Shown here: positions 1 through 64,000 of the stretch, one piece after another
Position numbering within the stretch: position 1 is the first letter of the stretch
Layout: each line of letters starts with the position of its first letter
Assembly: GCA_034670405.1 (NCBI GenBank)
Contig: JAXDDX010000071.1
Location: 192,001 to 256,000, forward strand
Reading direction: 5' to 3'
Origin: Hoplostethus atlanticus
Taxonomy: Eukaryota > Chordata > Actinopteri > Trachichthyiformes > Trachichthyidae
Length of the DNA: 64,000 nucleotides
Program-made: the position numbers and the translations under genes
The notes under the pieces: model-generated
Told to the model about the DNA's origin: nothing
Seen by the model: the letters and a program-made list of their open reading frames with translations, nothing else
The model's database searches: none

Positions 1-199
1 TTCTGATCAACTATATTACAAAATAGTATTTTCAGTTCTACATTTCTGTTGGACCTGAGTAGAGAAGTTTTTTTTTTTTTTACATTAACAGTTGCTGCAT
101 TTTGAAACATAAATAATACAGTAACAGTGAAAATAAATAACAGTGAAAATAAATACAAAGAAACAAAGTCTATATCTCTTTGGAATTATAAGCTACATA

Positions 200-817
200 T
201 TATCTATGCATTTCCCTTCTAAACAAAAAAAAAAATGAGTCAAAGGCTGCAGGACCTCTGTCTGTCTGCATCAGGGCCGTTTTTTTGGTGGATACAAATC
301 GCTTGGTCCCTCTGCCATTGTTTGGCAATGTAGCGTAGCATGGACGGACGTAGCCCCCCCTCGAACACAATGTCGCTCTCGTGACACCCACACAGATATA
401 CAGGTACGGTCTAAATTCCTGTCTGTTTTATTTGTTTCACTTAACTGAGCTAATAATGTTACACAGACTAAAGCTATCTCTCTCTGTCTCGCGTTTCTCT
501 CTCGCTCTCTCTGACTGTCAACAGCGTCGCTTGGCTTCCGCACGGCATTTTAAGCTGGCGCGCGCGCACCACTGGTGTAACGTTAACTACGTTCCGGTCC
601 CTTTTTTTTAACCGTTATTTATTCGGGGGAGTTTCGCTGAGAGCCTTTCGTTCCGGCAGTAATTTACCATTAATGCCCCTTTTTTTCTGAGAACAGAAAC
701 ACTCAGTGTTTTTTTTTTTTTATACACTCGGTGTTGCTGAGCCTCTACGGTTATATAACCGTGACGTTTTAAATCGCGGTTAATAGTAAAATCGGTTAAT
801 CGCTGCATCCCTAATAT
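200..817 (-). mobile_element. hAT-like DNA transposon remnant
   Basis: The right edge, read on the minus strand, starts TAGGGATGCAGCG, which resembles the terminal repeats of hAT elements common in fish genomes. The stretch includes homopolymer T runs and GC-rich bases unlike the AT-rich flanks. No transposase domain is readable, and the left end was not located, so the left coordinate is a guess. It could be a non-autonomous copy or a different repeat family. Confidence 0.3.
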
Positions 818-939
818 AGACAGATACAAAATATAATAAAAATATTTGTAAAAATAAATAAATTGCTCTATAAATTATTCTAATCAGTTTTCTCTTGAAT
901 GTGTTTCTTATTTTTATCTCCTCGTATATTTTACTGTTT

Positions 940-1715
940 TGGTTTCATGCCTTCCTGTAAAGCACATTGTCAACTCCACTTTTAAATAAATTCTATATAA
1001 ATAATTTTATATTATTATTTGTTTGCATTGCACTCTTAAAAGTTTACAAAGTGCTTTAACAATTAAAAGACAATAAAAGCAAACATCAAACTTGGCAGCA
1101 CAAGATAGAAGGTGTGCCTGAAGTGCAGGCAGGACACTCACCTCTGCAAAAGCTTCATCCTGTCCGGTGGCGATTGGCACGGAGGAGGCTGCCGCCGCCA
1201 GGCTCAGTATGATCAACACGTTCAATGTCTTCATGGTGATTCTGGTATAATGTGTCTGTGGTCGGCTGGCAGGTCTTATATCCTCCAGATCCAGCAGAAG
1301 TTGAGCAATATTCACCTGATTCACCTAAAATCCACACAGGGCAAATCTCCATCCTATAACTTGTTCAGACAAGAAGGAAGGGTTTCTGCTGTATCTCTAT
1401 GTACTCTTTCACTAGTGAGAAGCTGTTTAGAGTCAGTTGTTCACGTGTCACAAAATTATTAAACCATGTGATAAAAACTAAGCAGCTCACTCTGCATTAA
1501 TGCAAGTACAAGAGGGAGATACTATGATCCCATGTCTAACAAAATGTCTAAAATTCTGATGTAGGGATTGAAATGGATACTAATTTTCATTGCGGTTATC
1601 AAGATTGTGAATCAGAAGTCGACCTATGATTCACCTAAAATGCACACAGCGCAAATCTCCATCCTATAACTTGTTCAGGCAAGAAGGAAGGGTTTCTGGA
1701 GAAATGTACTGCTGT
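940..1715 (-). repeat. Partial duplication of the metalloproteinase 5' region
   Basis: Bases 940-1335 match 11757-12135 (end of intron 1, exon 1, TATA box, upstream flank), and 1405-1715 match about 13255-13560. The copy therefore lacks the 1.1 kb that separates the two blocks at the parental locus. A short block (CACACAGGGCAAATC and neighbours) occurs twice in the copy, near 1320-1400 and 1629-1700, which points to a further small rearrangement. It stops where the BEL/Pao LTR remnant begins. Confidence 0.85.
1142..1234 (-). pseudogene. Orphan copy of metalloproteinase exon 1 (signal peptide)
   Basis: This 93-bp exon copy encodes the same 31-residue signal-peptide segment as exon 1 of the gene at 7.8-12.0 kb, with two visible replacements (Ser20 to Pro, Arg24 to Gly). 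The start codon, open frame, GTGAG donor and an upstream TATA-like box (about 1275-1282) are all kept. No propeptide, catalytic or hemopexin exon follows on the minus strand down to position 1, so it cannot make a metalloproteinase from what is visible. It may be a dead fragment, or a still-active promoter and first exon that splices beyond the window. Confidence 0.8.
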
Positions 1716-2383
1716 ATCTCGTTTCAGGGAAGTTGTGTGTCAATGACAGATGTAAGTAGAGTATTTATGTTTATGTTTGTGCCTTGTTTCACTACTGCAA
1801 CTTACCCTGGAGACTATGTTTATGTCAAACCGTTTCGGAGTTGTTTCTCACTGCTAGTCAAATTCTGCTAGTTATGGTCGCTAGTTAGCTTAACTGAGTG
1901 CTAGCTAGGCTAGACATGTGGACCTAGATTTCTGTTTGCTATTGAAGCATTGAGCTACATTGGTATACCGTTTATGCACTTGTGCCTGTATTGCCTAGCT
2001 TAGTCCCCCCGCATAGCCAGTCAATCTACATAGCTATGTTTAACATTGTCTGTAGCTTCTAACTACGGGGACTATTGTAACTCTAGACAACAGTGTTGTG
2101 TTTAATGTGTGTGCATGTAGAAGCATGCGATTGCTCATGTGTGTAATTAATAATAATAGTGTTGTTAACACTGGTTTAATATATATCTGTTGTATCGTGT
2201 TTCCCTGTAGAACCACATTCTTCCTTCAATTAAAGACCCTTAAACTGAAGCTCCTCCTTAGTGATTCTCTGGCCGGAGTCACACTCCCATAGTGTTCACC
2301 AGCTCTATTCCGCGCATCTGTGAGGCCCCCTAGACCTCTAATTCATTGGTCCTTCGAGCCGGATAGAGCTCCTCCAAGACACT

Positions 2384-2605
2384 ATGGATCCAACAGACCA
2401 GGAGATCACAGAGACATCCGTTCGTTCCCGCAGAGAGCGACACCTACCACGCCACCTAAGCGACTTCGAGGTGAGCTATGAACCTCAACGATCAGATGAA
2501 CCTCCAAAGGCTCTATCCCATGCACTACAACAACGGGCTAGCGAGACGAGGGCCGCATCTGTGAGGAGCGAGCACCCACATCCGGACGCCGGATCAGCGA
2601 GGTAA
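2384..2605 (+). pseudogene. BEL/Pao Gag N-terminal fragment
   Basis: This is an open stretch of 73 codons starting 38 bp after the primer-binding site, the normal position of a BEL Gag start. It is rich in Arg, Glu and Ser. Beyond its stop, out-of-frame Arg/Glu/Gln-rich, coiled-coil-like sequence continues to about 2950, so the gene seems frameshifted rather than short. Assignment rests on position within the element and composition, not on a diagnostic motif. Confidence 0.55.
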
Positions 2606-3686
2606 GGGCTCCATCTGAGGGAAGTAGGTCCTCACGTGCGTCGATTCCCAGGTCCGCCTCCAGGTCAGGTGTTGGCTCCCTTCGTTCATCTGTGGGTGAA
2701 CACCCCCGACATGCTCTATCACCGCTCCAGGAAGCTATCCTTCAGGAGAACATCCACCGCCTGGAGCTCGAGGAGTTACAGTGACAGGCCCTAGAAGACT
2801 GCAAAGCTGACCTGGAGTGTCAGCGCCTCGACACCCAGGCCCGGGAAGCACAACGGCAACAGCAGGAGGCACAGGAAGCACGGGAAGCTATCGCCAAACG
2901 TCTTGACAGGCAGAGGCGACTGAAGAAGGAGAAAGAACTTCAGGTAGCCAAGCTGGGGCCTCATTTATAAAGGTTGCTACGGTAAAAGGTGCGCACTTCT
3001 ACGCATCCTTTCACCCATGCGTAGAGCTCACCGCAAAGTTTTTCAGACACGGGAATCAGCGACGCCCGATGGGGAGATCACAAAATAAAACTCAGTCCTC
3101 TTAAAAACATAGTTTTATAAGTGTGCTTTCACAGGGTTTGTGGTCTATTGTATCTGTTAAGGTACTACTTAAAACCTATTTTTATACAAAGGCATTCTCT
3201 TAACTCTTATTTTATTGATTATTTTACCGGGCCGGCGCCAGGATGAAGTGACTGAGGGGGCAATTTTTCATTAAATAAAACTCATTGATTTAACCATGCA
3301 ATAGCCTCAGAAAGGCTAAAGAACAACAACATAAGGCTACTGTTCAAAATCAAAGAATACATTTATTAATCAGAGACTCACATAAGAACGGAGCATTGCA
3401 GAGAATTTATGAACGATAATGATTCTCTGTCAAAATCAGCAGGGAGGCGCGTAGAAACAACAGTTTGCGGCTTGTATCTCTCTCTCTATCTCTCCCGGTC
3501 GCCGCAACCACGCCGCTGAAGCTTGTACTCTGAAGTGCCCCTGCAAGACTTGCAAAGAGCAGCACCTCACCATCCTGCACGACTCCGTCCAGCAGACCCA
3601 AACCAGTGTCAACATGGTGACTACACCACCCGTCAGGGCCTACCTCGACCGGCCCAACCACCCGCTCCAAGCAGGACCAGCAAGCC

Positions 3687-4439
3687 ATGGCCGTGCTTCA
3701 AGCATCCACCACCAGGGTCGAGGTTGATGGGGTCGAGCGGTACGCTACCCCCCCTGCTTCGGCGAGCGAACGCTACCCCACTTCACGCTCCAAAGGAAGC
3801 TGTGCTGCCGTGCCTCCGCAGCACACAGAGAAGACTTGCCAAGACCCTAGGCGAGCAGAGGTCTACTGCAATGAGATACGGAAACTGGAGAAGGCCGGCT
3901 ACGTGGCAAAGATAACCCCTGAAGAAGCCGACCAGTCTGCAGAATCCTGGTACATTCCACACCATATGGTGAGTCACAACGGTAAGGACAGGATTGTCTT
4001 TAACTGTTCGTTTCAGCATCAAGGCCTGTCCTTAAACGACCTCCTGCTCCCTGGACCTGCACTTGGGCCTACCTTGCTCGGTGTCCTCATCAGGTTCCGC
4101 CAACACTCTGTGGTGGTGAGTGGTGACATTAAGGGCATGTTCCACCAGATCCACCTGCTGCCCACTGACAAGCCAGTGCTACGCTTCATCTGGAGGAACA
4201 TGGAGAGAGAGCAGGAGCCGAGTAGCTATGAGTGGCAGGTACTTCCCTTTGGGACAACATGTAATCCCTGCTGCGCCATCTACGCCCTCCAGCGACACAT
4301 CCAAGACAGTGTAGAGGGCAGTCCTGCCTTGACAGAAACAGTCGAGCAGTCCTTCTATGTCTTTCTGCACAGCACATGCTCCGCTGAAGCGGAGCGTCTG
4401 ATGCGTCTGAGCCTGCATACGGCTCTGTTGCTTACATGA
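3687..4439 (+). pseudogene. BEL/Pao reverse transcriptase fragment, catalytic motif lost
   Basis: The frame holds recognisable BEL/Pao reverse-transcriptase blocks: HHMVSHNGKDRIVF, then VVSGDIKGMFHQI with the first catalytic Asp, and the VLPFGTTCNP block. The family's YVDD-type box should follow around 4350, but here the reading goes FYV and then into Phe-Leu-His-Ser, so the two catalytic aspartates are gone through a small deletion or frame change. The end of the frame overlaps the RNase H piece at 4436. It cannot be an active polymerase. Confidence 0.8.
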
Positions 4440-4795
4440 GGACCGTGGACCACCAGCAGCAAGTCCACATTTCCTTTGTGCTCGCTAGGTTTCGGGTGGC
4501 CTCCAGGAAGCAGCTGTCGATGCCCCGCCTTGAGTTGAGTGCTGCCCTCACAGGTGCTCAGCTCACCGACGTACTCCAAGCTGAGCTCACTGTGCCCATC
4601 CAGCGGGTTGTCTTGTGGTCTGACTCCACCACGGTTCTCCACTGGATCAAGTCAGAGTCCTGTAGATACAAGGTGTTCGTGGGCACACGAGTCGCGGAGA
4701 TCCAGAACCTGACTGAACCCGATAGCTGGAGGTATGTGAACTCTGCCACAAACCCGGCAGACGACATCACTCGGGGTCCGATGACAGTGAGCTGA
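4436..4795 (+). pseudogene. BEL/Pao RNase H fragment
   Basis: The 119-codon stretch carries the typical BEL/Pao segment following the reverse transcriptase: MPRLELSAALTGAQL, LWSDSTTVLHWIKS (Asp of the RNase H site) and a final NPADDITRG-type block. It is in a different frame from the preceding polymerase fragment. Out-of-frame connector sequence continues to about 5380. It is a decayed part of one polyprotein, not an independent gene. Confidence 0.8.
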
Positions 4796-5386
4796 GGAAG
4801 TCCGCCATCATCGGTAACGTGACCATTTCCCCCGGGTCCCAGCTCCCTGCCGTCGAAGACTTCTCTTCATGGAAAGAGCTCGTCCAAGCAACAGCCAGGT
4901 CCCTTCACGGGGCGGCTGACCCCAGACCACAGATCAGCCTTGTGAGGCAGCTGACTACCTCAACACTGAGAAAGCCCTCCTCGTACGAGCCCAGCTGGAC
5001 TCATTTCCAGACGAGATTAAGGCTCTCAAGTCTGACCGGCCTCTTCCATCTGACAGTCGCCTGGGCTCTCTATCTCCGGAGTATGACAAGGCTACAGGTC
5101 TCCTCAGAGTTGGCAGTAGGCTACGCAGAGCCGAGAATTTGGAGATGGACGCCATCCACCCATTCGTCTTGGATCCGCACCATCCCCTGACAAAGCTACT
5201 CATTTGAGATTATGACCAGACTCTTCTCCACCCTGGGCCAGAGAGAGTACTCGCCAATCTCCGACGTAGATTCTGGGTTCTGCGTGGAAGAGAAGCTATC
5301 CGCAAGCATCAGCACTCCTGCCAAGAATGTCAGCTGTGGCGGGCAAAGCCTGATGTGCCCAAGATGGCGACCTCCCACCCTCTCGC

Positions 5387-5854
5387 TTGCGTCTGTGCAA
5401 GCCCCCGTTCTATTCTACAGGAGTGGACTGCTTTGGGCCATTCCATATCAAGATAGGATGCCGGAACAAGAAGAGGTGGGGGATCGTGTACAAGTGTATG
5501 ACTATGCGCTGCGTACACCTTGACCTCCTAGAAAGCTTGGACTCCGATGCCTTCCTGATGTCCCTGAGGCGCTTCGTCTCTCAGCGTGGCACACCGTTCG
5601 AGCTTCTCTCTGATAACGGCACAAACTTTGTCGGAGGGGATAGAGAGTTGCAGGAAGCCTTCGCCGAGATGGCACCGAAACTGAAGGAACAGCTGGCCAA
5701 GCAGAAGATCACGTTCCGCTTCAACCCGCCAAGCGCACCGCACTTTGGTGGAACCTGGGAGAGAGAGGTGAAGTCGGTGAAGACTGTCCTCAAGGTCATC
5801 CTGAAAGATCAGACAGTGTCCGCACAGTTCTCATTGAAGTGGAGGGTATCATGA
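5387..5854 (+). pseudogene. BEL/Pao integrase fragment
   Basis: The frame holds the integrase core: a GVDCFGPF block with the first catalytic Asp, DNGTNFVGG with the second, and NPPSAPHFGGTWER with the catalytic Glu. The frame is broken near 5850 and continues in other frames to about 6290, where a C-terminal segment similar to BEL integrase tails is found (5888-6292). The element ends in the polypurine-like tract just downstream. Confidence 0.8.
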
Positions 5855-6808
5855 ACGCGAAGCCCTTAGGCTACCTCTCCTCGGACGTTGCGGATCCAGA
5901 TCCCATCACTCCCAACATCCTCATCATGGGATGCCGTGACTCGTCCCTACCACAAGCGGTCTACGACTCCAGTGACCTCCTTGGGAAATGCCGCTGGAGA
6001 CATAGTCAAGCGCTGGCTGACCATTTCTGGTCCACCTTCATACGCCACTACTTGCCAAGAGAGGCAGAAGTGGAGGAAGGACGGCAAGGAACTGTCAATT
6101 GGCCAGGTGGCCCTCATCGTTGACCCACAGCTTCCTCAGGCACTCTGGGCTGTTGGGAAGGTCATTCAGATGTACCCTGGAGCCGACGGGCGCATCCGCA
6201 CTGCGGCTGTACAGGTGAAGGACAGAACATACCTGCGCCCTGTGTCCCGGCTGGTGCAGCTCCCAAGTCTTCCTGATACAGAGGATCCCTGAGAGAGTTT
6301 CCTGTTTCGGTTCAAAATGTCTAAGTAGACTTTTGGGGGCGGCTGTGTAGGAAAGTCTGTTAAGAGGAGTTGGTAATTGTCGCTGTTCTTTAGATGACAA
6401 TTGGGAGCCTATTTGCAGTTGCCCACACTATTCATTTGCCCCCCATTATTATTATTCATTGGCAATATAGGCCCATCTTGTTAAGGTAATCGTTAATGTT
6501 ATTGGCAACATCATTGTTTGGATATTATAACATGCTCCAGCTAGTATTATTAGTATTGTACATTTGCTTGAGTTTACTGGTCTTGCGTCACTGGCCCTTT
6601 AAGAGGAACGGAGTTTCCCGGCTCTGACCAGTCCGTCTGTTTTTCTGAGGAGCTTCACATGCTTTTTTCCGTTTCAGGGAAGTTGTGTGTCAATGACAGA
6701 TGTAAGTAGAGTATTTATATTTATGTTTGTGCCTTGTTTCACTACTGCAACTTACCCTGGAGACTATGTTTATGTTTCTCTCTGCTAGTCAAATTCTGCT
6801 AGTTATGG

Positions 6809-6815
<7 letters not shown>

Positions 6816-6839
<24 letters not shown>

Positions 6840-7380
6840 TTTCAATGAATTACTGATTATGTAAAAGTTTAACTTTAAAATGTGCAGGCTTCTGCAAGGT
6901 GCCTAATTCAGGACCTCGAAATCATGGTTAATATCACAGGCTAATCGGCTGATTCCTGAAGGTGAGACTGCTTCAATTATTGTGTAATTTGTGTTTAAAA
7001 TTTTTCTTGAACGTTAATTTTCTTCCTCGCCTATCTAAATAGCAAGTCAGGTCTTTGAACATGCCTGAACAGGTAGCTAGCGGTTAGCCAACATCATACC
7101 TAGCTAATGGAGCCACGGAGGGCTCACCTCTGCCAATAGCAATGTTAGCTAGTTAGATAACTTGATGTGACCGATCATACTTGTGTCAGTGCAGCACTAT
7201 GTTACTAAACTCTATACTCGTTGGTTTATTATCTAACTCATTTTCTGTTTGTTTACTCTTGCTCTGTGTTGTAGTACAAATCATAGCTAGCCAGCTTGTA
7301 CTTGTTAACTTACAATTTGAACTGTATAACGTTAGCATAATGTAACAGTCGAGTACTCCTATGCAGACAGGATGTTGTGA
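6816..7380 (+). repeat. Dispersed repeat, copy A (pairs with 23930-24485)
   Basis: After a short (TA)n run, about 550 bp are nearly identical and in the same orientation to 23930-24485. Shared landmarks are TTTCAATGAATTACTGATTA at the left and CTATGCAGACAGGATGTTGT at the right. The left boundary cuts the BEL 3' LTR, as expected if this repeat inserted into it. No coding potential or terminal inverted repeats were seen. Family unknown. Confidence 0.85.
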
Positions 7381-7795
7381 AGAGTTTATTCTTGTTTATT
7401 TCTTCACTACATTCAGACATTTAAATGACTCCATTAAACAATAAAATAGCATTTATTATATATTAATTTCTATATATTGTGAATTAAGAATGTAACTTTT
7501 CAGTAACTGCCTGTTATGCTACATATAGATTTTAATTTTCATGTAAAACAAACATAACATAAAAAAAACATTTCATAGCGCTACAGCGTTACAACAGTAC
7601 AGCACACTTAATTTACTCATTATATTAATACCTCTCAATTACACACTTAAATGGCTTATATTATATTCTTAAATATTAGGACCAAAGAATGAATAACACA
7701 AATGCACTGCAAATATAAATAAATGCTAAAATTAAATTAGACCAACAAATAAAACAAAAAGTTTTTGACTCTGGTACAAGCTGATATCAGGATGT

Positions 7796-12048
<4,253 letters not shown>

Positions 12049-12088
12049 GGTGATTCTGGTATAATGTGTCTGTGGTCGGCTGGCAGGT

Positions 12089-12096
12089 CTTATATC
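12089..12096 (-). promoter_or_regulatory. TATA box of the metalloproteinase gene
   Basis: On the minus strand the sequence GGATATAAGAC lies about 45 bp upstream of the ATG at 12048, leaving room for a short 5' leader. Inducible MMP genes commonly have TATA promoters. The same box is retained in the duplicated copy near 1275-1282. Confidence 0.6.
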
Positions 12097-12149
12097 CTCC
12101 AGATCCAGCAGAAGTTGAGCAATATTCACCCGACTCATTCAGTGAAGAA

Positions 12150-15000
12150 ACCCCCCCGATGATGCCACAGGAAGTCAGGGTTTGACAGTTTTGTCAGTGG
12201 TGTAGTTTTCCACAACAAATTAACAATATTCTGCCTTATTACTTTCAGCCTGATTGAAAGGAAAATTCCACCCTCTGATTGATCCTCTTACAGTGTTAGA
12301 TATCATCAATCTGTGCTACAATACATTATTATTTTGTGTTGTAAATGATCTAGTTGAGATAGAATTTATGTACAGCTTGTTTATAGAATGAGATATCTAA
12401 GTGACACATAATCCTGAGAGCAGAAAATTAACCCAAATGATAGTACTTTTTAAAGGACAGTAGGCAACATAAGTGGTTGACTAAAGGAGACATTTGGACT
12501 ATGGACTGGATCCTCTGGATCCTAGAGCAGAAATGTGCCCGCCCTCTTTTCCAGTGCCTGTTTCCAGAATTACATTTCCCATTAATTTTCTCCGTAGACA
12601 TTTGAAAATCAAATATAAAGAGTTTTAAACTTTGAACTGAACCAACCAGCTACCAGATGAATCATGAGCTCATGACAATAGATTCAGATAAAATATATAT
12701 GAAAAATGAAAAAAGGCAAGACTGTGTACATTTTAAGAGGGAACAAACTACTCATCTCATACCGTATTAAGCGTGACACCTTCAATTACCTTTGTCTCAT
12801 TTTCAACAGTGATACTAAATAATGTAATAGTGATTAATGATTTTCATAGTGTCTGACAGTAAAGCCATAGGGGAGTGGCACCAGCCACAATGCAGGTTGC
12901 TAGCCGACTAATGTTATTTCGCTCTGGTCTGGCTACGCACAACTTTGCAGCATTTCCATGCTAACAGCAATGTCTCTGATTGGTGGGAATTCACTAAAGG
13001 TTGTGGGTAGTGTCGTTTTTCAGGAATAAAACGTGATTTCTAAACTATGAAAAAATAAAAATCAGATTGACTGATGGTCTACACTGTAAAAATATTAAGG
13101 CACTTCAATTTCAAAACACAAGTTGCTGCCTTAACATTGCAAACGGATTGTAGTAGTAGTAGTACAGAACATTTGGGTCAAAGTTCACTAGTTCTAATGT
13201 AGTAAAACTGACTGAGGGAACTTAAGACAAGTTCTATAAGTGTATTACTGTTATTTACTCTTTCACTAGTGAGAAGCTGTTTAGAGTCAGTTGTTCATGT
13301 GTCACAAAATTATTAAACCATGTGATAAAAACTAAGCAGCTCACTCTGCATTAATGCAAGCACAAGAAGCAGATACTATGTGCCTTGTCTAACTAAATGT
13401 GTAAAATTTGCAGAGTATCTGATGTAGGGATTGAAATGGATACTAATTTTCATTGCGGTTATCAAGATTTTGAATCAGAAGTCGACCTATGATTCACCTA
13501 AAATGCACACAGGGCAAATCTCCCTCCTATAACTTTATTCAGACAAGAAGGGTTTCTTTAGAGTTAACTCAAGTTCAATGCATGCTGGGAAGTATGCTAA
13601 TAATCTAACACTGTTTCTTATTAAACATTAATGTGATCAGTTTAGTGAATGCTCGGTAAGATGTTCTTTCAACTGATCATTTTAAGAAGATGATAATTAG
13701 AAATCATAAGTTGATCTTGCCTTACACTGTGAAAACGTAATGGATAATAATCCAATTGGAAATTGACTGCTGTATCTCGATGTTTCAGTTCCATAGAATT
13801 CACATCATTTGCATCACATCATGGTTTTTGTTGTTGTTGTTGTTGTATTTTGTCCTGGGAACAGTCTGAATGTCGTCATTAGGGAAGTGTGTGACGTTAG
13901 TCAATAGTGTAACTCTGAACCACTTCCCTGCTTCTTTCAGTGTTGTAATGATTTATCAGGATCTCTGCTTCGCCACAGGATCTTTCTACATTGGTTAACA
14001 CACACACACACACACACACACACCGCCCAAATTGAGTTTTGTGTTCATCTTTGAGTATTGTTAATATTACTTTGCAGCATTTGTGTAAAATAAGTATTTC
14101 TGAAACTGACTCACAGCTCAAATAAATTGAATGAATGAATTTGAATGAATGCAATTTCATAATGTCAATGCATTTCAAATGTGTTAGTCAGCATTTAAAT
14201 GACAAATTAAATTAAACAATTAAACGCTATCTGGTTGCATAACAGTCAGACATTTCAAACCATGCTCAAAAACATGAAACCTTAGGTTTTATGAGATAAG
14301 ATTAAATTGATTTTATCCAAATACATAAACACATTTTCAAGAAAGAAAAGTGTCTGACTGTAATTATTCTTGGTGTATTTTCAATACATTTCTGTGAATT
14401 TTGTATTAATAAGGTGTTTTTAATGTAGGAGTCTTGGAAGAGGAGCCCATTTAGGCTAAAAAATAATAATAAAAAGAGAAGGAGTGTGTCATGATTGCAG
14501 GTTGCAGGTTCTATCTCGGATTTGAAGCAACTTCCTTCCAAAATTAGGCAGCGTGTCGAAATGTCCAGGTGATGAGAAATGTACCAAGTAACTTCCTTAT
14601 AACTCTGATCAGATGCCTACATGCAATGAACGACCACAAGCTTTTTTCACAAGAACTTATAAAATTTAGCAGAGTTGAGTCAGAGAGAGTGATGCATTAT
14701 TTTAGTTACCACTGGTAGTGATTTTCATTCATCTAATAGTCTATACTTTTCAATTTAAAAGTCACACCTATGGTATCTTTTTGTTATTTTATTAATTTTT
14801 AGCATTTTATTACTTAGCAACAAGTTAATTATGTGTTGCTTTTTTTAAAGCAATAAAAAATATATATCAGCACGAGTTGCTTTATTGATCCATAAAAAAA
14901 AAAACAAAAAAAAAATTCAGGCTGATAACTGAAAATGTGTATTGATCTTGTTTTCTCAAGGTTGCTGCGGGAATTATTTTTCTAAGTCCAGATTTAGTCG
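12150..15000. other. Intergenic stretch without recognised gene
   Basis: No supportable coding exon was found. It contains the parental block of the 5' duplication (13255-13560), a (GTT)n run near 13830, a (CA)n microsatellite at 14000-14023, and AT-rich unique-looking sequence. A segment at 12440-12510 resembles one at 8345-8415 inside the metalloproteinase gene (ACTTTTTAAAGGA and a following GACTGGATC), probably a short dispersed repeat. Confidence 0.6.
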
Positions 15001-15226
15001 TGGTGGCTGTATCATAGACATATATATGACGTATATATGTCTATGCACATAGACATATACTTTCAATTTAAATGTCTATGCACATAGACATATATACATA
15101 GACGCCGCATTGGCCTGTGGATCGTACGTAAACGTCGCCGCCATATTGGTTCGGACAAGACTGGCCTGTAAACAAATACAAGTAAACGGGGAGCTGCGGT
15201 TTTTCTGGATGAAAAGCACTACTAAC

Positions 15227-15437
15227 TGTCATATATTGGGATATATAGGGTTTGACAGTCTGTTACTGCCACCTATTGGCGAGAGCCGTACTTTCAGGTA
15301 GAGTGAGGCCTGAGGGTCACCTGTCGTATGAGTGCGGAATAAACGTGGTGACTGTCCCATGACATGCTCCAGTCCGTCTCCTGTCTGATTCAATGTTGTA
15401 GCACAGAGTACAGTTAACACTCTTACAAGACACAACA
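15227..15437 (+). repeat. Gypsy 5' LTR
   Basis: The 211-bp repeat begins TGTCAT and ends CAACA. It is preceded by the CTAAC target duplication and followed three bases later by the primer-binding site. It contains AATAAA within GTGCGGAATAAACG, a possible poly(A) signal. It appears identical to the 3' copy. Confidence 0.95.
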
Positions 15438-15634
15438 AAGTGGCGACGAGGATCGTCGAGATCTACGTGTGTTTCAACGCTCGTCAAGGAAGATTTCGAG
15501 TGGACTGTTTGCCGTGAATGCTAGGCTATCAGATTAGCATTGACTTCACCGTCGGGAAGACGGCAGCGTCGGCAGCGAAACCAGTTAAGCTAAGGAGCGT
15601 GAGTACTTGCTAATAAGCAGCTAACAAGGCTAAA

Positions 15635-16780
15635 ATGACGGGGATACTAGGGAACATTGGCCCCTTCGATGAAAATACGGAGCAGTGGAACTCCTATACG
15701 GAACGTTTTGACTACTTTGCTAAAGCAAATGGCATTGAAGGTGATAAGCTTGTGCCGACGTTCTTAAGTGTAATGGGACCTAAATCATACAATTTGCTGC
15801 GTTTCCTGGTCCAGCCAGACAAGCCTGGGACCAAAGGCTTTGACAGTATAGTGGCTACCTTAGCAGCTCACTTCTCACCTAAGCCTCTAGTGATTGCTGA
15901 GCGTTTTCGCTTCCATAAAAGGAACCAAGCGGAAGGGGAGTCTGTAGTAGTGTTTGTGGCTGCGCTAAGAAAGCTAGCAGAGCACTGTGAATTCAAAGAT
16001 GTGCTGAACGACACCATAAGGGACAGTGCACTTACCTTGGATAGAGCTATTGAAGTGAGCGTGTCAATGGAACTAGCTGCCAGGGAGGCTCATCAGCTAA
16101 GTGAAAGTGGAAAACTGCACAAGGTCTCCACCGATGAAAAGGGAGCTCAGAGCAAATGCTATCGATGTGACAACACTGGACATTTTGCGGCTGAGTGTTG
16201 GAGCAAGGATGTGGATTGCAGGAAGTGTGGAAAAAAGGGACACATTGAACGGGCATGTAAAAGTAAGGGAATGAACAAAAATCCAAGAGAGGACAACAAA
16301 AAGCCAAAGCCCAGATTCCAAAAGAGACAGTCTGTACATAGTGTGCAGTCAAGCCACACTACGGCTGGGCCCAACAGCTCATCTGATGAGGCAGAAGTGG
16401 GTGTACTGTCAGTAAATGGTGGTCCAGATGGATACTGGGAAACTCCACTGCTGGAGGGTAAACCAGTGCGCATGGAAATTGACACTGGTGCAGCAGTCTC
16501 CCTGGTATCTTATGCTGTCTACAAAGAAACCTTGCAGCACCTTCCATTACAACCAACCAGCCTCAAACTGAAAACCTACACCGGTGAGTCGGTGCCGAGC
16601 AAAGGCGTCGTCAATGTTGTAGTCCAGGTGAATGGCCAAACAGCAAAACTACCACTGTATGTGGTTAATGGAAACTTTACATCTCTGCTGGGCCGTTCGT
16701 GGCTTGAGAAACTCAGTCTGGACTGGCCCACCAGGAGGAAATTAATCACTTCTGACAACTGTTGTGAACAAACATGCTGA
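15635..16780 (+). CDS. Gypsy Gag-protease ORF
   Basis: The 381-codon frame starts about 200 bp after the 5' LTR. The N-terminal capsid-like region includes the ITGILGNIGPFDENTEQW-type start seen in fish Gypsy Gag. Two CCHC zinc knuckles start at residues 175 (CYRCDNTGHFAAEC) and 195 (CRKCGKKGHIERAC). A retropepsin site, DTGA, begins at residue 283. The frame ends with TGA at 16778. The reverse transcriptase starts 24 bp later in the same frame. Between about 16755 and 16800 the connector makes better sense in another frame, so this stop is probably a small compensated indel rather than a programmed signal. That point is an inference. Confidence 0.85.
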   Translation: MTGILGNIGPFDENTEQWNSYTERFDYFAKANGIEGDKLVPTFLSVMGPKSYNLLRFLVQPDKPGTKGFDSIVATLAAHFSPKPLVIAERFRFHKRNQAEGESVVVFVAALRKLAEHCEFKDVLNDTIRDSALTLDRAIEVSVSMELAAREAHQLSESGKLHKVSTDEKGAQSKCYRCDNTGHFAAECWSKDVDCRKCGKKGHIERACKSKGMNKNPREDNKKPKPRFQKRQSVHSVQSSHTTAGPNSSSDEAEVGVLSVNGGPDGYWETPLLEGKPVRMEIDTGAAVSLVSYAVYKETLQHLPLQPTSLKLKTYTGESVPSKGVVNVVVQVNGQTAKLPLYVVNGNFTSLLGRSWLEKLSLDWPTRRKLITSDNCCEQTC

Positions 16781-16804
16781 GGTGTTCAAAGAGGAACTTG
16801 GGAA

Positions 16805-17686
16805 ATGAAGGACATAACAGTCAACCTGAACATCAAGCCTGACAGCAGACCGAAGTTCCTGAAGGCTAGACAAGTTCCCTACGCCATAAAGCCGAAAGTT
16901 GAAGCAGAGCTGGAATCCTTGGTCAAGAGTGAGGTGCTGGAGCCTATCAGCAGGAGTGAATGGGCCACTCCCATCGTACCAGTCATAAAAAAAGATAACT
17001 CGGTGAGAATCTGCGGAGATTTCAAAGTCTCCATAAACCCAGTGCTAGAGGCTGAGCACTATCCACTTCCTCGCATTGAGGACCTGTTCACTGGCTTGGC
17101 GGGAGGACAAAAGTTCAGCAAAATTGACCTCAACCAAGCCTACCTCCAGATGCAGGTCGTCGAGAAGTCAAGAGAGCTGCTCACGATAGTCACTCACAAG
17201 GGCCTCTACCGATACCGCAGACTACCCTTTGGGATAACCTCGGCTCCAGCTCTCTTCCAGCGTGCGATGGACCAGATACTGTGCGGCTTAGCTGGAGTCC
17301 AATGCTATTTGGATGACATACTGGTCACCGGGAAGACAGAGCAAGAGCATCTGAAGAATCTGGATGCTACCCTGCAGCGACTGGAAGAATATGGACTCAG
17401 GGTCCGCAGGTCAAAGTGTGAGTTTTTTCAGTCTTCAGTTGAGTATCTGGGACACGTGATTGACTCGGAAGGTTTGCATAAGGCTCCGTCCAAAATCAAG
17501 GCAATCATGGAAGCACCAGCGCCTCAAAATGTGAGTCAACTACGGTCTTATCTGGGGCTCCTCAACTACTACGGGAAGTTCATTCCAAACCTGTCTACTC
17601 TACTGAGACCACTGCACCTGCTGTTGTGCCACAGCAAAGCCTGGGAATGGACTGTGCGATGTGAGGCTGCATTTGTGCAAATGTGA
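16805..17686 (+). pseudogene. Gypsy reverse transcriptase, 3' part cut off by insertion
   Basis: This frame contains the Gypsy reverse-transcriptase blocks: an ATPIVPVIKKD segment, KIDLNQAYLQM with the first catalytic Asp, LPFGITSAPALFQRAMD, and the YLDD box at 17306-17317, all intact. It then runs into an inserted LTR-like element at 17682 and meets a stop inside it at 17684. RNase H and integrase resume at 20267 in a compatible frame, so the insertion alone separates the two halves. The polyprotein cannot be made from the DNA as it stands. Confidence 0.9.
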
Positions 17687-19151
17687 CCCACTGCAAGAGT
17701 GAGGTCAGATAAGACCGGACAACGCCACCGTGGGAGTTTCACCCAAGGAAATATCTGTATTTTTGATGACCAGAAGAGTTTCCCCAAGACACAAGTAAGT
17801 AGGGACAGTAGAGCCAGAGACGTGATATTCAAGGCCCGATGGGCAATTTATTTCAAAATAGAGCGAAGACGAAGCTGGGGATAAAGGTCGGAGTTAAAAC
17901 AACAATTTTATTAAACAATCTACTACAAAACAATATTAAAATGCGGAGGGAACGCTAGGGAGTGCTACTGACTGCCACCAGAAATAATAATAAATGGAAG
18001 GTGGCTGACCGACTGTAGGGATCATACCTTGGACCAGGGGACCGACCGTATCACCGCCACGCGTGCTCCAGGGTGTCAACATGCGCGCACACACACAAAC
18101 ACCGCAAACACACACACACACACTGCAAAAGAGTGAAGAAAAGGGTGTCAGTGCACTGGATTAACACTAAAACAACGCCATGCAGTGTGAGGGAAGAGAA
18201 CCCGGTCCTGGAAGAGGCCTAACACGTATGGTCAACCAACTGCTCCAAACAAAAGGAAATAAATTAATCAAAAACAAGAGATGCAAAAATGACAACAACT
18301 ATCCAGTAAATAAAGAAAACACAAAACAACATTACACAGAAAACGCTGGCGCAGTCAGCATACTCTTTTACATTTGCCCAATAAAATATATTCATGGCGT
18401 ACCGGCAATACACAGGTGAAACCAGCCTTTTACCCTGACATAGATTTTAGGAAAAAGCAAAGCAGCAGCGGCGATGTCCTAAAAGACAGACGATCGCCTG
18501 TTATTTATACAAAAGCGTAATCGTCATACATAATACAAAGAAGTCTGGCCGCCAACATTACCTTTACGGTAGCGCTACCTCCCGCTGCGCAATGGATACC
18601 CCGAAGCACCTATAAGACAGTCATTTGGTAAATCTGGCCCGTGCACGGATCGCCTAGTGCAATACAAGGGGATTGTCTATATAGGAGGAATATTGCCCAT
18701 ACAATACCTGCTATAGTAGACAGCAACCCAGAGTTTACCCGCCGGGGAAACACAACAGCCCGTGACACCTGTTCCAACAATAAAATGGTAAGACCTCAAG
18801 CCACATTATACCCAATAAAAGCAAACCCAATAGTAGACATACCTCTTAGCAGCGATCGGCTCTACACAATGCCACGGCACAGGGAAACCAGAATTCAGGC
18901 TTAACCATAGCGTGTCTTACCTGGGGCCTGTTCCAAGAAGCGGGTTTAGTGAAAACTCTTGAGTTTGGTAACCCTGAGATGAGGGAAACTCTGGGTTTTC
19001 CGTTCCAGAAAGAGAGGTAACTCAAACTCTGATTCAGTTACCATGGTAACTGACTCTGTGAACCTAACCTGCTCGCTGGCAGGTTTTCTTGAACAAACCC
19101 TGACTTTCTCCCTGTCTCCTCCCTCTGCTGAATCTGAAGCAGCTGTCGGAC

Positions 19152-19394
19152 ATGGCGTGTCCTTTCCTCGGTAACCCGATCGATATTCAAGCGGAAGTAA
19201 TTTGCATAGCCTTATGTCGGGAGAGGATTTTGAGACCCCGATTAGATGTTCTATGTCCAGGATGGAAGAGCTGTCCGAGATATAATATGCCGTTTACAGT
19301 TCACGGATTAAGCTACCACCACCCCGAGCAGTCAAATAAAGACACCTTTCATTTGGTCTTCTTTATTTCCTACAAATACAAACGCAACAGTTAG
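19152..19394 (+). pseudogene. Harbinger transposase N-terminal exon, degenerate (copy 1)
   Basis: The first 20 or so residues resemble the start of HARBI1-like transposases (DIQAEVI... then an Arg-rich RERILRPRLD block). The rest is short, runs into a stop at 19392, and no DDE catalytic domain follows inside the element. The copy is non-autonomous and would need a transposase from elsewhere. Confidence 0.65.
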
Positions 19395-19524
19395 TATTTT
19401 TATATTGTTCCAACAACACATTTCACCTGTGACCATGCACCCACCTCTAACTTATGTTCGAGTAATTACATTTCTAGATCTGCCTTTCTAATTTGCCGCC
19501 CCAAGTACACCATTTGAAGTATGT

Positions 19525-19652
19525 CTGGTCCAGACAGCTCAGTTGGTAAAGCAGGAGACTCTCAGTCTCAGGGTTGTGGGTTCGATCCCCACATAATGTT
19601 AACTATCACCTTTGTAAGTCGCTTTGGATAAAAGCCTCTGCTAAATGACTTA
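19525..19652 (+). mobile_element. tRNA-Lys-like SINE inside Harbinger copy 1
   Basis: The head resembles tRNA-Lys, with box A AGCTCAGTTGGTAAAGC (19536-19552) and box B GGGTTCGATCCCC (about 19578-19590). Its anticodon-loop region reads GACTCTCAGTCTC where tRNA-Lys(CTT) has a CTTAA core. The tail, GTAAGTCGCTTTGGATAAAAG and following, is the 3' end shared by many teleost SINEs and L2-type LINEs. The tail and the lack of tRNA-like pairing at the ends show it is not a working tRNA gene. Confidence 0.8.
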
Positions 19653-20277
19653 TGTTTTTATATTTCATTTTCAGCTGCTGCCAAGTGCGCTTTGCGCCCG
19701 TGGGATTGCACCTAAATGAAAATATTTTTTTCCCAATACCATTCCACCACTTTTTCACATGTAGGTAATATTATAAGAAAGTGTGGTTAAATGTTAAATG
19801 AATACACTACTGCATTCAAACGTACGCATTGACTCGGGCAGCGATTCTCTCCCACGCCAATTCCCTCTCCTTTACGACCCTTCTGCTTGCTGGTTGCCAT
19901 GGTGAATCGTAGTATCGGACCTCCATTGATGATGGCTTTTTATTGTCGTCGCGCACGCGCTTAACTCAAGGTGAACATACTCAAAGTTGATTGAACTAAC
20001 TCAAATCAGCCGTTCTGGAACCGAAAACTCAGATTTGGCCATCTCGGAATTAATCAACTCAGAGTGCAGGGTTAGACTCAGTGTTTGCTGAACCTGCTTC
20101 TTGGAACAGGCCCCTGGGGTATATATACGCACTCTGTAAACAAGCTAATTGCTTGATACTTCGCCTCTCCGCCCCGAAAACTATGGGGGGGGCGTGGCTG
20201 CAGGAACTACGGCAGCCGAGTAGCTCCGTTTGTAGAGACTGGAGCTATTTCTACCGGTTACACAAACAAAAAAAGCG

Positions 20278-22134
20278 TTGCTAGAATCTGATGTCCTGAC
20301 ACACTTTGACCCCACACTGCCCCTACAACTCGCATGTGATGCTTCCCCTTATGGGGTGGGGGCAGTTGTTTCTCACATTATGCCCAACGGTGAAGAGAGA
20401 CCTGTCGCGTTCGCCTCACGCACACTCAGCAAAGCCGAGAGCAACTATGCACAAATCGAACGAGAAGCGCTGGGGATTGTTTTTGGTGTCAGAAAGTTCC
20501 ACCAATATCTCTTTGGGAGAAAGTTTTTGCTCCTGACAGACCACCGCCCCCTGACAACAATCTTCGGGCCCCATACCGGCATTCCATCCTTAGCAGCTGG
20601 TCGGATGCAGAGATGGGCCTTGCTGTTGTCTGCCCACGACTACGACATCAAATACCGCAAGTCTGAGCTGCATGCAAATGCAGATGGCCTCTCTAGACTA
20701 CCCCTGCCAATGGACCGGGGTGAGCCATCGCAGGCCGGCATTTTCTACTTCAGGCAAGTGGAGGTAGCTCCAATCACTGCTGCTCAAGTGAAAAGGCACA
20801 CCCACAATGACCCTGTGCTATCTACGCTGATGGATGTAGTGATCAACGGAGGAGGTGTGGATCTTCCTGAGCTAAAACCCTACCTCACAAGGAGTGAGCT
20901 CTCAGTGCAAGCAGGATGTCTCCTATGGGGACGCAGAGTGATTATTCCACCTGTGCTGCAGAAGGGGCTACTACGACAGCTACATGAAGGACACAGTGGG
21001 ATGGTCCGCATGAAAGAGCTTGCCAGGAGCTACTTTTGGTGGCCTGGGCTTGATGGGCAGATTGAAGAGACGGCAAGGTCATGTCCATCATGTCAACAAG
21101 TTCGCTGCATGCCACAACCAGCCCCTCTTCATCCATGGGTTTGGCCGGAGGCACCATGGCAGCGCGTCCATGTGGATTTTGCTGGCCCGGTTGAGGAGAG
21201 GATGTTCCTGGTGGTGGTAGACGCCCACAGTAAGTGGCCGGAAGTGTCAATAATGAGATCAACCACAGCAGAGAAAACCATCGAGAAACTGGGGGAAATG
21301 TTCAGTCGATTTGGGTTTCCAGAACAGCTGGTGAGCGACAACGGCCCCCAATTCGTCTCACAAGAGTTCGGGAGTTTCCTTGAGGCAAATGGAGTACAAC
21401 GCATCCGCTCTGCTCCCTATCACCCATCTACCAATGGCTTAGCAGAGAGATTTGTCCAGAGCATGAAAAACGCTTTGAAGGCTTCACAGGGACAGGGCTC
21501 TCTCCACCAGCGGCTGAACAGCTTCCTGCTGTCTTACAGGAATGTCCCACACTCAACCACACAGGTTGCTCCTGCAGCACTTCTCATCAAGAGACAGCTC
21601 CGCACCAACCTCGATCTTCTGAAACCACCGAAGACCAAGGAGGTGGTTCGCCAAAAACAACAAGCTCAGGTTGAGAGACGCGGGCAAAGAGCGAAGGAAA
21701 GGACCTTCCGCCCAGGTGACAATGTACTGGCACGTAACTATAACAACAGACCAAAATGGATGCCTGCTATAGTCCTAGAACAGACAGGCCCTGTGTCCTA
21801 TACAGTCCGGACCGCTGATGACATCGTCTGGAGGAGACACACAGACCAACTGCTTGCTGGATCGACGGCGGCTGTGGAAACCCCACCAGTGGTTGGTGCT
21901 GAGCCATCCAAGCAGGACAGCCCAGCCCAGCCCACACTCACCCAGGATGCGCCTTGTGCTATGGAGCCGGTTCCTTCAGGACCCACTTCCGCAGCTGTGT
22001 CAGAGGCAGAACTGTCACCATGTTCCACACCGAAGTCTGTTCCGGCTACAGTCAGCGTGGATCCACCGGATGGCGGTGCTATTCACCGGTATTCACAGAG
22101 AGAGCGGCGGCCTCCTAAACGCCTAGATTTATAA
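20278..22134 (+). CDS. Gypsy RNase H-integrase segment
   Basis: The open frame of about 618 codons continues the Gypsy polymerase after the nested insertion. It opens with RNase H (ACDASPYGVGAV with its catalytic Asp; the LSKAESNYAQIEREALG block), then the integrase HHCC zinc finger (ending CPSCQ), and the DDE core (HVDFAGPV; SDNGPQFVS; NGLAERFVQ). The tail is Pro- and Ser-rich. The TTG at 20278 is only the first possible codon in the frame and not a real start: the protein would be made as part of a polyprotein beginning upstream. The catalytic residues look intact. Confidence 0.9.
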   Translation: MLESDVLTHFDPTLPLQLACDASPYGVGAVVSHIMPNGEERPVAFASRTLSKAESNYAQIEREALGIVFGVRKFHQYLFGRKFLLLTDHRPLTTIFGPHTGIPSLAAGRMQRWALLLSAHDYDIKYRKSELHANADGLSRLPLPMDRGEPSQAGIFYFRQVEVAPITAAQVKRHTHNDPVLSTLMDVVINGGGVDLPELKPYLTRSELSVQAGCLLWGRRVIIPPVLQKGLLRQLHEGHSGMVRMKELARSYFWWPGLDGQIEETARSCPSCQQVRCMPQPAPLHPWVWPEAPWQRVHVDFAGPVEERMFLVVVDAHSKWPEVSIMRSTTAEKTIEKLGEMFSRFGFPEQLVSDNGPQFVSQEFGSFLEANGVQRIRSAPYHPSTNGLAERFVQSMKNALKASQGQGSLHQRLNSFLLSYRNVPHSTTQVAPAALLIKRQLRTNLDLLKPPKTKEVVRQKQQAQVERRGQRAKERTFRPGDNVLARNYNNRPKWMPAIVLEQTGPVSYTVRTADDIVWRRHTDQLLAGSTAAVETPPVVGAEPSKQDSPAQPTLTQDAPCAMEPVPSGPTSAAVSEAELSPCSTPKSVPATVSVDPPDGGAIHRYSQRERRPPKRLDL

Positions 22135-22464
22135 TAGTGACATACCCGGAAGATTGGGGCAGAATAATCCCCAGGGTAATGTCAGGGTCTGAGTAGTCTG
22201 TAACTCATTCCCTTAGAATTGGATAATAAAGAAGAAAAAGACGACTAAAAGATCTGAAAATGTTCTATTGTTCACTGTGGCATAAGGGAATGTTTAAGTA
22301 TGTGTTTGTGATTTTGGTAACTGAACGGTTGTTGATTCCAAGGACTGGACATATTACAGTTAACCATGACAATCTAATTGTTTGAGTGCCAGGTTAGTGG
22401 GCTATTTGTTTAAATGTGTTCCTGGTGTTTAGAGGTGCCACCTGTTCATTAAGTGGGGAGGAGT

Positions 22465-22675
22465 TGTCATATATTGGGATATATAGGGTTTGACAGTCTG
22501 TTACTGCCACCTATTGGCGAGAGCCGTACTTTCAGGTAGAGTGAGGCCTGAGGGTCACCTGTCGTATGAGTGCGGAATAAACGTGGTGACTGTCCCATGA
22601 CATGCTCCAGTCCGTCTCCTGTCTGATTCAATGTTGTAGCACAGAGTACAGTTAACACTCTTACAAGACACAACA
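22465..22675 (+). repeat. Gypsy 3' LTR
   Basis: The 211-bp repeat is preceded by the polypurine tract (22451-22464) and followed by the CTAAC target duplication. By eye it shows no difference from the 5' LTR, which implies recent insertion or gene conversion. Confidence 0.95.
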
Positions 22676-23929
22676 CTAACGTTTACATTTCTCAACCGAT
22701 TTCAATGAGTCGTTTTATATTCAAGGGTTTATGATCTACGTGCAGTACAAAAAAAAGTTTTGTCTCCAGTTACGTAGAATCTCGATAGTTAGGCTATAAT
22801 CGCTGTGTATCAACTCTTTCTCTTTGGGAAACCTTCAAAGTGTGAGAAAAGTTAGCTAGCCAGCTAACTACAGTCAGATTCATAATATGTCAGCCGCTTA
22901 GCCGAAACGAGTAGCTTGTCATAAAAATCGGTTTGGAGAAATATAGATATATAAAAATAGATGAAAATCTCGATAGGCCATTTGAATTTTCCTTCTTTAT
23001 TTGCCCTCTGGGGATCAATAAAGGCGTATCTTATCTTATAATAGTCTTTGTCTGTAATTGTCTGTCTTGGAGTATATCTGTATCCTTTCACTGCTATAAA
23101 AATATAGAAAGCAGACTGACTGCCAGTGTCTCACTATTTTAATTTGTATTTGCCGATTTTGTTCCATTTTTCTCAATGATGGTCAATTATTAGTACTTAA
23201 AAATGCGCTATTTAGATCCCCCCCAGTATTTTAAAGTGAATGAGCTATATTCTGACCTGGAGCACAAGAAAATCTAAAATGATGGGGACATGGACAGAAA
23301 AATAACTTTCTGCACATTTCATGTACATTAAATTATATTATGTATGGACGTCTCCACAAGTATAAACCAAGGAAAATAAGCCAAATCCATGCTTGACAAA
23401 CCTGAGTTTTTACAATGCCTTATGACAATGAATTATTTTCCACCACGTAAGTAATTCAGTTCATGTAAGCCTAACGTTGACACTGCTCTCTTGAGCGTCT
23501 AGCAGCGATTATAGCCTAACTAAGTAACTGGATACAAAACTTTTTTTTGAACTGCACGTAGATCATAAACCCTTGAATATAAAAAAGGACTCATTGAAAT
23601 CGGTTGAGAAATGTAAACGTTATAGTGATTTTCATCCATAAAAACCGCAGCTCCCCGTTTACTTGTATTTGTTTACAGGCCAGTCACCAATATGGCGGTG
23701 ACGTTTACGTATCGTAGCAATGGGCAGAAGCAGTCAATGCGGCGTCTATGTATATATGTCTATGCATATGTGTCTATGGGCTGTATGTAATCAGTCCGTG
23801 AAAATTAGCTGACTAAATTATTGCCTGGCTGTAAAAAATGATTTCTTGACACAATTTATGCTTCATATTTCATTTATAACGAATATATTTATTTATATTT
23901 TTTCATCACATATAATCTAGCATTCGAAA

Positions 23930-24485
23930 AAATATATATTTTCAATGAATTACTGATTATGTAAAAGTTTAACTTTAAAATGTGCAGGCTTCTGCAAGGC
24001 GCCTAATTCAGGACCTCGAAATCATGGTTGATATCACGGGCTAATCGGCTAATTCCTGAAGGTGAGACTGCTTCAATTATATCGTCTAATTTGTGTCTTT
24101 GGTGTTTTAAATTTTTCTTGAACATTAATTTTCTTCCTCGCCTATCTAAATAGCAAGTCAGGTCTTTGAACATGCCTGAACAGGTAGCTAGCGGTTAGCC
24201 AACATCATACCTAGCTAATGGAGCCACGGAGGGCTCACCTCTGCCAATAGCAATGTTAGCTAGTTAGATAACTTGATGTGACCGATCATACTTGTCAGTG
24301 CAGCACTATGTTACCAGACTCTATACTCGTTGGTTTATTATCTAGCTCTTTTTTTCTGTTTGTTTACTCTTGCTCTGTGTTGTAGTACGAATCATAGCTA
24401 GCCAGCTTGTACTTGTTAACTTACAATTTGAACTGTATAACGTTGGCATAATGTAACAGTCGAGAACTCCTATGCAGACAGGATG
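23930..24485 (+). repeat. Dispersed repeat, copy B (pairs with 6816-7380)
   Basis: About 550 bp are nearly identical and in the same orientation as 6816-7380, with a few single-base and small indel differences. It begins inside AT-rich sequence after the foldback element and ends about 60 bp before Harbinger copy 2. There is no coding frame of note. Confidence 0.85.
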
Positions 24486-24758
24486 TTGTGAAGAGCAGGG
24501 ACAACTTCATGTGTAAACTCAAAAGGACAACGTAACTGACTACGTGGGGCCCGTTCCAAGAAGCAGGTTCAACAAACTCTGAGTCTAACCTGCACTCTGA
24601 GTTGATTAATTCCGAGATGGCAAAGTCTGAGTTTTCGGTTCCAGAACGGCTGATTTGAGTTAGCTCAATCAACTTTGAGTATGTTCACCTTGAGTTAAGC
24701 GCGTGCGCGACGACAATAAAAAGCCATCATCAATGGAGGCCCGATACTACGATTCAGC

Positions 24759-24925
24759 ATGGCAACCGGCAAGCAAAGATCGGCGTACTTCACCCTACTG
24801 GAGTTAGAACTGTTATTAAATGCTTATCGGGAGTATGAACCAATCTTTAAAAAGAAGAGCAACACAGCTGCAGCGGCAAAGCAGAGGGAATTGGCTTGGG
24901 AGAGAATCGCTGCCCGAGTCAATGC
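24759..24925 (+). pseudogene. Harbinger Myb/SANT-like protein, first exon (copy 2)
   Basis: From ATG at 24759 the frame reads MATGKQRSAYFTLLELELLL, then a Lys-rich turn, then ELAWERIAARVNA. This is a Myb/SANT-like trihelix start with the Trp of the third helix. Harbinger elements encode such a DNA-binding partner that helps import and target the transposase. The frame runs to a possible GT donor near 24925; later exons are absent. Copy 1 has lost the middle of this exon. Confidence 0.65.
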
Positions 24926-25085
24926 GTACGTTTGAATGCAGTAGTGTACACGTTTAACATTTAACCACACTTTCTTATAATGGTGGAATAGTATTGGGGA
25001 AAAAAAATATTTTCATTTAGGTGCAATCCCACGGGCGCAAAGGGCTCTTGGCAGCAGCTGAAAATGAAATATAAAAACATTACAT

Positions 25086-25213
25086 TAGTCATTTAGCAGA
25101 GGCTTTTATCCAAAGCGACTTACAAAGGTGATAATTAACACTGTGGGGATCGAACCCACAACCCTGAGACTGAGAGTCTAATGCTCTACCAACTGAGCTG
25201 TCTGGGCCAGACA
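25086..25213 (-). mobile_element. tRNA-Lys-like SINE inside Harbinger copy 2
   Basis: This is the reverse complement of the SINE in copy 1, so relative to the Harbinger both have the same position and orientation. Box B (GGGTTCGATCCCC) and box A (CAGCTCAGTTGGTAGAGC) are clear on the minus strand, and the box A here is closer to a real tRNA than in copy 1. Confidence 0.8.
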
Positions 25214-25340
25214 TACTTCAAATGGTGTACTTGGGGTGGCAAATTAGAAAGGCAGATCTAGAAATTTAATTACTGGAACATAAGTTAGAGGTGGGTGCAT
25301 GGTCACAGGTGAAATGTGTTGTTGGAACAATATAAAAATA

Positions 25341-25583
25341 CTAACTGTTGCTTTTGTATTTGTAGGAAATAAAGAAGACCAAATGAAAGGTGTCTTTATT
25401 TGACTGCTCAGGGTGGTGGTAGCTTAATCCGTGAAGTGTAAACGGCATATTATATCTCGGACAGCTCTTCCATCTGGACATAGAACATCTAATCGGGGTC
25501 TCAAAATCCTCTCCCGACAATAAGGCTATGCGAATTACTTCCGCTTGAATATCGATCGGGTTACCGAGGAAAGGACACGCCAT
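25341..25583 (-). pseudogene. Harbinger transposase N-terminal exon, degenerate (copy 2)
   Basis: It begins MACPFLGNPIDIQAEVIRIA like copy 1 but switches frame a few codons later, so the Arg-rich block of copy 1 is read differently here. The downstream part (PRYNMPFT...HGLSYHHPEQ) is shared. No catalytic domain follows within the element. Confidence 0.65.
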
Positions 25584-26143
25584 GTCCGACAGCTGCTTCA
25601 GGTTCAGCAGAGGGAGGAGACAGGGAGAAAGTCAGGGTTTGTTCAAGAAAACCTGCCAGCGAGCAGGTTAGGTTCACAGAGTCAGTTACCGTGGTAACTG
25701 ATTCAGAGTTTGAGTTACCTCTCTTTCTGGAACGGAAAACCCAGAGTTTCCCTCATCTCAGGGTTAACAAACTCAGAGTTTTCACTAAACCCGCTTTCTG
25801 GAACGGGCCCCTGGTGTGTCGGTGAAGCTCTGATATGAGCCATTATCTCTTGCGTCGAGAAAATGTCACACCACTCTCCATTCAGAGACTTGGCAATTTA
25901 GGTTCTACCAACCTGCTTGGTAGATCAACAGAATGCCGATTTTACCAGAGTAATAGTACATTTGCCAATAAACAAGGCAAAAAAACAAACTGAATTTTGA
26001 ATGGAGTGTGACACTCGAGAGAACGTCACAGATTGGGGCTAGTGTAGGTGTAACCATAGGCCATAAAATCATCATCTCTTTTTAACCATATAGTTGACAT
26101 GCATTCTTGTGTATTTTTTTCCCTAGCTAAGTGCCTTTCAATC

Positions 26144-26341
26144 ATGGGCGTGCGGAGATTCTGGGATAACTACAAAGTCTTGCTTGTTATGGGTTCAAGT
26201 CTGGCACTGATACACTGGGGATGGTACACTCTTAAAGCAAACCCGGTACTCCGTAAAGACAGAGAAGAGTATATTCCTGAGCCTGGGATTGTGGCTTACG
26301 TTTCACCAGCTGCTTCCACATCTCCAGCCAAGACAAAGTAG
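26144..26341 (+). CDS. Unassigned 65-aa single-pass membrane microprotein
   Basis: The ATG at 26144 lies 18 bp after a good 3' splice site (TTTTTTTCCCTAG ending at 26126), so an upstream non-coding exon is expected. The product starts MGVRRFWDNYK, then a hydrophobic segment of about 17-20 residues (VLLVMGSSLALIHWGWY, residues 12-28), then a polar, Lys/Glu/Pro-containing tail ending SPAKTK. A short basic N-terminus followed by one membrane span is the layout of many mitochondrial inner-membrane assembly microproteins, but I do not recognise the family. A plausible donor (GAG|GTATTA) lies just after the stop at about 26352. It may instead splice earlier. Its shape resembles the next ORF. Confidence 0.55.
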   Translation: MGVRRFWDNYKVLLVMGSSLALIHWGWYTLKANPVLRKDREEYIPEPGIVAYVSPAASTSPAKTK

Positions 26342-26729
26342 TCCAGAGTGAGGTATTATCACCTGTTTCTCATTACGACCGTTTGTGTTGAAAAGTTTGG
26401 CCTTTTGTTGAATATCAGATAGCAGACAATCACTGTTGTCCACCTGATATGTTGGAGGCTCCTCACTCGCTCCTCCCAGTGGGTCCCCTCGCCTCCTCCA
26501 GTAATGGACTTCTTGAAGTCACAGCAGTTCTTCATTTCTTCTCAAAACAATGGAGATTTATATTGAAATGCTTAGCTTACCAAAGCTGTCAACAAAATTA
26601 AAGAAAATGAATAACTTGTTAATTACCACTTTAGCCAGTGCATTAACACTTTTTGTCTCGTTCTATCTCCCCCTCTAGGACTTCAGGAAGATCTGGAAAG
26701 AGTTTAAAAAACAGCAATAGACTGTCATT

Positions 26730-27047
26730 ATGAAACCGCAGAGCTGGTTGCGGAGGAACTGGCTCTGGGTGGCCGGGGGGGCTTTCCTCGGTGTCCATCT
26801 GGCTACCTGGGTAATGCAGAGAGCCATGAGGAGCGACCGTTCGCTCGGAGGTGGCACTGGAAAGACAAAGCAGCTGCAGACTGACTCGGCCATGTTGGAG
26901 TGGACAGTTGTTTTTATTCATCAGCCACATACAAACCATTTAGTCCCGATGGAAAGACAGTTTGTAAGGCCAGTACAGAAAACGGTGTGCATCAAACACG
27001 AGAGCGGACAACACCCAACACATCGACTAGTTAACAGTCACAGTTAA
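26730..27047 (+). CDS. Unassigned small membrane-protein ORF downstream of the first
   Basis: The exon starts at about 26680 after a strong acceptor (CCCCCTCTAG). The ATG at 26730 opens MKPQSWLRRNWLWVAGG with a hydrophobic span FLGVHLATWVMQ (about residues 13-28) and a basic flank (RAMRSDRS). The later part (beyond about residue 50) looks like read-through of 3' untranslated sequence, so the true protein may be shorter or spliced. AATAAA at 27099-27104 fits a transcript end. The layout (Trp-rich basic N-terminus, small hydrophobic span with Gly and His) resembles the ORF at 26144. Function unknown. Confidence 0.4.
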   Translation: MKPQSWLRRNWLWVAGGAFLGVHLATWVMQRAMRSDRSLGGGTGKTKQLQTDSAMLEWTVVFIHQPHTNHLVPMERQFVRPVQKTVCIKHESGQHPTHRLVNSHS

Positions 27048-27119
27048 ACTATCTGTCCCTTCTGTCTAATAATGCCACATGGATGGCTGAAATGGAAAAA
27101 ATAAATTCTGAAATAAGGG

Positions 27120-28390
27120 AACTGCTGCACTAGCTGTGTTTACTTTATTTTTCTCCCCTGTATGACTTGTATCAATAATAAATGGAGGCCTGGTAAATGG
27201 GATTGGGCTACACGGTGAGTTCACTAGTGATCTAAATATCAAGATCAATCTTGAGGTTGAGAACACCCTGTCGTATACATTTTTGCCTTGTTAGTGTAGT
27301 TACAAAGACAAGACACTGAACTTCTAAGAAGTTTTTGTAAGACTGCTCCCTAGTGGTGGGTTTACATTATTGCAATATTAAGGTATTTAACAAGAGGGCA
27401 TATGTCGGGATGATATTGTGTCACATTGAAGAATTGTGCATCTAAAAACAAGAAATTGAAAAGCAAGGCAAGAGTCAAAAGCAAGGTCAAAACAATTAAA
27501 TGCAAGTCCATAAAAGTGAGTTTTAAGAAGTGATTTAAACAAGAATACAGATTTAGCAGCTTGAACTTCTGAGGTAGGCAAAAATTAAATGTTCCTCAAG
27601 CCATCTAATAAAATGATATGGGCTACCGTATCGAAGGCTGCACTGAGATCTGAAGGAATTCAACTGGACAATTTCCCGGCGTCTGCTGCTAAAAGGTGAC
27701 TGAGCATTATGATGTGATCATATGACTATGATATGCCTTATTCTGACTCAAAAGATATTAATTGGGTGGAGACAGCTTTTTAATGAAAAGGGTTTGTTGT
27801 TTTAAACATGCAGTAACATGCAACCTCTGAAGAAACCGTCTTGATTCCTCTCAAACTGCAACGCCTCCTGCTGGCTCAGCCAAGCTGACAATGACCATTG
27901 TCTCAAGTGAATGACTGGTAAGATTAACTTGTCGTCATGGCAATGCTGACAAGTCGCATGCCTTGGTATCAATGCAAAATGCGACTCCATGCAGGTTTTA
28001 CTGTTCACACTGATTAGTAAACAGATCATCAGACCTGTGTCACATGGGAGGGAAAAACTGAATTGGGACAGAACTAGCATTATGAGTGAGCAGGCAGGGG
28101 CTTAGTGTCTTGGACAGGACACATGACCGACCCCCATGCCCCCCCCCCCCCCTTCAGAAAATGCATTTTTTTCTGGAAGGACAGAAGTGAAAACGGCACG
28201 TACAAGTTAACAAAGTGCTCCTTATGTTTTAACACCATTGGACAGCGGATGCTTTTATTCAAAGAACACAGTACTGTGACTGTACATGTTTAGCATCGCT
28301 GGCTCCACTGTTAGCCGAGCCAAGTTTAGCCGAATACCAGCTTAGTCATTGTTGTGGAGACTGATGCTTTATCCAGGACAGTCCTCCATC
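27120..28390. other. Intergenic stretch and srd5a2 3' flank
   Basis: No supportable exon was seen. The right part (up to 28391) should contain the srd5a2 3' untranslated region on the minus strand. It includes a C homopolymer at 28139-28152. Confidence 0.5.
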
Positions 28391-28391
28391 C

Positions 28392-31300
28392 TCACAGTAT
28401 AAAAGGAATAATTGCTTTCCTGGACTGGGGATAATCCTCAAATTTTTGTTTGTAGTACCTGAAAAGAGATAAAAGGATTAACTTTTTTTAGGTTTAACTA
28501 TTTGCACATATGATAAAACAAATAGGAGAAATGTTTTAACATAAAACTGAATTTCTCCATGAGAACATATTCATTAATTAATAATAATGATATAAAAATA
28601 AATTAATTGCAAAATAACAGAAGTAGAGCACACTGACACAGAAAAAAAAAAAGAAATAATGTAGAATGAAAATGAACAAAATCTATAAATATCAGGATGC
28701 ATGTAATATATCACAAATATGAAACTTAAGAGATATAAATAATGAACCAGAGAATAGAAGAGATAGAGAATGGAGAAAGAAAATATTAAATAGCCCTGAT
28801 GCAGAAAATAAAATAAAACTAATTTATCACTCAGCCTATGGAGGCAAGCAGTTACTAGAGGAGGACTAGGCTACTTGTGGTGGCAGTACGCCCTCGGCCC
28901 AATGGAGCAGATGGTGAAGAAGGCGAAGGAGAACGTAGGTAAAGACCATGTAGCGACAGCATAACCACACCACTCGAGTATCTCCCCCAAGAAGTTTGCA
29001 CCAGACACAAACTCAAACATTCCCCCTGAGACAAAGAGAAGAGAAATTGAACAAGTTAAAGCTGTACGGGGCAACTTTGCACGTTGGCGGCTCCAGATGG
29101 CAGCAAGAAGTAAGTGTTTAAAAAAAAATTGAACTTCAATACCCAGAAATCCTGTAAGGCGATGTCAGTAAACTACACACAGCTCGTTACCAACCTGGCC
29201 GGTTTGTGATGCTTTAAAGCCGCGCTACTCAACACGCGGCCCGAGGTTAGTATTATTGCGGCCCTTGGTTGAATTTTTATTGTCATAGCAACTGCCGACG
29301 CTTTGCATGGATCATGTGAAAGCCCGAACTGTGCAGGAAGTCTAGCCTCGCCTACTCTCAAGTCATGGCAAAACCTGGCAAAACGTAACATTTCTGATGA
29401 ACACAGGGTATTTCAAAAAACATGGGAGGAAGACTTCGCTTTTGTTGAGGTAAATAACAAACCAATGTGCCTTCTTTGCCAGAGAACAATAGCAGAACCA
29501 AAACGGGCAAACGTTCACATCACCATGATATCTATCACATTGACTTGGAATTACATATCCATCTGGGAATAATTTGATATACTCAGACCTGATTTCAATT
29601 TAGTATGCCTATATTTATTTTATTAAACATTCTTGTGATTTATTGCAACAGCAATCTAACACTTTTACATTTAATGAATAAAGCCTACTTATTGTCATTT
29701 AATCATTTGATATCCATGTGGCTTGAAATAACACTACAAAATAGCTTTATATGACCAAAAAATTTGCGTTGCGGCCCTTTGACACAGCTGTATCTTGCTG
29801 TGTGGCCCTTGAGCTATGTAAAGTTGAGTAGCCCTGCTTTAAAGGCACACGAGCGAGAAAAGATCTAACGAGTCCAGCCTTGCTGTTTTGGAGTGAGTTT
29901 GTATTTTGATTTTTCTGACCCCCGATTAACTTGGAAAGTTGACAACACTGTGAGCAACTTGGTTGATGGGTTGCTCTATGATGACCGATTGTGGGCGGGG
30001 CCAGAGGGTCCGATTGAATCTGTAACGGTCTGCAACCACAAAGTTTTGAACGAGCAAATTGTGTTTTTCGCTGCTTTGGGATTGCCTGTCATAACTTTAT
30101 ATCGTTATGTCGCGAAATATTTTAGAACCCCTGGCTTGTACAGACAGAGCCTCCCGGGACTTAAGGACTTCACACATCAGCACATGATCAAATACTAACT
30201 GTAAATACTAACAGTAACGCTATAATAATTCTACGAAGCCGGAGTGTGTGTGAGATGAGGGTTACCATGGGGAATCCTGTAGATGGTCTCTCCAGGTTTT
30301 CTCAAGCTGCGAAGGATGTGGTCGCTGTGGATGTTGATGCCCATACCGAGGAAAAACAGAAGTAAACCTGAATAAACAGGGACAATTATACAGTTTATAT
30401 ATATATAGTAAAGTTTATATAGTTACAAACCTGTGCTCTCCTACAGAGATAAAGTGCAGAAACTGATAAAGTAGTGTAAAATGCAGTAGATAGATACTTT
30501 ACATTACATTACATTACATTACAGTTATTCAGCAGACGCTTTTATCCAAAGTGACTTACAATAAGTGCATTCAACATAGGTAGGCAAGAGAACTACTAGT
30601 CACCAGAAATCATAAGAGCATTTCCTTCCTAGAAGCATCTAAGAGCAGAACCAGTGCTGATGTAAAAGTGCAATAAGTTAGCTACCTACTTTTTATTTAA
30701 ACAAATAAGACAAATAAGTGAAGCTAATTTGCAAGAGCTAAGAGGAAGGGTCAGGGTAGTGTTTCTAGAAGAGGAAGGGTCAGGGTAGTGTTTCTTGAAG
30801 AGGAAGGGTCAGGGTAGTGTTTCCTGAAGAGGAAGGGTCAGGGTAGTGTTTCTAGAAGAGGAAGGGTCAGGGTAGTGTTTCTGGAAGAGGAAGGGTCAGG
30901 GTAGTGTTTCTTGAAGAGGAAGGGTCAGGGTAGTGTTTCTTGAAGAGGAAGGATCAGGGTAGTGTTTCGTGAGGCGGAAGGGTCAGGGTAGTGTTTCTTG
31001 AAGAGGAAGGGTCAGGGTAGTGTTTCTAGAAGAGGAAGGGTCAGGGTAGTGTTTCTTGAGGAGGAAGGGTCAGGGTAGTGTTTCTAGAAGAGGAAGGGTC
31101 AGGGTAGTGTTTCTTGAAGAGGAAGGGTCAGGGTAGTGTTTCTAGAAGAGGAAGGATCGGGGTAGTGTTTCTTGAAGAGGAAGGGTCAGGGTAGTGTTTC
31201 TAGAAGAGGAAGGGTCGGGGTGGATGGATGGTACATGTATACAGAGTTAAAGAATAGTAATGGCTGAATGAATGTGAAAGGGAATGAGAGTGGCTAAAGT

Positions 31301-31583
31301 GTCTCAAGTGCAGGGCAATGAATAAGTGTGAAAGGGAATGAATAAAGTGCAGGGGGCTAGGTGATAACTTTTATCAATAGATAGAAAAAAATGAGAGAAA
31401 AGAAAAACAAACAGGCAGGTGAAATGAAGAAACTGTCATTTCTAGTAAGCTTATTTAGCTGAGAACATCTGGAAGGAAGGAATTAGGGGAAAAGGAAAGA
31501 CAACAAAGGAAATAAAAAACACACCTCTAAGATCTTGGCCTTACCTCAAAACTCTGTAGGAACTAGGGCTGTACAATGTATCG

Positions 31584-31620
<37 letters not shown>

Positions 31621-34600
31621 GGGGCAGCCACTAAGAGACAATACTAAAATGAAACATAAAAACAATGTGCAACCGACTGTTTTGCAATGTGCAAAATGTC
31701 TCTCTGAAATTATGTTAACATTACATCCAAATGAAGTACCGTACCTAAAATACCAAAGTGCAGATAGTTACAGTAAATACCAAAGCTGATAGTGTTGGTG
31801 GGACTCATCCACGCCAAAATAAACGTCTCCAGCAGTTATTGTATAAAATTGTATGTGGCGTACACCAACTAAAACGCAGCACTTGATCATCAAGTGTGGA
31901 TGGACCCCGTTCATAATAGCTGCCCTCACCTGTGCCTGTATATATCTATGGAATCAGGGTTGTGCCAATATAATCAAACAAAACTTCTTAAAAATCAAAC
32001 AAAAATAAGAATTTGAGAGAGAATAAAACTCACTGAAGCCAAAAAAAATGTCAAGCACAGAAAAAGGAGAGAGCTGGCAGCGCAACCGCAAAGCTGACAG
32101 AGGGCAAAAGTCTGATCAGTGAGAAAGAAGCAGAGGGAACTGTAAAACAAAAAAAGTATCATATCAAAAAAATAAAAGACCAATAGTTTACACAATTATA
32201 CAAATAATTTGTTTGCAAGTTATAAGTTTTACTTTTGAGATGACTTTTTTTTTGGTTTCCGTGAGTTTTATTCTCTCTCAAATTCTTATTTTTGTTTGAT
32301 TTTTAAGAAGTTTTGTTTGATTATATTGGCACAAACCTGATTCCATATATATCCAGCCAAAGTGTGTGTGTGTGGGGGGGGGGGTGGCACAAACATGGCC
32401 TACTCCCCAGTCTGGGGCTGCAATAGTGCACAGTTGACATCCACAAATTTGAAACGTTGCAACTCGTAAACGTCCCATCACAATATGCTTTTCCATGTTA
32501 TAAAGCACAGTGTTCCACCATAACTTAATCTGAAGGGAGGCATGAGTGCGCCAACAAATGAGTGCATTGTTACCAGGGGCGTCGTTACGCACCATTTACT
32601 ACACCATTTTTGCATTGTGTCCAATGTGGTTAATTTGAGACTTAAGCTCATTTTCAGCCTGATAGATTCATGATACAGCAGGCTTGTTTTACTAAACACA
32701 TCTGTACTTTGTCGATGTTTACATATATACATAAACTACATAAAATCCATCCCCTTACACTGCTGCCAAGATGAAAGCGTACACAAGTACAGACAAATAT
32801 CTGTACTTTCAATCTGGGCAGCAACAAGTTCATGCCTGTTCTCTGGGGGTTCAGGAAATCACTCTCAAGTATAGGCAGACAAGGCAGGTTGAGGGAAAGT
32901 GGGTATAATAAAAAAGTCACACTGGCACAAGGAAGTTTTTGAAAATGTATGTCAACACTAAGGTCATTTTAACCAAATCATTTTCCAGAGGAAACCGATG
33001 GTGTACCCTTTAACCTTTACTAATTCCTGAAATCATATGATATCAATTCCTCATTCAAAACTACGTGCATCTGTCCCAATTATCAACAACTGGATCAATA
33101 TTCATCAAGCTGTCAATTAGAAAACAAGTGGAAGAAAAGCTGACAGATGGTAAATTTGTAGAAGTGTTGAATTACTATTGGACCAGGTTCAAGAGCAGTA
33201 GACACAATGTGATGACAGAATCACAATGTGATCAACCTAAGAGTAGTATACTATCACAAATCAAAGCGGTGTGCATGAAAACACGCTTATTGATAGATAC
33301 AGCAAATTCTGCATTCAGCCAGTAACTGTGACATGAAGACATCAGCACTGTCTCACATACTCTGAAAGGGAGACACTGTGTTGTGGACAGGAATAATGAC
33401 AAGACTAAATTGGACACACTATTTTCACCTAGTCCTGATCCAGGACCCTTTGGGAGTCTTTCATCATATGGCTGTTTACCTCTCCCAGAGGGTCCTGTCC
33501 TGCTCCGTTGACTTTTTACCGCACGAAAGTCAGCGAGCCCGAAAACGAAACCAATACGTCTAATTTCACTGACCTAAACAGATGTGGCGGCGGGCGGCGC
33601 TCCGCGCTCCATCTCCTACGCACAAATAAACTTGTATACTTAAAGACAGGTATAGTCCAACATTTCCATTGTAATGAAATCCAAGATGGCTTCTTCGGCA
33701 CTTTGCGTCCGCGCAATATGCATGCTGCTTATTGCGCCAAGAGTTTGGGGTGTCTGTCAGCCACAAGTGAAGGATTATGGACATCTGTAAGTGAAATTCG
33801 ACGTATTGGTTTCCTTATCGGGCTCGCTGACTTTCGTGCGGTAAAAAGTCAATGGAGCAGTTATATTTTCACCTGTTCGTCACGAGAACGATTAGCTGAT
33901 GGTTAAGTTTGGGCAAGTAAAACAACTCTGGTTAAGGTTAGAGTAAGGTTTTGGTTTTGGTTACATGAGAAAAAACCTTTTCTGAAAATGAAAACTTCAC
34001 TCACAGTAGAAAATCTGTCATGAGTTGGGAAATGAACTTGAGTCATCAGAGTGACTCTGTCCAGCCAACTTCCACACCCTTACTTTTGACCTTATGTCAA
34101 ACTACTTCTTGTCTCTTCTCCTTCCTGGAGGGGGAAACGTATTTCTTTTCACTTTTCACGGAGCACGTTATTCACATTTCAAGACATGAAGACTGGGACC
34201 ACCTCACCCACCAGCAGCGAGGACGAACGTCAGCCAGCGGTGTGTCTTCAAACTGGGCACAGTGGAGCAGGTAGTGTCCCTGCATTAAACCATTGAGCGA
34301 GCAGAAGATGGCACTAAAGACCATTAGAGAGATTGGGAAGGGCCGTCCTTTGGTCAGCAAGGCATAGATGAAAGTCCTAAGAAACATTGACAAGATGAAT
34401 TGTTTTTTGTCAGTTTGACAGTTGTCTACACAAATGTATGGCCTTCTGTAGACCTGCTACATTCTGTATCAGTCTGACATACTGTGTCTTAACCATAAAC
34501 TGTTTCACTTTTTCATCTTTCTTTATAGCACTTTCAGACTGATTGACTTTCTAATCGTATGACTTGACCCCTAACCCTGTAAATATTAATGTCTTGCTCT

Positions 34601-34894
34601 ACCCATTGAGCTACAGATGACCTCTGACCTTTGGAAGTAGTGCAGGCAGAAGGTACAGAGAAGCAGCCTCTTCCCCAAGCTTGTCTGGGACTCAGTGGTC
34701 AGAAGAAGGACCATAGGGACCAGAAATGCGGTCAGCTCCTGGAGGAACCAGGCCGTTTTAGCTGGGCAGGTCAGTATTGTCTGCGTGTAACGCCCATAAG
34801 GGGTGCACGTCCGGGTCTGCCTACGGAAATAAGCCAGGCCCCCAATGATGAAGCCCCAGCTCAGGTAGTGGATGATGCTTTCCCTGCAGTCCAT
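28392..34894 (-). CDS. srd5a2: Steroid 5-alpha-reductase 2 (apparent frameshift in exon 2)
   Basis: This multi-pass ER membrane enzyme reduces the delta-4,5 bond of testosterone and other 3-oxo steroids using NADPH. Exons (minus strand): 34894-34629, 34376-34212, 30367-30266, 29025-28875, 28458-28392. The last three match human SRD5A2 exon sizes (102 and 151 for exons 3 and 4). Exon 1 has AWFLQEL (the catalytic Glu region) and ends in HYFQR; exon 2 begins RTFIYALLTKGRPFP; exon 3 has FLGMGINIHSDHIL; exon 4 FEFVSGANFLGEI; exon 5 FEDYPQSRKAIIPF. The HYF.RTF junction favours type 2 over type 1. Exon 2 is 165 bp, one more than the family size of 164, and the extra base near 34219-34222 breaks the frame: with 164 the total would be 750 nt (249 aa). 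Either this copy is damaged or the base is a sequence error. The start could be 34912 instead. Confidence 0.88.
29055..29930. repeat. Dispersed repeat in srd5a2 intron 3 (related to 62430-62620)
   Basis: Blocks shared with the opsin intron at 62430-62620 include a GGCAACTTTGCACGTTGGCGGC-like start (T/C difference), AATACCCAGAAATCCTGTA, and further right GATCTAACGAG-type sequence. The hAT element at 29220-29836 interrupts this copy. No coding function is evident. Family not named. Confidence 0.65.
29220..29836 (+). mobile_element. hAT element with 8-bp target duplication
   Basis: The 617-bp element is flanked by the 8-bp direct repeat CTTTAAAG (29212-29219 and 29837-29844), as hAT transposases produce. 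The ends are CCGCGCTACTCAAC and, reversed, CAGGGCTACTCAAC. Inside, a plus-strand frame near 29390-29520 reads EHRVFQKTWEEDFAFVEV and MCLLCQRTIA, the N-terminal BED-finger-like start of Charlie/GTF2IRD2-type hAT transposases. The rest of the transposase is missing, so the element is non-autonomous. Confidence 0.9.
30500..30750 (-). mobile_element. L2-type LINE 3' fragment in srd5a2 intron 2
   Basis: The sequence from CAGACGCTTTTATCC through TAGGTAGGCAAGAGAACTAC matches the LINE piece at 59375-59750 in the opsin intron. A short (TTACA)n tail at its left shows the 3' end, so the element is on the minus strand. It leads directly into the 29-bp minisatellite. Confidence 0.75.
30735..31217. repeat. 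29-bp minisatellite, about 16 copies
   Basis: The unit is AGAGGAAGGGTCAGGG followed by TAGTGTTTCTTGA (29 bp), repeated about 16 times with single-base variants (TTCTAGA, TTCCTGA, GGATCGGGG). The same 29 bases occur once at about 59712-59741 inside an L2 LINE, so the array grew out of a LINE fragment. It lies in srd5a2 intron 2. Confidence 0.9.
31939..32352. repeat. Inverted repeat, about 105-bp arms
   Basis: Left arm 31939-32048 and right arm 32248-32352 are imperfect reverse complements, sharing TTGTGCCAATATAATCAAAC, a run of AAATAAGAATTTGAGAGAG, and a poly(A)/poly(T) stretch near the loop. The loop is about 200 bp and has no coding frame. It is probably a MITE-like element in srd5a2 intron 2; no target duplication was recognised. 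Confidence 0.8.
33501..33859. repeat. Foldback element with 71-bp arms
   Basis: Left arm 33501-33572 and right arm 33788-33859 are about 95 percent reverse-complementary. Both contain TTTTTACCGCACGAAAGTC and CAGCGAGCCCG. The 215-bp centre has no transposase. It is a MITE-like insertion in srd5a2 intron 2 with no clear target duplication. Confidence 0.85.
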
Positions 34895-36088
34895 CCTTTC
34901 GCTCTTCTCCACTTCTCTCTTCTAACTTCCAGAGCTGTCTTTTTCCTAAGCTGTGTCAAGGCAGTATTGTCTCCAGTGTGTTCCAGTGTGTGAGAGTGAG
35001 TCAGTGAGCGCAAGAGGCATGGCTTACAATCCCATCTCCTGCCCCCGAAACAACAATGGGTGTATCCCAAAGCTTTTTCACTCCTCCTCCTCTCTTCCAC
35101 TACCTATAACATCTCCACCTCATTCACTGTTGATTTTGTCATTCCCCACCCTCTGACACTGTTAGGAATTATTTCTTGTTCGTGGTGATGAACGTAAGGA
35201 GAAAGCAACAACAAACTACGTCTCAGGATTCAATGAGTATTTAATACAGTTCAGCGCTGAAAGGGAGAAATATCCGGCAGCATCTCTGCCTACGAGGATA
35301 ATCTCAAGAACACCAAGCAGATACAGTTCCTTTATACAGATATTCATGTGATATTTTACATAGACCCTTTCATCCCCCTCAGCCTCTGTCTGTCGTCCCT
35401 ATGTTAATTGAGTAGAGTGGAAGTAGTTCTGTCTCACCTTCCTCTAGACCTGTGAACACCATGTCTCCTGTGCTAATTTCCAATTGAGCAACGGCAACCA
35501 AAAGGCTTGTATTGTATTGTAGAAGAGGCCTCCAGATGGCCTTAGTGTATTGTATTTTAGTATCTTGCCGAGACAAGACAATCTTGCCTCGGCCAAATAT
35601 ACAATTCCCAACAACACACAACTGGAGACACACATTGCACCAGTTTAATCAGTTAAATCACATCCATTTTAGTCATTTATACCCCAAAATAGGTACAAAA
35701 AGTTTTGGAATTGCTCCAGTAGATCGTTGTTTTCATAACAAAAATGACATATAAAGTAAAAAGGTATATAAAGTTCACGGTGTGCCACTATATCGCTGTG
35801 ACGTCAGGTGTGTTTATATCAGCGAACTCTGGCCAGTTGGATCTTGCCCGAGTTTCTGACTGAGAATTCCAACTTGAAAAACTTAATTTTACAATCAACT
35901 CATGAACTTACAGCCAGCCATTTCAGCAGGACAAGAGTTTTGGGGGGCTGAGCCCCCTCAGAGAAGGGTGATTTTGTTATATTTTATTTAATGCGTGCTG
36001 CACATGCACATTGATTTACTGAATTTACTGAATTAGAGTAAAACTAGTAGGCCAACAGCTAGTGACCAGAACGTCTATAGAACTGCAT

Positions 36089-36496
36089 GCATCACAGTCT
36101 GGTACGGCAACTGCTCTGTTTCAGATCGGAAAGCACTGCAGAGGGTGGTGAAAACCGACCAACGCATCACCGGTACTTCACTCTCCTCCATCGAGTCGGT
36201 CCAGCACGAGCGGTGTCTGCGAAGGGCGCGCAGCATCGTCAAGGACTCCTCTCACCCCAGCTACAGACTGTTTGCCCACCCCCCCCTCTGAGAAGCGCTA
36301 CAGGTCCCTCCGATCCAGGACCAGCAGCCTCAGGAACAGCGTCTTCCCCTCAGCTGTCACCTTGCTGTCACCTTACTTTACTGCTATTTGCACTTCTGGT
36401 TAGATGCCAAACTGCATTTTGTTGTCTCAGTACTTGTACTCTGTGCAATGACAATAAAGTTGAATCTAATCTAATCTAATCTAATCTAATCTAATC
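36089..36496 (+). mobile_element. L2-type LINE 3' end, clean insertion
   Basis: The plus-strand sequence reads, in broken frames, as the C-terminal end of an L2-type ORF2 (VWYGNCSVSDRKALQRVV; SIESVQHERCLRRARSIV). It finishes in a (TCTAA)n tail after CAATGACAATAAAGTTGAA. Its neighbour at 37280-37400 is the same host sequence without the LINE, which fixes both boundaries. It is 5'-truncated to about 0.4 kb, with no obvious target duplication. Confidence 0.85.
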
Positions 36497-38106
36497 GAGC
36501 CTTTTAGCAGGTATGGATACGTATTCAAGAAGGGATTGTCCCTTAATTTACGTTGTAAATCTGTGATAAGTTTAGCCCAGAGAAACTGGTATACCCTGCA
36601 AAGGAACGTGTTTATACTTGATACAACTTGATTAAATAAATGTTTGAATTGTGCAACATGTCGACATCCTGACCTTTCGTCAGGAAGGATGGATTGAAAA
36701 AAAGGGTTAGTGAAGGTTGGGATTCAGGATTCCATGCTTGCTTTTGCCTAGGGCCCCAAAATGATAATAGTAAGTGTAACATAGAAAATGAATAAGGTGT
36801 AACCCTACTGATAAATAAAGGTATTGTAGTGTTGTTCATCGAGCACATCAGTTTGTAACTATTCATATGATGGCGTATGTGTATCAGAAAAAAACAATTC
36901 TGAGAAGACAGCATGGTTTTTAATGCAGTGTTTCCTTTTGCAAGAGATTTGTGGAGTTTTTTTTTGTTTTTGTTTTGTGTTTAAGAGTTTTGAGAAAATG
37001 TGTGACTGTTGAGAAAAACTAATTATGAAGAATGGAGAACAACGGTGAGAAGGAATCCACATTATAGTTCCTATATTATTAATTATAGATAAGCTAGGTC
37101 TGTCTGTTTGTTTTGCACTCCACATCCATTCGCAGAGTTCGCAGAGTTTCTGACTGGGAATTCCGACTTCAAAGATTGTTCTATTGCACTTTTCCCTGTC
37201 GGAGGTTGTGAGGCACAGCACGTTCTCGTTGTGGTTGCATGGTCAAACATTAACCTATCTTTAAACCATCACAATATTACACATTTTATTTAATGCGTGC
37301 TGCACATGCACATTGATTTACTGAATTTACTGAATTAGGGTAAAACCAGTAGGCCAACAGCTAGTGACCAGAACACCTATAGACCTGCATAGAGCCTTTT
37401 AGGAGGTATGGATACAACATATTCAACAAAGGGACAAGAAATCTGTGATAAATTCAGCCCAGATAAACAGACTGGTATACCATGGAGAGGACCTGGTTCC
37501 TTTCACTGATTTGTTTTAGTGTGTTAGGTTTAAATTAAAGGATCCATTGCCTTTGCATGGATATAGTATCCAGCCAAAGGTCCAGTTGTATCAGTAGTTC
37601 TGTTCCATTGGGGGTACATCTTAGAGCTGTTGTCGTCTCATCATGGTGAAATAGTACTACTCCAGAGATTCCTCTCTCATCTGTCTTGCCTGATCACTTC
37701 CTTACCTGGCTGCTGTACATTTTCTGTGGTTCTGCTGCTTTTCATCAATAACTTTCTTCTATCAATCTATGGAGAAACAGTTTTTTTTTTTGGCTATCTA
37801 TGTTATATGTAGTTTTTTGGCTATCATGAGATAAGCTGACATTTCAGTAATTTAACATTATACCTGGCAAGTTACAAAGCTAGTGTGTGTTGTAGCTAGC
37901 TAGCTCATGTTCTCTAACTATAACAGTAACATGTCTTTTAATTTCTATTACAAATAATAGACTATTGAGTGTACACTTCTCAAGCTTACCATTTCTCAAG
38001 TTTACTACCTCTGTCCCACTCACTTACTCTCTGGGATTAGCTGCCCTGACCTGAGTTCAGTTGTAGTGCTGCTGTCTGCCTGCTCTTCATTATGTCTCTG
38101 GTGGCA

Positions 38107-38108
38107 GG

Positions 38109-38178
<70 letters not shown>
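38107..38178. repeat. (TC)n microsatellite
   Basis: About 70 bp of almost pure TC dinucleotide lie in the intergenic region upstream of psen2. Confidence 0.95.
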
Positions 38179-39524
38179 AATGCTTTGAAAATCACTATGG
38201 TTATTTGTTTATTCAAAATCAGTATGTATGCCTATGAGTTGGGTAGCCTTAGCCTAGGTAATGCAACAAAAAAAGCCCCCCCAAAAAGTGTCTGAAATCG
38301 CCCCTGCATTTCAATATGCCATAAGAGCTCATCTGAGTCCCTGCAGCTCCACCTGCCTGTGTACTCTGTGGTGGTCAAGCTGCTGGATTTTACTGCTAAC
38401 ATGATGCATGGCATTCACAAACTATGAAGGTAATATTGTAGTGAAACTCGTGAGAACTTGTTGACTCGATGTGCGGTTGTAGAATAAATGTGTGCTTGTA
38501 CTAGTCTATGTCTGAATTTCCACTCTCACATCCGTAATTCTAAATTTGAAGTCACAGAAAAATACAGTGTGTAAATCAAAGTTTTCATAAATCTACACCA
38601 ATGTATCAGTTATATAATAGTTAATATAATCTGCAGTCTTTCTGTAAATGCATCTGAACAACGAAGTTTTTTTTAAAACCTGGCAAACACACACTTAGAA
38701 CATATATTTTGTGTACATTTATTGTTTGTTAAGTTATTTAAATCATTACAAAAAATGACAAAACACACACACAGAGGAATACATGTAGGTAAAGACTACA
38801 CATAATTTATAGTATATTACATTCATACAATTTCCCTTACTACTATATTTTCATTTCCAAAGTGCTCTTACTGTATATATTGTGTTGTTTTTTTTATATA
38901 AGAGCTCTTACTGTAATTACTGTAAATATTGTGGTTTTTTTATTGTAAATACTGTGTACTGTTGCCTTTTGCACATTCCCGTTGAGCATTGCCACTTTTC
39001 ATTTCACTACACACCCCGTGTGTGTATGTGACAAATAAAGTTCTTGAATCTTGAATGTATGACGCGTAAACAGGTCACGAGCTCGCGGATGACCACGTTG
39101 GTCAGCTGACTCCAGACTTCCTGCTTCATGTTTTGCTCCAGTCGCCGTCACCGTCGGCGAAGGAGGAAGAGCGTCTCTTTTCAGCTTCTTCATGTCAAAA
39201 CAGGATAAATAAAGGCAAGGACGTAATTTCCCTCACAGTTTATTCGCCCCTTTTGGCAGAGTAAAGCGAACATGTAGGGTTAGCCGCCGTTAGCCTAGCC
39301 GAAGAGCTGTAATGAATGGGATGTCCAGTTAGCTTCAAAGCTAGCAGCTATCAATCAGTGCATCATATCTTAACTGAAAATGTAAACAGTTTGCCGTCTA
39401 ATTCAGACAGTTTCCTTCCTTTAGCTGATGTTTGATTATATCTAGTTGGATACAAAACGCAGAAATACCACAACATTAAAGTTACAGAGCGACTGCAACT
39501 GTAGGAAGTGATACCAGGCCTGGC

Positions 39525-39700
39525 TAGGGTGGGGATTTAAACCAGACACCAGACCAGTCCTGCTAAATTACCACCAGGCACCAGACCAGTACTGCTAAAT
39601 TACCTTCAGACACCAGACCAGTACTGCTAAATTACCCTCAGATACCAGACCAGTACTGCTAAATTACAACCAGACACCGGACCAGTACTACTAATCACTA
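39525..39700. repeat. 32-bp minisatellite upstream of psen2, about 5 copies
   Basis: The unit AGACCAGTACTGCTAAATTA followed by CCTTCAGACACC (32 bp) is repeated about five times with small changes. The reverse complement of about two units is found at 41187-41260 in psen2 intron 2. Confidence 0.85.
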
Positions 39701-39932
39701 CTTTGGTTTTGGCTGCAAGTTATAGGTAGCTAACCATCATTTTCATACTTATTCTACTTTAAAAGATTATTGACTGTAGTGAGAGTGGGTGAATTTGGGG
39801 GATTTACCAGCCACTGTGGCATGTACACAAAGAAATTTCATTCCTCTCATTTGGCCTAATGTTAGCTTATTGATGACATATGTGACCATTGTTTGCAGGT
39901 TTTTCCCTCGGCGTTGTGTGAACGGTCTAACC

Positions 39933-47670
<7,738 letters not shown>

Positions 47671-49810
47671 GAGCCCCGCCCTCTTCTTCCTCCCTCCTCC
47701 AGGGCTGCCATTGGTTGACGTAACGCTTCTCCTTCCCCTGCCTTTCTTCTTCCTGTCTTTACTAGTAGATGTTTTTTCCCAGCAGAGATTTGTGTGGGGA
47801 AAGGATAGCAGCCCCTTTTTAAAAGAACAATGGGTAAATGTGTTCCCATTTACCAAACCACAGGAAGTGATGTAACTCTCCCTTGTGATGTTAAACCTGG
47901 GAGAGCGCCTATGTAGGAACCTGGCTCAGATGTTAGAGGAAATGGGTGGGTGAGAGCAGGTGTGTGTGATTTAGGATATCAGGTGGACTCCTCCCATCAA
48001 CAACAGGATGGTTGGTTTCAAGTGGCCTTCGAAGTCATGTGGGTGTATCTGTTTCTGAAAGATTTGTTGCTGTGGAGCACTTGAGTTTGCTTCTCCTCAT
48101 AGGTCTGATGTTGGATGAAAAACTGGAAAAACTGTTTCAGGAATGAAGAATGCTTGTTTTCACTGTTGTATATCTGAAAATACAGTGGGGTTTTAACAAG
48201 TTTCGAGGGCCCAAAGGGCCATGAAGCTCCATTCAAGACATAAATGACCATGGAAACTTTCAGGTAAGATAAAGAAACATACCAAAATTGTAGTTGCATT
48301 TTCTTTCTGTGAGAGCAACATTAGACATTAGTTCAGTGTCAACCCACAGCAGCATCAATAACCAGATGAGGCCGGACTGACCCGAGCTCTGTGTGTTTTT
48401 GGAAACCGAGCTAGATTTGAGTCAAATAAACATATTCACTTCTCACCAAGCCATCAGAAATGTACCCCCTGTCTCTGCCACTGTGCTTTACTGACCCAGG
48501 GAAAACTCTAGGACGGTATTTATATTTCATGGCACTTCTGGAAGAGAAAGTGTTTCTAATTATCTGTATTATGATGTATGAAATAGATGTAAGCAATCTG
48601 TAAAGGTCTAAATACTTTGGTTTGATCTTCTATATGTGACTCACTGGGGAAAAAACTGGATATAGAACTCGGTATTATCAAGATTTCTTCTTGATAATTG
48701 GGTTGGCATCGACTGCAGACCTCAAATTTAAGTTGAATCCCACTTCCTCCATTTACCTCACCCAGGGTGGGAAATCACCACCGGCCAAATGCTGGCTGGT
48801 TTTGGTTGGTTGGTTGGTACACGCTGATGTAGTTTCCAGTCTTTTAGTGGATTTTTTAAAAGAGTTCTCTGACGAAAGGCAAGTGATGTGAAATCATTCA
48901 TATTCAAGACACTAAAAAGTTAATCACATATCAATGAGTGTTTTGGGCACGCCAGTATGTTGGTCCTGTCTAAAATCGGGCTGGTAAAATACTGGAAGTG
49001 GCAAATGGAGTATGGAAGCCATCAGTCATTGTGGCCAGTGGATGAAAAAATTGAAGGTGCTCTGTGTATCAATACTATCAATAAATCATTGCATTAATTT
49101 TGAAACGAGTAATTATCGGAAACAAAGGAGACCATCACCGAGAAGACCAGCCTCTGCACTGCATTTTACATTGTGGCCACCAGGTCGATTTGGAGGGAAA
49201 TCTGCTGGATTGCTTTACGGCACAAAACAGGAAGAGGGCGCTGTTCTTCCAGCGCTTTCAGTTTCTGGCAACGGCAGATGGAAAAATCACATCACATCCA
49301 ACATGTTGATCTTCAGTAAAGACGAAGACGCCGGGGAAGGGTAGGGACAGGAAGAAACAGGGTTTATGGGAAACATCTTAATACCACTGCTGTGAGAGGC
49401 TAACTATCTCCACCATGGTCTCATTGGTTGACAGTAATTATACCAAGGTATCAGATTTAATTTGACAATGATATATTGATGTTTCCTGCCCTGTTCTCTT
49501 TAGTGTCGGCTGTTTGCCAATTGCCATTTATTGTTGAAATAACATTTTAGAGACATGGACTAAACACATTTAGACTTATCAGTGGCTGGTTTTTAACTGA
49601 TACTAGTCTGCTGTCTGACTGGGGGGCTTTTACCTGCTGCGGGAGTATGTATGTAGTCTTTATATCGAAGAAGATATATATTTATAGTGAAATTAAGGTG
49701 TAATATTTGATTTTGTAACAAGTAGTGGACACTGAATGGACACTTGGTTAAACTTCATGGACTGTTTTCATTGTGATGTGCAATAAAATGGTACTTCTAT
49801 ACACAAGCAC
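47671..49810 (+). other. Probable psen2 3' untranslated region
   Basis: No further exon was recognised after the stop codon at 47668-47670. AATAAA occurs at 49782-49787 in GTGCAATAAAATGG, followed by a T-rich/GT-rich stretch, fitting a 2.1-kb 3' untranslated region. An earlier AATAAA (48425) could give a shorter form. Confidence 0.5.
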
Positions 49811-50154
49811 AGAGGAAAGATTCATTTTTCTGAGGGGGTAGGGATGGTTATAGCCTAAAGCTATCCAGGGAAAAAAACCTGTACTGTAATTTAAGATGCA
49901 ATATGGATTTTAAGGCAACAAATGTAGTTTCTCATTCTTGGGTGAATCAATTTAGCATGGTCTGATTCTGTTTCAGGAAGCAAATGGCATGTCTGTGTGT
50001 GTGACAGAAACTAAGTTAATCTAAAGAAACAGGCTTTTAATCAACAAAGGTATCCAAAAATGTTTCCTTTTACATGCCAATGGATGGACACTTATCCAAC
50101 GTGTATATATTATATTACAGTACCATGAGTGCATATATTTTAAGCATTAGTGGC

Positions 50155-50235
50155 TCCAGTGGGAATTGAACCCCTCACCCTGGCAGTGTTGGTGCCTTGC
50201 TCTAAACACTGAGCTACAGCAGGCCAGTGATACCT
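50155..50235 (-). mobile_element. tRNA-derived SINE fragment
   Basis: On the minus strand, a box A-like stretch (GCTCAGTGTTTAGAGCAAGG) and a box B-like GGGTTCAATTCCC have tRNA spacing. It lies between psen2 and dpy30. It lacks a full cloverleaf, so it is not a tRNA gene. Confidence 0.5.
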
Positions 50236-50346
50236 GGCCCGGCCCTAGTTAGACATGATATTCATTTAGAAAGCACTCAGGGAATCTTGACTTAGACATG
50301 AACATGATTGAAAACTCAACTTAAAATACAACTTTTCTGTCACATC

Positions 50347-50352
50347 TTTATT
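50347..50352 (-). terminator. dpy30 poly(A) signal
   Basis: AATAAA on the minus strand lies about 105 bp after the dpy30 stop codon, a normal distance. Confidence 0.6.
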
Positions 50353-50456
50353 CTGGGTTAAAAAAAAAATTGCTACTACTCCATTAGCAAACTTTCTACT
50401 TTGTTTGAGTCAAACGCAGGGCCTCAAAGTGCAGAAGTCGCTCCGGGTCAGAAAGC

Positions 50457-51442
50457 CTAATTTCGCTCTTCAAACTGGCCTTTGTTCTTGAGGAGGAATG
50501 CTGCGAGATATTCGATAGGATTTGGAGGTCTGGAAGAAAATAAAGCAAACGTGGAAATTAGAATCACTAATCACCAAATACAATAAATGTACAGGAAATA
50601 GTCTCGGTGACACTGGAACAGAGTCATTGATGATTTAGATTTTTACAGTAAATAATGACAGCCTAGAAGACCTCATAATATAGACACGACATGATAAGAC
50701 TATACATATCAATCTACATGTACTTTACGTATTTCGATTCACCACGGAACTAAAGGACACGAGTAGCCATCTGAATGAGATGCTACTAATTAATTGGTGA
50801 AGCAAAAACCTGTGGTGGTATTTTTGGTTGGAATTTTTATGTACGCCTACTGGTACAATATGAAGTAACTACTAAAAATTTGCCATTTTCCAGGAATAAA
50901 AGTATAAATGTTGTATTTTTTGGTATTTATTGTTAAATGGGTGTATGGTATAACATGGAGATTTAGCTAAAATTCCCTTGTGTTGAAACCCACCTTTCCT
51001 TGGCCAGCACCGACAGGCCTTGGAGGAGGATCGGCACCACGGTCTGGTCCAGGTAGGCCCGTGTCGGCAGTGACTGCAGGTCCACCTTCTGTTTGGAAAT
51101 CTTCTCTGCGTTGGCTTTTTCATTGTCCACTATTCTCTAAAACAGGGACATAACACGAGCATTACTGGGGCTCTTTTTATTTATATCTTTTTATGTTTAG
51201 GCGTTATCCAGAGTGGGAGTGTAGCAGTACAATCAGCTTCAATTCCTAGATCCAAGGTTCCTATGTTTTGCTAATCAAAGTCCATGGCTTTTCCAGCACT
51301 ATTCCATGACCATATTTGTCAGTATGTTGCAAATGTCATTTTCTTACAGTGAATAGCTGATCTGTGGCTCAACAAGCAGCCAAGCTTGACATTAAACACT
51401 GCACTGGTTGGAAAGAAGATTATCAACAAATTTCCATGACAA

Positions 51443-51501
<59 letters not shown>

Positions 51502-51658
51502 GACACACACAGACACACACACACACAAGAAGCCTGGGCTGGTTTTCTGTAGTTACCTGGATGTTTTCCGTCAGGCCGTATTCAGCATGAGGGTTTTCAG
51601 CCACCTAGAGGAATGTCAGATGTAAGAATTCATAGTCACACATTTGGCAAAACTAACA

Positions 51659-51697
<39 letters not shown>

Positions 51698-53049
51698 ACA
51701 AAATAATAAAGAATTTAAAAAATACCCTCATTAGTTCTTGCATTTCTGTGCAACCCTACAAACTACGGCTGTCCAAATTACTGAATGTTATTTCCAGACA
51801 CTTGTAGAACAATCCAAAAGGTAAAGCTGAATTGACCATTTTATGAATTCATCACTTTTGTGTGTATGTTATTACTTACTGGAGTGTGTCCTTCCATGGA
51901 CTGATCTGCATCTGTGTGATCTAGAAAACAGTCAAATGTTAGAACCCTAGAAACCCATCCAGGAAAGGTTATTTCAATGTTTTAAGTATTCCACACATCA
52001 CTTTACTTCAATGGCTCTTAAACCATTGGGCACACTGTGGAGTGAGCTGAGCCTTTAGCACAATACGTGCTGTTCTCTCTTGTATGAGGAGAACATCCCG
52101 CTAAAAATGTAATAATCTGACAGTTTAGTGCTGTAAATATCTAGTAAAACATGATTTAAGACCTTTTAAGAATAGTTAGAATCCACTTTTTAAATTCAGC
52201 GCACATCCAGTACACCAACTGGTTCGCATCTTATTCTCACAATATTCTTCCACTAAAATACACCGTGGTGGGCGGTAGCGAGCAGCGTGAACCAGTTATA
52301 AAAGGTGATTTTTATTGAAATAAGATGCTAATTGATCACACATTCACCAGAAGACCCTAACAATTTGTAAAAGGCCTCAAGACTTTCTACGAGGTGTGTA
52401 CTTTTGCCGATAAGCAAGGCAACAATAAACTGATAGATTTTTAACGGAGTTTGGTGTAACTCCTCTCCTCGGGACGACTCTGCCTTGCCGACATACAATG
52501 TTGTAGAAAATTATTACATCTACGATTCAATTTAAATAAGAAATTCCAAATCCTTAAAATGTTTTCATATAAAACAATGAAATATTCCCATATAGATAAA
52601 CTAGAGCCGAGCCGAGCTGCTCATAGTATGTGCTGGCCCCCTTGCCTGGTCCTACCCACAATGGTTTATTCGACATTTTTGAGCTTTCATCAATTTAGTA
52701 TGCCTTTGAATTGTGCCGTTAAATTTGTTTTGGATTTTGCTGTTCCAGTATGCCTCTGCCCCAAATACTAGAAAACCACTTGGCTAACCTGCTATGAATG
52801 ACTAACGGCAAACTAACATCGTTCACGAGTGTGAATCATGTTGGAAGTGGCGGTAAGCTAGCTTAGCAATATATTAATGGTTTCTGTACGCTAAATAAAT
52901 GGCAATTATTGAAATAAATAGTCGTAATTTTAAACAATGGGTATCATAACATTATAACAAGGCTGATACACAAAACAAAACAATAAAAAGTAGAATAAAA
53001 ACTGCTTAAAGCTCAGTCAATGGACAACAATTGACTCACCGTCCGCCAT
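50457..53049 (-). CDS. dpy30: DPY30, core subunit of SET1/MLL histone methyltransferase complexes
   Basis: This small nuclear protein dimerises and binds ASH2L to boost H3K4 methylation by SET1/MLL complexes. Exons (minus strand): 53049-53040, 51920-51880, 51604-51557, 51136-50994, 50529-50457. All sites are GT-AG in phase, giving 104 aa (human 99). The first exon codes only Met-Ala-Asp plus one base. The N-terminus (about 1-20) is acidic and differs from mammals. From [11 protein letters not shown] on it is nearly invariant: the Dpy-30 docking helices contain [20 protein letters not shown] (start in exon 4) and [16 protein letters not shown], ending QFEERN. It is flanked by psen2 (convergent) and the opsin (divergent). 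Confidence 0.96.
51445..51530. repeat. (TA)n(CA)n microsatellite in dpy30 intron 3
   Basis: A (TA)n run grades into (CA)n with AGACACAC interruptions. A second (CA)n run lies at 51660-51695 in intron 2. Confidence 0.95.
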
Positions 53050-54494
53050 GTTTGTTGTTAGTATTTACGCAGGATGCGTGGTATACGTCAATTCTGCTAC
53101 GATGCTACGTAAAAACCCCACCGCAGCCTTTCAGCGGAAGTTAAACCAGCTAGTTTCAGTTAGAAGAACACCGGAAGTAAAGCGATTTTGGTTAGACTGT
53201 GGCTGTCAAACAGTTTGTGTCTGTGTACTGATATATATATATATATATGACAGGATATGAGAGCACCGGAGTTGTTATCTACTGCCTCTGGGCTGAGCAA
53301 GGAGGTTATATAGAAGAACTGGAGAACTGGAAGAACTGTTTCTATAATTACACATGTATTCTGGACTCCCATATCTTCAAAATTGCAGTGGGAAACCAAA
53401 GGGTACCGATCCGGTGCCATACTGTGCCGAACCATAACCAGGATAAATCACATACGTTTGTCTTTTGGTTACTGTTAATATACAGAGAGTACAAAATATT
53501 AGTTCCTCCTTCCGACTGTTGAGTTGCACCCCTTTCTGCACAATCCATGTCCATGACTGTCAAGAGGACTAAAACCTTCTTTAATGTCTCCGCTCCATCT
53601 CATCTCCTCTTCATGACTGAAGTGGATTTAACAGGTGAAATCAATCAGGAATCACAGCTTTCATTCACCTGCTCATCCTGTTTCATGAACAGGGCAGGTC
53701 GTCATAATGTTTTGTCCACTCAGTGTATATACAGTATTGTGACGTGCTCATACACTACAAACAGATTTTTCAACAACTGCAGCTATTCACTGCAACATTG
53801 TTTTAGTAGTGTGTCTGACAGCAGGGGTTTCAGTTTCTTCCTCTTTCTTCCTGTTGTGTTGTTGACTGGTCGTCCGCCTCGTTATTCTTGGCTCTCTGGG
53901 CCAATCAGAGCCTGCTGTTCAATCCCCTTAGTCAGGTATTTCAGGTCGGGAGGGATTAGCTGGCCACACACTGAGCCCTGCTGGTAGACAACCTGACTTC
54001 AACACAAGCACTTTGGGATTTTTGAGCAAATGAATGGAAGGGTTTAAATCCAAAACACCATACATTCATTGTAGAAATTGGATTTGGATGTTACCTGATG
54101 TATCTCGCTCAATATTTAGGATGCACTGACAAATGTTCATATTTTATAAACGAAGGGTTCACGATAGATTCATAACATTCAGTAATGCAACTATAATCCA
54201 CATTGTGCACATCCTGTGTATATGTTGGGTATTTGGTTTTTTTGGGTCATATTCTCATATTCTTCTCTTCTGTTCTTTACTAATCTAATTAAATTTCATT
54301 TTTGTATATTTATATAATACATATTGTTCATTCCTTTTCTTTGTCTCAGGATGCTCTAGTTTCGCGCTACTCAACACGCGGGCCGCATGCGTCATTTACA
54401 GTCATTTAGCAGATGCTTTTATCTTACAATATCCTCCTCCATGGGAAGAAGGGGTAAGAGTTGACAAATTAGAGGGGCTTGTCACCACTGGGTA

Positions 54495-54543
<49 letters not shown>

Positions 54544-56137
54544 TGCATGAATATGTGTGTATCTATCTGTGTGAGAGACAGAGAAGTAAACTTCATCACT
54601 GTAATTTCTCCATAGAGCCACTCAGCCTGCTGATTATGAAACAACAAAAATCACTCGACGTCTTTAATCAGGTTTATGTTGTGCCAGACACGAGGCTCTG
54701 CAGCAAGAATTCCCTGCAGGAAACTTTCGCCTCCGTCATCCATTGAACAGCAATCCATGTCCACTGACGCATGTGTTAAGCTGCAGTGGCCACTTAACTG
54801 ACTGTCAGTCTCTGCTGCAGTCCTGCAGGCTGCATCCGCCACCACACACCGGGGGGGGGGGGGTCATTACCTCACTGAGGTCAACCTGGTGGTCAGATAG
54901 CAGAGGATTAGTGGATAGTATGAGGACGTGTTCACACCAAGCATGTTTGAAGCTGTTTATTCAACCTCTGGTGCGTTAACACCTTTAGTTTGATTTGTTT
55001 GGCCAGGTGAGAACGTAATCCAAATCAACTACAGGAAACGACCCCGAAATGCAAGGTTTTATGGGTATAAGGAGACAGATTTCCAACTTAAAGCTGCAAT
55101 ATGCAACTTTTTTGACATTAAAATAATAAATAAATAGGATATATTGGCTCTTCATGCCTAAATTCCCTGTTTGCCTGAAAGTGTCTTTTCATTGGTGTTG
55201 GGAAAGACTTCTGCAATTTCCTCTATTCCTGCCAGTTCAGGATGCAGCCCAGATGCAGTTAGATATAGAAATTATTTTAAGATTTTACTGATCACGTTTA
55301 AAGCTCAGCTAGGTCAGATGTCTAGCGCCGTTACTGACCTCTTAGTTCCCCATGAGCCAGAGTACTCCTGACTGTCCTCAGTCTAGACTCAGGACGAAAG
55401 GTGATTTTCAGACTGTGGATCGTCTCGCCTGAGGAACTTAGACTAGCTAGCAGTTCATGAAAACGTTTCCATTTGCTGTTCTAAACACCCGGTGTCAGGT
55501 TGGTTTTTCTCAGGAAAAATCGTCTGGTGCACAGGAAGTGATGCGTTTTGCATTTTCTGGTTTGTTTGTAATAAATAGAAGAAGAAGAACTGGGTAGTTA
55601 GCATGAGCAGCGATAGCCACCGTGGCTGAACAAACAAAGAAAAGAGTGCCACCTACAGAAACTCAAACTCCATGAACAGAAAATCCAAGGAGAAAGACGT
55701 CACAGTACTGGACACACTGTTTGATTGACAGGTGATCTCTGGGGAGAGCAGTGAGGAACACCACGTGAGGCTGAGAGACAAAGATGGAGACTCATGGATT
55801 ACCACTTTAATTTAACAATATCTTTGAAAAAAGTACCATAATTTATTTAATGTTGTGTTACTAATTGCTTTATCTCCAATATGTCTGCTTTTCAGAAGCT
55901 AAGAAAACCTGCCTTGTTTTAAACCATCATAGGACTACTCTGGTGATTGTTGCAGCCTGGTGGTGCTTTGGATTAGAGCGGTCAGCGTCACACCTGCAGA
56001 CAGACTCGGACTATATTTAACCTGGATTAACATCCTCGGGGACTTGGACCCGGCTGGGAAGAGTTGTTCAGGTGGACTTTGGCCAGAGCTCCAGCTCCAT
56101 GCATTCGGCTGTAAAGAGAAAATAAAAACTCAGGAGA
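53050..56137. other. Intergenic region between dpy30 and the opsin
   Basis: No supportable exon was found. It contains a (TA)n run near 53230, a hAT tip (GCGCTACTCAACACGCGGGCC at 54364-54384, like the left end of the element at 29220) joined directly to a SINE/LINE tail (54398-54425), a (GT)n microsatellite at 54497-54541 and a G homopolymer at 54851. The left end should include the dpy30 promoter and the right end the opsin promoter and 5' leader. Confidence 0.55.
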
Positions 56138-59100
56138 ATGTCTTTTTCCAACGGCTTCATGGCGGCCAACATCCCCTGGAGGAATAATAACTCCAGCCTA
56201 ACCAGGGACCCTCCTCTGTCCGACCAGGGAGAGACCATCATAGGAGTCTACCTGCTGGTGTTAGGTGGGTATGAGCACACCTGCCAACCTTGCGGAATAG
56301 GGAGACTTTCAAAGCTTTAGTTCTCATAAAGCCCAGGATATTTTTGAATGCGCATTGCCTAGTTTGAGACCAAGCAGTAAATACAAACAATGCATTGACA
56401 GCTGGAAATATCAGAACTATGCACCAGAGAAGTGCTTTTTTGTGCTTTTTTGCGTTTGTGCTGTTGTTGATCATTACTGCCACATGATGGCACCAAAGCA
56501 AAAGTATTTTAGTGTCCAGGTACAACCCATTATTTAAATGCTGTGTATAGAGCAAAAAACAAACACTAAAAGTGAGTTTAATCTGATCTGGTGAATTAGA
56601 GTTTAAATTTAGATTTTTACTGTCCCAAATCACAAAATGACCATAATATATCTATGAGGTTTTGATAGGGATGTTAATCAATCACGTGGCCAGGTGCTTC
56701 GACATCTGGCTTTCAAAACTCAAAGCCTGTACTCTGTTTTGGACAGGACATTTCTGTTGGATCTTTAATTGGCTAGCTTTATTCTCTCTAGTGTGAAAAT
56801 GTGACTTTTATGTTTCTGTCCATTACAGACTACCATAAGCTGTCCCAGAAACCTGTCGGTGTTGTTGCAATTCGTACTGGTCATCGATAGAGGTTGATAA
56901 AATTCATAGATTAATCTGTGGTAAAGGATGCTTTCCTTTTCCATTTGTCTTTTTTTGTCTTTTTCTGTTTCTGAATGGATAGCTGTGCTGTAGCCCCTAC
57001 CAGAAGCCCCTGTGGTTGATTATTGGTGCATCCTGGCTGGTTTAGAGGGATTTGGGTCTATTAGTGGAGCAGGACAGATCTCCTCCATTCACCGCCACAC
57101 TAAGCCTGCTCAGGTTCCTTCAACACAGGACGCCTTGGCAGAAAGCCTGCAGCCACTGTTACTATCTGGGATTGATAGAGAGAGTAATGAGAGTTGTAAG
57201 GTCCAAGGGATATCCAATCTCATTCTAAAAAGATTAGATTTACTAGAGATAGAGAGATAGATAGATAGTGGGGTTTTGACCAATATGGATTTTTGAAGGC
57301 CGATGAAGGATGATTTTGTGCCAAAATTCGGTGTCTTTAACATTTTCCATTTTCATGCCAAATGACAGCTACTCAGTGTTTCCCCCAGAATTGTATTCTT
57401 GTCAGGGTGAAAAGTCTCTGAAACAGACCATCATGAGACACTAAAACTCTCCATTGAAACCAGACTGATGAAATTATTTTAGGGTTAACAGCTCTTTAAG
57501 CTTCCACCTCTTCAATGGTAGGGAATCTCTGGTACATTACTGCCGTTAAATGAGGAATTAAAACATTATTTACCAATTAAATCAATAAATAAAATAAAAA
57601 GTCGGCGACTTGTTGATCATGTTGCTGAGTGTGAACACGCAATACAAGGTTGTCCTGGACCATGTGTGTCAGTAGCTACTCTACCATGTTAGTTGTCAAT
57701 ATGTTTCTGCACCAGTGTCACCAAGACAAATCCCACTACACTTATTGTACTTGCAAAGTAAGTTATTCTGATTCTGATCCTAAAGGCTAATGCCTTTGAG
57801 ATTTCTACTTTCTTCCAAAGCAATTTTTGTTTGCTTGTGTATGACAGCCAGAGTGTACATCACCGTATGTCTGTGGTTCCGTCTGGTTTCCTTCGTCAGG
57901 CTGGCTGTCATGGTTCGGCAACAGTATCGTCCTCTTCGTCCTGTACAGGCAGAGAGCCTCACTGCAGCCCACCGACTACCTGACCTTTAGCCTGGCCGTG
58001 TCTGACGCCAGCATCTCCGTGTTCGGCTACTCCAGAGGCATCCTGGAGATCTTCAACGTCTTCAATGACAACGGCTACCTTATCTCCTCCGTCTGGACCT
58101 GCCAGGTAGGAGACGCCTCAATGCTCCCAGACCTTCTCATGTGGGTCGGCATTTCTACTTTTCAATGCTCATCTGAGGGAACAAACCTTCAATGACTTGT
58201 TGAATATATAGACTCTGCTAGCAGCTGGGGTAATGTCACTTCACAGGCGGTAACATCCCAAATTCAATATTGGAGAGAAAACACAGTGCGCCACAGATGA
58301 GCCAAGGGTGCATGGCTTGATGGATGTGTTGGTGACTATAGGGATCAAACCTGCGGCCTTTGGGACCGATGGTAAAGGAGACTGAGGGAGATGGTAAAGG
58401 AGACTAGGAGAGCTGGTAAAGGAGACTGGGGGAGATGGTAAAGAAGACTGGGAGAGATGGTAAAGGAGACTGGGAGAGATAGTAAAGGAGACTGGGAGAG
58501 ATGGTAAAGGAGACTGGGAGAGATAGTAAAGGAGACTGGGGGAGATGGTAAACGAGACTAGGAGAGATGGTAAAGGAGACTGGGGGAGATGGTAAACGAG
58601 ACTAGGAGAGATGGGAGAGATGGTAAAGGAGACTGGGAGAGATGGTAAATGAGACTAGGAGAGATGGTAAAGGAGACTGGGGGAGATGGTAAAGGAGACT
58701 AGGAGAGATGGGAGAGATGGTAAAGGAGACTAGGAGAGATGGTAAAGGAGACTAGGAGAGATGGGATAGATGGTAAAGGAGACTAGGAGAGATGGTAAAG
58801 GAGACTGGGAGAGATGGTAAAGGAGACTGGGTGAGATGGTAAATGAGACTGGGAGAGATGGTAAAGGAGACTGGGAGAGATGGTAAATGAGACTAGGAGA
58901 GATGGTAAAGGAGACTGGGAGAGATGGTAAATGAGACTAGGAGAGATGGTAAAGGAGACTGGGAGAGATGGTTAAGGAGACTGGGAGAGATGGTAAATGA
59001 GACTAGGAGAGATGGTAAAGGAAACTGGGAGAGATGGTAAAAGAGACTAGGAGAGATGGTAAAGGAGACTGGGAGAGATGGTAAATGAGACTAGGAGAGA

Positions 59101-62100
59101 TGCTAAAGGAGACTGGGAGAGATGGTAAAGGAGACTGGGGGAGATGGTAAAGGAGACTAGGAGAGATGGGAGAGATGATAAAGGAGACTGGGAGAGATGG
59201 TAAAGGAGACTGGGAGAGATGGTAAATGAGACTAGGAGAGATGGTACAGGAAACTGGGAGAGATGGTAAAAGAGACTAGGAGAGATGGTAAAGGAGACTG
59301 GGAGAGATGGTAAATGAGACTAGGAGAGATGCTAAAGGAGACTGGGAGAGATGGTAAAGGAGACTGGGGGAGATTATTACATTTAGCAGACGCTTTTATC
59401 CAAAGCGACTTACAATAAGTGCATTCAACATAGGTAGGCAAGAAAACTACTAGTCACCAGAAATCGTAAGTGCATTTCCTTCCTAAACAAGCAACTAAGA
59501 GCATAACTAGTGTTAAGGTAAGAGTGCAATAAGTTAGCAACCTACTATATCTTAAACAAATGAGACAAATAAGAGAATCAAATAAACAAGAGCTAAGACA
59601 AATAAGTGAACCAAATAAGCAAGAGCTAAGACAAATAAGTGTATCAAATGAACAAGAGCCAATAAACAAGAGCTCAGACACATAATTGACGACAAATAGG
59701 CAAGGCTAAGGGGAAGAGTCAGGGTAGTGTTTCCTGAAGAGGTGGGTTTTCAGCCTGCGGCGAAAGATGGGCAGCGACTCTGCTGTCCTGACATCAGTGG
59801 GGAGTTCATTCCACCACTGCGGGGCCAGAACAGAGAAGAGCCGTGACCGGTAGATCGGCCGCAGGGGCCTCTGAGCGACGGGGCAACCAGTCGCCTCGAG
59901 GCAGCAGAGCGAAGTGGTCGGGCGGGGGTGTAAGGCTTGACCATAGCCTGGAGGTAAGAAGGAGCTGTTCCTTTCACTGCCCTATAGGCTAGCACCAGGG
60001 TCTTGAACTGGATGCGAGCCGCTACAGGGAGCCAGTGTAGAGAACGGAGAAGGGTAGTTGTATGGGAGAACTTGGGGCGGTTGAACACCAGACGAGCTGC
60101 AGCTTTCTGAACAAGCTCCAGAGGTCTGATGGCAAACGCCGGGGCACCAGCAAGGAGGGAGTTGCAGTAGAGATGGGAGAGATGGTAAAAGAGACTGGAA
60201 GAGATGGTAAAGGAGACTAGGAGAGATGGTAAAGGAGACTGGGAGTGCTTCCAGGCAATTGCTGGCTTCTGGTTTTGGTGGAGAACTGTTCATGTTCACT
60301 AATATTGACTAAACTGTCCTAAACCATAGAAATAACATACAAGAATATGTAGGAAATGACTGAACTTCCACCGGAGAGTAGCACATTCAACACATCTAGT
60401 GTTAGCCCAGCTCAACTGTCTATGAAGAAACGTTTCTGAGGACCACCAAAGCATAACATTGTGTTTCACCCTCCCAGGTGGACGGTTTCTTCACGCTGAT
60501 CTTTGGTCTGAGCAGCATCAACACCCTGACAGTAATCAGCTTAACCCGCTACATCAAAGGATGTCACCCCAGCAGAGGTAATGCACCCATGACTTTACTT
60601 TATTTTCCTAATTATCTACGGTAGCTTCGTCAGGTATTGGGCTGATGTAAGGCAAGTTGTGCTTTGGTGGTGTATTTCTCTTGTTTCCGTGGATAACTGG
60701 CCAACCATGGAAGACAGGATATCAGGTTAAGATATTTTCAGCACAGCTACAATGGAGTTTAATAGGAGAACATTTTTCAGCTAAAACATCAACGGTAAAC
60801 GTCAGGTTTTGTTGTCATTCCCTCAGAATCGAAGCGCAACATGACCAGAAAATAAAGAAACACATTGTGACACAGGATGCTGGAGTCAGGGGCTTGTTGC
60901 AAGAGATCATGAAAGGAGTTTTTCTTGGGAGGGTTTTCAGTATCTGCAATATTCTGCTTGACAGTGTCGATTTTATAAGTAGTGAGATCAAAGCCTATTT
61001 TTATTTGGGTGTAGGACACAAAATGCTCGTCAATGTAGAAATCTTTATGATAGGTGGTAGTCTCTATGAACGAAATCTTTATGATAGGTGGTAGTCTCTA
61101 TGAACATGATAGATTTAATGTCATGCAATGCTGAAAACCAAACTTAAGTGCATTTTGAGGATTATAAGTAATGCTGTGTAGCTTTATAATGTATGTTGCC
61201 ATGTTGATGTGACGTCAAATAGCTGCATCTCAGGGACCTCATGGTTGAGTTTCCTATTTGGGATTCGGACTTCCATTGCATTTTTCCTAGTAGGAAGTTG
61301 AAATTTCCGACTGTCTCACATCTCTGGAACGCAGCATAACAACAGAATCAGAATCACTGTTTTCACCAAGAGCAATAAATGTACAGGAATTTGTCTTGGT
61401 GACCTTGGTGCAGAGACAAACTGTTTTGACAACTTACAGAGTTTCACAGAACATATTGACACACTTGGAACAAAGACTTGACGTTGCGCAAGAAATGTCC
61501 TGTCCAAAATAAACATACTATACCTATGCACTCATCATTCAGCCACTATGTGAATATGATGAAATGCATAAAATGGGCTGAAAAGTTGTGAGAAGTTGTG
61601 TAGCGTGCTAAGACTTGTCCAGACACTGTGAGGAGTGAAAGATAATGCAAAGTCATTCTTTTAGGAAATTTAAAAGGCAGTCATTAAAAACAATACTTCT
61701 GTGTGGTTTTGTTGCCTAGCGCACCACATCACCAATACGACCATCACTCTCTGCCTCGTGTTGATCTGGGTCGGAGCTGCGTTCTGGTCTGGAGCGCCCC
61801 TGGTGGGCTGGGGGAGTTACACAGGTAGGAAAACGATGAGCTTCTACCCCTACTTTTGCTCCATTAAGACAATTTTATACAATTACTGATCTTTGTAGAC
61901 AGGATCGGAAACTATTTGCGTTATCGTGTCACTGCTGTCATGCAGAAAAATATAATTTTGGTGTTTTTTTTCTTTAGCTTGAATTGAAAGTTCAGATTGT
62001 TATTCATGTGTTGAGTGACTTTCATCACCCTTAGGACCTTGTAATCTGTTAAAAGATCAATTGTATCATTTCAAAATTACATGGGAACAAGAAGCTTTTC

Positions 62101-63880
62101 TCCATCCCTGAAAAATGTTTTGCAGATGCTATGCTAACCAGCAGTTTGTCCTGAGTTTATTGCATTATGTGCCCCCTCTCTCTAGATCGTGGATATGGAA
62201 CCTGTGAGATCGACTGGGCCAAAGCCAACTACTCCACCATCTACAAGTCCTACATCATCTCCATCTTCATCGTCTGCTTCTTCATCCCTGTGCTGACCAT
62301 GCTCTTCTGCTACGTGTCCATCATTAACGCGGTGAAGAGAGGCAACGCTTTGTCCTCAGAGGGAGACCCAACAGACCGGCAGAGGAAGATGGAAAGAGAC
62401 GTCACTGTAGTGAGTAGTGGGGACGCTGAAGTAAGGCTGCACTAGGCAACTTCGCACGTTGGCGGCGGAAGCTAACTTTTTGAAAGATTTTAACTTTAAT
62501 ACCCAGAAATCCTGTACGGTGACACACTCATGTTTACCAGCCGGTCTGTGATACTTTATACCAAATGAAACCAAAGGGATGAGAGAGGAAAAAATCTAAC
62601 GAGGGTGAGCCCAGGACGGACGGAGCGCCACAGTTTGGATTTTCAATTTTCGTTTGGTCACTTCCTGTGGGCAGAGAAGATTTCCTGCCAGTGTCCATAC
62701 CCGATGATTTAATTTGGGCATATAGGGCGAATCTACAGCGTCTCAATTAGCAGGGAAGGGATGTTCTTCTCTGTTGCAGACACATGTGCTGTAGCTGAGA
62801 GTCAGACAGAAATTTGCATTGGTGGGACAGAAAGGCCTCTGAAACAGCATTTAGATCATGAAACATAAAAACAGATTCATTGAAGTTGATAGAAATCAAA
62901 TTGTTTCAGGCAGGGGCGTTAGGTGGGCTGCTCCATACTGGCCACTACAGCCAAGGGTAAAGAAACAAGCACCAAACGTTTACCAGATCCAGGACTGAGC
63001 ACAGGTTTCCCAACCTGAGAGCTTTGAACCGAACCACCAGTCTACAATGGGATGAAAAATACAGACTTGATTGATTGGATAGTTCCGGTCCTCAGTTCTG
63101 ATTGGCTCACCCATGCTGGAAGCCGTTAAAATAAACGCACGCCCGTCACCTTATAACACTAAACACTAATGTGCTACCCAAAAATCACCACTCATACCAA
63201 CATCACCCTATACCATACCTATACTGCATGTGTCACCTAGCAACCACTCTGGTAAGCTACAGTTCAATATCGACATTGCTAGGAAGAAAACTATCATTTA
63301 ATTATTATTGATTAACAATAAAAGATCAGCAGCAATAGGCCAATAGGTTACAGTGATTTTAGAACAGCTAAGAGTTGGCATGGAGCTAACTTCTTCCTCT
63401 CTCCTCCAGGTCTCCATAGTAATCTGCACGGCCTTCATCCTGGCGTGGTCGCCGTATGCTGTGGTCTCCATGTGGTCCGCCTGGGGCTTCCACGTGCCCA
63501 ACCTCACCAGCATCTTCACCCGCCTCTTCGCCAAGTCCGCCAGCTTCTACAACCCGCTCATCTACTTCGGCCTGAGCTCCAAGTTCCGCAAAGACGTGGC
63601 CATTTTACTGCCCTGCACCCGTGAGGCTAAAGACACAGTGAAGCTCAAGCGCTTCAAGCCGAAGGCCGATGGTCACGCCCACGGTGGCAGGCACAAGGCT
63701 CCTCTGAACCAAATGGAGAAGAAGTACGCGCCGGGGGACCCGCCCAACATGGTGCCGAGCCCGAACTGTGGGGTGGTGAGCCCGCCCCACACGCCTCCCC
63801 CTGCTAACAAGGAGGTATTCCAAATCGAAATGCCCAGACCGTCAGAGAGCGGACCGGAGTTTGAATGTGACAGACTCTAA
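56138..63880 (+). CDS. Neuropsin-like opsin (non-mammalian Opn5 group)
   Basis: This is a seven-span G-protein-coupled photoreceptor that binds retinal. Exons: 56138-56264, 57900-58105, 60478-60577, 61720-61824, 62186-62409, 63410-63880. All junctions are GT-AG in phase, giving 410 aa. The chromophore Lys is K296 in FAKSASFYNPLIY, with NPxxY at 302-306. Cysteines C110 and C186 form the conserved disulfide. The bovine Glu113 counterion position is Asp (CQVDGFF), the Glu181 position is also Asp, and the usual D/ERY is TRY (134-136). The tail is long and Pro-rich, with no Cys pair for palmitoylation seen near helix 8 except C in LLPCTR. Similarity to Opn5 (AVVSMWSAWG) points to the opn6/7/8/9 branch of teleosts and birds; which one is unresolved. 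The start was chosen for a 43-residue N-terminus with an NNSS glycosylation site. A poly(A) signal is at 63925. Confidence 0.9.
58365..59373. repeat. 22-bp minisatellite in opsin intron 2, about 45 copies
   Basis: The unit GGAGACTGGGAGAGATGGTA plus AA (22 bp) is repeated for about 1 kb with variants (CTAGGAG, GGGGGAG, AACGAG). It resumes at 60170-60243 after an L2 insertion, so the original array was cut in two. The strand is almost all purine. Confidence 0.92.
59375..60172 (-). mobile_element. L2-type LINE fragment inserted in the minisatellite
   Basis: The minus strand encodes the end of an L2-like ORF2 (TTLLRSLHWLPVAARIQFKT; APSYLQAMVKPYTPARPLRS) in a 112-codon frame at 60088-59750. The 3' tail is at the left (TAAAAGCGTCTGCTAAATG on the minus strand). 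The 5' end is truncated at about 60172, where the 22-bp repeats begin again. Internal tandem copies of a roughly 31-bp CAAGAGCTAAGACAAATAAG unit occur at 59570-59670. Confidence 0.88.
61335..61425 (-). repeat. Dispersed LINE-like 3' tail, one of three in the window
   Basis: The block AATAAATGTACAGGAATTTG followed by TCTTGGTGAC recurs at about 10145-10180 (metalloproteinase intron 4) and 50582-50612 (next to dpy30). All three lie in introns or gene flanks. It resembles the 3' ends of teleost LINEs. Confidence 0.6.
62430..62620. repeat. Dispersed repeat in opsin intron 5 (related to 29055-29930)
   Basis: Shared blocks are CACGTTGGCGGC, AATACCCAGAAATCCTGTA and, further right, AATCTAACGAG. Here no hAT element interrupts it, so it shows the uninterrupted form of the repeat in srd5a2 intron 3. 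Confidence 0.65.
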
Positions 63881-63924
63881 AGAGTTCTCTAGAACCACGT
63901 TATTTATTTTACTTTTTATATGAG

Positions 63925-63930
63925 AATAAA
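63925..63930 (+). terminator. Opsin poly(A) signal
   Basis: AATAAA lies 45 bp after the stop codon at 63878-63880. This gives a very short 3' untranslated region; a further signal could lie beyond the window. Confidence 0.6.
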
Positions 63931-64000
63931 GGAAAAGAGTTCACGCAGCAGGCACAGAGATGAATAGGCCTGGCCTCAACTGTCCCAGTGTATGCAGAAA

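Follow-up and report, generated by a model that had tools for sequence, protein, structure and literature searches.

A five-layer transposon nest in a fish genome in which the innermost layer, a SINE, probably arrived as cargo of a NuwaI-like element

Nested transposable elements are generally put in order by observing which element interrupts another, and such nests are used for ordering bursts of transposon activity. The locus studied here raises the question of whether the innermost layer of a nest is also the last one to have arrived. The analysis covered a window of 64 kb, that is, the whole stretch of DNA under study, and element copies and their flanks were assessed within that window. 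Five nested layers were found at about 15079-23766 by re-reading positions 14000-25000, by repeat searches and by a BLAST comparison of the window with itself. A preliminary description had named an inverted-repeat element, a Gypsy with the duplication CTAAC, an LTR-like insertion with CAAA, an element with GGGGCC ends and a SINE, and all of these were recovered close to where it had placed them. It had also held that the order of events could be read directly. This was correct for the series outer element, Gypsy, LTR-like insertion and GGGGCC element, and most likely wrong for the SINE, which occupies the same place in both GGGGCC copies (2/2) in unrelated flanks. The innermost layer is thus most likely not the last event. 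Our main reading, with a probability of roughly 0.87, is that the nest consists of five layers but only four insertions at this site, the SINE having arrived as cargo.

The first layer is a DNA element with inverted repeats, located by self-BLAST and arm alignment at about 15079..23766 (tips approximate; listed without strand). Without the Gypsy it measures about 1.23 kb, and its arms are about 262-269 bp long. The left arm lies on the forward strand in two parts, an outer one at 15083..15226, which ends in CTAAC (15222-15226), and an inner one at 22676..22805, which starts with the second CTAAC (22676-22680). The right arm, at 23503..23764 on the reverse strand, carries no Gypsy and provides a paralogous empty site. 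In the window self-BLAST the right arm matched 15083-15226 (E 1.2e-37) and 22677-22805 (E 2.3e-40), and the left arm, after removal of the Gypsy and of one CTAAC, aligned with it across the site. Since the right arm is free of the Gypsy, the outer element acts as its own control for the Gypsy insertion, and these two layers are not parts of one element. The alignment of the arms contained 233 matches, 16 mismatches and 5 gap events. Possible TA flanks of the outer element at 15077-15078 and 23767-23768 are weak and lie in an AT-rich palindromic context. Only short ORFs were found in its interior, the longest of those listed wholly inside having 88 residues, and exact arm or end patterns of it gave 0 matches in viral contigs.

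The second layer is a Gypsy LTR retrotransposon at 15227..22675 on the forward strand, defined by its LTRs, the CTAAC duplication, Pfam domains and ORFs. Comparison of the LTRs placed the 5' LTR at 15227..15437 and the 3' LTR at 22465..22675, both on the forward strand; they have TG...CA termini and are identical at 211/211 positions, and a CTAAC stands on each side of the retrotransposon. Its domains were assigned with Pfam to three separate ORFs of the same strand, namely the zinc knuckle and protease (ORF 15617-16780), the reverse transcriptase, RT (ORF 16781-17686), and RNase H together with the integrase (ORF 20236-22134). The order protease, RT, RNase H, integrase is the usual one for Gypsy elements.

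The nearest relative among the best 120 of 3,205 protein matches was P0001 from the eel Synaphobranchus kaupii, which matches 99% of the 632-residue 3' ORF at 81% identity, and many of the best named matches in that set were annotated as K02A2.6-like. Compared with the K02A2.6-like Gypsy proteins of fishes, which it resembles up to that level in the 3' ORF, the present copy has the same domain order; it differs in being split by the nest and in having a stop that separates protease and RT. The element may belong to a mag-type clade, which is our guess. The stop lies between the protease and RT reading frames, and the match of the RT part in P0014 and P0019 starts only at 16805, though 80 and 140 residues, respectively, precede that point in these proteins. 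Because of these two features, the Gypsy had probably already been damaged in other ways.

The third layer is an LTR-like insertion at 17682..20262 (listed without strand), recognized by its ends, its CAAA duplications and the proteins of Gypsy relatives, and it separates the region of the Gypsy that encodes RT from the one encoding RNase H. Its length is about 1.39 kb without the fourth layer and 2,581 bp with it. Its ends read TGTGACC...GGTTACA, thus TG...CA, and it is flanked by CAAA at 17678-17681 and 20263-20266. The junction was checked in the best 120 of the 3,205 Gypsy-protein matches, with position limits set by us. Both sides of the insert were matched by 68 of the 120 relatives, the other 52 having no two-sided match and being uninformative. 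In 65 of the 68 the distance between the two sides was -3 to +4 residues; the remaining three had overlaps of 10, 10 and 27 residues. Furthermore, the short flanks, once joined (24 + 32 bases), encode 18 residues, every one of which is the same in P0001. Since the proteins of the relatives run across the CAAA site, these comparisons support the view that the Gypsy existed without the LTR-like insertion, and relatives free of the insertion argue that the two would not be one element.

For the LTR-like insertion, a solo LTR is the most likely identity. No partner of it was detected elsewhere in the window by self-BLAST (E 1e-4, 99 pairs listed), and one of its end patterns gave 0 exact matches in viral contigs. 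TATA-like and AATAAA signals occur in it on both strands and hence decide neither its orientation nor its class. It appears unlikely that the insertion originated instead as a Ginger-like DNA transposon, with TGT ends and a duplicated target of 4 bp, or as some other element. Ginger elements have TGT ends, in agreement with the ends observed here, and longer terminal repeats, whereas in this insertion the inverted match between the ends extends for no more than about 7 bp and includes one mismatch. In favor of such an origin, Ginger transposons make target duplications of 4-5 bp, according to the portion of PMC4482050 used here, and nothing retroviral marks the insertion, in which no ORFs of more than 90 residues were found apart from short unassigned ones.

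The fourth layer is an element of 1,190 bp at 18924..20113 on the forward strand, delimited by its ends and by CTG duplications at 18921-18923 and 20114-20116. The GGGGCC ends are located at 18923 and 20114. With GGGCC as the assumed start of the terminal repeat, the flanks read CTG/CTG at this copy and GTG/CTG at a second copy, where a single base prevents a perfect duplication. This second copy, absent from the preliminary description, lies outside the nest at 24547..25810 on the reverse strand, measures 1,264 bp and was identified by self-BLAST, alignment, Rfam and its flanks. When up to 3 mismatches were allowed, the GGGGCC motif of the ends was matched 4 times in the window, whereas 100 shuffles yielded 0.08 matches on average; these four are the ends of the two elements, and all of them (4/4) begin GGG.

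A distance of 4.4 kb separates the two copies, which are inverted relative to each other; self-BLAST aligned 963 columns of them at 93.5% identity and 231 at 95.7%. This proximity, the orientation and a likeness of about 93-96% would be compatible with one copy having arisen from the other, in either direction, by duplication of the locus rather than by transposition. We regard such a duplication as extremely improbable, since on either side the similarity is lost no more than 5 bases from the terminal repeats, the flanks are unrelated and each copy lacks a stretch present in the other. Transposition is therefore preferred. Because the second copy sits in unrelated DNA, outside the LTR-like sequence, with the match ending at the terminal repeats, the fourth layer is an element separate from the third.

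The fourth layer had been called a Harbinger. The name was right at the level of the superfamily, PIF/Harbinger, and less fitting for Harbinger proper, given ends that begin GGG and a CTG duplication that is not AT-rich; we narrow it to NuwaI-like. In the parts of PMC4482050 drawn on here, NuwaI (PHIS superfamily) is described as having CWG duplications and ends usually beginning GGG, as comprising autonomous candidates most of which carry genes for a DDE transposase and a Myb/SANT protein, and as occurring in 16 animal genomes, bony fish accounting for 12, whereas PIF/Harbinger proper makes AT-rich target duplications. A Myb/SANT remnant (PF13873) was detected by Pfam in the second copy at 24759..24935 on the forward strand (E 2.1e-8; 34.4 bits, curated cut-off 21.7; 24759-24932 scanned). 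One fragment per copy was scanned, each a putative transposase start, and no transposase domain was found in these fragments with Pfam. The fragment of the first copy had no homologue among proteins of 0.55-1.75 times its length, a range that excludes full-length transposases. Exact patterns of the NuwaI-like ends gave 0 matches in viral contigs and, for one end, a single match in prokaryote genomes, in a bacterial metagenome-assembled genome; about 3.7 such matches would be expected by chance in that scan at equal base frequencies.

Judged from these sequence features, the fourth layer looks more like a non-autonomous NuwaI-like element than a Harbinger proper. The name is based on the GGG ends, the CTG duplication (CWG class) and the Myb/SANT remnant of the second copy; the element is not filed as a full NuwaI member because no transposase domain was found in the fragments scanned and the duplication of the second copy is imperfect. 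Compared with the description of the NuwaI group, it shares the ends, the duplication at the nested copy, the remnant and what appears to be a bony-fish host, and differs in its size of about 1.2 kb, in the transposase domain not found, in the SINE inside it and in the imperfect duplication of the second copy. Harbinger elements also possess a Myb/SANT protein, so the remnant, like the common superfamily, would agree with an assignment to PIF/Harbinger proper. That assignment is nevertheless improbable, as the CTG of the first copy is outside the AT-rich targets of PIF/Harbinger, the second copy has GTG/CTG, and the ends begin GGG, as usual for NuwaI in the description of PMC4482050.

Within the NuwaI-like element lies the fifth layer, a tRNA-headed SINE with a UnaL2-type 3' tail at about 19529..19656 on the forward strand, identified with Rfam and probably cargo of the fourth layer. 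The tRNA-like head at 19536-19592 matched RF00005 with 33.3 bits (against 29) and the tail at 19601-19654 matched RF00436 with 62.3 bits (against 55). ARAGORN reported 0 tRNA genes in the window. The head may be derived from tRNA-Lys. In the second copy the SINE is found at about 25080-25207 on the reverse strand, by Rfam and by its homologous position. Fish SINEs of the HAmo, SmaI and FokI type are described, in the portion of PMC2653535 used, as having a tRNA-Lys-related head and an L2-derived tail, the latter thought to be recognized by the LINE enzyme. The SINE of the nest has the same plan, a tRNA-like head and an L2/UnaL2-type tail, as compared by description; it differs in being placed inside a DNA transposon and in having no clear target duplication.

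The SINE has the same position and strand in both NuwaI-like copies of the window (2/2). Because the two copies share this place in unrelated flanks, the SINE and the element probably travelled as one unit, the SINE having probably joined the NuwaI-like element before its jump into the LTR-like insertion. Hence, of the layers listed in the preliminary description, the GGGGCC element and the SINE do appear to form a single element, as judged from the only two copies seen.

A strict outside-in nest would instead require the SINE to have come last, into an element already in place, and the SINE of the second copy to be independent or due to gene conversion. The SINE is indeed the innermost layer, and with copies 4.4 kb apart conversion is conceivable. 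Nevertheless, position and strand are common to both copies, and the divergence is similar inside and outside the SINE, at 7/126 ungapped columns for the SINE and 38/1,038 for the backbone (Fisher P = 0.32, with gap events, 2 and 7 respectively, left out). A recent conversion of the SINE alone should have made it more alike than the backbone, which was not seen. A fresh target duplication was not found either: the flank search gave one 6-base word common to the SINE flanks searched in the first copy and none of at least 6 bases in the second, thus no clear duplication in either copy. A late, separate arrival of the SINE is accordingly judged very unlikely. The lack of a clear duplication fits an older insertion and is no proof of it, as the duplication may have decayed.

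The relative ages of the outer element and the Gypsy agree with their nesting. The outer arms differ at 16/249 ungapped columns and the Gypsy LTRs at 0/211 (Fisher P = 5e-5); in the arm core, which was chosen after the alignment had been seen, the difference was 7/197 against 0/211 (Fisher P = 0.006). The outer element therefore looks older than the Gypsy, in agreement with the nesting, since its arms have diverged more than the LTRs. The arms may not have started identical, so their divergence may give only an upper bound on the age of the outer element.

For the Gypsy, 0/211 differences correspond to a 95% upper bound of 0.014 on LTR divergence, equivalent to 0.7 to 3.5 million years if the rate is assumed, without measurement, to lie between 1e-8 and 2e-9 per site per year. 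The identity of the LTRs thus suggests that the Gypsy is at most a few million years old; gene conversion between the LTRs or an assembly shortcut would make it look too young. The LTR-like insertion and the NuwaI-like jump post-date the Gypsy and, if the LTR bound holds, are younger still. The identical LTRs in this way set an upper age for the inner insertions and point to recent NuwaI-like movement in this fish and to a possible active source of transposase in its genome.

Taken in sequence, an inverted-repeat DNA element would have been the first to land, and a Gypsy would then have integrated into its left arm, producing the CTAAC duplication. An element with retroviral-type ends would next have entered the Gypsy between the RT and RNase H parts, with duplication of CAAA, and would later have lost its interior, most likely leaving a solo LTR. 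Finally, a transposase produced elsewhere would have mobilized a non-autonomous NuwaI-like element, which entered this LTR at CTG. The SINE would have been placed earlier in the ancestor of both NuwaI-like copies, by the reverse transcriptase of an L2-clade LINE acting on the UnaL2-type tail, and would afterwards have travelled as cargo. Directly observed in this scheme are the boundaries, the duplications of the second to fourth layers, the common place of the SINE and the empty-site evidence for the second and third steps; the enzymes, the formation of a solo LTR, the ages and a single SINE insertion behind the common place are inferred.

We further propose, tentatively and at slightly less than even odds, that a NuwaI-like subfamily of this fish has the SINE as a permanent component, forming a unit of transposon ends and SINE, and that this subfamily has been mobile in the past few million years. 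The recent movement is deduced from the nested copy, which sits in a Gypsy with identical LTRs. If this were true, the SINE would have two modes of spread, cut-and-paste and reverse transcription, and DNA-transposon ends, a tRNA-type promoter region and a LINE-recognized tail would be joined in one unit. A literature search on SINEs carried by DNA transposons, covering titles and the beginnings of abstracts, did not find this case described.

The nest is real and ordinary in kind, nested transposons being common, and the cargo SINE is a modest twist. As in nested elements in general, one element interrupts another; here, in contrast, the innermost layer probably predates the insertion that carried it in. 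The locus suggests that cargo can be older than its vehicle and that an innermost layer is not safely the youngest when nests are used for ordering activity.

Additionally, the host appears to be a ray-finned fish, as judged from a 65-residue ORF at 26144-26338. It had 11 matches, of which 4 were unnamed and the 7 bearing an organism name were all from fishes, and the best was a clownfish protein annotated as "small integral membrane protein 26".

Within the inverted-repeat DNA element that forms the outermost layer of the nest, a stretch at about 22985-23040 was found to carry GGGGATCAATAAAGG together with a TATCTTATCTTAT end. This stretch, which we take to resemble the 3' end of a LINE, possibly constitutes one more small layer inside the outer element. 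Moreover, palindromic 35-bp tandem units were observed at 15013-15097, where they adjoin the outer element at its left tip. These units were similar to the element's own tip and look as though more tips of its family had piled up there.

Self-BLAST of the window also detected a pair of repeats of approximately 560 bp (23932-24495 and 6832-7384; 94.7% identity), one copy of which was located in the DNA that separates the nest from the second NuwaI-like element. An ORF of 65 residues (26144-26341) begins approximately 330 bp past this second element, and has relatives in fish, one of them called small integral membrane protein 26.

Additionally, approximately 217 bp were common to the loci 30527-31221 and 58361-59598 (87.7% by self-BLAST of the window), each of which adjoins a minisatellite, with different units of 29 bp and 22 bp; the latter locus includes a match to the LINE-type UnaL2 tail (Rfam, 59373-59427). 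A 32-bp minisatellite unit was present at both 39541-39694 and 41187-41255, in opposite orientations and approximately 1.5 kb apart. The same self-comparison revealed an inverted repeat (31930-32053 / 32241-32362), whose arms of approximately 124 bp showed 92.7% identity and were separated by approximately 190 bp.
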